From a virus: a stretch of DNA of 36,198 bases. This document shows, piece after piece, positions 1-36,198 of this stretch. Numbering within the stretch: the stretch's first letter is position 1; each line of letters starts with the position of its first letter. A program made the position numbers and the translations under genes. The notes beneath the pieces are model-generated. The model was given only the letters and a program-made list of their open reading frames with translations. It had not been told where the DNA came from and ran no database searches. The stretch lies in the IMG/VR virus record IMGVR_UViG_3300025141_000331, positions 1 to 36,198 of that record; one strand, 5' to 3'.

Positions 1-888
1 CTCGAATCCACAGGTAAGTCCTTTTTAGCTGCTCAAGTAGCAGCAAGTGCTCAAAAAATGGGTATTGATGTAGTATACTTTGATAGTGAATCCGCTATTG
101 ACCCAACCTTTCTTGAAAAGGCAGGATGCGATATCGAAACCTTGTTGTATGTGCAGGCCAATAGTGTTGAGTTTGTTCTAGAGACAATAGAGGATCTGCT
201 GGAGAATAATGAGAACAGAATGTTGTTCATTTGGGACAGTCTCGCGCTAACACCATCTCTTACCGATCAGGAGGGTGATTTCAACCCTCTATCATCCATG
301 GCAGTTAAGCCCAGAATCCTCTCTAAGGGCATGGCCAAGCTTGTCCAGCCCATTGCTAATGCCCAGGCTACGCTGCTGGTGCTAAACCAGCTTAAAACGA
401 ATATTACGAGCAATATAGCCGAAGCTATGACCACACCCTACTTCACCCCGGGCGGCAAAGCGATGCATTATGCATATAGCTTGAGAATTTGGCTGACTGG
501 CAGAAAGGCGAAGAACTCTTTTGTACAAGACGAGAGGGGATTTAGGATAGGCTCTGAAGTAAAGGCAAAGCTTGAGAAATCTCGTTTTGGTACGCAGGGC
601 CGGCAATGTACCTTTAAGATTCTTTGGGGAGATAAGGTCGGAGTTCAAGATGAGGAAAGTTGGCTTGAGGCGATTAAAGGCTCCGAGCACATAAGATCAG
701 GCGGAGCTTGGTACACCCTTGAGTATTCAGATGGCTCGACAGAAAAGTTCCAAGCTTCGAAGTGGGTCGAGAAACTTGAAGAAGAAAAGTTCAGAAACAG
801 AGTATTAGAACTCATGGATGAGGAAGTAATTCTAAAATTCCACGAGAAAACTGGAAATGCTGCTGATTTCTACGAGATAGAAGAATAA
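1..888 (+). CDS. RecA/UvsX-family recombinase, 5' end outside window
   Basis: Strand-exchange ATPase expected to coat single-stranded DNA for recombination-dependent replication and repair. The reading frame is open from base 1, so the start lies off the left edge; 295 residues are visible. Visible codons 2-7 read ESTGKS, the Walker A loop of RecA-type proteins. A hydrophobic strand ending LFIWDS (visible residues about 76-81) fits Walker B, and VLNQLKTNI (about 127-135) sits where RecA has its NQ(I/L)R segment before loop L2. The C-terminal third is charged and helical, as in phage UvsX-like proteins. The downstream exonuclease and helicase support a replication role. Whether it is nearer UvsX or cellular RecA cannot be settled without the missing N-terminus. 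Confidence 0.88.
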   Translation, partial: LESTGKSFLAAQVAASAQKMGIDVVYFDSESAIDPTFLEKAGCDIETLLYVQANSVEFVLETIEDLLENNENRMLFIWDSLALTPSLTDQEGDFNPLSSMAVKPRILSKGMAKLVQPIANAQATLLVLNQLKTNITSNIAEAMTTPYFTPGGKAMHYAYSLRIWLTGRKAKNSFVQDERGFRIGSEVKAKLEKSRFGTQGRQCTFKILWGDKVGVQDEESWLEAIKGSEHIRSGGAWYTLEYSDGSTEKFQASKWVEKLEEEKFRNRVLELMDEEVILKFHEKTGNAADFYEIEE

Positions 889-920
889 TCTAACTATTTA
901 TAACATAGGAGCTAAATTCT

Positions 921-1256
921 ATGTTGAGTCAAGAAATAAACGAGCTTCTGGATGAAGCCCTGGCCACACAGCCCGGAAATATTTACGGCGCTGATGTATT
1001 AATGAGGTCAGACAGAACCCAGAATCTAACAGATATCCTGGATAAGCTGCGAGCGGTTTGTGATATTACAATCGTTAACCTTCCAGAACCAAGTAAGCAG
1101 TTGTCAAAGTATGTGGATTTATCTAAATTAAATATTAAATTTTTATTGACTTCACCTTCGGTAAAAGAAGAGATGAAGCGAATTACTGCCGCGGCCCAGG
1201 CCCTCGATGGCGTATTTTCATTTAGAATAAAACACGTTCAAATAATCGATAATTAA
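921..1256 (+). CDS. conserved-looking hypothetical protein in replication operon
   Basis: A 111-residue protein I do not recognise. AGGAG ends about 10 bases before its ATG. It is predicted mixed alpha/beta and soluble, with no Cys clusters, signal peptide or membrane segment. The C-terminal half (KEEMKRITAAAQALDGVF, then alternating hydrophobics ending VQIID) looks like an amphipathic helix followed by strands. It sits between the recombinase and the flap exonuclease, 12 bases before the latter, so it is probably cotranscribed and may be a replication accessory factor. That role is inferred from position only. Confidence 0.7.
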   Translation: MLSQEINELLDEALATQPGNIYGADVLMRSDRTQNLTDILDKLRAVCDITIVNLPEPSKQLSKYVDLSKLNIKFLLTSPSVKEEMKRITAAAQALDGVFSFRIKHVQIIDN

Positions 1257-1268
1257 TAAGGAATTTTA

Positions 1269-2234
1269 ATGTCTTCTAAAAGACTTTTGATTATAGACAT
1301 GTTAAACATGTTCTATAGAGCATATATTGTAGACCCCTCCCTATCAACCAACGGCGCTCCTATCGGAGGCCTGAAAGGCACAATCAAGATACTACAGAAA
1401 CTTATACGTGAATCAAATCCGGATAAGGTAGTGGTGTGCTGGGACGGAGCAGGAGGGTCTCGTAAGAGAAGATCTCTGAAGAAGGACTACAAGGCTGGCC
1501 GCAAGCCAATCCGACTTAATAGATCTGTACGTACATTATCAGAGAACGAAGAGATGGAGAATAAGTTCTGGCAACAAGGCAGGTTGATAGAATACATCAA
1601 CAGTATGCCGATCGCTCAATTAATGTACGAGGATATTGAGGCAGATGATCTTATTGCCTTTATTAAAGCAATGCCACAATACAAAGATTGGCAGAAAGTA
1701 ATCATCTCCAGTGATAAAGACTTCTTTCAGCTTTTAGATGAGAACACTATTTTACACCGGCCTGTACAAAAGGAGTTTTTAAATAAATTAGCAGTTTTAG
1801 AGAAGTTCGAAATACATCCTAATAACTTCGCTGTCGCAAGAGCCATCGCCGGCGACAAGAGCGATAACCTTCCTGGTATTCCAGGCGCTGGCCTGAAAAC
1901 GGTTAAAAATAGATTTCCCTTCTTAAAGGAGGAGAAGCACTATACCTTAAAGGATATTGTGGACCATTGTAAGAAAAATCTGGACTCCAAGGCGAAAATC
2001 TATGAAAAGATCCTTGAGAATGAAGATGTCTTAATCTTAAACTACAAGATGATGCAGTTGTATACGCCCTCTCTCAGCGCGAATACGAAAAAGAGCATCA
2101 AGAATGTTGTTTTGGAAGCAGATAACTCGTTTAACAAAACAGAGATATTAAAGCTCATGATTCAAGACGGATTCGGAGAATTCAATTGGAGTGAGTTGTC
2201 ACAAAAATTAAACAAAATATCTATTGACAATTGA
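1269..2234 (+). CDS. 5'-3' exonuclease / flap endonuclease (FEN family)
   Basis: A structure-specific nuclease that would remove RNA primers and 5' flaps, like T4 RNase H or the Pol I N-terminal domain. The expected acidic metal ligands are all visible: D10 (LLIIDMLN), D59 (VVCWDG), E124/D126/D127 (EADD), D149/D151 (SSDKDFFQL) and D196/D199 (GDKSDN). The helix-3-turn-helix LPGIPGAGLKT at 201-211 binds the duplex. Length 321 matches stand-alone phage FENs. AAGGA precedes the ATG. The last bases overlap the -35 box of the helicase promoter. Confidence 0.9.
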   Translation: MSSKRLLIIDMLNMFYRAYIVDPSLSTNGAPIGGLKGTIKILQKLIRESNPDKVVVCWDGAGGSRKRRSLKKDYKAGRKPIRLNRSVRTLSENEEMENKFWQQGRLIEYINSMPIAQLMYEDIEADDLIAFIKAMPQYKDWQKVIISSDKDFFQLLDENTILHRPVQKEFLNKLAVLEKFEIHPNNFAVARAIAGDKSDNLPGIPGAGLKTVKNRFPFLKEEKHYTLKDIVDHCKKNLDSKAKIYEKILENEDVLILNYKMMQLYTPSLSANTKKSIKNVVLEADNSFNKTEILKLMIQDGFGEFNWSELSQKLNKISIDN

Positions 2235-2252
2235 CGCTAAATTGTTTATTAT
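2224..2252 (+). promoter_or_regulatory. sigma70-type promoter for helicase/reductase genes
   Basis: TTGACA (2224-2229), 17 bp, TATTAT (2247-2252). The -35 lies inside the end of the exonuclease gene. An inverted repeat, ACAATT (2227-2232) and AATTGT (2240-2245), spans the -35 and spacer and could be an operator. Confidence 0.7.
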
Positions 2253-2279
2253 ATAACTTAAGAACTAACCGGAGCGAAA

Positions 2280-3629
2280 ATGCAAGAGTCTGATTTTTCA
2301 AAATATGGAAAATCCTTTCAAGAATCTTTAGCATACTTATTTTTAGAAGATCGGCCCTTTTCCGATCAACTAGAAGAGGTGCTTGATGTTGAATTTTTTG
2401 AGTTGAAGTACTTAAGAGTATTCACCTCCCTTGTAATGGACTATAAGACAAGATATAATACTCAACCGTCTAGAGATATAATGTCATCTCTTCTCAAGTC
2501 TAGTTTAGACGACGAGAACGAAGCAATACAGAAGCAAATTAGAGACTTCTTTGTTAGATACTCCTCTAAAGATATCGAGGGTATTCAATACGTCAAAGAT
2601 ACATCTCTAGATTTCTGCAAAAAGCAGAAACTAAAAGAAGCTATATTAAAGTCTGTCAACCTTTTGCAGAATTCATCGTATGACGAAATTAAGAATCTAA
2701 TAGACGACGCTTTAAAATTAGGCGTCGACGCTGATCACGGACATGACTACAAAAAAGATTTTGAGTCTAGATATGAAATTACAGCAAGAAATCCAGTCGC
2801 GACGGATTGGAAACACATTGACAAAATTTGTAAAAATGGCCTAGGCATAGGAGAGTTGGGAGTTTGTATCGCCGCGACGGGTTCGGGCAAGAGTATGGCC
2901 CTGGTCCATCTAGGCGCCGCCGCCCTGCGCGCGGGCAAGAATGTAGTTCACTATACTTTAGAACTTTCAGAGAAGGTTATTGGTTTGAGGTACGATAGCT
3001 GCCTGAGCAGTGTACCCCTCAATGATCTCCACGATATGAAAGACATGGTTGAGGAATCTTGTTTGGACGTGCCAGGCGAACTTTTTATTAAGGAGTATCC
3101 GACTAAGACTGCAAGTCCAAAAAATATTGCTAAGTCTTTAGAAAAATTAAACAAACTGGATCATAAGGTCGATTTAATAATAGTTGACTATGCAGATCTA
3201 TTACGACCATCCTCTGCTTTTAAAGAAAAAAGAAATGAATTAGAGTCTATTTATGAAGAGCTAAGAGCCTTGGCTCAACAGCACAATTGCCCTATTTGGA
3301 CAGCTTCCCAAACGAATAGAAGTGGATTAAACGCAGAGGTTATCACCATGGAATCTATATCAGAAGCTTTCAATAAATGTTTCGTAGCAGATTTTATTTT
3401 TTCTATATCTAGAACAATTGAAGACAAGAACACAAATACAGGAAGAATGTTTATTGCAAAAAACAGGAACGGTCCGGATGGAATGGTATTCCCCATTTTT
3501 ATGGATACTTCAAATGTTACTATTAAGGTGCTTGAACAGTCAACTGAGTCTCCAAGAGAAATAGAGGAAAACGCCGCCAAAAGACAGCACACAACTTTGA
3601 AAGAAAAATATAAGAAATTTAGGACTTAA
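2280..3629 (+). CDS. replicative DNA helicase, DnaB/gp41-like (RecA fold)
   Basis: Hexameric helicase expected to unwind the fork and travel with the polymerase. After an N-terminal helical domain (about 1-150) the RecA-fold motor shows Walker A AATGSGKS (198-205), the DnaB H1a signature TLELS (226-230) with the catalytic Glu, and Walker B LIIVDYADLL (299-308). ASQTNRSG near 342-349 is the DnaB sensor-type motif. Length 449 is typical. No primase (TOPRIM) domain is fused and none appears in the window, so the primase lies elsewhere or is the host's. GGAG sits upstream of the ATG and a good promoter lies just before it. Confidence 0.9.
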   Translation: MQESDFSKYGKSFQESLAYLFLEDRPFSDQLEEVLDVEFFELKYLRVFTSLVMDYKTRYNTQPSRDIMSSLLKSSLDDENEAIQKQIRDFFVRYSSKDIEGIQYVKDTSLDFCKKQKLKEAILKSVNLLQNSSYDEIKNLIDDALKLGVDADHGHDYKKDFESRYEITARNPVATDWKHIDKICKNGLGIGELGVCIAATGSGKSMALVHLGAAALRAGKNVVHYTLELSEKVIGLRYDSCLSSVPLNDLHDMKDMVEESCLDVPGELFIKEYPTKTASPKNIAKSLEKLNKLDHKVDLIIVDYADLLRPSSAFKEKRNELESIYEELRALAQQHNCPIWTASQTNRSGLNAEVITMESISEAFNKCFVADFIFSISRTIEDKNTNTGRMFIAKNRNGPDGMVFPIFMDTSNVTIKVLEQSTESPREIEENAAKRQHTTLKEKYKKFRT

Positions 3630-3641
3630 GGAGATAATAGC

Positions 3642-6053
3642 ATGAATAAAGATACTGATGTTGAGAACCAAACGCTAGAGTATTTTGGTGGAGATGAGCT
3701 AGCTACTAACGTCTGGATGACAAAGTACTGTCTTAAAGATAATTCTGGTACTATGCTGGAAAAAACTCCAGACGATATGCACAGAAGACTTGCGTCCGAG
3801 TTCGCGAGAGTTGAGCAAAAGTTTAACGGCCCGGGCATGTTATCGGAGGAACAAATATATCAGTATCTAAAGGACTTTAAACATATTGTTCCACAAGGTT
3901 CTCCTATGATGGGAATAGGTAATGATCATGTAAATATCTCACTATCCAATTGTGTCGTCGTTGCCCCTCCAAAAGATGATATAACGTCTATCATGAATAC
4001 CGCAAAGGACCTGGCAAACCTCTTCAAGAGGCGCTGTGGTGTCGGCGTAGACATCTCCCAACTGAGACCAGACGGCACGCCTGTAAATAATTCCGCCGGG
4101 ACTACCTCCGGAGCTTGGAGTTTCTCTGACCTGTATTCCTATGTCTGCCGTATGATAGGCCAGAATGGTAGAAGAGGAGCGCTAATGATCTCCATGGATG
4201 TTCGACATCCCGATGTGGAGCAGTTTATTACAATGAAACACGATCTGACAAAAGTTACGGGCGCCAATGTGTCTGTGAAGATAACAGACGAGTTTATGAA
4301 AGCGGTCGAGTCAGACGAGGATTTTGAGTTAAGATACCCAGTCGATTCTGAAGAGCCTAAATTTAAGAAAACAATCAAGGCAAAGGAACTGTGGGATCTC
4401 ATGGTGACTTCCGCGACCAACACGGCGGAACCGGGATTACTAATGTGGGATAATATTTGCGACTATCTTCCCGCCAATGAATACGAAAATTTTAAGACTG
4501 AGTGTGTGAACCCGTGCGCGGAGTTGCCACTATCTTCATATGATAGTTGCAGACTTATATCTGTCAACCTAAAAAACTTTGTTAAAAACCCCTTTGCAGA
4601 CAACGCAAAATTTGATTTTAAGAAGTTTAAAGAAGTAGCCACCGCGGCCATGCGCTTGTCGGATGACTTAGTTGAATTAGAACTAGAGAAGTTAGAAAAT
4701 ATTAGGACTGTTGCTGACCAGCAAGAAGAAAAAGAACTGTGGGAGAAGTTATATGAGACTTGTCTGCGGGGAAGAAGAACTGGCTTAGGTACACACGGTT
4801 TGGCAGATGCGGTAGCCTGCCTGGGATTGGCCTATGATTCACAAGAGGCTATAGAGGTTATCGATAAGATTTATAAAACTTTGAAGATAGCCTCTTACGA
4901 AGAGAGTGTTAATCTCGCTCGCGAGAGAGGAGCTTTCCCGGATTTCGATTGGAATACAGAAAAAGATAATCTATTCATTCGGAGCCTACCGGAAGATCTT
5001 CAAGCTAGAATTGCAAAGTTTGGGAGAAGGAATATTTCGATCCTAACTAACGCTCCGACTGGATCAGTTTCTATTCTTAGTCGAACTAGCTCTGGTCTGG
5101 AGCCAGTATTCAGAAACTCATACATTAGAAGGAGAAAATTAGACTTCAATGAGTCTGATATCGAACCTGACTTTATAGATGATCTGGGTGACAGATGGAA
5201 AGAGTTTGCTGTTTATCATCACAACGTAAAAGAATACTTAGAAAAGTTTAAGACAGAAGAAGTTCCAAGCTTCTTTGTTGAGAGCGACAATATTGACTGG
5301 TCCCAGAGGATAGATATCCAGGCAGCTATTCAGCGGCACATTGATCACTCCATATCTTCGACTATCAATCTACCAAAGGGCACTGAGCCCTCTGTTGTTG
5401 GCGAACTGTATTTTAAGGGTTGGCAAAAAGGACTGAAGGGCATAACAGTTTATGTAGACGGTTCTAGGACTGGCGTGCTATTAACAGAGAGCGAGATCGA
5501 AAAGGACTTCCCCCAGAACAATGCTCCAAAGCGCCCGATTGAATTGGACTGCGAAATACACCGACCCACAATCAAAGGCGAGGAGTGGACTATATTAGTA
5601 GGACTTCTTGAGGGTATGCCGTATGAAATTATTGGTGGCTTATCTACTTTTATTGAAATACCAAAAAAATACGAAAACGGGGTGATAGTAAAACACCCCA
5701 GAAAAACAACAAACAGTGTATACGATTTAAAATTTGGAGATAACGGCGACGAAGTTGTTATTAAGAATATTGTAAAGGTATTCGATAATCCGAATTATTC
5801 TGTGTTCACTAGGATGATTTCTCTTGCATTGCGCCATGGTTCTGGTGTACAATATGTAGTTGAGCAGTTGAGAAAGGATCGCGACAGCGATATGTTCAGC
5901 TTCTCAAAGGTTATTGCAAGAGTGTTAAAGAAATACATTAAAGACGGATCTGTTGCCACAGATAAGACTTGCCCAGATTGTTCTGAAGAAGGTCTAATAT
6001 ATGTGGACGGATGTGTTACATGTACAAGTTGCGGATTTGCAAAATGTGGATAA
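3642..6053 (+). CDS. nrdJ: ribonucleotide reductase, class II (adenosylcobalamin-dependent)
   Basis: Reduces ribonucleotides to deoxyribonucleotides for phage DNA synthesis. The 803-residue chain has redox Cys C104 (SNCVVV), the catalytic NPCAE at 290-294 (thiyl Cys C292, E294), C303 (SCRLISVNL), the phosphate-binding segment LTNAPTGS, and GLKGITVYVDGSR as in NrdJ. It ends in a zinc-ribbon-like tail CPDC (777-780) plus CVTCTSCGFAKCG, characteristic of class II enzymes, whose terminal Cys pair regenerates the active site. No separate small (radical-generating) subunit is found nearby, fitting class II. A glutaredoxin at 23240 could be a reductant. The cobalamin cofactor would have to come from the host. 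Confidence 0.9.
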   Translation: MNKDTDVENQTLEYFGGDELATNVWMTKYCLKDNSGTMLEKTPDDMHRRLASEFARVEQKFNGPGMLSEEQIYQYLKDFKHIVPQGSPMMGIGNDHVNISLSNCVVVAPPKDDITSIMNTAKDLANLFKRRCGVGVDISQLRPDGTPVNNSAGTTSGAWSFSDLYSYVCRMIGQNGRRGALMISMDVRHPDVEQFITMKHDLTKVTGANVSVKITDEFMKAVESDEDFELRYPVDSEEPKFKKTIKAKELWDLMVTSATNTAEPGLLMWDNICDYLPANEYENFKTECVNPCAELPLSSYDSCRLISVNLKNFVKNPFADNAKFDFKKFKEVATAAMRLSDDLVELELEKLENIRTVADQQEEKELWEKLYETCLRGRRTGLGTHGLADAVACLGLAYDSQEAIEVIDKIYKTLKIASYEESVNLARERGAFPDFDWNTEKDNLFIRSLPEDLQARIAKFGRRNISILTNAPTGSVSILSRTSSGLEPVFRNSYIRRRKLDFNESDIEPDFIDDLGDRWKEFAVYHHNVKEYLEKFKTEEVPSFFVESDNIDWSQRIDIQAAIQRHIDHSISSTINLPKGTEPSVVGELYFKGWQKGLKGITVYVDGSRTGVLLTESEIEKDFPQNNAPKRPIELDCEIHRPTIKGEEWTILVGLLEGMPYEIIGGLSTFIEIPKKYENGVIVKHPRKTTNSVYDLKFGDNGDEVVIKNIVKVFDNPNYSVFTRMISLALRHGSGVQYVVEQLRKDRDSDMFSFSKVIARVLKKYIKDGSVATDKTCPDCSEEGLIYVDGCVTCTSCGFAKCG

Positions 6054-6065
6054 ATAGGAGGCGAT

Positions 6066-6317
6066 ATGTCAACCACTGAAAAAACTAAGCAAGAATATGT
6101 AGTAGAGTTCATCAAATCATTTGATGCCAACGAGACGGCTATGGAACCGTTTAAGGAGCACCGAAAGGATCTGAAAAAAAACTATATTGAGAACGGGTTC
6201 TTATCTAAAGAAGAAGTGAGATTTGCAGTAAAAGCCTATCGCATGTTAAAATCAGATGAGGATTATGATACATTTAGTGAGATATACGAAAAACTATCCA
6301 AATCATTAGGCAAGTAG
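6066..6317 (+). CDS. small helical hypothetical protein
   Basis: An 83-residue, highly charged, predicted all-helical protein that I do not recognise. GGAGG (6057-6061) gives a strong ribosome site 12 bases after the reductase stop, so the two are translated from one message. The middle contains EPFKEHRKDLKKNYIENG followed by two more helices. It shows no Cys, signal or membrane features. It resembles small DNA- or RNA-binding helical proteins only in composition. Confidence 0.7.
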   Translation: MSTTEKTKQEYVVEFIKSFDANETAMEPFKEHRKDLKKNYIENGFLSKEEVRFAVKAYRMLKSDEDYDTFSEIYEKLSKSLGK

Positions 6318-6323
6318 GAGCGA

Positions 6324-6611
6324 ATGATGAATGTCTTTCCAGTTAATAAAATGATCTTGATTGAGCCTGCAGAGGAACAAGAAGAGACAAACAATAAAAC
6401 AATATTGGTACCAGAGGATTATAAACCAAAAAGTCAATATGGTCTAGGCTTTGTTCTTGACACTTCTGATGATTGTCAATTAGATATCTCTGCTGGCGAT
6501 GAGATTGTTTATGAGAACTCTATGTTACAAGAGGTGCCGGCCCACGGCGAAAGTCACTTTTTATTAAAAGAGAATTATGTTTTGTGTGTGCTGGAAGATG
6601 AAGAAGACTAG
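6324..6611 (+). CDS. GroES-like co-chaperonin (probable)
   Basis: A 95-residue protein with the layout of a GroES beta-barrel: an N-terminal strand PVNKMILIEP, an acidic loop EEQEETNN where GroES has its mobile loop, TILVPEDY, then GLGFVLDT, SAGDEIVYEN (GroES has vGDkVlf here) and the closing strand YVLCVLEDE. Family resemblance is by pattern, not strong identity, as for T4 gp31. It would cap a GroEL ring, either the host's or the phage GroEL at 20373, which is 14 kb away. A GAG-rich site precedes tandem ATGs at 6324/6327. The stop shares a base with the next GTG. Confidence 0.6.
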   Translation: MMNVFPVNKMILIEPAEEQEETNNKTILVPEDYKPKSQYGLGFVLDTSDDCQLDISAGDEIVYENSMLQEVPAHGESHFLLKENYVLCVLEDEED

Positions 6612-7204
6612 TGGTTGCACTTCTATTAGCCTCCCTAATAGGAGCTACCTGTCACTTCGGAGAGCAATGTGACAGGGGAGATCCATATGTTTTAATCTTT
6701 GATGAGGCGTTGTACAACTGCCCAAACACAAGAGGGTCAGAGGAGTCACACGTTGATACAATAAAGCTTCTTATGTCTATCGAGTCGGAGTATGATTTAC
6801 CATGTTCTTTGCGCGGTATGCTTCTTGCTGCAGCTTGCTATGAGTCTGGATATAATCACAATGCTTTGGGCGATAGAAAGTTTAGTAAGAAAGGACGAGC
6901 TTTGGCGGTAGGGATCCTCCAGATGTGGCCTTGGTGGGAGAGTTCAAAATACGGATATGGTATTGACCGGAGGAATCCAGAGCAGGCTGCAAGAGCATGG
7001 ATGGATCATATAGTTAAGAAAATACCGAAGGTTAAGAAAACTTGCAGGTTTAAGACCCAACATAGAATTTGGGTCGCTTCCTGGGTCCATGCTATTAGAA
7101 AGCCTAAAAAAGGTGGAAGATGTTTCGAGAGACCTAAGCACCTGAGATTATTAAAAAAATGGCACAGAAACATAAAAGAGTACTGTGAGATTGTGGGATG
7201 TTAA
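6611..7204 (+). CDS. secreted lytic transglycosylase-like (SLT/lysozyme fold) protein
   Basis: Probable peptidoglycan-cleaving enzyme. A hydrophobic N-terminus (VALLLASLIGA, residues 2-12, then Cys14) looks like a short signal or lipoprotein-type leader. The catalytic Glu is E78 in AAACYESGYNHNALGD and is followed by AVGILQMWPWW, the SLT-family GxxQ-type strand. Length is 197. Several Cys residues (14, 20, 37, 65, 76 and C-terminal ones) suggest disulfides in an exported protein. It starts with GTG overlapping the previous stop by one base. It may serve in lysis, or in wall penetration if packaged. Confidence 0.7.
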   Translation: MVALLLASLIGATCHFGEQCDRGDPYVLIFDEALYNCPNTRGSEESHVDTIKLLMSIESEYDLPCSLRGMLLAAACYESGYNHNALGDRKFSKKGRALAVGILQMWPWWESSKYGYGIDRRNPEQAARAWMDHIVKKIPKVKKTCRFKTQHRIWVASWVHAIRKPKKGGRCFERPKHLRLLKKWHRNIKEYCEIVGC

Positions 7205-8009
7205 TTTGCGAGAGCATACTTATCATTATGAACAAGTTGTTATTGGGAGTGGAATAAATGCTGTCTTATACGCGTACAAAACGAATAGTATTTTCATCGA
7301 TAATTCTATGGACACTATTTTTCCTCTCGACGAAATCGGGTTTAGCTATGATTTGGGGCACAAACTAATAGAGCCAACAGATAAGTCTTTAGATGTTTTT
7401 AATTATCTTGCATACCAGTTGGTTTGCAACGGCCTCGCTCCCTACTCTGGGTTGACGGAGAGCATGAGAATAATACCAGAAGAGAACAGGCTGAATGTTA
7501 TTACAAAGAATGGTTATATATCTAAATGCACATTTGATAAATTGAGGTTATTTGATATCACGAATGTTTCGGGAGTCTCCTTTGACGAGGAGACGAGGGT
7601 GGAGCGCTATAGAGTGCTAGACTGGTTTAATGTAAGGTCGGGAATGAAGCATGATCATAATTTGATTTCGAGTGATGAAGATTTTTGTAATAAGATATAT
7701 TTTTACATTTCTAAAAGAATAGATGGTAACAAAGATAAGAAAGATTTAGTAGCTGAATCATTTATGAGCGAACAGCAACTAAACGATTTTGATTACTCTG
7801 ATACAATAGCCAGGATAAAGACAGCATCTCTCATGAAGCATGCAGGCATAAAAGGTACCGGCAATGGTGCGGGAAGGAACCTGCCAATTAAACTAGAGCT
7901 TTCAGAGAGAGAGGTCCGAGCAGTGAAATCTTCGAGATACGTTGACGGAGGCAATATAATTTTCGACAACAGGAAGGCTAAAGAATTGGTGGAGCAGAAT
8001 GCCATCTAA
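7185..8009 (+). CDS. hypothetical protein with N-terminal dinucleotide-binding-like motif
   Basis: A 274-residue protein. Near the start EQVVIGSGINAVLYA followed by SIFIDN reads like a Rossmann beta-alpha-beta (GxGxxA, then an acidic residue ending strand 2), as in FAD/NAD-binding or UDP-galactopyranose-mutase-type proteins. The rest is not recognised. The start is uncertain: GTG 7185 overlaps the previous gene by 20 bases, and TTG 7206 in the same frame is an alternative that avoids it. It overlaps the next gene by 11 bases, suggesting translational coupling and a joint function. Confidence 0.65.
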   Translation: MRLWDVNLREHTYHYEQVVIGSGINAVLYAYKTNSIFIDNSMDTIFPLDEIGFSYDLGHKLIEPTDKSLDVFNYLAYQLVCNGLAPYSGLTESMRIIPEENRLNVITKNGYISKCTFDKLRLFDITNVSGVSFDEETRVERYRVLDWFNVRSGMKHDHNLISSDEDFCNKIYFYISKRIDGNKDKKDLVAESFMSEQQLNDFDYSDTIARIKTASLMKHAGIKGTGNGAGRNLPIKLELSEREVRAVKSSRYVDGGNIIFDNRKAKELVEQNAI

Positions 8010-8823
8010 TTTTCACTTGGCAGGGATAGTTCCAGTAGCCGGCCAGCCTTTAGACTTTAATATGCCATGGCAGGATAGCCTGATGCCCATAGCACAAGAC
8101 TACTTGGCGGTAGAACGCGCCGTAGTCGAATGTGCATACGCAGGATGCGAAACGATATGGGTTGTCTGTAACGATGATATGCAGCCCCTAATAAGGCACA
8201 GGCTGGGTGATTATGTGCAAGACCCGGTGTGGTCATTTAGAGCATATGATAGAAATGTAGCGGACAATCAAAAACCAATACCAATATTCTATGTTCCCAT
8301 CCATCCAAATGACAGGAGGAAGAGAGACAGCTTGGGGTGGAGTGTACTATATGGATCGTATACCTCTTGGAAGATATCGCGAGGTATGAGCAAGTGGCTG
8401 GCGCCTGATAGGTTTTATGTCGCTTTTCCTTACGGAGTTTATAGAGTTTCTTTTCTCAGAGAAAATAGAAAAAAGCTATCTTCAGAACAAAAGATTGTTC
8501 TCAGACATAACAATGAAACTATTAAAGATGGAGCCTACCTTGGGTTTACTTACACCTTTGAAGAAAGCAAGCAGTTAAGCAAGGTGATCTGGAGCAAGTC
8601 AAGATCCTATAGCACACACGACGCGACTAATTTTTCTCTTTCAGAGATATTTGAGGAGCTAAACACAGATGATTGTGAGTTTATTAACGTAGACGATTAC
8701 TGGAAGATTGACAATTGGAAAGATTACTGCGATAATATAAAAGAGATCTCCGAGAACATAAGAAGGCCATCGGAGAATATATTAAAATACCATGAATGGG
8801 GAGGAATAGGAAATGAACTATGA
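7999..8823 (+). CDS. nucleotidyltransferase-like protein (tentative)
   Basis: A 274-residue protein. Its N-terminus, LAGIVPVAGQP then helices and CETIWVVCND, follows the order of sugar-nucleotide/GlmU-MobA-type nucleotidyltransferases (loop after strand 1, then a strand ending in Asp residues at about 58-59). A canonical GxGTR loop is not seen, so activity is uncertain. It overlaps the preceding dinucleotide-binding-like gene by 11 bases and the following 35-codon gene by 11. The pair could modify a sugar, nucleotide or DNA base. That is inference from fold signals only. Confidence 0.55.
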   Translation: MPSNFHLAGIVPVAGQPLDFNMPWQDSLMPIAQDYLAVERAVVECAYAGCETIWVVCNDDMQPLIRHRLGDYVQDPVWSFRAYDRNVADNQKPIPIFYVPIHPNDRRKRDSLGWSVLYGSYTSWKISRGMSKWLAPDRFYVAFPYGVYRVSFLRENRKKLSSEQKIVLRHNNETIKDGAYLGFTYTFEESKQLSKVIWSKSRSYSTHDATNFSLSEIFEELNTDDCEFINVDDYWKIDNWKDYCDNIKEISENIRRPSENILKYHEWGGIGNEL

Positions 8824-8920
8824 TGATAAAGAATTTGCACTAAAAGCTATGATGTTCGGAATTATTGTATTCTATGTGTTTGCAGTAGGATTTATGTTTA
8901 CTAATTGCCGAGGATTTTAA
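8813..8920 (+). CDS. 35-residue single-span membrane peptide
   Basis: A short ORF beginning ATG 8813 behind GGAATAGG, overlapping the preceding gene by 11 bases. Residues 13-30 (MMFGIIVFYVFAVGFMFT) form one membrane span, and the C-terminus is NCRGF. Its position, tight overlap and good ribosome site favour a real gene. Function unknown. Confidence 0.5.
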   Translation: MNYDDKEFALKAMMFGIIVFYVFAVGFMFTNCRGF

Positions 8921-8921
8921 T

Positions 8922-8944
8922 TATATTGTTGACTTTTCAATATA
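8922..8944 (+). promoter_or_regulatory. dyad operator candidate around the -35 of the polymerase promoter
   Basis: TATATTG (8922-8928) and CAATATA (8938-8944) are perfect 7-base inverted arms separated by 9 bases. The -35 TTGACT (8929-8934) lies between them, so a dimeric regulator bound here would block or reposition RNA polymerase. Confidence 0.45.
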
Positions 8945-8957
8945 GATGTTGTATTAT
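8929..8957 (+). promoter_or_regulatory. sigma70-type promoter for DNA polymerase
   Basis: TTGACT (8929-8934), 17 bp, TATTAT (8952-8957), followed by AGGAGG (about 8973-8978) and the polymerase ATG at 8984. This is the clearest promoter of the replication block. Confidence 0.75.
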
Positions 8958-8983
8958 GTATATAGCTTTTGTAGGAGGACTAT

Positions 8984-11900
8984 ATGACAGAGCGAGTTAA
9001 AAGTAAAATACCTTTCGTGGGACTGCACGCACACAGCGTTGCCGGTTCCCCTTTCGACGGATTTGGATATCCGCAAGAACACATGGACTTCGCATATGAA
9101 AATGGATGCGATGCGCTCGCTTTGACAGACCATGGCAACATGAATGGATTCTCTTACCAGCTACTTCATTTGAAGAAGATGAAAGAAGAAGGTAAGAAAT
9201 TTAAAGCTATCTTCGGCATTGAGGCATATTTCACGACTTCCGTAAAGGATTGGAAGGAGGCATATGAAAAGGCCAAGGCAGATAAAAAAGCAGCCAAAAG
9301 CTTGGAGAAGGACGACGGCAAGATGTCCGTTGAAAATGAAGGTGCCTCTAAGACAGCAGATACCGGCATCCTTAAACGCCGGCGACATCTTGTATTGCTC
9401 GCTCAAAACCAGACAGGACTCAATAACATTTTCAAGATGGTTTCAGAGTCATACCAGGGTGACAACTATTACAGGTACCCACGAGTCGACTATGATCTGC
9501 TGGAGAAGTATAGCGAGGGCGTTATTGCTAGCTCCGCTTGTCTTGGCGGTGTATACGCCGGTAACTATTGGGAGAATCGCGAACAAGGCGAAGAGGCTGT
9601 TCTCGATGCTATGCGGGAGACTACCAGAAGAATGATTTCTATCTTCGGAGAGAGATGGTTCGGAGAGCTACAATGGAATAACGTACCGGAGCAGCACACA
9701 CTAAACAAGTACATTGTACAGATGAAAGAAGAGTTTGGTATCAAGCTAATCTCTACGGCAGACAGCCACTATCCGAGCGCAGACGCGTGGAAGTATAGAG
9801 AACTATACAAGAGGCTTGGATGGATTGGCAGGTCCTCTTCTCGGCCTGATTATATGACAGACGAGCTACCAATCTCCGTTGACGAGATCGGTTATGAACT
9901 GTACCCTAAGAACGGCGACCAGATGTGGGAGAGTTACGAGAAGTATTCTGAAGAAGTTGGCGTAGAGTATGACAAAACCTTAGTCATGGACTCCATTACA
10001 AACACTCATTGGATCGCCCATGAGCTTATAGATGACTTCATACCTGATACTACGGTACGACTTCCCGAGTTTGTTGTACCGCCAGATTCGACTGCAGACG
10101 AAGCATTGCGCAAGTTTTCTTTTGAAGGCATGAAGAACTTAGGCTTAGTTCACAGGAAAGATTACATTGCAAGATTAGAGACTGAGCTAGATGTCATTGC
10201 AGACAGAGGCTTCAGCAAGTACTTCTTGACAATGAAAGCGGTGGCAGACAAATCCAATGAAGTGATGCTCACAGGCCCGGGCCGCGGCTCTGCAGCTGGC
10301 TCCCTTGTGGCTTACGTACTCAAGATTACGCAGGTAGACCCAATTAAGCACGGACTACTATTCGAGAGATTCTTGCGTAAGGACGCCACAGATTATCCAG
10401 ATATTGATTTTGATGTCGCAGAGCCGATGGAGATTAAAGAGTATCTCATGGACGAGTGGGGAGAAACCACTGTTGTACCGATCTCTAACTTCAACACTTT
10501 GCAGTTGCGTTCTTTGATCAAGGATATCTCTAAGTTTTATGAGGTACCTTTTCCTGAAGTAAACTCCGTAACATCGAGGATGATCCACGAGGCTACTCCC
10601 GAAGCAAAGAAGAAACACGGCATCAAGAGCGGTGTATATATCCCGACCTTCGAAGAGGTGATAGAATACTCTGTAAGCCTGCGAGGGTTCTTTGTTAAGT
10701 ACCCAGATATCAAGACGCACGTTGAAGCCCTCTACGGCCAGGTACGAGCAGTTAGCCGGCATGCCGGAGGTGTAGTGATTGGTGAAGACCTAGATCGCCA
10801 CATGCCTCTCATCCAAAGCGGAGGCGTACTGCAGACGCCATGGTCTGAGGGCCAAAACGTTCGCCATCTTGAGCCGCTAGGCTTCATCAAGTTTGATGTT
10901 CTCGGTCTCTCTACACTTCGCATGATCGAGAGTGCCGTAGGTCATATTCTCAAGAGACATTACAATGTCGAAGAGCCTACTTACGAGCAGATTAGAAAGT
11001 TCTATGATAAGAAGCTTCACCCTGAAGTTTTAGATCTGGACGACAAAGAGGTATACAAGAATATCTTTCAAGCAGGAAAGTTTGCAGGCATATTCCAGTT
11101 TACTCAGAAAGGAGCGCAGAACTTCTGCAGACGCGCGCAGCCAGATAATATCATCGACCTGTCCGCTATCACTAGTATTTATCGCCCAGGCCCGTTGGGT
11201 GCTAAAGTGGATAAATCTTATGTTAAAGCTAAGAGTAACCCAGAAGATATACATTACTTGCACCCCATTGTGGAGTCGGTGACAAGGGAGACATACGGAT
11301 TCTTGATCTTCCAGGAGCAGATCGCATTGCTAGCCCACAAGCTAGGTAAAGGCATCTCACTGGACGAGGCGAATCTGCTCCGCAAGCTGCTTACAAAGAA
11401 GGGCACTGGGAAGGGCGCGCGAGATAAGAAGAAGATTGAAACTAAGTTTATTCAAGGCTGCAAGGAGAAAGGAATTGATGAAACGTCGGCAAGACAACTA
11501 TGGCAAAACTTCGAATATTTCTCTGGCTATGGTTTTAATAAGTCTCACGCTGTTTCTTATAGCATACTCAGCTTTCAGTGCGCATGGCTGCTTAACTATT
11601 ATCCCGCAGAGTGGATGGCAGCTTTTCTAGACAAAGAACCAGAGGGAAGGAAAGAGGAGGCCATTAGTATTGCCAAACAAGCAGGCTTCGATATCAGAGC
11701 GCTAGACATTAATACTTCCGGCGTTCAGTGGGAGATCAGCGAGGATGGCACCACACTCATTCAGCCCCTTACATCAATTAAGGGATTGGGCGAGGCTGCT
11801 ACTGCTCAGATTTTATCAAACCGTCCGTTTGAAGATGCAGAAAGCTTTCTCTTTAGCGAAGAGATTGTGTACTCGAAGCTGAACAAGAAGGCACTTGATG

Positions 11901-12421
11901 TTCTGTGCCGCTCTGGCGCAATGGATTGCTTAATAGATAGTAGATTCACAGGCGGTAAGCACTTCTGGTCTGCCATGGCAATCGACAGGCCAAAGAACCT
12001 TAAGAAGTTCCACGAGAACATAGAGATGTATGCTCCAGAGGGTGACTTCACCGATGAGGAGAAGATTGAATACTTTTCTTCACTAACGGGCATCTTTCCT
12101 ATTGACATGGTGGTAGATAAAGAGGTACAATCTAAGTTAAATGATTATTGTGTCCCGCCCATTGGAGAATGGGACAATGATTTGGGAGTAGCATGGTTTA
12201 TTCCGAGAGAAGTAATCAAGAAGAAAACAAAGAATGGAAAGTCATATTGGATTGTAAGAGTGATTGACACAACGTCAGCGATAACAAGCATCAAATGTTG
12301 GGGTGTTAAAGAGAAAGATACCATTCACTTGAATCGTCCGTACATGGGCAAGCTTGACTATAACGATCAGTGGGGCTTTTCAACCAGATCAATGTATTAC
12401 AACTTTAGATTATTAGGATAA
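8984..12421 (+). CDS. dnaE: DNA polymerase III alpha subunit (family C), with PHP domain
   Basis: Replicative polymerase of bacterial type, 1145 residues, close to full DnaE length. The N-terminal PHP domain keeps a full-looking metal set: H15, H17, D25, D49/H50 (TDHGNM), E80, H135, C186 (SSACLGG), D260 and H262 (ADSHY). In DnaE proteins that retain these residues PHP can have 3'-5' exonuclease activity. The palm shows GPGRGSAAGS (431-440) and the catalytic Asps D473/D475 in PDIDFD, with the third, D638, in KFDVLGL. GYGFNKSHAVSY is the conserved finger motif. A C-terminal OB-fold lies at about 1055-1140. No separate epsilon exonuclease or clamp gene is seen in the window, and I could not pick out a clamp-binding motif. 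Confidence 0.95.
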   Translation: MTERVKSKIPFVGLHAHSVAGSPFDGFGYPQEHMDFAYENGCDALALTDHGNMNGFSYQLLHLKKMKEEGKKFKAIFGIEAYFTTSVKDWKEAYEKAKADKKAAKSLEKDDGKMSVENEGASKTADTGILKRRRHLVLLAQNQTGLNNIFKMVSESYQGDNYYRYPRVDYDLLEKYSEGVIASSACLGGVYAGNYWENREQGEEAVLDAMRETTRRMISIFGERWFGELQWNNVPEQHTLNKYIVQMKEEFGIKLISTADSHYPSADAWKYRELYKRLGWIGRSSSRPDYMTDELPISVDEIGYELYPKNGDQMWESYEKYSEEVGVEYDKTLVMDSITNTHWIAHELIDDFIPDTTVRLPEFVVPPDSTADEALRKFSFEGMKNLGLVHRKDYIARLETELDVIADRGFSKYFLTMKAVADKSNEVMLTGPGRGSAAGSLVAYVLKITQVDPIKHGLLFERFLRKDATDYPDIDFDVAEPMEIKEYLMDEWGETTVVPISNFNTLQLRSLIKDISKFYEVPFPEVNSVTSRMIHEATPEAKKKHGIKSGVYIPTFEEVIEYSVSLRGFFVKYPDIKTHVEALYGQVRAVSRHAGGVVIGEDLDRHMPLIQSGGVLQTPWSEGQNVRHLEPLGFIKFDVLGLSTLRMIESAVGHILKRHYNVEEPTYEQIRKFYDKKLHPEVLDLDDKEVYKNIFQAGKFAGIFQFTQKGAQNFCRRAQPDNIIDLSAITSIYRPGPLGAKVDKSYVKAKSNPEDIHYLHPIVESVTRETYGFLIFQEQIALLAHKLGKGISLDEANLLRKLLTKKGTGKGARDKKKIETKFIQGCKEKGIDETSARQLWQNFEYFSGYGFNKSHAVSYSILSFQCAWLLNYYPAEWMAAFLDKEPEGRKEEAISIAKQAGFDIRALDINTSGVQWEISEDGTTLIQPLTSIKGLGEAATAQILSNRPFEDAESFLFSEEIVYSKLNKKALDVLCRSGAMDCLIDSRFTGGKHFWSAMAIDRPKNLKKFHENIEMYAPEGDFTDEEKIEYFSSLTGIFPIDMVVDKEVQSKLNDYCVPPIGEWDNDLGVAWFIPREVIKKKTKNGKSYWIVRVIDTTSAITSIKCWGVKEKDTIHLNRPYMGKLDYNDQWGFSTRSMYYNFRLLG

Positions 12422-12425
12422 TAAA

Positions 12426-13013
12426 ATGACAAAAGAATTTATAATTGAAAGCAAAAAATATGGCAACCACACGGTTCTAGTCGATGAAGAAGACTGGGAT
12501 AAGATCAAGAATCATACTTGGAGACTGCATTATGATACGACCAGGGATCGCTTAAGCTCAGTCCGGACAAATGTTATTCGAGAGCCAAGAGAACGACGCA
12601 CGCCTCAAACGAAAGACAGCCCCCGCGGCCGCGCGGGCACCTTGCGTGGATTTAAAGAAATAGAGGTGAGACTTCATAATCTTATCTTAGATCACGTCAC
12701 GCGTGAAAGTAAACTAGTCGTAGATCATATCAACGGTAATGTTTTAGACAACAGGAAATGCAATTTACGAGTTTGTACCCACGCCGAGAATATCAGAAAC
12801 GTTGAAAAGAAAAGAAAGAACAACACATCAGGATATATCGGCGTTTCCAAAAGTGGAAATAGATGGTGCGCAAAGATCGCCATGGCCGGCAAGCAGATTC
12901 ACGTCGGCTCATTTGGATCTAAAGAAGAAGCGGCCCGAGCACGAGATTTGAAAGCTATCGAGCTTCACGGAGAGTTTGCCAGCCTTAACTTCCCAAGAGA
13001 AGAATACAAATAA
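12426..13013 (+). CDS. freestanding HNH homing endonuclease with AP2 DNA-binding domain
   Basis: A selfish DNA endonuclease. HNH core: the first His pair region RLHNLILDH (82-90), then VVDHINGNVLDNR (98-110) with the HN residues, and NLRVCTHAENIRN. The C-terminal AP2 domain (about 135-190) has SGYIGVSKSGNRWCAKI and GSFGSKEEAARARD. Length 195 is standard for phage HNH-AP2 proteins. It starts four bases after the polymerase stop, a typical landing site next to a conserved replication gene. Its stop overlaps the next start by one base. It is not inserted inside another gene here, so no intron is implied. Confidence 0.9.
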   Translation: MTKEFIIESKKYGNHTVLVDEEDWDKIKNHTWRLHYDTTRDRLSSVRTNVIREPRERRTPQTKDSPRGRAGTLRGFKEIEVRLHNLILDHVTRESKLVVDHINGNVLDNRKCNLRVCTHAENIRNVEKKRKNNTSGYIGVSKSGNRWCAKIAMAGKQIHVGSFGSKEEAARARDLKAIELHGEFASLNFPREEYK

Positions 13014-13282
13014 TGGGAAGCTTAAAAAGAAAGATGGCTCGCAATAAAGCCAAACAAGCAAAGAAAGACTTAAAACAAAAAGTTGGCTTGTTCGATAAAC
13101 TTGAAGATGAATGTCTAGTTTGTGAAAAGCCATTCGATAAGAAGTCGAAAGAGGATGTTACAAGTTGGTTTGTAACTGTCAGAGAAGAACAAGGTGTAGT
13201 GAATCTATACTGTCCCGAGTGCTGGGATACAGCACAAAAAGTAATAGAAGAATTTAGCAATAGAGGTAACAATGATTCTTGA
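13013..13282 (+). CDS. small zinc-ribbon protein
   Basis: An 89-residue protein with a basic N-terminal helix (KRKMARNKAKQAKK) and a CxxC (CLVC, 34-37) paired with CPEC (67-70), a likely zinc ribbon. The spacing and YCPECW end resemble small phage zinc-ribbon proteins of unknown role. The ATG overlaps the stop of the homing endonuclease by one base and its end overlaps dUTPase by 11 bases, placing it in the nucleotide-metabolism operon. Nucleic-acid binding is likely but not proven. Confidence 0.75.
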   Translation: MGSLKRKMARNKAKQAKKDLKQKVGLFDKLEDECLVCEKPFDKKSKEDVTSWFVTVREEQGVVNLYCPECWDTAQKVIEEFSNRGNNDS

Positions 13283-13814
13283 ATTTATGAAGACTAGAGA
13301 GACAGCAAAGTCTCCGGAACGAGCAAACCCTAGTGATGCAGGCTTAGATGTTTTCTTCTGTCCAGAAGATAGAGAGTCTGTAAAGCTCAAGAGAGGGGAA
13401 AATAAACTATTCCAAACTGGTTTAAAGTTCGGTGTACCACACGGATACATGCTTCAGGTTATGAATAGATCTGGTATGGCCGCTAAGAGATCGCTTGTTG
13501 TCGGCGCGCACTGTATTGATAGCGGATACGACGGAGAAGTGTTTATAGATTTGCATAATATAGGCATTAGTGATGTAGATCTTCGACCCGGAGACAAGAT
13601 TGCCCAAGTCGTACTAGTACCAGTTGTCCACTTTCGGACTATGGAAAAGGAAAAAGGGTCGTTATATGATGATTCAATAAGCATGTCGAATCGAGGCTCC
13701 GGAGCGCTAGGTTCTACAGACAAGCCTCAACAGGTATCAACTGCGGACTTGCACATGAGAGACCGCAATATCGGCAAACTCGTTGCAGAAGGCTGGGAAC
13801 CTAATGGTTTTTAA
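13272..13814 (+). CDS. dut: dUTP diphosphatase
   Basis: Hydrolyses dUTP to dUMP, keeping uracil out of phage DNA and supplying thymidylate synthesis. All five trimeric dUTPase motifs are visible: I SDAGLDV (21-27), II MNRSGMA (64-70), III HCIDSGYDGEV (80-90, catalytic D83), IV GDKIAQVVLVP (107-117) and V NRGSGALGSTD (140-150). A C-terminal extension of about 30 residues follows motif V and is not typical of short dUTPases. It overlaps the zinc-ribbon gene by 11 bases. Confidence 0.93.
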   Translation: MILEFMKTRETAKSPERANPSDAGLDVFFCPEDRESVKLKRGENKLFQTGLKFGVPHGYMLQVMNRSGMAAKRSLVVGAHCIDSGYDGEVFIDLHNIGISDVDLRPGDKIAQVVLVPVVHFRTMEKEKGSLYDDSISMSNRGSGALGSTDKPQQVSTADLHMRDRNIGKLVAEGWEPNGF

Positions 13815-13816
13815 GT

Positions 13817-14143
13817 ATGGCAAAAGTATTCTTTCCTTTATGCAAGAGGCACCTGAAGGAATACGGAACCGTTCGTGACTCTAGATCCTATAATAAGGTA
13901 GCTATTGAAACTTGTGAGGAATGTGTGAAAGAACAAAAAGAATTGGTTGATCATCCCGATCATTATAACAAGGGTATTGAAGTGATAGATTTTATAGAAT
14001 CTTGGGAAATGGACTTCAATACAGGTAATGCGATTAAGTATCTTTCCAGGCACAAGTATAAGGACAACCCACTTGAGGACCTAAACAAAGCTAAGTGGTA
14101 TATAGAGAGATTGATTCAAAAATTACAGGAGAATCATAAATGA
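13817..14143 (+). CDS. DUF3310-family protein
   Basis: A 108-residue protein. The second half carries the DUF3310 (SaV-like) signature: DHPDHYNKGIEVIDFIES, then GNAIKYLSRHKYKDNP and EDLNKAKWYIERLI. An N-terminal part with two Cys pairs (C9 with His12, and C33/C36) is extra and may bind a metal. DUF3310 proteins are common in phages beside nucleotide-metabolism genes and have been annotated as nucleotide kinases, but their activity is not established. It overlaps the next gene by four bases (ATGA). Confidence 0.85.
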   Translation: MAKVFFPLCKRHLKEYGTVRDSRSYNKVAIETCEECVKEQKELVDHPDHYNKGIEVIDFIESWEMDFNTGNAIKYLSRHKYKDNPLEDLNKAKWYIERLIQKLQENHK

Positions 14144-15186
14144 TAAAATCTTTAGATAACGATTATTCAAAACCAAAAAAGACACTCTCTTTCGACGACG
14201 TATTGTTAGTGCCGAGGTACAGCGATATAAAAAGTAGAAAAGAAGTGGATACTTCTAATTCTCTAGACGACAAAAGAAGTTTCAACTTGCCTATTATATC
14301 CAGCCCCATGGACACAATAACCGAAGCTAACATGGCCACCGCGATGCATCAAGCTGGAGGTTTTGGAATTGTACATAGGTATAATTCGATAGAAGAACAA
14401 GCTATTGTCTTGTCAGAGATCGCGGGCACCCGCGCCGCGGCTATTGGAATGACTGGGGACTATATTGAGCGAGCGCTCTATTTATATAACACATGCAACG
14501 TTGACATATTATGCATAGACGTTGCCCATGGTCACCATATCATGATGGAAAGGTGTATTAAATCATTGAAGGATAGATTATCAAATGACGTACATATTAT
14601 GGCTGGCAACGTAGCTACCCTAGAGGCATTCGACGATCTGGCCCTCTGGGGAGCGGACAGTATTAGAGTTGGTATCGGTGGTGGAAGCATATGCTCAACT
14701 AGGCTAGTGTCTGGCCATGGCGTGCCAACTTTACAAAGCATATTAGACTGTACCAAGACGAGCCATGGCGCAAAGATTATAGCTGACGGAGGGATCAAGA
14801 CATCCGGAGATATAGTCAAAGCCTATGCAGCCGGCGCCGATTTTGTGATGGTTGGTTCTCTGCTTTCCGGAACGAAAGAAACTCCCGGAGAGGTATTTAG
14901 CAACGCAGATGGAAAGAAGTATAAAGTCTATCGAGGCATGGCTTCGTCTGCAGCACAAAATGATTGGAGAGCTAAGTCGTCTACTCCGGAGGGAGTGTCT
15001 ACAACCGTCCCTTACAAGGGGAAGGTCCAAAATATATTAGACGACCTCCGCGGCGGCATAAAAAGTGGATTTTCATATTCCGGCGCAAGAAATATTGTAG
15101 AGTTTCAGAATAAATGTGAATTCGCACAGCAAACAAATGCTGGACAAATAGAAAGTTCCACCCACATTATGAGGAGAAGAAAATGA
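14140..15186 (+). CDS. IMP dehydrogenase / GMP reductase family enzyme (no CBS domains)
   Basis: A (beta/alpha)8 purine enzyme, 348 residues. The core begins LSFDDVLLVP (16-25), and the catalytic Cys loop is GGGSICSTRLVSGHGVP (180-196, C185). KIIADGGIKTSGD and ADFVMVGSLLSG bind the nucleotide. The C-terminal NAGQIESSTH resembles the K+-site AG..ES..H of IMPDH. The CBS pair of cellular GuaB is missing. The flap after YRGMASSA is short and reads NDWRAKSSTPEG, lacking the Arg-Tyr dyad of IMPDH and closer to GMP reductase. So it could make XMP from IMP or IMP from GMP. A PurA-like enzyme is at 24863. Confidence 0.88.
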   Translation: MIKSLDNDYSKPKKTLSFDDVLLVPRYSDIKSRKEVDTSNSLDDKRSFNLPIISSPMDTITEANMATAMHQAGGFGIVHRYNSIEEQAIVLSEIAGTRAAAIGMTGDYIERALYLYNTCNVDILCIDVAHGHHIMMERCIKSLKDRLSNDVHIMAGNVATLEAFDDLALWGADSIRVGIGGGSICSTRLVSGHGVPTLQSILDCTKTSHGAKIIADGGIKTSGDIVKAYAAGADFVMVGSLLSGTKETPGEVFSNADGKKYKVYRGMASSAAQNDWRAKSSTPEGVSTTVPYKGKVQNILDDLRGGIKSGFSYSGARNIVEFQNKCEFAQQTNAGQIESSTHIMRRRK

Positions 15187-15524
15187 AAAAACCACCTGTA
15201 CCAAATCCAAGAGAAAGAAAAAAGTTTATGTTCTATGATTCTCATAAGAGACAAGCAGACCTAAGAACCAGACTTAAATATGATGGTATGAACCAATCAC
15301 AGTTTTTTAGAGCTATGATTACAGGTTACTTAGAGAAGGACGATCTAATCTTGAAATATATTGATGATTTTAAAGAACAATATGAATTACAGGGTAAGAA
15401 CAAAAGGGCTAAAAATAAAAAACTTATAGAAGAAGGCAAGAAAATTGAAAAACAATATAGTCTTGATAGTGAAGATCTAGAGAATATCTTCGACGTATTG
15501 GCGGAGGAACACCCTGACCTATGA
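15183..15524 (+). CDS. hypothetical protein, possible ribbon-helix-helix regulator
   Basis: A 113-residue basic, helical protein overlapping the preceding gene by four bases (ATGA). KKFMFYDSHKRQADLRTRL then MNQSQFFRAMITGYLE has the order strand, helix, turn, helix expected of a ribbon-helix-helix (CopG/Arc) protein, followed by a lysine-rich coiled-coil-like tail. The assignment is tentative. It stands directly before the sigma-like gene, so a regulatory role would fit. Confidence 0.65.
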   Translation: MKKPPVPNPRERKKFMFYDSHKRQADLRTRLKYDGMNQSQFFRAMITGYLEKDDLILKYIDDFKEQYELQGKNKRAKNKKLIEEGKKIEKQYSLDSEDLENIFDVLAEEHPDL

Positions 15525-15757
15525 ACTGTTTAGAGAAATGTAGAAAAGCAAAAACCCCATGCCAGAATAAGGACTGCAGATTGTGGGTCGATTTTGGTCC
15601 GGACTTGAACTGTGTAAACGAGACAGTAACAAATAATGGAGCGTTAACTTTAAGAGAAGTCGCTAAAAGATTAAATGTAAGTTTCGTTAGAGTGAAACAG
15701 ATAGAAGATAAGGCTTTGAAAAAATTAACAGATTTTGCAAATAAGTTGGATTTTTAA
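15521..15757 (+). CDS. sigma region-4-like HTH mini-protein with N-terminal Cys motif
   Basis: A 78-residue protein. The C-terminal half (about 42-69, LTLREVAKRLNVSF then VRVKQIEDKALKKL) is nearly a textbook sigma70 region 4.2, the helix-turn-helix that reads the -35 box. No region 2 or 3 is present, so it cannot be a complete sigma factor. The N-terminus has Cys at 3, 7, 14, 19 and 31, possibly binding zinc. It overlaps the previous gene by four bases. Small proteins of this kind are annotated in phages as sigma factors or regulators; this one could redirect -35 recognition (see the CTTAAT promoters). Confidence 0.8.
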   Translation: MNCLEKCRKAKTPCQNKDCRLWVDFGPDLNCVNETVTNNGALTLREVAKRLNVSFVRVKQIEDKALKKLTDFANKLDF

Positions 15758-15801
15758 TACCTTTTTAAAAAAATAACGACTATTTATATATTGGATAGTG
15801 T

Positions 15802-15807
15802 TATAGT
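15802..15807 (+). promoter_or_regulatory. possible -10 element for the acidic protein gene
   Basis: TATAGT at 15802-15807, preceded by AGTGT and followed about 20 bases later by AAGGAG and the ATG at 15835. No good -35 box sits 17 bp upstream (ACTATT). Weak candidate; the 77-base gap 15758-15834 is otherwise A+T-rich without a clear terminator. Confidence 0.3.
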
Positions 15808-15834
15808 CTTTATAAAGCACAAGGAGAATAACAA

Positions 15835-16542
15835 ATGAAGCGTTTATTGAATGAAGACACAACTAGGAAGTTCATGAAGTTGGCTAACTTAAAGCCACAC
15901 ACCGAGAACTTTCTAGAGAAAGTACAAGAGGGAACGGGAAAAGCAGGCAATACGGCCCGGACTGATATTGCTAATAAAGCTAGCGGCCGTTGGCTCAAGG
16001 AAGAGGAAGAGGTGTCCGAGGACGCCGAGCTTACCGAGGAGAACGAAGTAACCGAGGAAGACGTTACCGAAGAGGGCCTAGGCGGCCCAGCATACGGTCG
16101 CGACGACGAGGAAGAAGCAGAGCTTGGCGACGAGCCCATGGGTGATCCTATGGACGATGCTCCACCCCTAGATGACGAGCCCATGGACGAGCCTGTCGAT
16201 GACCTAGGTGGAGATGCCGGCGGCGACTTGGATGTCACAGCAATCGTTCAAGCTGTAACCGACGCGCTCGCACAAGAGCTTGACTCCCAAGGTCACCCAG
16301 TCGACATCGACGTAGAGGGCGGCGAAGGCGGCGAGGAGTTACCTCCCGAGGAACCACTTGGTGACGAAGGCGGCGAGGAGTTACCTCCCGAGGAGCCGGC
16401 CGGAGAAGAAGAGGAGCCCGTTTTGGAGGACTTTGATTCTGCAGGCATTACCGTCGAGGAGGAACTAGACGAGGAGTATCTAAATGAGATTACTCGTAGA
16501 GTTGCACAGCGCCTACTAGAGAAGACTAAGAATAATCAATAA
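15835..16542 (+). CDS. acidic low-complexity protein, possible prohead core/scaffold-type
   Basis: A 235-residue protein. Residues 1-55 are normal (MKRLLNEDTTRKFMKLANL), about 60-205 are dominated by Glu, Asp, Gly and Pro, and a last 30-residue helix (EYLNEITRRVAQRLLEK) closes the chain. Its DNA contains a 42-base tandem repeat. An acidic body with an ordered helical C-terminus resembles phage prohead core or scaffold proteins, but no sequence motif proves this and no capsid gene is in view. AAGGAG precedes the ATG, and a strong terminator follows the stop by 23 bases. Confidence 0.8.
   Translation: MKRLLNEDTTRKFMKLANLKPHTENFLEKVQEGTGKAGNTARTDIANKASGRWLKEEEEVSEDAELTEENEVTEEDVTEEGLGGPAYGRDDEEEAELGDEPMGDPMDDAPPLDDEPMDEPVDDLGGDAGGDLDVTAIVQAVTDALAQELDSQGHPVDIDVEGGEGGEELPPEEPLGDEGGEELPPEEPAGEEEEPVLEDFDSAGITVEEELDEEYLNEITRRVAQRLLEKTKNNQ
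16324..16394 (+). repeat. 42-base tandem repeat inside acidic gene
   Basis: GAAGGCGGCGAGGAGTTACC at 16324 recurs at 16366, and identity continues through CTCCCGAGGA. The period is 42 bases (14 codons, protein motif GGEELPPEEP). In-frame slippage or duplication would change the length of the acidic tract. Confidence 0.8.
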
Positions 16543-16565
16543 AAACGCTTTAATTTGATTTTTAG

Positions 16566-16595
16566 AAAGCCCGTCCTTGACGGGCTTTTTATTTT
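16566..16595 (+). terminator. intrinsic terminator after acidic protein gene
   Basis: A perfect 10-bp stem AAAGCCCGTC (16566-16575) / GACGGGCTTT (16579-16588) with a 3-base loop is followed by a T-rich tail. It is the only strong intrinsic terminator I see in the window and also contains the -35 box of the next promoter. Confidence 0.9.
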
Positions 16596-16605
16596 GTGCT
16601 ATTAT
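16577..16605 (+). promoter_or_regulatory. promoter embedded in the terminator, predicted leaderless start
   Basis: TTGACG (16577-16582, in the terminator loop and 3' stem), 17 bp, TATTAT (16600-16605). Six bases follow before ATG 16612, so transcription would begin at or next to the start codon. Confidence 0.65.
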
Positions 16606-16611
16606 ATAGAT

Positions 16612-17013
16612 ATGATATCAGAAGACCCTTTTCTCAACAGTGCAATATGGTTTTTTTGCGGAGCTTTCTGCCACAAGCTCCTAAGCGCTATATTGAGAGT
16701 TTCTAGACTGAATTACTTATTCGGAGAAATGCTAGTATATAGTTTAGGGCTTCTCAGAGTCGCGGACACTCATATGCAGATGGCTAGAGACATTAAATAT
16801 AAAGCCCTAAAAGAGGAAAATAGTGAAGTCTCGAAAGAAGAGTTACAAAAGTTGGTAGCTTATGACGAAACGTTCGTAAGGGAGTGGCGCAAGAGTGCTA
16901 TTAAATTTATATTTATGAACACCCCAGAGAGTCTGAGAGGGAAATTAAAGTTTTCTAACTGGTTTCAAGCTATGAATTATGTTGAAAAGGAATACAAAAG
17001 AAAAGGATTGTAA
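16612..17013 (+). CDS. hypothetical protein with hydrophobic N-terminus
   Basis: A 133-residue protein I do not recognise. The frame is open further upstream, but earlier starts lie in the terminator; ATG 16612 is chosen because it sits six bases after a good -10 box. Residues 7-30 (FLNSAIWFFCGAFCHKLLSA and on) are hydrophobic enough for one membrane-associated helix. The rest is charged and helical, ending EKEYKRKGL. There is no Shine-Dalgarno sequence, consistent with leaderless translation. Confidence 0.65.
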   Translation: MISEDPFLNSAIWFFCGAFCHKLLSAILRVSRLNYLFGEMLVYSLGLLRVADTHMQMARDIKYKALKEENSEVSKEELQKLVAYDETFVREWRKSAIKFIFMNTPESLRGKLKFSNWFQAMNYVEKEYKRKGL

Positions 17014-17062
17014 TTAGAGAAAACATTTTGAAAATCTAATTATATTGTTGGAGTTTTACTAT

Positions 17063-17716
17063 ATGAAATTATCAAAAGAAAAAACAGATCCAGAAGAGCC
17101 AGCGGAAATAGAAGCAACTGAAGAAAATGAAATAGAAGCTTCAATGCCGCTGATGATCAATTTCCCTAGCTTGGGAAATGAGACCTTACCCGGCCAAGAA
17201 GAGTCTAGCTTAATTCTGTATGGAGATATAGATGAAGAAAACTCTGCAGATGTTATCACTTCTCTATTAAAGAGTAAGATCAGCGAACCAGTAGAAGATT
17301 GCAAGCCTGTTAACTTCTATTTATCCAGTTGGGGCGGGTCCGCTGCAGATATGTTTGGCATTTATGATACTATGAGACTGGTAAGGGCAGACAGAGAGAT
17401 ACATACCCATGGCCTAGGGAAAGTAATGTCCGCCGGCGTTATACTCTTGGCAGCAGGAACAAAGGGTAAAAGAAAAGTTGGCAAGAACTGCCGCGTAATG
17501 ATCCATGGAGTAATTGCAGGCCATCATGGCAATCTTCATAGCTTAGTCAACGAGATTGAAGAAGCCAAATGGACACAGGATAGATATATCGACGCTCTAG
17601 TAGAGGAGACCGATATGTCTAAAAGATATATTAAGAAGCTTATTGATAGGAAAATGAATGTATACCTTGACGCTAAAGAAGTTGTTGAGTTGGGCATTGC
17701 AGATGAAATTATATAA
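17063..17716 (+). CDS. ClpP-family serine protease (S14-like), Asp of triad replaced
   Basis: A 217-residue protein, start ATG 17063 behind GGAG (an upstream TTG at 17045 is less likely). An acidic 45-residue leader precedes a ClpP core: YGDID (53-57), FYLSSWGGS (85-93, substrate strand), nucleophile S123 in GKVMSAGVILLAAGTKGKR, and H148 in MIHGV. Where ClpP has the triad Asp (RDxFLSA) this protein reads MNVYLDA with N199. It could process capsid proteins as ClpP-like prohead proteases do, or act with a host Clp ATPase. The neighbours (acidic protein, amidase) do not decide between them. Confidence 0.85.
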   Translation: MKLSKEKTDPEEPAEIEATEENEIEASMPLMINFPSLGNETLPGQEESSLILYGDIDEENSADVITSLLKSKISEPVEDCKPVNFYLSSWGGSAADMFGIYDTMRLVRADREIHTHGLGKVMSAGVILLAAGTKGKRKVGKNCRVMIHGVIAGHHGNLHSLVNEIEEAKWTQDRYIDALVEETDMSKRYIKKLIDRKMNVYLDAKEVVELGIADEII

Positions 17717-18578
17717 AATTGTCTACAATAAAAGAACAGCAAAGAAATACGGGTGGACGCCAAATTGGTTCGGAGCAACCAAGTTCGACTCTTATCTTAT
17801 AGATAGGATCGTAGAATTCCAGTTGGCCCACGACTTGACCGCGGACGGTCTTGTCGGAGAAGTAACTTACCGAAGAGCCAACACTAACAGAGAAGCTTTT
17901 TCAAAATCGGCTAGCCGCATCTTATGCAATGGCCAGATGATAGCGATCGATTGGCCAAAGGTCAAGATTGATCTCTTGAAGGACGGGACACACAAGAAAT
18001 ACAATGGCCGACGTGCGCCTCATATGGCAGTGACTCACTGGGATGTGTGCCTGTCTGCTGACTCTTGTAAGAGAGTGCTGGAGAAAAGAAACATATCCAC
18101 TCACTTTGTTATTGACAACGACGGAACGATTGTCCAGCTTCTGGATTGCAACGACATTGGCTGGCATGCAGGCATTAGAAAGGTTAATAATAATTCTATA
18201 GGTATAGACTTCAGCAACGCCTATTACACAAAGTATCAAAACACTTATGTTAAGCGTGGCCATGGCGAGCGACCAATATTAACTGACAGTGCTGTACATG
18301 GCGTGACTCTAAAACCTCACCTTGGATATTACCCGCAGCAGATATGGGCTTATGAAGCTTTACTAGAGTTTCTTAACGAGCATTATGATATACCATTAAC
18401 GTGCCCAACGAAGAAGGGCGAACTCATAACCAGCGTATATCAGCCGGCCGCAGATGGCAATTATCATGGTGTTGTATGCCACTACCATCTGACAAAGAGA
18501 AAGATTGATACTGCCGGCTTGAAACTTAATGAGATTATTAATAAATTAAACAAGCCATCTAGCGATTTAGATAACTAA
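17703..18578 (+). CDS. N-acetylmuramoyl-L-alanine amidase (endolysin) with peptidoglycan-binding domain
   Basis: A wall-degrading enzyme of 291 residues. An N-terminal peptidoglycan-binding repeat (about 27-58: RIVEFQLAHDLTADGLVGE) precedes an Amidase_2 domain with H112 (AVTHWD), HFVIDNDGTIVQLLD, H155 (IGWHAG) and the C-terminal zinc segment VVCHYHLTKRKID (258-269). It has no signal peptide, so it would need a holin or similar for export. ATG 17703 overlaps the protease gene by 14 bases in another frame. An earlier in-frame start inside the protease gene is unlikely because the domain is complete without it. Confidence 0.88.
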   Translation: MKLYKIVYNKRTAKKYGWTPNWFGATKFDSYLIDRIVEFQLAHDLTADGLVGEVTYRRANTNREAFSKSASRILCNGQMIAIDWPKVKIDLLKDGTHKKYNGRRAPHMAVTHWDVCLSADSCKRVLEKRNISTHFVIDNDGTIVQLLDCNDIGWHAGIRKVNNNSIGIDFSNAYYTKYQNTYVKRGHGERPILTDSAVHGVTLKPHLGYYPQQIWAYEALLEFLNEHYDIPLTCPTKKGELITSVYQPAADGNYHGVVCHYHLTKRKIDTAGLKLNEIINKLNKPSSDLDN

Positions 18579-18592
18579 TTATAGGTATGACT

Positions 18593-20299
18593 ATGGATAA
18601 TAAAGAGATTTTCTCGGACTTTCTGTCCGAAAGTAAAAAACCATTTCCCGATCTTTCATTTGAGTCGCTGGTCTCTCTGATTAGCGAGCAGATGACTGTC
18701 TTTGATCCGATGCTGCAGGAAGAGCCCACAACGGAAGAGATAAGCGTTGTTTGGAACGGCATTCCAGAACTACAGATGTCGGAGTTGGCTTGGGGATCGG
18801 CAACAGGTGAAGGCGGGAACCCCTCTGACGCCAGAATTCAACTAGAAAGCTTTCTTAATCACGTTGGGGTTTCTCCGAAAGATGATATTAAAGTAAAGCT
18901 GAATAAACTTGAGGCCTTTTATACAAAGAGTGAAAAAACGGGTAAGACTAAGGGTGTAGGCAAAACCTCGCTAGCCTCGGCCGGCATTGACACTGGCGAT
19001 CCTAGACAAACGATTGGTAGAATTATTGGTTATCTAACTTTCTATAAGACTCTTACGATGATCCTTCAGAACTTCAACGCTTCAGCCGCAGGCTTCACCT
19101 TTGAGTCCTTCATAGCCGTTCTTCTAGGAGGAGAACAGATTCCTACGGGCAATCAAACTATTGCCGATCTTACAAGCAAATCAGGAAAGCCAATCAGTCT
19201 AAAGCTACTAACCGACACAGGCGATAGTGTTAAGGGGTCTTACTTCATGCTTATTGATGATCTCGCCGGCCGCGGCTCGATGCCTGTGGAGAGGATGGAG
19301 TACTTGGTTTGTCTGAAAACCTTAACGGGAGAGGGACCAACTCTCGAAGGCGTTATCAAATTCCAACGATTCTACTACGATTACGAAAATGTGTTAGACT
19401 TCCTATCCGCCGCCGGCGGCAAGAAGCGCGACAATCTGAGATTGCCCATGGGCGAAGATGGCGTCACGGCTGACCCCTCAAGGCAGTTGAAATACACTAC
19501 ACCGGTACCAAACTATAGCGGTGAGCCTGTTGGTGACGAAGATCAGGACTGGTGGCAATCTAACTTCGATGAAGTGTTTCAGGACGTCGCCGGCCAGATC
19601 CAGCTCTATCGGGACCAGCCAGGTAACTATAAAGAATCGGTATTAAAACTTCAAGGTGAAAACGGAGAGGGATTTGGTAAAGGCGAACAGCGCTGGGTCC
19701 AAGCTGTAGCAAACCTGCACCCAGAATTAACTGCAAATACCAAGAAGGCAACGAAAGAAAATATATTAGCACATCCCGTGTACACATTGGCCAGGAGGGT
19801 TAACATCCAACTTAAACTGCTGCACAAGGAGCTAGTCACCGCCGCAGAGCAGGATCGAAAAGCAGCGGGCAGGTCCGCAGCATCTCCTAGCAACTACGCT
19901 AGCTTTGAAGAATCGGTAGCAGTATTGCGAGCGGTACACAACACCGGTGATAGGGAAGCTTTCTTCAACGCGATGACGAACACTTATGGCTATGTGACCA
20001 ATCAGCAATGGATCGTGACCGGCGGTCAAATTGAAACTATTACTAAATCTATCGGAGAAGAGTCCTATCTAGGTCGTCTTTTTATTGGACAAAGTTATGT
20101 ATACGAGATGGTTAATCTTTATAGAGGGATTATGAATGAAAAGGTATTCGAGATCTTCAGAGAGCTTAAGGTATTAACAACCTCTCTTAACGACTTCTTT
20201 ACAGGCGGCCTTCAGAAGCCCGCGGCGGAACAAGCAATTAATTCATCAAACTCTATTGGTGAGAAAACTGCAGCAGTCGAAGAAGAAACTCAAGTATAA
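18593..20299 (+). CDS. large protein of unknown function with possible PD-(D/E)xK-like core
   Basis: A soluble protein of 568 residues from ATG 18593 (570 from ATG 18587, which is closer to the weak AGG site). The N-terminal half has FTFESFIAVLLGG, then QTIADLTSKSGKPISLKLL, a spacing of Glu, Asp and (S)xK that could be a restriction-endonuclease-type active site, followed by GSYFMLIDDL. The C-terminal half is helical (HKELVTAAEQDRKAAG and on). Similar long proteins occur in large marine phages without a known role. It is placed between the amidase and GroEL and has no membrane segment. Structural protein remains a real alternative. Confidence 0.75.
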   Translation: MDNKEIFSDFLSESKKPFPDLSFESLVSLISEQMTVFDPMLQEEPTTEEISVVWNGIPELQMSELAWGSATGEGGNPSDARIQLESFLNHVGVSPKDDIKVKLNKLEAFYTKSEKTGKTKGVGKTSLASAGIDTGDPRQTIGRIIGYLTFYKTLTMILQNFNASAAGFTFESFIAVLLGGEQIPTGNQTIADLTSKSGKPISLKLLTDTGDSVKGSYFMLIDDLAGRGSMPVERMEYLVCLKTLTGEGPTLEGVIKFQRFYYDYENVLDFLSAAGGKKRDNLRLPMGEDGVTADPSRQLKYTTPVPNYSGEPVGDEDQDWWQSNFDEVFQDVAGQIQLYRDQPGNYKESVLKLQGENGEGFGKGEQRWVQAVANLHPELTANTKKATKENILAHPVYTLARRVNIQLKLLHKELVTAAEQDRKAAGRSAASPSNYASFEESVAVLRAVHNTGDREAFFNAMTNTYGYVTNQQWIVTGGQIETITKSIGEESYLGRLFIGQSYVYEMVNLYRGIMNEKVFEIFRELKVLTTSLNDFFTGGLQKPAAEQAINSSNSIGEKTAAVEEETQV

Positions 20300-20316
20300 A
20301 TAATTAAAATAACCTC

Positions 20317-20345
20317 TTGACTTTACAAACGTTTGTTGTTATTAT
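20317..20345 (+). promoter_or_regulatory. sigma70-type promoter for groEL
   Basis: TTGACT (20317-20322), 17 bp, TATTAT (20340-20345). The groEL ATG (20373) follows AAGGAAG. A perfect palindrome occupies the spacer. Confidence 0.75.
20326..20337 (+). promoter_or_regulatory. 12-bp perfect palindrome in groEL promoter (operator candidate)
   Basis: ACAAACGTTTGT lies wholly between the -35 and -10 boxes. A dimeric repressor bound there would exclude RNA polymerase. It is not a CIRCE element, which is longer and has a different sequence. Confidence 0.5.
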
Positions 20346-20372
20346 AGACTATACTTAACTAAAGGAAGAAAT

Positions 20373-21956
20373 ATGTCTAAACACTATGCATCCAACCAAG
20401 CTTTAAATGAAAGGCTTCTGAAGGGTGTTAATACCCTAGCAGATAACGTGGGCTCCACTCTTGGACCGAGAGGCAGGAACGTTATCTTACACCAGAAGGA
20501 TAAGAATCCTATAGTAACTAAAGATGGTGTAACTGTAGCGTCTTTCATTGACTTGGAAGATCCCGTGGAGAATGTTGGAGTGCAGATTGTTAAGCAGGCA
20601 GCGTTTCAGACTAATGCGAAAGCAGGCGACGGCACGACTACGGCCACAATCTTGTCTAGAGCAATCCTCGTAAACTCCCAGAAGTACTTAGCGGCTGGCG
20701 CTGTCCCTATTGATTTAAAGAGGGGCATCGACAAGGCAACCGAGGCGATGGTCACAGAACTTAAGAGCCTCTCGCAGCCTGTCTCCAGCCAGGAAGACAT
20801 TAAGCATATCGCAACCATCTCTGCCAACAATGACAAGGCTATCGGAGAGTTGATATCTATGGCAGCAGACCAAGCTGGCAAGGATGGGGCGATCACAGTA
20901 GAGGAAGCAAAGTCTCTCGACACGAGTCTGGATGTTATCGAAGGCTTCAGGTTTGACTCTGGATACTTTGCCAACGCGTTTATCAATGACGAGCGCAAGG
21001 GTGCTGTTAAATATGATAATTGTTTCCTGATGATTACCGATCATAAGCTCAGTACAGTAGAGGAGATCATGCCAACTCTAGAAATTATCTCAAGAGACGG
21101 CAGACCTTTAGTTATTATAGCAGAGCAAGTAGACGGCCAGGCACTAGCATCCTTAATTATGAATCAGACCAGAGGTACGCTTAGGGTTGCAGCAGTAAAG
21201 GCCCCAAGGTATGGAGAAGAGCGTAGAAATATCCTCAAGGACCTTTGCGTGTCAACAGGAGCAACGTTTATATCCCGAGAAGCAGGAGTCAGACTAGATC
21301 AGGTCGAGCTTAAGCACCTCGGCACATGCAGGAACATAGAGGTGGTAAAGAACTTTACAACGATCGTAGGCGGCGAAGCTGACTTAGAAGATATCGAAAA
21401 GACAATCGATAATCTAAAGACAGAACTTTCTCAGACTAGCGATATGAAACAGTGCGAAAGGATCCAAGAGAGAATAACTAGGTTGGCTAGCGGTATCGCA
21501 ATTATTAAAGTTGGCGCCGCTACAGAAATTGAGATGATCGAGAAGAAACATCGCATCGAGGACGCGCTAGAGGCTGTTAAGTCAGCCCAGGAAGAAGGCA
21601 TGGTACCCGGAGGAGGCACGGCCCTGCTAAGAGTATCGAAGACAGTTAGAGAAGATATCAGAAGGCTAGAGCTTGATAACCACGACCAAGAACTGGGCGC
21701 AAGAATTGTGCTCGATGCTGCTAGTGAACCAGTAAAGCAGATGTCCTTAAATGCTTCAGAATCTCCGGATATTATAATCTCCATGATTGAGTCGGCGGAT
21801 AATAATCAGGGATATAACTTTGTTAGTCGCGAGATTGTAGACATGATGTCTGCGGGTGTAATAGATCCTGTTAAGGTTACAAGGACAGCGCTGCAAAACG
21901 CGACTTCTGTAGCTACTTCACTAATTACATCAGGACATGCAGTAGTGGAATTATAG
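20373..21956 (+). CDS. groEL: chaperonin GroEL
   Basis: A 60-kDa chaperonin, 527 residues, near full length. STLGPRGRNV (28-37) and KDGVTVA (50-56) form the nucleotide pocket, AGDGTTT (84-90) holds the catalytic Asp equivalent to E. coli D87, and VPGGGTALLRV is the conserved equatorial motif. The usual GGM-rich C-terminal tail is missing; the chain ends TSGHAVVEL. It has its own promoter with a palindromic operator candidate, unlike cellular groESL operons, and no groES directly upstream; a GroES-like gene is at 6324. It probably folds phage structural or replication proteins. Confidence 0.95.
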   Translation: MSKHYASNQALNERLLKGVNTLADNVGSTLGPRGRNVILHQKDKNPIVTKDGVTVASFIDLEDPVENVGVQIVKQAAFQTNAKAGDGTTTATILSRAILVNSQKYLAAGAVPIDLKRGIDKATEAMVTELKSLSQPVSSQEDIKHIATISANNDKAIGELISMAADQAGKDGAITVEEAKSLDTSLDVIEGFRFDSGYFANAFINDERKGAVKYDNCFLMITDHKLSTVEEIMPTLEIISRDGRPLVIIAEQVDGQALASLIMNQTRGTLRVAAVKAPRYGEERRNILKDLCVSTGATFISREAGVRLDQVELKHLGTCRNIEVVKNFTTIVGGEADLEDIEKTIDNLKTELSQTSDMKQCERIQERITRLASGIAIIKVGAATEIEMIEKKHRIEDALEAVKSAQEEGMVPGGGTALLRVSKTVREDIRRLELDNHDQELGARIVLDAASEPVKQMSLNASESPDIIISMIESADNNQGYNFVSREIVDMMSAGVIDPVKVTRTALQNATSVATSLITSGHAVVEL

Positions 21957-21958
21957 TA

Positions 21959-21987
21959 TTGACACTAGTTATGCTTCGAGGTATAAT
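21959..21987 (+). promoter_or_regulatory. consensus sigma70 promoter, predicted leaderless start
   Basis: TTGACA (21959-21964), 17 bp, TATAAT (21982-21987): a full consensus match. Only five bases separate the -10 box from ATG 21993, so the transcript should begin at or just inside the start codon. Confidence 0.8.
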
Positions 21988-21992
21988 ATATC

Positions 21993-22277
21993 ATGGTTAG
22001 CGAGACAGATATTCAGATTGATCTAGTTGAGATAGACGGTAAATTGCAACGCTTAATGGACGCAATCCAAACCGTCAAAGAGAGACAGGAAGAAGTAGCT
22101 GTACACATCTCACAGATTAAGAAAGCTGTGTATGATCCGGATCAGGGGATATACGCGAGATTGAGAGAACTGGAGTCTTGGAAGAAAGTACACACCAAAC
22201 TTATGTGGATTGCAGTCAGTAGTCTAGTTGGCATTTGCTCGGCAGTGTGGATCAATTATATTATCGGGGTTGTTTAA
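21993..22277 (+). CDS. XhlA/holin-like protein: coiled coil plus C-terminal membrane span
   Basis: A 94-residue protein. Residues 1-60 form an amphipathic, charged helix (DLVEIDGKLQRLMDAIQTV and on). Then HTKLMWIAVSSLVGICSAVW to the end (about 69-94) is one membrane span. The topology (N-terminal coiled coil, C-terminal anchor after a K/W segment) is that of hemolysin XhlA-type phage proteins, which help holins. There is no ribosome-binding site; a perfect promoter lies five bases before the ATG. It is 3.4 kb from the amidase, so a lysis role is plausible but not shown. Confidence 0.7.
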   Translation: MVSETDIQIDLVEIDGKLQRLMDAIQTVKERQEEVAVHISQIKKAVYDPDQGIYARLRELESWKKVHTKLMWIAVSSLVGICSAVWINYIIGVV

Positions 22278-22287
22278 GAAGGTATAT

Positions 22288-22653
22288 GTGAGAGTTAAAG
22301 TTACTTATAGTATAGATTTAGAAGACGTGCCACTGAAAGTTTCCTCCCTTATAGCAGAAATTCATCAAGACTTAAAGAACTCATGCGAGCTTGTCGCGAA
22401 TTCGTCGTCTCTACTGGGAATAGAGAATGATCCCATAAAATGTATAAAAGATCTAGACGCTGCGCAGGACATAATCTATAGCGCTACACAGCAACTAGAA
22501 GATATGAAGAGTATCTTAATAGGATATCAGAAAATACTCTTGTCAGAAAGCGAAAGCGCGCAAGAGGTAGACGAAGAAACATATAACACTATTCAAGACA
22601 TGAAAAATTTAGTGAATCAAATCAAAGATATAGAGGAGTTATCGAATGATTAG
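22288..22653 (+). CDS. hypothetical coiled-coil protein
   Basis: A 121-residue protein, taken from GTG 22288 behind AAGAAGGT; longer versions of the frame would overlap the XhlA-like gene. It begins MRVKVTYSIDLEDVP, a short beta segment, then is almost entirely helical and acidic. I do not recognise it beyond resemblance to small proteins of large phages. It overlaps the next gene by eight bases. Confidence 0.65.
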   Translation: MRVKVTYSIDLEDVPLKVSSLIAEIHQDLKNSCELVANSSSLLGIENDPIKCIKDLDAAQDIIYSATQQLEDMKSILIGYQKILLSESESAQEVDEETYNTIQDMKNLVNQIKDIEELSND

Positions 22654-22888
22654 GGAAGGAAAGTTAGTTTTCGTACCATCGCAAGTTATTTTACAAAAGT
22701 ACGAAGTATCTAAAGACGGCACTAGCGCTGTTTCAGACTGGAAAAAATTTGAGGAACCAAAGACTTTTCTAGTTTCAGATACAAAAAGTATAAGTGAGCA
22801 CGTTGGCGTTTTCTTTGAAAATGAAACATGGTACGTGAAAGAGAGAGAGATCACTGCATACGAGGGAAGTTTAGAAAATGTCGGGTAA
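22646..22888 (+). CDS. small beta-rich hypothetical protein
   Basis: An 80-residue protein, predicted mainly beta-strands (GKLVFVPSQVILQKYE, then HVGVFFENETWYVKEREI). The strand pattern is barrel-like and faintly recalls the mini-protein array downstream, but it lacks the GDLV start. Its start overlaps the previous gene by eight bases and its end overlaps the next by 11, so the three genes are translationally linked. Confidence 0.65.
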   Translation: MIREGKLVFVPSQVILQKYEVSKDGTSAVSDWKKFEEPKTFLVSDTKSISEHVGVFFENETWYVKEREITAYEGSLENVG

Positions 22889-23243
22889 ATTTATTATTTT
22901 AACAGAAGTCCATGAAAATGCAGGATACTTTAAATATTCAACCCCTCCAGAGAGTCAAGATACACAAAGAAAACTTTTCTCCTCCTCTTCCAGTGGAAAT
23001 TATTCACTAAGGAAGGTACTCGTTAATATTAACCATATTACATCGGCAAAAGATTACCCAGACTTTGTGGAGAGGGTTGGAGACGATTGTGCGTGGCTGT
23101 CCGAACTCAATAAAGAGCAAGGATTCACGAAATTACAAATGAATTGCGGTTCTAGCTCCATCTCCGCGGCAACAAACATGATTGTACTTGGTAGTTTTGA
23201 ATTAACAACATCTAAGGTGCTCGAAGCAGCTAGCCAGAGATGA
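22878..23243 (+). CDS. hypothetical protein
   Basis: A 121-residue soluble protein of mixed alpha/beta prediction. A serine run (FSSSSSGNYS) near residues 35-44 is followed by KVLVNINHITSAKDYPDF. It has no recognised motif. The stop overlaps the glutaredoxin ATG by four bases. Confidence 0.65.
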   Translation: MSGKFIILTEVHENAGYFKYSTPPESQDTQRKLFSSSSSGNYSLRKVLVNINHITSAKDYPDFVERVGDDCAWLSELNKEQGFTKLQMNCGSSSISAATNMIVLGSFELTTSKVLEAASQR

Positions 23244-23482
23244 ATAATTACGTATTATATGTAAAAAATTCATGCCCGTACTGTCATTCTGCAGTCGAAT
23301 TTCTTGAAGAAAAAGAGAAGAATTATAATTTAATTTCTGTGGATATGTCAGAGCAGCTTTTTGAATCACTCAAGTTAGCGTATAACTGGCCTACGGTACC
23401 AATGGTTTTCCATCAGTCAGAAGATAGGACATATGAGCTTGTTGGGGGCTTTGATGATTTAAAGAAGGCTCTCGAAATATAA
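23240..23482 (+). CDS. glutaredoxin
   Basis: A dithiol oxidoreductase of 80 residues: C12-P-Y-C15 active site, TVPMVF with the cis-Pro, and the C-terminal GGFDDLKKAL helix that binds glutathione. Phage glutaredoxins commonly donate electrons to ribonucleotide reductase. The reductase is far upstream (3642), but class II enzymes also need a thiol reductant for their C-terminal Cys pair. ATGA overlap with the previous gene. Confidence 0.9.
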   Translation: MNNYVLYVKNSCPYCHSAVEFLEEKEKNYNLISVDMSEQLFESLKLAYNWPTVPMVFHQSEDRTYELVGGFDDLKKALEI

Positions 23483-23484
23483 GC

Positions 23485-23850
23485 ATGTCTGAAGAATCCC
23501 CAGAATCCCCCGGAACATTTTCCATTACAGTTGTCGACGCGCAAGAAATCAATAAAGAATGTAATACGCAAATATCTATACTAGAAGACCTGATAAAAGA
23601 TCAGGTAGAGAAAGAACTTAAGAACAACAATGTTATGTCCTTGCTTTGTGAGAGTTATCAAACAAGTTATAAGATTACAACTATCTCCAGTCGAGTTCTA
23701 GAGGAAAATGAACGACTCGGAGACCCCGGCAAGGAAGAGATACTGATAAACGGCACAGACATGTTAGTCTTACAGACGGCAATGATGGCAAGGTATTATA
23801 TTGGCCTAGATCTAGTGTGCGCCTCTGGCATATCTACCGCCGTTCACTAG
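23485..23850 (+). CDS. hypothetical acidic protein
   Basis: A 121-residue protein starting two bases after the glutaredoxin stop. It is largely helical (EECNTQISILEDLIKDQVEK-type heptads), with a more hydrophobic C-terminus (MLVLQTAMMARYYIGLDLV) that may pack internally rather than span a membrane. Not recognised. Confidence 0.6.
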   Translation: MSEESPESPGTFSITVVDAQEINKECNTQISILEDLIKDQVEKELKNNNVMSLLCESYQTSYKITTISSRVLEENERLGDPGKEEILINGTDMLVLQTAMMARYYIGLDLVCASGISTAVH

Positions 23851-23895
23851 TATCTTTAAAATAAAATAACTAAAAAGACATCTAGGCGGGAACCT

Positions 23896-23924
23896 TTTGT
23901 TTTTTCTACATATTTATTTATAGT
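23896..23924 (+). promoter_or_regulatory. weak promoter candidate in the 142-base gap
   Basis: TTTGTT (23896-23901), 17 bp, TATAGT (23919-23924). The -35 is poor. The gap 23851-23992 otherwise holds only A+T-rich sequence; no convincing terminator hairpin is present. Confidence 0.3.
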
Positions 23925-23992
23925 TGAGTGCGTAAATCTTTTCACATCTCGACCAATACATCATTGTCTACTGGCTTTGAAGAGGGAATTCT

Positions 23993-24625
23993 GTGTCTAT
24001 AGGAAGTAAAGCGAAACATATGCTAATTTTTAGTATCATAAACTTTGCTCTTTATTTCTTAATTCAATCATACGCCGTCGAACATAAATTTGATTTTATG
24101 ACAAGCATCGATGAGGCTATACCCTTAATGCCGGAGCACATATGGATATACCACAGTATAATACCTGTTATATTTATCACCATGGTCCTGTTGGTAAAGA
24201 CGAGAAAGACATTCTTTACAACATTTTGGTCCTGCGTGGTTGTAGCTGCGGTATTAAACGCCTCCTATGTTCTCTTGCCATCTCACTATCCTAGGGTTGC
24301 TTTTGAGGTTAATACTTTATCCGAAGTGTTGTTAAATTTAACAAGGCAGATCGACGGAGCTAATAATACATTTCCGAGCGGACATGTAGCATTCGCCTGG
24401 ACCCTATTTATGGGGGTGAGAAAGACGAAGTTAGCAGAGGTGCTCTTTGGAACAAAATCATTATATCTTCTTTGGGCACTAGGTATATCTCTATCAACAT
24501 TAGTATTGAAACAACACTATATTGTTGATGTTCTCTCTGGCATATCTTTAGCAGTTACATGTTACTTCCTAGTGGACTCAGTTGTCGAATACTACGGGCT
24601 GTATGAGAATGAAGAAGCGGCATAG
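23993..24625 (+). CDS. PAP2-superfamily membrane phosphatase
   Basis: An integral membrane protein, 210 residues, with about six hydrophobic spans. Catalytic PAP2 motifs: C2 FPSGH (127-131) and C3 STLVLKQHYIVDVLSG (168-183, H175, D179). The upstream C1 motif (KxxxxxxRP) is not evident, as in the PAP2_3/inositol-phosphotransferase-like branch. Start GTG 23993 behind GAGGGAA. It would hydrolyse or transfer a lipid-linked phosphate in the host membrane. A role in envelope remodelling during infection is inference. Confidence 0.8.
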   Translation: MSIGSKAKHMLIFSIINFALYFLIQSYAVEHKFDFMTSIDEAIPLMPEHIWIYHSIIPVIFITMVLLVKTRKTFFTTFWSCVVVAAVLNASYVLLPSHYPRVAFEVNTLSEVLLNLTRQIDGANNTFPSGHVAFAWTLFMGVRKTKLAEVLFGTKSLYLLWALGISLSTLVLKQHYIVDVLSGISLAVTCYFLVDSVVEYYGLYENEEAA

Positions 24626-24869
24626 AGAGAATCGCTTAATACTAATGTTACTTATGGTTCTTTTGGTTCAGAGCTTGTTTTTGGCCCTCGCACTTTTGGT
24701 CGCGACCGAGGAGCCGCGGCCCCCCGAGGTGAATTGGATAAGGGCGAGCAGCGATCGCGCGAAATTTGTCCGAAAAAATTTTCCTCTTTCGTCAGATACT
24801 CTTGACAAATTAGATAAACTAAAGTATACTAGTTGTATAGTTTTTAGCTTAAGGAGCAGTAAATGTTAG
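24603..24869 (+). CDS. small membrane-anchored protein overlapping its neighbours
   Basis: An 88-residue frame starting ATG 24603 (or 24609), overlapping the phosphatase end by 23 bases. A basic N-terminus (MKKRHREN) precedes a strong span (LILMLLMVLLVQSLFLALAL), then a polar tail. The topology would fit a small inner-membrane or spanin-like protein. The last 70 bases also contain the purA promoter and the frame overlaps the purA start by seven bases, so the C-terminus may be poorly constrained. Moderate confidence that it is expressed. Confidence 0.45.
   Translation: MRMKKRHRENRLILMLLMVLLVQSLFLALALLVATEEPRPPEVNWIRASSDRAKFVRKNFPLSSDTLDKLDKLKYTSCIVFSLRSSKC
24802..24830 (+). promoter_or_regulatory. 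sigma70-type promoter for purA-like gene
   Basis: TTGACA (24802-24807), 17 bp, TATACT (24825-24830), followed by AAGGAG and the ATG at 24863. Short inverted arms AACTA (24817-24821) and TAGTT (24830-24834) flank the -10 region. Confidence 0.75.
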
Positions 24870-25852
24870 CTGATATAATTGTCGACCTGCAATATGGTGA
24901 CTGCGGTAAGGGAAAGGTTACACATTACCTTTGTAAATACAAAGAATACACGCACGTACTGAGATACAACGGAGGCTGCAACGCAGGCCATACGATTTAT
25001 CACGAAGGTAAAAAGTTCGTTACCCATCACATACCTAGTGGAGTATTCCACGGTGTCAAGTCGATAATAGGTTCAGGCTGCGTAGTCAACCCCGCCCAAT
25101 TCTTCAAGGAGATTGGAGAGTTAGAGGCAGGCGGTATTAATACACAAGGCTTGATATACATAGCTGACAACGCGCACGTAATCACTACAAAGCACCTTGA
25201 AGAGGACGGTAAGGATAGCAAGCTAGGTACAACTAAGCAAGGTAACGGGCCCGCGTACAGAGACAAGTACGCGCGCGTGGGAGTGCGTGCAAAGGATGTT
25301 CCCGAACTTGAGCCATATTTGATTAACTTATACGAAGAGTTCCATGAGTCTGGAGAGACCGTAAGGATACTGTGTGAGGGCGCACAAGGCTTTGGACTGG
25401 ACATAGACCATGGCGACTACCCATACGTGACGTCTAGCCATTGTACGAGCGCAGGAGCGTTGCTCAACGCTATCCCACCATCTTGGATCAGAGACGTATG
25501 GGGCGTGGCCAAGCTATATGAAACCTACTCTGGATACAAAGACTTCGAGCCAAAGGAAAAAATATTTCAAAAAATTCGGGACGCTGGCGAAGAGTACGGA
25601 GCAACAACCGGTCGCGCGCGCCAATGTAACTGGATGGACTTCAATTTACTAGAGCGCGCCGCAAAGATTAACGGCGTTAACAAGCTTGTATTCAATAAGG
25701 TTGATATTCTAGAAGAAGTAAAAGTTTGGAAACTAATTAATAATAGTGAAACGGTAGATTTTTCTTCCGGAACAGATATGGAAAAGTGGCTACAAGATAA
25801 GTTAGGAAATAATTTAGAAGTTCATTTTTCTGGGAACCCGCATACATTATGA
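24863..25852 (+). CDS. purA: adenylosuccinate synthetase, short form
   Basis: Joins IMP and aspartate using GTP, the first committed step to AMP. The P-loop reads LQYGDCGKGK (9-18) with catalytic D13 kept; cellular PurA has QWGDEGKGK. Other kept elements: NAGHT with H43, GTTKQGNGPAYRDK (122-135), EGAQGFGLDIDHG, the aspartate loop GATTGRAR (246-253, Arg251/253) and guanine-specifying NKVD (278-281). At 329 residues it lacks about 100 residues of bacterial PurA, matching archaeal-length and phage forms. Keeping D13 argues against the diaminopurine enzyme PurZ. It has its own strong promoter. Confidence 0.9.
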   Translation: MLADIIVDLQYGDCGKGKVTHYLCKYKEYTHVLRYNGGCNAGHTIYHEGKKFVTHHIPSGVFHGVKSIIGSGCVVNPAQFFKEIGELEAGGINTQGLIYIADNAHVITTKHLEEDGKDSKLGTTKQGNGPAYRDKYARVGVRAKDVPELEPYLINLYEEFHESGETVRILCEGAQGFGLDIDHGDYPYVTSSHCTSAGALLNAIPPSWIRDVWGVAKLYETYSGYKDFEPKEKIFQKIRDAGEEYGATTGRARQCNWMDFNLLERAAKINGVNKLVFNKVDILEEVKVWKLINNSETVDFSSGTDMEKWLQDKLGNNLEVHFSGNPHTL

Positions 25853-25890
25853 TATAAAATTGACGAAAGTCCTTTTGAGGAGAGTCGCTC

Positions 25891-26112
25891 ATGGAAAAAA
25901 CAAGAAAAGAGAAGCGACGCGAACTTCTTGAGAGGGCGGAAAGCAGGATAAATAATATCAATAACGATTATGTGTTTAAAGCAGACTTCGAATGCGCTCG
26001 TATATTAAAAGAAATGATAATAGAGATAAGAATTTTAGCTTACGAAAACAATAAATATAAAAAAATTCTAGAGCACAACAAACTCTATATAAAAAAACTA
26101 GAAAAAAGATAA
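25891..26112 (+). CDS. small coiled-coil protein
   Basis: A 73-residue, almost entirely helical, lysine/glutamate-rich protein. Heptad-like spacing runs through EKRRELLERAESRINNI and KKILEHNKLYIKKLEKR. GAGGAG sits 12-17 bases upstream. It has no recognised family. Confidence 0.6.
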   Translation: MEKTRKEKRRELLERAESRINNINNDYVFKADFECARILKEMIIEIRILAYENNKYKKILEHNKLYIKKLEKR

Positions 26113-26116
26113 AATA

Positions 26117-26221
26117 ATGTCATACGGATCCGTGGAACACGAGCTTATATGCCTGGTACAAATACTAATAGATAATTATGCTATTTGTATGTCGTATCTA
26201 GAAAAACAGCAATTAATGTAA
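26117..26221 (+). CDS. 34-residue peptide (uncertain)
   Basis: A short frame from ATG 26117, four bases after the preceding stop. It is mostly hydrophobic and helical (LICLVQILIDNYAICMSYL). The ribosome site is weak (AAAAGAT). It is included because it fills an otherwise empty stretch in a region of tiny genes. Confidence 0.3.
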   Translation: MSYGSVEHELICLVQILIDNYAICMSYLEKQQLM

Positions 26222-26260
26222 CCAGCATACTATTTATGCTTAATCCATGGAGTTCTTATA

Positions 26261-26440
26261 ATGGAAAACGCTTCCTTTTTGGAAAAGATAGAGCAGTATG
26301 AATCTGGCCGCCTTTCTTTTGAAAACACAGTATACTTGTTCCAGCATTTGGTTGATTCTGGAAAAATAATTAATATGAAAAACGACTATTATGCGTCTGC
26401 TAACAACCTAATAGACTTAGGTCACGTCGTACTCAGATAA
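26261..26440 (+). CDS. 59-residue small phage protein (YESG / LFQ-LVDSG family)
   Basis: The pattern I-x-x-YESGRLSFENTVYLFQ, then LVDSG, a YYASANNLIDLG segment and a short end matches a very common family of short phage proteins (typically EKIxxYExGELxxEExxxLFQxLIDTG with a C-terminal LIxxG). The function of the family is unknown. TGGAGT lies upstream of the ATG. Despite its size this is a well-supported gene. Confidence 0.7.
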   Translation: MENASFLEKIEQYESGRLSFENTVYLFQHLVDSGKIINMKNDYYASANNLIDLGHVVLR

Positions 26441-26459
26441 AATAATATTCCGAATGGCC

Positions 26460-26494
26460 ATGACGACCACTGCCTCCCTATTTATTATAGGGGG
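26460..26494 (+). promoter_or_regulatory. possible promoter and hairpin in the 125-base gap
   Basis: ATGACG (26460-26465), 17 bp, TATTAT (26483-26488) is a fair sigma70 match. The same bases hold a hairpin, CCCTA (26476-26480) with TAGGG (26488-26492) around a 7-base loop, extendable by a C-G and a T-G pair. No T-tract follows, so it is not a terminator. Nothing else is seen in 26441-26565. Confidence 0.35.
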
Positions 26495-26565
26495 TAGCTG
26501 ATGGAGTATACAATATTTTACCAAACCTCTGTTCGAATTTAATTACGCATTAAGGAAACAATATT

Positions 26566-26739
26566 TTGAGAAGAGTATACGAACCGGACAAGAATGAAAC
26601 TAAATTGGATGAGGCTATAACGCAGTTATATCTTCTAAAACATGCGCTAGAGGTAGAGGCCTCAGAGAAGATTGAAGCTAAGATTAATAATATTCGATCG
26701 ATACTGATCGAAGTAAAAGAAAATTTTCAAAAGGATTGA
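26566..26739 (+). CDS. 57-residue helical protein, TTG start
   Basis: A small acidic helical protein beginning at TTG 26566 behind AAGGAA. It contains DEAITQLYLLKHALEVEA and a second helix ending ENFQKD. No in-frame ATG exists near the 5' end. It ends one base before the next ATG (TGACATG). Not recognised. Confidence 0.5.
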   Translation: MRRVYEPDKNETKLDEAITQLYLLKHALEVEASEKIEAKINNIRSILIEVKENFQKD

Positions 26740-26740
26740 C

Positions 26741-26944
26741 ATGTCAACTGTTAACATTTCCGAGGACGTGCTTACTGTCTTATTAGAGGCAGCAGAGGCG
26801 TCCTTACCTGATAAGAAAGAGGAGCTTAGGAAGCTTCGAGGCAAGGAAGAGGCGTTTGTACTCCGACTAGTAGAGAATAATGTATCTAGATGCGAGCGCG
26901 CTATATTTGACGCGAAAGAGGCGCTCTTTAGATCTCTAAAGTGA
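26741..26944 (+). CDS. 67-residue helical protein
   Basis: An acidic and basic helical protein (ISEDVLTVLLEAAEASLPDK, then KEEAFVLRLVENNV). It begins one base after the previous stop and ends overlapping the next GTG by four bases, so translation is coupled. Not recognised. Confidence 0.6.
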   Translation: MSTVNISEDVLTVLLEAAEASLPDKKEELRKLRGKEEAFVLRLVENNVSRCERAIFDAKEALFRSLK

Positions 26945-27258
26945 TAGGCACCCTGCTTCATTATAATAGTGCCGGTTCAAAAGCTATGGGGATAGTTGTA
27001 GATTATTTCAGGTATGAACGGAAGGATTCGAAGAGTAGAGTAATGCAGCACGGTGATGTTATTATAGCGCTGGAGTGGGTCAAGAAAGATGACAAGATGC
27101 CGTCTCAAGTTTGGCCTGCAAGATCTTGGGGTACCGCTGGAGATGATCACCTAAGCTCTTCTGACCTAAGATACTGGCCACTGGATTATGAAAAAAAGTC
27201 TTGGTATAATCTAAAACACTTTAAGGTTATTTCCGCTGGTCCAAAGAAAACTACTTAA
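26941..27258 (+). CDS. divergent SH3-like array relative
   Basis: A 105-residue beta-rich protein from GTG 26941. The layout mirrors the mini-protein array: an N-terminal strand IGTLLHY, AMGIVVDYF (the G-I-V strand), VIIALEWV (the V-x-W strand) and a closing FKVISAG. It lacks the GDLV tetrapeptide and is longer. It stands just before the first CTTAAT promoter and is the first family relative met from the left. Confidence 0.55.
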   Translation: MIGTLLHYNSAGSKAMGIVVDYFRYERKDSKSRVMQHGDVIIALEWVKKDDKMPSQVWPARSWGTAGDDHLSSSDLRYWPLDYEKKSWYNLKHFKVISAGPKKTT

Positions 27259-27282
27259 ATAATTTTGTTCCGTGCTTATAGT
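27254..27282 (+). promoter_or_regulatory. CTTAAT-class promoter 1
   Basis: CTTAAA (27254-27259), 17 bp, TATAGT (27277-27282), with CGTGCT before the -10. AAGGAGGT follows within about 10 bases, giving a very short leader before ATG 27302. The -35 includes the preceding stop codon. Confidence 0.7.
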
Positions 27283-27301
27283 TATTATATAAGGAGGTCC
27301 T

Positions 27302-27538
27302 ATGGAAATGGCACCACCCTCACATGAAATAAAACCAGAGATCTTCAAGAATATCTTTCTTGAAGATTGGATCAAATTACAGCGTGAGGCAGAAGAAGTC
27401 TATGAAGAGGCTCTTCTCTTAAAGAAGGAGGGCAAATACGCACAGTATACACAATTGATGCGCAAATATGATATATATATTGCTAGCGCAGATACAATGT
27501 TAGATATTGCTGCAAAATTTCCCATAGCGGAGGCATGA
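27302..27538 (+). CDS. hypothetical helical protein
   Basis: A 78-residue acidic helical protein (EDWIKLQREAEEVYEEALLL). AAGGAGGT gives a near-ideal ribosome site; ATG 27308 is an alternative start. Its stop overlaps the next ATG by four bases. First gene behind promoter 1. Confidence 0.65.
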   Translation: MEMAPPSHEIKPEIFKNIFLEDWIKLQREAEEVYEEALLLKKEGKYAQYTQLMRKYDIYIASADTMLDIAAKFPIAEA

Positions 27539-27891
27539 TGAGATACTCAGAAGAAGAAATAGATCTAGCGTTTCACTATTTTGTTAAAGAAGCGCAAAAA
27601 ATAGTGTCAGAATATATGGACACGCACTTTCCAACATTGCCAAAAGAGCATATTGAAGTGAATGATAACGGGCATGTATACTGGAAACTATCCAGAGTCA
27701 GTGATTCGGACCGCCATGGCGCTACTTCAAGAACTGTATACGCTTTTGTCAGAAAGAGAGACGGCGCGATTTTCAAACCAGCATCTTGGAAGGCGCCTTA
27801 TACTAAGGGCAAAAGCGCAGTGAGAGGCTATGTAACCGACGAGTGGGCCTCTAGCGTACTCACACCCCATGGGGTAATATATGCGAGGTGA
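27535..27891 (+). CDS. conserved phage hypothetical (KPASWKAP motif)
   Basis: A 118-residue protein. The C-terminal half, YAFVRKRDGAIFKPASWKAP then KGKSAVRGYVTDEW, matches a recurring small phage family in which a KPASWKAPAK-type motif follows a strand reporting on a residue-modified basic patch. The family's function is unknown; the basic motif suggests nucleic-acid contact. Start at ATG 27535 or 27538. Its last four bases are the start of the first strict array member. Confidence 0.65.
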   Translation: MMRYSEEEIDLAFHYFVKEAQKIVSEYMDTHFPTLPKEHIEVNDNGHVYWKLSRVSDSDRHGATSRTVYAFVRKRDGAIFKPASWKAPYTKGKSAVRGYVTDEWASSVLTPHGVIYAR

Positions 27892-28088
27892 AGGTAGGCT
27901 CCCTGGTTTCGTACATAGGCCCATGGGTGCCTGGGATATTCCCAGATGACGCCACCAGAGAACCGGCTTACGGAATAATAATAGAAATGGGCGAACATTT
28001 CCAGGGTACAAACATTTGTGTACACTGGATGGAATCAGAAGAATCCTTCTGGCATGACGAGACAGACTTAAGGATATTGAGTGAATAG
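27888..28088 (+). CDS. GDLV-family mini-protein (MKVGSLV)
   Basis: A 66-residue array member, GTG start overlapping the previous gene by four bases. MKVGSLVSYIG, then YGIIIEMGEHF, ICVHWME and a closing LRILSE. Its end overlaps the next start by eight bases. Confidence 0.7.
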   Translation: MKVGSLVSYIGPWVPGIFPDDATREPAYGIIIEMGEHFQGTNICVHWMESEESFWHDETDLRILSE

Positions 28089-28332
28089 AAGAAACCCGCC
28101 GAAGGCAGGTGACACGGTGATATGGAAAGATGGCTCAGTCGGCATATTGGTCGAGCGCTTTGATTTGTATGCCAAAGGCAATATTGCCAGCAGAAATTAC
28201 ACACCCTGTTGGTGCTGGAGGATCGAATTTCCGCAATCACCACCTTACGACTACAATATTCAGTACGGCGAGAGCGAAATTAATCTGATTAATAGGAATA
28301 AGGTAAAAAAGATTATACCATGCCCAGGTTAA
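28081..28332 (+). CDS. GDLV-family mini-protein with N-terminal extension
   Basis: An 83-residue member, GTG 28081. The extension MNRRNPP precedes KAGDTVIWKDGSVGILVERF; the W-strand reads CWCWRIEF and the last strand KVKKIIP. It is longer than most members because of an insert around SPPYDYN. Its stop codon forms part of promoter 2. Confidence 0.65.
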   Translation: MNRRNPPKAGDTVIWKDGSVGILVERFDLYAKGNIASRNYTPCWCWRIEFPQSPPYDYNIQYGESEINLINRNKVKKIIPCPG

Positions 28333-28356
28333 TTTTAGGATCTGCGTGCTTATAAT
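28328..28356 (+). promoter_or_regulatory. CTTAAT-class promoter 2
   Basis: GTTAAT (28328-28333), 17 bp, TATAAT (28351-28356) preceded by GCGTGCT. TAGGAGGT follows, so the leader is about 15 bases before ATG 28378. Confidence 0.7.
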
Positions 28357-28377
28357 ATACTTACTAGGAGGTGCCCA

Positions 28378-28530
28378 ATGAAGATTGGCGACTATGTTGT
28401 CTGTGAAGGCAAAGAAGGCAAGATCATACGATTTCAGCCCAAGACAAGAGATCTAATTGTAAAGGATGGCAATGGAGAAATCCATACTTTCTCTCAATTT
28501 ACGACGGAGTTAAAAAATGCGCGCCGGTGA
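28378..28530 (+). CDS. GDLV-family mini-protein, shortest form (MKIGDYV)
   Basis: A 50-residue member behind TAGGAGGT. MKIGDYVVCEGKEGKIIRF followed by LIVKDGNGE; it lacks the W of the third strand. The last 14 bases are shared with the next gene, giving a C-terminus NARR. Confidence 0.7.
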   Translation: MKIGDYVVCEGKEGKIIRFQPKTRDLIVKDGNGEIHTFSQFTTELKNARR

Positions 28531-28708
28531 TTTGGTTAAGCTCAAATCTAGTATCCGTCGGACCAACCATCATAGAGATATTTTAGGCTTGGTGATAGAA
28601 TATCTTGAACCGGAAGGATATCTGCACGCGTCTGCGCTTGTCAAGTGGCCCATGGGAGAAGAATTCGAGTGGCCACATACTTTGGAGGTTGTCAATGAAG
28701 CCAGGTGA
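28517..28708 (+). CDS. GDLV-family mini-protein (MRAGDLV)
   Basis: A 63-residue member. MRAGDLVKLKSS, LGLVIEYLEPEGYL, ALVKWPMGEEF, LEVVNEAR. The EPEGYL insert also occurs as PTEGYL in the member at 34807, suggesting these two are close copies. 14-base overlaps on both sides. Confidence 0.75.
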   Translation: MRAGDLVKLKSSIRRTNHHRDILGLVIEYLEPEGYLHASALVKWPMGEEFEWPHTLEVVNEAR

Positions 28709-28895
28709 TTTGGTAAATAATACTCATGCCCTTGATCGCAGTGGTTTAGGTCTTATAGTTGAAGTGCAGCATGACGCGACGAAGCGCACGCCAGGTTGTG
28801 ACTACAAAGTACAGTGGATCAATCCGCCGCCAGGGTGTCCTAAATATTCATGGAACAGTGCGGCATGGTTGGAGTTAGTGAATGAAGGCCGGTGA
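28695..28895 (+). CDS. GDLV-family mini-protein (MKPGDLV)
   Basis: A 66-residue member; the frame is open upstream, but ATG 28695 is chosen because it aligns with the family start and the 14-base junction. GLGLIVEVQHD, YKVQWINPPPG, LELVNEGR. Confidence 0.75.
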   Translation: MKPGDLVNNTHALDRSGLGLIVEVQHDATKRTPGCDYKVQWINPPPGCPKYSWNSAAWLELVNEGR

Positions 28896-29064
28896 TTTAG
28901 TAACTTTATCTGCCTATGGACAGAAACTAAAAATGTTTTCTAGACTTTATAATAAAGTCGGTCTAGTGGTGAAAGTTATGAACGATGGATCTTGTAATGT
29001 CCGCTGGCAGGGAGCGGAAGATCATTCGTATATGGAAAGAAAAGATATAAAAAGAGCTAAATAA
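28882..29064 (+). CDS. GDLV-family mini-protein (MKAGDLV)
   Basis: A 60-residue member. MKAGDLVTLSA, VGLVVKVMNDG, CNVRWQGAED, ending DIKRAK rather than LEVIS. It closes this sub-run; the end touches promoter 3. Confidence 0.75.
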   Translation: MKAGDLVTLSAYGQKLKMFSRLYNKVGLVVKVMNDGSCNVRWQGAEDHSYMERKDIKRAK

Positions 29065-29085
29065 GTACGATTCTGTGCTTATAAT
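29057..29085 (+). promoter_or_regulatory. CTTAAT-class promoter 3
   Basis: CTAAAT (29057-29062), 17 bp, TATAAT (29080-29085), preceded by TGTGCT. AGGAGTGG follows just before the deaminase gene. Confidence 0.65.
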
Positions 29086-29112
29086 AAAGAATAGGAGTGG
29101 ACATTATGTCCG

Positions 29113-29469
29113 GTGTATTACGAAGCTCGTGAGAGAGCATTGAAAAATGGTAGGGTCTACCATCTCGCTGCTATTTTGAAGCGAGGAAAGAAAGTCGTCA
29201 GAATAGGCGAGAACACATATAAGACTCACCCTAGATTCAAAAGAACATATCCAGATGGCACAACAGGCAGCCACATGCACGCAGAAATGAATGTGCTACG
29301 CTTTGCAAAGCCAGGAGATACCATAGAGGTTATTAGATTTCTAAAGACTGGCGGTAGAGCCATGGCAAAGCCTTGTCAGTATTGTATGAAGTACATACGA
29401 GAGGCTGGAATTAAAGAGATCAAGTATACTAATCTAGAAGGAGAGTGGGAGTGCATGAAAATAGTTTAA
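29113..29469 (+). CDS. cytidine/deoxycytidylate deaminase-like zinc protein
   Basis: A CDA-superfamily deaminase of about 118 residues: zinc ligand and catalytic H56-A-E58 in SHMHAEMNVLRFA, and P87-C-x-x-C91 in AKPCQYCMKYI. GRVYHLAAILKRG near the start is typical of the phage branch. The substrate is unknown (dCMP, cytidine or a nucleic acid). The start is odd: the well-placed ATG 29106 reads a different frame and stops after eight codons, while the deaminase frame begins at GTG 29113. Removing one G from the CCGG at 29110-29113 would join them. Either GTG is used or the 5' end carries a one-base indel. Confidence 0.8.
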   Translation: MYYEARERALKNGRVYHLAAILKRGKKVVRIGENTYKTHPRFKRTYPDGTTGSHMHAEMNVLRFAKPGDTIEVIRFLKTGGRAMAKPCQYCMKYIREAGIKEIKYTNLEGEWECMKIV

Positions 29470-29681
29470 AAGTAGGCGATCTGATTTCGTACTGTAACAT
29501 AGACCAGGAAATAGTTTATGGGCTGGTTGTAAAGCTCGTCGGCTGGAAAAAAGAAGCTCGGGGCGAAGCAGTATCAGTAGTGTGGATGGACGACGGCCTA
29601 CCAACATACGAAAATATAGACAGCATTCTCGGAGATTCACCAGATTATAATTACATGGGACTAATAAATGAAAGTCGGTGA
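29451..29681 (+). CDS. GDLV-family mini-protein with N-terminal extension (LKVGDLI)
   Basis: A 76-residue member from GTG 29451 (GTG 29445 also possible) behind AGGAGAG, overlapping the deaminase end by 19 bases. HENSLKVGDLISY, YGLVVKLVGWKK, VSVVWMDDG, then GLINESR. 14-base overlap with the next member. Confidence 0.7.
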   Translation: MHENSLKVGDLISYCNIDQEIVYGLVVKLVGWKKEARGEAVSVVWMDDGLPTYENIDSILGDSPDYNYMGLINESR

Positions 29682-29889
29682 TCTAGTAAAATGTAATTGG
29701 CAGCCCGGCTCATCGCACGTTGAAGATGACTGTGCTGTGCCTATGAAATTTATAATCAAAGGCGAGGTAGGAATTATTATTGGCAAGAGAGAGCAGCGCT
29801 ATATAGGCAGCAGTTATAACGTGGTTCTATTTCCAAAATTTGGTTATAAGCATACGTTAAGCGACGGCGCTCTTGACTTATTGAACTAG
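29668..29889 (+). CDS. GDLV-family mini-protein (MKVGDLV)
   Basis: A 73-residue member. MKVGDLVKCNWQPG, VGIIIGKREQRY, YNVVLFPKFGY; no W in the third strand, and the end LDLLN is not LEVIS. Last array gene before the tRNA cluster. Confidence 0.75.
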   Translation: MKVGDLVKCNWQPGSSHVEDDCAVPMKFIIKGEVGIIIGKREQRYIGSSYNVVLFPKFGYKHTLSDGALDLLN

Positions 29890-29919
29890 ATTTAGTATGA
29901 TGGTGTTATAAATATTTTT

Positions 29920-29996
<77 letters not shown>

Positions 29997-30025
29997 CTTA
30001 ACTTAATACATATCGTGCTTATAAT
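29997..30025 (+). promoter_or_regulatory. CTTAAT-class promoter 4, before tRNA-Leu
   Basis: CTTAAC (29997-30002, directly after the tRNA-Arg CCA), 17 bp, TATAAT (30020-30025) preceded by TCGTGCT. Transcription would begin just before the tRNA-Leu 5' end at 30036. Confidence 0.7.
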
Positions 30026-30035
30026 ATAAATACAT

Positions 30036-30118
30036 GGCCGAGTGGCGGAATTGGTATACGCAGCAGACTTAAAATCTGTCGCCCTATGGGCTTGTGGGTT
30101 CGAGTCCCACCTCGGCTA
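30036..30118 (+). tRNA. tRNA-Leu (anticodon UAA)
   Basis: Class II tRNA with a long variable arm (GTCGCCCTATGGGCTT). Acceptor GGCCGAG/CTCGGCT, D-arm with GCGGAATTGGTATACGC, anticodon stem GCAGA/TCTGT with loop CTTAAAA, T-loop TTCGAGT. CCA is not encoded. It reads TTA, frequent here. Confidence 0.93.
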
Positions 30119-30125
30119 CTACTAT

Positions 30126-30199
30126 GGACCTTTAGCTCAGTTGGTTAGAGCCCTCCGCTCATAACGGAGTGGTCCTCGGTTCGAGTCCGAGAGGGTCCA
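30126..30199 (+). tRNA. tRNA with CAU anticodon (Ile2 or elongator Met)
   Basis: Acceptor GGACCTT/AGGGTCC, D-arm TAGCTCAGTTGGTTAGAGC, anticodon stem CTCCG/CGGAG with loop CTCATAA, T-arm CTCGG/CCGAG with TTCGAGT. CCA is not encoded. It lacks initiator features. Sequence alone does not separate Ile2 (lysidine-modified, reading ATA) from Met; the other two tRNAs serve A/T-rich codons, which favours Ile2. Confidence 0.9.
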
Positions 30200-30223
30200 C
30201 TAAACATTTAATGGAGAATTAAA

Positions 30224-30370
30224 ATGGAACAGATTATTCTTAACTCACTGGAGCAAGCCGAGAGCCGACTTGAAGATTTCCAGACAAAAGAAGATTTAGC
30301 AAAATTTATTGCTGAAGACTTGAAACGAGCCATAGCAGAACAATTGATGCAACAGCTTAATCATCTTTAA
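30224..30370 (+). CDS. 48-residue helical protein
   Basis: A short gene from ATG 30224 behind ATGGAGAA. It is entirely helical and acidic (LEQAESRLEDFQTKEDLAKF and on), ending QQLNHL. Its last codons contain the -35 box of promoter 5. Not an array member. Confidence 0.55.
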   Translation: MEQIILNSLEQAESRLEDFQTKEDLAKFIAEDLKRAIAEQLMQQLNHL

Positions 30371-30384
30371 ATCGTGCTTATAAT
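30356..30384 (+). promoter_or_regulatory. CTTAAT-class promoter 5, predicted leaderless
   Basis: CTTAAT (30356-30361, within a coding region, not a stop codon), 17 bp, TATAAT (30379-30384) preceded by TCGTGCT. Six bases then ATG 30391; no ribosome-binding site. Confidence 0.75.
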
Positions 30385-30390
30385 ATAAGT

Positions 30391-30606
30391 ATGAATGAAC
30401 TTAAGAAGCCTGTCGTTGGAGACCTCGTTGTCCTTGACTGGGAAGAGCTGTCTATGGACGAGCGACTTTACACTGACGAACGGCGCTTACATAATCCTGG
30501 CATCATCATCAAATGTGTTGGTATCCGGTGTCATGTATATTGGCCAGACGGCAAGGTGACTCACCCAGAGAGGCAAGTATTAAAAGTATTATGTTCAGCG
30601 AACTAA
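30391..30606 (+). CDS. GDLV-family mini-protein with extension, leaderless (PVVGDLV)
   Basis: A 71-residue member, MNELKKPVVGDLVVLDWEEL, then NPGIIIKCVGI, CHVYWPDGK, ending VLKVLCSAN. ATG lies six bases after the -10 box. 16-base overlap with the next member. Confidence 0.75.
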   Translation: MNELKKPVVGDLVVLDWEELSMDERLYTDERRLHNPGIIIKCVGIRCHVYWPDGKVTHPERQVLKVLCSAN

Positions 30607-30800
30607 AAATAGGCGGGCTGGTTAGATGGGCGTGCCATGGACACTGGGATTGTAAAGGCTTGGGGTTCGTTGTCGATGTTCAACCAAACGGCGCCAAAGT
30701 CATTTGGTACCAAGATTTGTTAAATGGTCAGCCCACACAAGGAATATGGTATGAGTATGAGGAAGATTTTGGCCCCGTTGGAGAGATTGAAGTAGTATGA
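30591..30800 (+). CDS. GDLV-family mini-protein with extension (LKIGGLV)
   Basis: A 69-residue member; start ATG 30591 is chosen because longer versions lie wholly in another gene. MFSELKIGGLVRWACHG, GLGFVVDVQPNG, AKVIWYQD, ending VGEIEVV. Gly replaces Asp of GDLV. Four-base overlap with the next. Confidence 0.7.
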   Translation: MFSELKIGGLVRWACHGHWDCKGLGFVVDVQPNGAKVIWYQDLLNGQPTQGIWYEYEEDFGPVGEIEVV

Positions 30801-30991
30801 AAGCAGGGAGCCTAGTTAAGCCCGCTCCGGGTTGCGATACAATCACGCGCGAAGAGTTAAAAATATATCGATACGGCGTAGTGTTCAGATCTGTCGAAGG
30901 ATCGGCTCCTCTGATGTGGGAGGTCCAGTGGAATACTGGCCAAGCCTCTGGATATTGGTTTGAAGATGAGTTGGAGATTATTGTACAATGA
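30797..30991 (+). CDS. GDLV-family mini-protein (MKAGSLV)
   Basis: A 64-residue member. MKAGSLVKPAPG, YGVVFRSVEGS, WEVQWNTGQASGYWFED, ending LEIIVQ. Four-base overlaps on both sides (ATGA). Confidence 0.75.
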   Translation: MKAGSLVKPAPGCDTITREELKIYRYGVVFRSVEGSAPLMWEVQWNTGQASGYWFEDELEIIVQ

Positions 30992-31146
30992 AAGCCGGTG
31001 ATTTAATAAAGTGTTACAATAGCATTGGCCTAATCGTGCAATGTGACGAGTGGGCAACACTTGTTAGGTGGTGCGATGACAACATTGTCGAAGATTTAAA
31101 CATGTATTCTGAGCATAATATAGAGGTAATCAGTGAAAGTCGGTGA
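30988..31146 (+). CDS. GDLV-family mini-protein, 52 residues (MKAGDLI)
   Basis: A compact member: MKAGDLIKCYNS, IGLIVQCDEW, TLVRWCDDN, IEVISESR. It is close to the minimal form of the fold and useful as a reference for the family. It overlaps the previous gene by four bases and the next by 14. Confidence 0.75.
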   Translation: MKAGDLIKCYNSIGLIVQCDEWATLVRWCDDNIVEDLNMYSEHNIEVISESR

Positions 31147-31318
31147 TTTGGTAAAACATGCAGAAGGCGAAGTCCACACCGCGCCATATTTGGATAGCTG
31201 GTTAGGAATCGTACTTGGTTTTGACGAGGACGATGATCCGATTATCCAGTGGTTTGAGGATGGCTCCCAACCTTATCCGGCTAGCCCTGAACTTAGAAGT
31301 GAAGTAAAAGTTATATAA
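31133..31318 (+). CDS. GDLV-family mini-protein (MKVGDLV)
   Basis: A 61-residue member, GTG start in the 14-base junction. MKVGDLVKHAEGE, LGIVLGFDEDDD, PIIQWFEDG, ending SEVKVI. Very acidic. Last member before the tRNA-like element. Confidence 0.75.
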   Translation: MKVGDLVKHAEGEVHTAPYLDSWLGIVLGFDEDDDPIIQWFEDGSQPYPASPELRSEVKVI

Positions 31319-31328
31319 ATATTATTAC

Positions 31329-31408
31329 CGGGGTGTATCTCCTCTGTCTTATAAACAGTAGAAAGAGTAGTTGGTTACACGAGGGTTCAAATCCCTCCTC
31401 CCCGACCA
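31329..31408 (+). ncRNA. tRNA-like element lacking a canonical D-arm
   Basis: The ends are those of a tRNA: 5' CGGGGTG then TA, a T-arm GAGGG-TTCAAAT-CCCTC (31381-31397), acceptor CTCCCCG (31398-31404, one T-T mismatch), discriminator A and an encoded CCA (31406-31408). The middle is not: CTGT-CTTATAA-ACAG follows almost at once where a D-arm should be, as an anticodon-like hairpin (triplet TAT), and a D-loop-like AGTTGGTTA comes after it. Total 80 bases. It may be a D-armless tRNA, a degenerate tRNA-Ile(UAU) or a tRNA mimic. Confidence 0.55.
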
Positions 31409-31414
31409 AACACT

Positions 31415-31627
31415 ATGAAAGAAAGTCAAAGAAAATATCTCGAAGAATACGAGAAGTATAAACATATCAAGATTGAGCCCGGTTCTTACTTTGTTAAGGA
31501 TCGGACTTATCTCGTTTATGATATTATATCAGTAGATGAAGACAAGCAAATTGCTGTGCTTCAAAGAGATGATTCTACAATGACCAAAACTCTTCATTGG
31601 TGTAGAAAAAAACTAGAGAGGAAATAA
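31415..31627 (+). CDS. small hypothetical protein
   Basis: A 70-residue protein six bases after the tRNA-like element. N-terminal helix (MKESQRKYLEEYEKYK), then beta strands (GSYFVKDRTYLVYDIISV, IAVLQRDD) ending in a basic helix. Loosely barrel-like but without the family start. No clear ribosome site. Confidence 0.6.
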   Translation: MKESQRKYLEEYEKYKHIKIEPGSYFVKDRTYLVYDIISVDEDKQIAVLQRDDSTMTKTLHWCRKKLERK

Positions 31628-31753
31628 GTGAAGATATTACTTAAACAACCATTACAAACTTCGGACGGAAGCCTGAGCATCTATGGATTCTTTTGGGCCA
31701 TTGTAGCTGCCATCGTCGCTTTTATGGGTCCAATGGCCTTAACATACTTCTAA
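31628..31753 (+). CDS. 41-residue single-span membrane peptide
   Basis: GTG 31628 directly after the previous stop. A polar N-terminus (MKILLKQPLQTSDGSLSI) and one span (FFWAIVAAIVAFMGPMAL). Its last codons contain the -35 box of promoter 6. Function unknown. Confidence 0.5.
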   Translation: MKILLKQPLQTSDGSLSIYGFFWAIVAAIVAFMGPMALTYF

Positions 31754-31766
31754 TCGTGCTTACAAT
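31738..31766 (+). promoter_or_regulatory. CTTAAT-class promoter 6, predicted leaderless
   Basis: CTTAAC (31738-31743, inside coding sequence), 17 bp, TACAAT (31761-31766) preceded by TCGTGCT. Six bases (ATAGGC) then ATG 31773. Confidence 0.7.
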
Positions 31767-31772
31767 ATAGGC

Positions 31773-31949
31773 ATGAAAGCAGGTGATCTGATAGAAATGC
31801 CGCAAGGCAGAGGGCCAGCCCTCGTCATAAGCGTAAGCGAATATACGCTGAGAGACGGAACAGTCTCGCGAAGCGTGGTATGTCTCGCTTCTTACGGCGA
31901 AGATTATTGGGATGCGGACGCATGTGAGGTCATCAGTGCAAGTCGGTGA
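31773..31949 (+). CDS. GDLV-family mini-protein, leaderless (MKAGDLI)
   Basis: A 58-residue member without extension. MKAGDLIEMPQG, ALVISVSEY, VVCLASYGEDYW, CEVISASR. The start is fixed by the -10 box six bases upstream. 14-base overlap with the next member. Confidence 0.75.
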   Translation: MKAGDLIEMPQGRGPALVISVSEYTLRDGTVSRSVVCLASYGEDYWDADACEVISASR

Positions 31950-32103
31950 TTTGGTAAGACACACTATTTCAAAGTCTCTTGGCCTCGGCTTAGTAACTCA
32001 TATTGCCACCGGTACGTGCGGCGTTAAAGTGTTATGGTCTGTTAACGGTTCGCCCACTGCTGAAATCAGTGATATGTTGGAGATCGTGAGTGAAACCCGG
32101 TGA
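31936..32103 (+). CDS. GDLV-family mini-protein (MQVGDLV)
   Basis: A 55-residue member from GTG 31936; upstream in-frame codons belong to the preceding gene. MQVGDLVRHTIS, LGLGLVTHIATG, VKVLWSVNGS, LEIVSETR. 14-base overlaps on both sides. Confidence 0.75.
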   Translation: MQVGDLVRHTISKSLGLGLVTHIATGTCGVKVLWSVNGSPTAEISDMLEIVSETR

Positions 32104-32251
32104 GCTAGCAAAATTTACGAAACCCTCTACTAGAGATCTCGATAAGTGTTACCTGATTTTGGAGATTGACGGCGATTGGGTCAGGCTTGAGGGAAAGTCA
32201 AAGAACCTTCTCCATCACAAAAAAGACTTAGAAATTGTCAGCGGCGCTTAA
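32090..32251 (+). CDS. GDLV-family mini-protein (MKPGELA)
   Basis: A 53-residue member, GTG start. MKPGELAKFTKP, YLILEIDGDWVRLEG, DLEIVSGA. Glu replaces Asp in the start motif. The stop codon forms part of promoter 7. Confidence 0.7.
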   Translation: MKPGELAKFTKPSTRDLDKCYLILEIDGDWVRLEGKSKNLLHHKKDLEIVSGA

Positions 32252-32275
32252 TTGCGTGTGCCGTGTGCTTATACT
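32247..32275 (+). promoter_or_regulatory. CTTAAT-class promoter 7
   Basis: CTTAAT (32247-32252), 17 bp, TATACT (32270-32275) preceded by GTGTGCT. AAGGAGGT follows, leader about 15 bases to ATG 32296. Confidence 0.7.
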
Positions 32276-32295
32276 TATTATACAAGGAGGTAGTC

Positions 32296-32565
32296 ATGGG
32301 ACGAAGAAACGGAACACGAAAGAGACTGACAGGGGAACAGCGCGCAGAGTTCGCGCGTTCGCGACAGAAGTTGGTTGGCTCGATTATTTCACAGAAGGGA
32401 TTTGAAGGCGCTCTAGTTATGGAACATATCAGAGGCTCACAGTATCTTATACGATTGGCCTCTGGAGAACAAGTTTATATGTCACACAAGAAACCTCGCT
32501 TTCAAAAGACAGGCGCTTATTCTTTTGTCACAGAAGGCGGCTGGTCTTTGTGGGAAAGTAGATGA
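32296..32565 (+). CDS. basic protein with SH3-like second half
   Basis: An 89-residue protein. The start ATG 32296 follows AAGGAGGT; the longer frame runs through the promoter. An Arg/Lys-rich N-terminus (GRRNGTRKRLTGEQRAEFAR) precedes strands GALVMEHIRGSQYLIRLA and YMSHKK. It may bind nucleic acid. It ends WSLWESR, recalling array C-termini, and overlaps the next by four bases. Confidence 0.65.
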   Translation: MGRRNGTRKRLTGEQRAEFARSRQKLVGSIISQKGFEGALVMEHIRGSQYLIRLASGEQVYMSHKKPRFQKTGAYSFVTEGGWSLWESR

Positions 32566-32825
32566 CTATTAAAGAAGCGCACAAACTCAAAGCCGGAGCA
32601 ATCGTCAGAGAAAGTTGGTCAACTAATGCTGATGCAATTCACGGAATTGTAATTGATAAGAAATTTGAGACTGGTGCAAAAACTGAACCTCAGCTTTGTC
32701 AACTGAAAGATAGCAGGTATATTGTGACCGTCGCTTGGTTCAAGCCGCGTCAGCGTCATCGGAGCGCCGAGACAGTTTCAAAGATTTCTAGCTATGGCCT
32801 GATGCTAGTGAGTCATGCAAAATGA
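32562..32825 (+). CDS. GDLV-family mini-protein with extension, divergent (LKAGAIV)
   Basis: An 87-residue member. MTIKEAHKLKAGAIVRESW, IHGIVIDKKFE, YIVTVAWFKPR, YGLMLVSHAK. The strand order is that of the family but the first motif is weak. Four-base overlaps both sides. Confidence 0.6.
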   Translation: MTIKEAHKLKAGAIVRESWSTNADAIHGIVIDKKFETGAKTEPQLCQLKDSRYIVTVAWFKPRQRHRSAETVSKISSYGLMLVSHAK

Positions 32826-33049
32826 TTCCGATGGAATATCTTAGGACTGATGCAAAGAGTCCAAGCCGACTTAATCCAGGCGCAAAGTCTGGCGAGAGCA
32901 CCAACAAGAATAATTTTATTAAGTATAAGTCTTCGGAATCAAAGAAGAAATTAGATATCGGTCCAGCAGTTGTCCTTCATATTGGAGAAAGTGCTAAACT
33001 TGAGCCGATGCGTGCTTATGATTTTCTTGGAAGACCCAAGGAGATGTGA
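32822..33049 (+). CDS. hypothetical protein, low-complexity
   Basis: A 75-residue polar protein rich in Lys and Ser (GAKSGESTNKNNFIKYKSSE). Not an array member by motif. Promoter 11 lies within its last 60 bases. Its stop overlaps the next start region. Confidence 0.55.
   Translation: MIPMEYLRTDAKSPSRLNPGAKSGESTNKNNFIKYKSSESKKKLDIGPAVVLHIGESAKLEPMRAYDFLGRPKEM
32994..33022 (+). promoter_or_regulatory. CTTAAT-class promoter 11 (intragenic, weaker)
   Basis: CTAAAC (32994-32999), 17 bp, TATGAT (33017-33022) preceded by GCGTGCT. It is entirely within the preceding gene; AAGGAG and ATG 33049 follow at a suitable distance. The GTGCTTAT core codes for Arg-Ala-Tyr, so chance is possible. Confidence 0.45.
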
Positions 33050-33609
33050 TGAGATTCTGCAATTTTATATTCAAACCTAAACAGAAAGAGATCACAGAGA
33101 AGGTATTAAAAGGCTTTTGTGAACAATGGCTGGGCTGGGACGGTGCTGGCCTTTATTGGGGATTTGATAACCGTGGCCTTCCAGAAGGATATGTTAGATT
33201 CTACGGTGAAGCAGATCCTTATAGCGGCGCTTCCGATATGTCAATGGCCAACGAGTGTTGTCATAGCGACGAGCCCGTGCGCGCATCTGATCTCACAGAG
33301 CATATGATGATCGCTCTTGACGAAGAGGGTTTCTTCGATGACCCGAAGATTCATGAATGGATGTCGCATGAAGATGCACAAGAGGACGAGAGAGTTTCTG
33401 GATGGGACAGCAACAACCCCAAGTTCTATAGTTTTTTTGAAAGAGAGCTTGCCGAAGTAGTTGTTTGCTTGGCCGTTAGATCCTCTCGTGTCATGTCTTT
33501 CTATGAGGATTCCGTTTGGGTGGCAGACAAGAGCGAGGCCGGGAATACTCAAACAAAGTCCATTCCTTTGGCCGAGCACATCTTGAACATACCAGTCGAT
33601 CACTCTTAA
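33049..33609 (+). CDS. hypothetical acidic protein
   Basis: A 186-residue protein, ATG 33049 behind AAGGAG (GTG 33046 is the alternative). MRFCNFIFKPKQKEIT, then WLGWDGAGLYWGFDN; it is acidic throughout (HEWMSHEDAQEDERVSGWDS). It is the largest non-array gene in this part apart from the zinc-knuckle gene. Not recognised; no membrane segment. Its stop codon is part of promoter 8. Confidence 0.7.
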   Translation: MRFCNFIFKPKQKEITEKVLKGFCEQWLGWDGAGLYWGFDNRGLPEGYVRFYGEADPYSGASDMSMANECCHSDEPVRASDLTEHMMIALDEEGFFDDPKIHEWMSHEDAQEDERVSGWDSNNPKFYSFFERELAEVVVCLAVRSSRVMSFYEDSVWVADKSEAGNTQTKSIPLAEHILNIPVDHS

Positions 33610-33633
33610 TTTAGCACAATCTGTGCTTATAGT
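33605..33633 (+). promoter_or_regulatory. CTTAAT-class promoter 8, predicted leaderless
   Basis: CTTAAT (33605-33610), 17 bp, TATAGT (33628-33633) preceded by CTGTGCT. Six bases (TTACTT) then ATG 33640. Confidence 0.75.
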
Positions 33634-33639
33634 TTACTT

Positions 33640-33864
33640 ATGAAGATCATAGAGCTTAAAATAGGTGACTTGGTTACATGGTCCCCCGATGGAGACATTG
33701 GTATTGTAACCAAGGTTGATCAAGGTGAGCGGGTTCGAGCGCGCGCGGATTTAGACTCACAAGAAGATTACGAGCCCTATTTTATTAATTGGCGAGACGA
33801 TCCCAAAGCATCCGGCTGGCACAGCGCCGCTGATGGTATGCTTTTTTTACTTAATTCTGCTTAA
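33640..33864 (+). CDS. GDLV-family mini-protein with extension, leaderless (LKIGDLV)
   Basis: A 74-residue member. MKIIELKIGDLVTWSPDG, IGIVTKVDQGE, YFINWRDDPK, ending MLFLLNSA. First and only gene between promoters 8 and 9. Confidence 0.75.
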   Translation: MKIIELKIGDLVTWSPDGDIGIVTKVDQGERVRARADLDSQEDYEPYFINWRDDPKASGWHSAADGMLFLLNSA

Positions 33865-33878
33865 GCTGTGCTTACAGT
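33850..33878 (+). promoter_or_regulatory. CTTAAT-class promoter 9
   Basis: CTTAAT (33850-33855, in Leu-Asn codons, not the stop), 17 bp, TACAGT (33873-33878) preceded by CTGTGCT. A leader of roughly 25 bases with AGGAG precedes ATG 33909. Confidence 0.7.
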
Positions 33879-33908
33879 TATAGCGTAACTCGAACAGGAG
33901 AAAACAAA

Positions 33909-34631
33909 ATGTCACGTTGCTCATATTGTTATACAGACGGACACAACCGACGCACTTGCCCCGACTACACGAAGAGGCTAGAGCAGCACGCTGCAAATGG
34001 TAGTGACTACTACAAGGCGATGCTGGACCAGCGAGGCAAAGGTAAGGATAAGAGCCAACGCACTTGTTCTTTTTGTAACACTCGCGGACATGATCGAAGA
34101 AAGTGTGAGCAGCTAGGTGCATACGTTGATAAGCGATCCGCCCTAGACCTGGACGCCCGCCTTGATTTCGCTGGAAAGATTCGCGATGCTGGCCTAGGCC
34201 AAGGCGCGCTCGTTTCTTTCAAAATACAAGAATATGATTATTCAAAATCAGAGTATGTGACCACTCAAAATACTGGTGTCGTCTGTGATATTAGATGGGA
34301 AATGCTTGGTCATGATAGCTATGACACTAATTCTCAATTTATTACGGTTGAAAGTATCGAGTTGCAAGACGGCGGATCTTACGCCGCTGTAAAGCGGCAC
34401 CTTCCTATGCCTTTTGATGTTATCGCAAAAGTATTGCAAGACAACAGAGAAGAGGTACTAGCAGGATCCAGATGGGAACGAGCCCCAGTCGTTATCGGCG
34501 CGGTCGAGAACTGTTTTCCACCACAGACGTTTTATGACAAGAAAAAGATAGCACGTCGGATCCGCAATCATGCGAAAGACCTTAAACACTATTCGTGGCA
34601 AGTCACAGACTTGATGTCGGAGGATAAATGA
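33909..34631 (+). CDS. double CCHC zinc-knuckle protein
   Basis: A 240-residue protein. Two retroviral-type zinc knuckles, Cx2Cx4Hx4C: C4-C7-H12-C17 (CSYCYTDGHNRRTC) and C53-C56-H61-C66 (CSFCNTRGHDRRKC), joined by a 35-residue linker. The rest (about 90-240) contains beta strands (GALVSFKIQEYD, NTGVVCDIRWEM) that resemble a large version of the array fold, then a helical C-terminus. Such knuckles bind single-stranded RNA or DNA. It has its own promoter and AGGAG. It may regulate phage or host RNA; the target is unknown. Confidence 0.8.
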   Translation: MSRCSYCYTDGHNRRTCPDYTKRLEQHAANGSDYYKAMLDQRGKGKDKSQRTCSFCNTRGHDRRKCEQLGAYVDKRSALDLDARLDFAGKIRDAGLGQGALVSFKIQEYDYSKSEYVTTQNTGVVCDIRWEMLGHDSYDTNSQFITVESIELQDGGSYAAVKRHLPMPFDVIAKVLQDNREEVLAGSRWERAPVVIGAVENCFPPQTFYDKKKIARRIRNHAKDLKHYSWQVTDLMSEDK

Positions 34632-34810
34632 AAACCGGGAGCCTCGTAAGGGTAATAAGACCGGGCATCGGCGTACCATTTGGGGCTCTGGCTTTGATAT
34701 CATCGGTAACTAGATCAAACTTTGACGAGTTTGATATATACGAACTAACTCTCATAGGAACAGAGCGTCGGATTCAGAGGCTTGAGCAAGACCTGGAGGT
34801 CGTTAAATGA
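34628..34810 (+). CDS. GDLV-family mini-protein (MKTGSLV)
   Basis: A 60-residue member. MKTGSLVRVIRPG, FGALALISSV, DIYELTLIGTE, ending LEQDLEVVK. Four-base overlaps on both sides (ATGA). It lacks the W of the third strand. Confidence 0.75.
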   Translation: MKTGSLVRVIRPGIGVPFGALALISSVTRSNFDEFDIYELTLIGTERRIQRLEQDLEVVK

Positions 34811-35007
34811 AAGTTGGTGATCTGGTAGTGATAGTGGAAAAACACAGATCGATTTACCGGCCCGATGAGAACCCAATTGGTGTAATAGTAGAACACTTCC
34901 CAACGGAAGGGTATCTCGAAGAGAGCGTACATGTACTATGGTCGGGACAAGAGCAAGTTACAGTTGCATTTCCAGATTGGTTAGAGGTTGTAAATGAAAG
35001 CAGGTAA
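34807..35007 (+). CDS. GDLV-family mini-protein (MKVGDLV)
   Basis: A 66-residue member. MKVGDLVVIVEKH, IGVIVEHFPTEGYL, VHVLWSGQEQ, LEVVNESR. The EGYL segment and end pair it with the member at 28517, evidence for long-range copying. 14-base overlap with the next. Confidence 0.78.
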   Translation: MKVGDLVVIVEKHRSIYRPDENPIGVIVEHFPTEGYLEESVHVLWSGQEQVTVAFPDWLEVVNESR

Positions 35008-35215
35008 TCTAGTTAAGCATTCTCCTGAAATCGAAGTTGATAGTTGGTTATCGGATAGAGGTGTGACTCACAATACTATCGGTCTCGTCCGCCAACGTCC
35101 GCGCGAGAAGGACATGACGATTCCAGATGCGAACCAACTATTTTGGATCCACTGGTTTGGTCAGCCCGATTGGGATTTGATGTTGCCTGAAGATCTTGTG
35201 ATCATATCTTCTTAA
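34994..35215 (+). CDS. GDLV-family mini-protein (MKAGNLV)
   Basis: A 73-residue member. MKAGNLVKHSPE, TIGLVRQRPRE, LFWIHWFGQPDWD, LVIISS. Here the junction stop is TAA (GGTAAT), which forces Asn for Asp in the start motif. The stop lies in promoter 10. Confidence 0.75.
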   Translation: MKAGNLVKHSPEIEVDSWLSDRGVTHNTIGLVRQRPREKDMTIPDANQLFWIHWFGQPDWDLMLPEDLVIISS

Positions 35216-35239
35216 TATTCTCACCTAGGTGCTTATAGT
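35211..35239 (+). promoter_or_regulatory. CTTAAT-class promoter 10, predicted leaderless
   Basis: CTTAAT (35211-35216), 17 bp, TATAGT (35234-35239) preceded by AGGTGCT. Six bases (TAATAC) then ATG 35246. Confidence 0.75.
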
Positions 35240-35245
35240 TAATAC

Positions 35246-35458
35246 ATGGATAGGACATTCAAGATAGGCGATCTGATAAAGTTTCCTGATACCGCATACC
35301 TCGCCACAATCGTGAATATTGTAACCGAGTATAATACTACCAATGTATCGCTATGGGTAATCGGTAACTACAGAGGACCGAACCCAACTTCCATGAGCAT
35401 GAGTATGCTTAAACGTCGCGCGGTCATTATGTCGGAGGGTCCAAATGCAAATAGGTGA
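35246..35458 (+). CDS. GDLV-family mini-protein with extension, leaderless (FKIGDLI)
   Basis: A 70-residue member. MDRTFKIGDLIKFPDT, LATIVNIVTEY, VSLWVIGNY, ending GPNANR. 14-base overlap with the next; the junction here gives NANR rather than SESR. Confidence 0.75.
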   Translation: MDRTFKIGDLIKFPDTAYLATIVNIVTEYNTTNVSLWVIGNYRGPNPTSMSMSMLKRRAVIMSEGPNANR

Positions 35459-35672
35459 TTTGGTAAGATTTAAGCTGGACCAGCGCTTCTCACATCCGGT
35501 ATATCACTACCGAGATGAAGCCGCGTACCGAGCGCGTTATCCATATAAGTACGAGATTGGAATGGTTGTGCCGGGACTTTATAAGTCTGAAACCTACATT
35601 TCTTTTCCAAGCAGACCTAAACCTAACACCTATGTTTTAGATTGTCTGGAGGTAATCAGTGCAGCCCGGTAG
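35445..35672 (+). CDS. GDLV-family mini-protein (MQIGDLV)
   Basis: A 75-residue member. MQIGDLVRFKLDQ, then an insert rich in Tyr and Arg (YHYRDEAAYRARYPYKY), EIGMVVPGLYK, YISFPSR, LEVISAAR. 14-base overlaps on both sides. Confidence 0.75.
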   Translation: MQIGDLVRFKLDQRFSHPVYHYRDEAAYRARYPYKYEIGMVVPGLYKSETYISFPSRPKPNTYVLDCLEVISAAR

Positions 35673-35883
35673 TTTAATTAAGTATGTCGGATCGGCGGCT
35701 ATGTACCGTGATCGGATCGGCGTTGTCACAAAGCTATATGGATTCTATCTTATGAACGAGATCGACTCTGCCCTTGTTTATTTTTCTGGCCTTGAGGGTA
35801 AGGGTCGGGCGTCTGCTGGGCTTGGACAGACTGAGGGTCCGTTACACCCGATGGCAATTGCTGAATTGGAGATCATAGAATGA
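35659..35883 (+). CDS. GDLV-family mini-protein (MQPGSLI)
   Basis: A 74-residue member, GTG start. MQPGSLIKYVGSA, RIGVVTKLYGF, ALVYFSGLEG, AELEIIE. The junction stop is TAG (GGTAGT), giving Ser for Asp in the start motif. Four-base overlap with the next. Confidence 0.75.
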   Translation: MQPGSLIKYVGSAAMYRDRIGVVTKLYGFYLMNEIDSALVYFSGLEGKGRASAGLGQTEGPLHPMAIAELEIIE

Positions 35884-36101
35884 AAGTCGGTGATTTAGTT
35901 AGGATTCTGGACGGCGGGAGCGGTCTGGTCTACGACGGCGAGATTCCTCCTGATGCCATTGGAATCGTGGTTGCGGAGCCCGCGACTGCCTGTTTCCAGA
36001 AGGGCGGCGCAATGCCGTCGATGTGGGTTCAGTGGCCCGGTCGCGGAGATTGGGACTCGATGGAGATTCAGGACTTGGAGGTTATCAGTGCAAGTAGGTG
36101 A
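35880..36101 (+). CDS. GDLV-family mini-protein (MKVGDLV)
   Basis: A 73-residue member. MKVGDLVRILDGG, AIGIVVAEPAT, MWVQWPGRGDWDS, LEVISASR. The QWPGRGDWD turn resembles HWFGQPDWD at 34994. 14-base overlap with the next. Confidence 0.78.
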   Translation: MKVGDLVRILDGGSGLVYDGEIPPDAIGIVVAEPATACFQKGGAMPSMWVQWPGRGDWDSMEIQDLEVISASR

Positions 36102-36198
36102 TTTGGTTCTAGCCCATTTACACACCGACGAAAAGATCATGGGCATGGTGATAGAGGTTAATAGTAACCCTGACCCTATCATCCATCCTATATCTTCA
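36088..36198 (+). CDS. GDLV-family mini-protein, cut by right edge (MQVGDLV)
   Basis: GTG 36088 in the 14-base junction, 37 codons visible and open at the window end. MQVGDLVLAHLHT, MGMVIEVNSNP. It shows that the array continues beyond the window. Confidence 0.7.
   Translation, partial: MQVGDLVLAHLHTDEKIMGMVIEVNSNPDPIIHPISS

Follow-up and report, generated by a model that had tools for sequence, protein, structure and literature searches.

How does a phage that encodes its own family C DNA polymerase correct replication errors when no epsilon (DnaQ) subunit is found beside it? The question is raised by the window analyzed here, a 36,198-nt fragment of a larger uncultured viral genome, which carries a dnaE gene at positions 8984–12421 (plus strand, as are all features given below with window positions). 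The first-pass annotation read this gene as a full DnaE, and a family C polymerase of the DnaE type, with predicted activity, was confirmed. The open reading frame encodes 1145 aa, all four of its Pfam matches exceed the curated cut-offs, and PHROG 405 (DNA polymerase) matches with an E-value of 2.4e-228. The order of PHP, palm, fingers, and HHH corresponds to the complete family C layout. The Pfam PHP match covers residues 14–226 (E = 9.5e-27), and alignment of D260 and H262 extends the domain to its last metal ligand at residue 262 (9023–9769). It is followed by the polymerase core (DNA_pol3_alpha, PF07733; residues 375–641, 10106–10906, E = 6.7e-52), the finger domain (residues 666–829, 10979–11470, E = 4.8e-36), and an HHH_6 helix-hairpin-helix region (residues 901–987, 11684–11944, E = 4.3e-12). 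The catalytic palm aspartates D473 and D475 (PDIDFD; 10400–10408) are invariant in the aligned family members. The AlphaFold model reached a mean pLDDT of 68.8 and a pTM of 0.53, with values below 50 at the protein start, and Foldseek with this poor model returned the DnaEs of M. tuberculosis, Taq, and E. coli at the top ranks. Judging from the sequence comparisons that follow, dnaE probably supplies an uncultured tailed phage of the T4 type with its replicative polymerase, which most likely proofreads its own synthesis through the PHP domain.

The phage-type recombinase, helicase, and flap nuclease named in the first-pass annotation proved to be real neighbors of the gene. PHROG and further searches identified a UvsX/RecA-type recombinase truncated at the contig end (58–888; 374 aa in the relative G004), a stand-alone FEN-type 5′–3′ exonuclease (1269–2234), and a DnaB-like replicative helicase (2280–3629). 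A T4-type virion module is seen in two relatives (186 and 191 kb) whose ends overlap; the T4-type portal, terminase, major head (capsid), and prohead protease genes (PHROGs 213, 2, 138, and 207) are known from G004 and lie outside the window's own span. G004 also carries a gp32-like SSB, and UvsX and a DnaB-type helicase are further features shared with T4-type phages. Replication differs from the T4 type in that the probable replicase is a DnaE. An origin of the gene in contaminating bacterial DNA was rejected because the replication module is largely collinear in the two end-overlapping phage genomes and because the DnaE branches outside the sampled bacterial DnaEs.

The first answer to the question of proofreading comes from the PHP metal site. 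All nine ligands were located by alignment, as the first-pass annotation had suggested: H15, H17, and D25 (9026–9058), H50 (TDHGN; 9131–9133), E80 (9221–9223), H135 (9386–9388), C186 (9539–9541), and D260 and H262 (ADSHY; 9761–9769). Their columns spell HHDHEHCDH, in agreement with the site pattern HHDHEH[C/H]DH; a passage of PMC12926913 uses the HHDHEHCDH pattern for calling a PHP site active. Among the 79 full-length family sequences, window included, eight of the nine ligand columns are conserved in 79/79 and the H15 column in 78/79, the single exception being a gap in a row that begins after H15. Fifteen further relatives each have 9/9, bringing to 94 the aligned family members in which each ligand is retained wherever the region is present. 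The ligand columns also stay invariant, as few others do, across phage DnaEs that are 19–34% identical to the first row of the alignment. M. tuberculosis DnaE1 (PDB 5lew and 7pu7) likewise has a family C core, its nine PHP ligands are of the same types, and phmmer matched it to the window's DnaE with E-values of 3.3e-91 (5lew) and 4.8e-91 (7pu7), although identity is low. In a portion of PMC5636811, the nine-ligand bacterial PHP is described as a trinuclear zinc proofreader. By analogy, the PHP site of the phage DnaE would hold three zinc ions and excise mispaired 3′ ends as M. tuberculosis DnaE1 does, and we infer that the phage enzyme proofreads in this manner.

Beside the metal site, 54 residues separate E80 from H135 (9224–9385, by alignment). 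This loop measures 50–55 residues in the 79 family members and 48–55 in the 15 additional ones, whereas the equivalent loop in the other DnaEs examined spans 10–33 residues, with 12–33 in intact phage DnaEs of PHROG 405 and 29 in mycobacterial DnaE1 according to a section of PMC5636811. W90, E117, E119, S122, and K123 are invariant in 79/79 and Y94 in 78/79. The loop may shape the path of the primer strand. Its unusual length and its own invariant residues could also be taken to indicate that PHP has another role, such as hydrolyzing pyrophosphate or removing 3′ ends that are blocked or carry a ribonucleotide, with replication being either error-prone or proofread by a nuclease that escaped recognition; PMC4822814 couples pyrophosphatase activity with the PHP domain of E. 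coli DnaE. However, the nine-ligand pattern matches that of characterized PHP exonucleases, and the reciprocity between PHP and DnaQ across phages is what a proofreading role predicts. We therefore regard such a different role as quite improbable.

A passage of PMC12926913 states that in most DnaE1-only bacteria, either PHP or DnaQ is the sole candidate proofreader. Within the window's family, DnaQ (PF00929) was not found over cut-off in 53 of 54 records (matches in 0/21 of one set and 1/33 of another), nor in any of the 11 family records of 136 kb or more. The window itself (G000) has no PF00929 match, in line with the first-pass annotation, which saw no epsilon there. The related exonuclease family PF16473 was found in 0/15 family records; DnaQ absence here refers to PF00929 and PF16473, in records most of which are fragments. 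The sole family record with DnaQ, G081, also has an intact PHP, and a phage DnaQ together with an inactive PHP never appeared in the family. These comparisons support the earlier proposal that this phage replicates with a DnaE whose PHP is complete and which either proofreads intrinsically or recruits host epsilon.

Among phage DnaEs at large, PHP sites split two ways, being either complete or wrecked. DnaQ was detected in 26 of 29 phage records whose PHP is wrecked and in 6 of the 81 whose PHP is complete. Outside the family, two sets of records gave DnaQ in 1/11 and 4/16 records with a complete PHP and in 5/6 and 21/23 with a wrecked PHP. Pseudomonas phage Y1 and L281 are counted among the 29; without both, DnaQ occurs in 25/27. 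Of 91 other-phage loci (80 + 11, the 11 coming from a scan with a single actinophage protein), the DnaQ search covered 40, with preference for longer contigs. Eight of the 80 loci, with frames of at most 800 aa, were left unclassed for PHP; L301, without DnaQ and with a frame devoid of the PHP region, falls in no class; and the DnaQ counts leave out MT838831 (4.8 kb), L312, L313, L314, and L316. In Pbunavirus 109 and Wifcevirus ECO71P1, a DnaQ-like gene lies directly 5′ of the PHP-wrecked dnaE and overlaps it by one base. Of the three wrecked-PHP records in which DnaQ was missed, one, L230, is a fragment of 46 kb, and the DnaQ-bearing L291 has an identical polymerase core. Since six complete-PHP records, G081 included, carry a DnaQ-like gene, PHP and DnaQ are not mutually exclusive. 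The PHP state changes approximately four times on the tree, with three independent pairs on supported branches (sign test p = 0.25–1); phylogenetic independence is thus weak, and three pairs cannot give significance.

That no phage DnaQ was found in 53 of 54 family records would also fit a host DnaQ/epsilon that proofreads the phage DnaE in trans, with PHP retained because folding depends on its metals or because epsilon docks there. This alternative sits poorly with the retention of all nine ligands in each aligned member holding the region. Moreover, phage DnaEs accompanied by DnaQ mostly have wrecked ligands, so docking alone needs no ligands, and alpha-, beta-, and gamma-proteobacterial DnaE1s with a conserved epsilon-binding patch have lost their PHP ligands (PMC3919608). 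We consider proofreading by host epsilon unlikely. The PHP–DnaQ pattern favors intrinsic PHP proofreading over a recruited epsilon, although the independent switches are few.

Relatives of the window encode a second polymerase. The closest relative has a 394-aa polymerase-only family A enzyme, located 2 kb to the left of the window's edge. The gene was found in 8/10 family records and in 11/16 further, mostly short ones; a scan for it identified 2 loci with a single sequence and 80 with an alignment. Foldseek placed the small protein in the Pol I fold (best E = 1.5e-13, Taq large fragment). D219, R256, K260, F264, Y268, H347, and D348 are invariant in 47 sequences, and among them are what we take to be the motif A Asp, the motif B Arg/Lys/Phe/Tyr, and the motif C Asp. 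These shared motifs and catalytic residues, together with the gene's regular company with the family, could suggest that the small enzyme is the main replicase and DnaE an accessory. In contrast to the Pol I large fragment, however, the protein has only approximately 394 aa, carries neither a 3′–5′ nor a 5′–3′ nuclease domain, and has Ser in place of the Pol I Glu after the motif C Asp in 17/17 sequences and in at least 90% of the 47. DnaE is also more conserved, at 69–70% identity between the window and G004/G008 against 43–59% between small family A proteins and the G021 copy. A family A replicase accordingly appears highly improbable, and DnaE is preferred in this role. Domain content suggests that the small enzyme and the flap nuclease may instead act together in gap filling and trimming, like a Pol I split over two genes.

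Clamp and loader dependence of DnaE was left open by the first-pass annotation and has been addressed here in part. The C-terminal region beyond HHH comprises 158 residues (11945–12418, from lengths and alignment) against 263–271 in the E. coli, Taq, and M. tuberculosis chains; it thus falls approximately 105 residues short of bacterial DnaE1, which has its OB and tau-binding domains there, and model confidence for the phage region is low. No conserved clamp-type Q motif was found in the DnaE family, where scattered pattern matches occur in 10/79 and divergent motifs would escape. Ten family records yielded no beta clamp, no T4-type clamp C-domain (PF09116, searched without a proper positive control), and no clamp loader (PF13177, which also matches archaeal controls); for PF09116 and PF13177, this is a further departure from T4-type replication. 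As none of the three families was found in these records, DnaE would gain its processivity either from a host clamp or in a clamp-independent mode. The short C-terminus, the long PHP loop, and the family A gene just outside the window are additional to the features noted in the first-pass annotation.

Combined, these features allow a tentative picture, possible rather than probable as a whole, in which the replication fork of this large uncultured lineage of T4-type phages differs from both the T4 and the bacterial one. DnaE would work without a dedicated clamp, loader, or epsilon, would proofread itself through a zinc-bound PHP reshaped by a lineage-specific loop of approximately 50 residues, and would leave lagging-strand gaps to a split Pol I; more generally, PHP and DnaQ may interchange in phage DnaEs. 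If true, phages document a switch between two proofreading chemistries. PHP proofreading has been proposed as ancestral in bacteria, with DnaQ later replacing PHP in some lineages, and phages carrying a PHP- or DnaQ-type DnaE in compact genomes would be natural experiments on this replacement. The present lineage contributes a DnaE whose PHP is intact, together with a pared-down Pol I partner; no phage clamp was found, and epsilon is nearly absent. In vitro reconstitution of so small a replisome could show directly whether PHP by itself is enough for accurate replication.

The premise of the first-pass annotation that phages rarely use DnaE was too strong, as tblastn matched the protein in 1362 of 50,697 phage records, all below 60% identity and with 596 of them spanning 80% or more of the query. 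Phage-encoded DnaE-like Pol III alpha proteins of PHROG 405, from actinophages and others, include many with all nine PHP ligands; among the matches listed, they share approximately 30% identity or less with the window's protein over most of its length, and the window's family forms a separate long branch. In the tree, five family rows form their own branch (support 100, length 1.3) outside a supported group holding all 19 bacterial rows, which represent only the bacterial DnaEs nearest to the window; by tree position, the window's DnaE does not fall within bacterial DnaE1. L309, L310, L318, and L319, near copies of included rows, were left out of the tree, and DAC19, a long branch, was left out of a second one. 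Recent capture of dnaE from a host is unsupported by comparison with the nearest bacterial DnaEs, which are 28–33% identical and come from many phyla. Jumbo-phage subgroup 3.2, as described in part of PMC7824862, likewise has a Pol III alpha with an N-terminal PHP as its defining polymerase. By that description, it is set apart from the window's family, as its enzyme is seen there as close to and derived from the host, whereas the window's family is a deep branch outside the sampled bacterial DnaEs. Pseudomonas phage Y1, L281, and the gut record MT838831 group with bacterial DnaEs in the tree and may represent bacterial DNA or recent captures.

The gene at 8984-12421 (+) encodes a family C polymerase of 1145 aa, recognized as an ORF and by Pfam and PHROG 405. 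Its PHP, DNA_pol3_alpha, finger and HHH_6 domains each score above the Pfam cut-off, the PHROG 405 match spans residues 7-1062 (E 2.4e-228), and the nearest solved structures by sequence comparison are the DnaEs of Taq, M. tuberculosis and E. coli. The PHP metal ligands H15, H17, D25, H50, E80, H135, C186, D260 and H262 follow the order HHDHEHCDH, matching the criterion for an active PHP site in PMC12926913. A scan of viral contigs gave 597 confirmed stretches, of which 80 loci were kept; 79 of 81 sequences (80 loci and the window) had enough length for alignment. Eight ligand columns were conserved in 79/79 rows and H15 in 78/79, the remaining row being a gap, while 15 further family members found via a different gene each kept 9/9 ligands. 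Judged from the sequences, chance is no concern for such conservation, and the first-pass claim of a complete DnaE with all nine PHP ligands is borne out. We consider it probable that this protein is a phage replicase that proofreads itself: the PHP site would bind zinc, and DnaE would proofread its own synthesis. Phage DnaEs, PHP included, were known before (PMC7824862 and PMC8008677); what stands out here is the PHP/DnaQ exchange, together with the long loop and a family A partner that has a polymerase domain only.

The first-pass annotation had also seen no epsilon subunit, and this largely holds beyond the window. PF00929 (RNase_T, the DnaQ fold family), used as the DnaQ profile and scored over cut-off, was found in 0/21 and 1/33 family records (1/54 together) and in 0/11 records of at least 136 kb; one match, in contig G011, fell below threshold (E 0.013). 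The sole positive, contig G081, encodes a DnaQ-like protein in a 300-aa frame close to the contig end, and the PHP of its DnaE is intact despite this gene. PF16473, another exonuclease family, matched 0/15 family records. The main rival, in which host epsilon proofreads the phage DnaE, would also go with this scarcity of DnaQ; set beside the nine kept ligands, we regard it as unlikely and favor self-proofreading. A search of relatives for replication partners likewise gave 0/10 family records each for the beta clamp (PF02767) and clamp loader (PF13177), whose profiles do match bacterial control genomes though divergent clamps and loaders could escape them, and for the T4-type clamp C-domain (PF09116), for which the control genomes hold no proper positive and divergent versions could escape. 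The clamp may be supplied by the host. No conserved Q motif of the clamp type was apparent in family DnaEs. Only 158 residues follow the HHH region in the window DnaE, versus 263-271 in E. coli, Taq and M. tuberculosis; the tau-binding C-terminal domain appears to be absent.

Across phages, ligands were read in 18 annotated records and, among 80 IMG/VR loci obtained with a PHP-degenerate query, in the 72 with frames > 800 aa; rows whose frame is without the PHP region received no class. PHP state was bimodal, with either 9/9 ligands (complete) or at most 4/9 (wrecked). PF00929 was searched over whole records, comprising 17 annotated (a short gut record being omitted) and 40 IMG/VR records, each 34 kb or longer. 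DnaQ was present in 1/11 complete versus 5/6 wrecked annotated records, and in 4/16 complete (7 of these having had their ligands read separately from the other 9), 21/23 wrecked and 0/1 unclassed IMG/VR records. With the family added, the totals were 6/81 versus 26/29; within the 58-row tree set they were 3/29 versus 26/29 (Fisher p 9e-10, relatedness ignored). A tree whose alignment left out the PHP region implies 4 changes of PHP state and 8 of DnaQ. Supported branches give three independent pairs, in most of which PHP and DnaQ change in opposite directions; three pairs are too few to reach significance (p 0.25-1). The last base of a DnaQ-like gene is also the first base of dnaE in Pbunavirus 109 and Wifcevirus ECO71P1. 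A comparable PHP-or-DnaQ alternation is described for DnaE1-only bacteria in PMC12926913; for phages, we found no statement of such an either-or in the open-licence literature. Separately, the DnaEs of Pseudomonas phage Y1 (L136), L281 and gut record MT838831 (L131) group with bacterial DnaEs, Y1 and L281 being wrecked-PHP rows nested among bacteria; these three records may contain bacterial DNA.

A long loop lies beside the PHP site. The E80-H135 spacing is 50-55 residues in 79/79 family rows and 48-55 in 15 more members; in the comparison set (25 DnaEs from other phage records, 19 bacterial) it is 10-33. W90, E117, E119, S122 and K123 are invariant in all 79. According to PMC5636811, a 29-residue loop at the equivalent place in M. 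tuberculosis DnaE1 lines the groove leading to the exonuclease site, and PolC carries a DnaQ-like domain inserted in the equivalent loop. The family loop, at 48-55 residues, is longer than that of M. tuberculosis and may take part in primer-end handling.

The window, a virus record of 36,198 bases, is a fragment, as its first gene, UvsX/RecA, is truncated by the contig edge. The ends of two large relatives, G004 (185,927 bases) and G008 (190,629 bases), overlap by 485 bases with mismatches and by 98 exact bases, respectively; both genomes are probably complete. G004 encodes a T4-type portal, terminase, major head protein, prohead protease and gp32-like SSB, and the window is for the most part collinear with 141-174 kb of this genome; the lineage is therefore that of a T4-type phage. 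Among 50,697 phage records, the DnaE matches listed reach at most about 30% identity across the bulk of the protein; the lineage is, as far as searched, known from metagenomes only. In the tree, the family sits on a separate long branch that falls outside a group of 19 bacterial DnaEs from many phyla, picked from those nearest to the window; on this sequence-based placement, recent capture of dnaE from a host is unlikely.

The closest relative, G021 (89% DNA identity), encodes a polymerase-only family A DNA polymerase of 394 aa (L149 10001-11182), which by alignment to the window ends about 2.0 kb left of position 1. Family A matches occurred in 8/10 and 11/16 family records; conversely, DnaE was found in 15/23 family A-bearing contigs, including 5/5 over 130 kb. 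The protein is conserved across the lineage with invariant catalytic residues (47 sequences) and a motif C Glu to Ser change. Its AlphaFold model is good (pLDDT 93.8, pTM 0.91) and resembles the Taq and Bacillus Pol I large fragments, and matches in annotated phages are distant (22-27% identity among the matches listed). Since this protein, unlike Pol I, is without a nuclease domain and the window carries a stand-alone flap nuclease gene, the two could represent Pol I divided over two genes. Directly after the family A gene lies a 281-aa protein (L130 11185-12027) with 46% identity in G008 and no match in a Pfam search.

Several other genes were observed. An HNH endonuclease gene (12426-13013), probably a mobile endonuclease, adjoins dnaE on its 3' side; neither G004 nor G008 has an equivalent, and tail-fibre-like genes directly follow dnaE in G004. 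The replication module includes an IMP dehydrogenase/GMP reductase-family enzyme (14140-15186), kept in both large relatives, as are GroES and GroEL (6324-6611 and 20373-21956, about 14 kb apart). The best PHROG of an adenylosuccinate synthetase (24863-25852), a candidate PurA or PurZ, is named 2-amino-type synthetase, yet the Asp of the GDxGKGK motif is kept. A ClpP-type serine protease lies at 17045-17716; G004 has a separate T4-type prohead protease. The region 26900-36198 contains many small, apparently paralogous ORFs (about 70-100 aa), frequently with a K-x-GDLV-like start. An MKLLFENWRKY-type N-terminal leader, possibly capsid-targeting, occurs on unrelated proteins in 3/242 called ORFs of G004 and 8/220 of G008 (L083-L102), and in L400 on a Nudix-like and a DnaQ-like protein.
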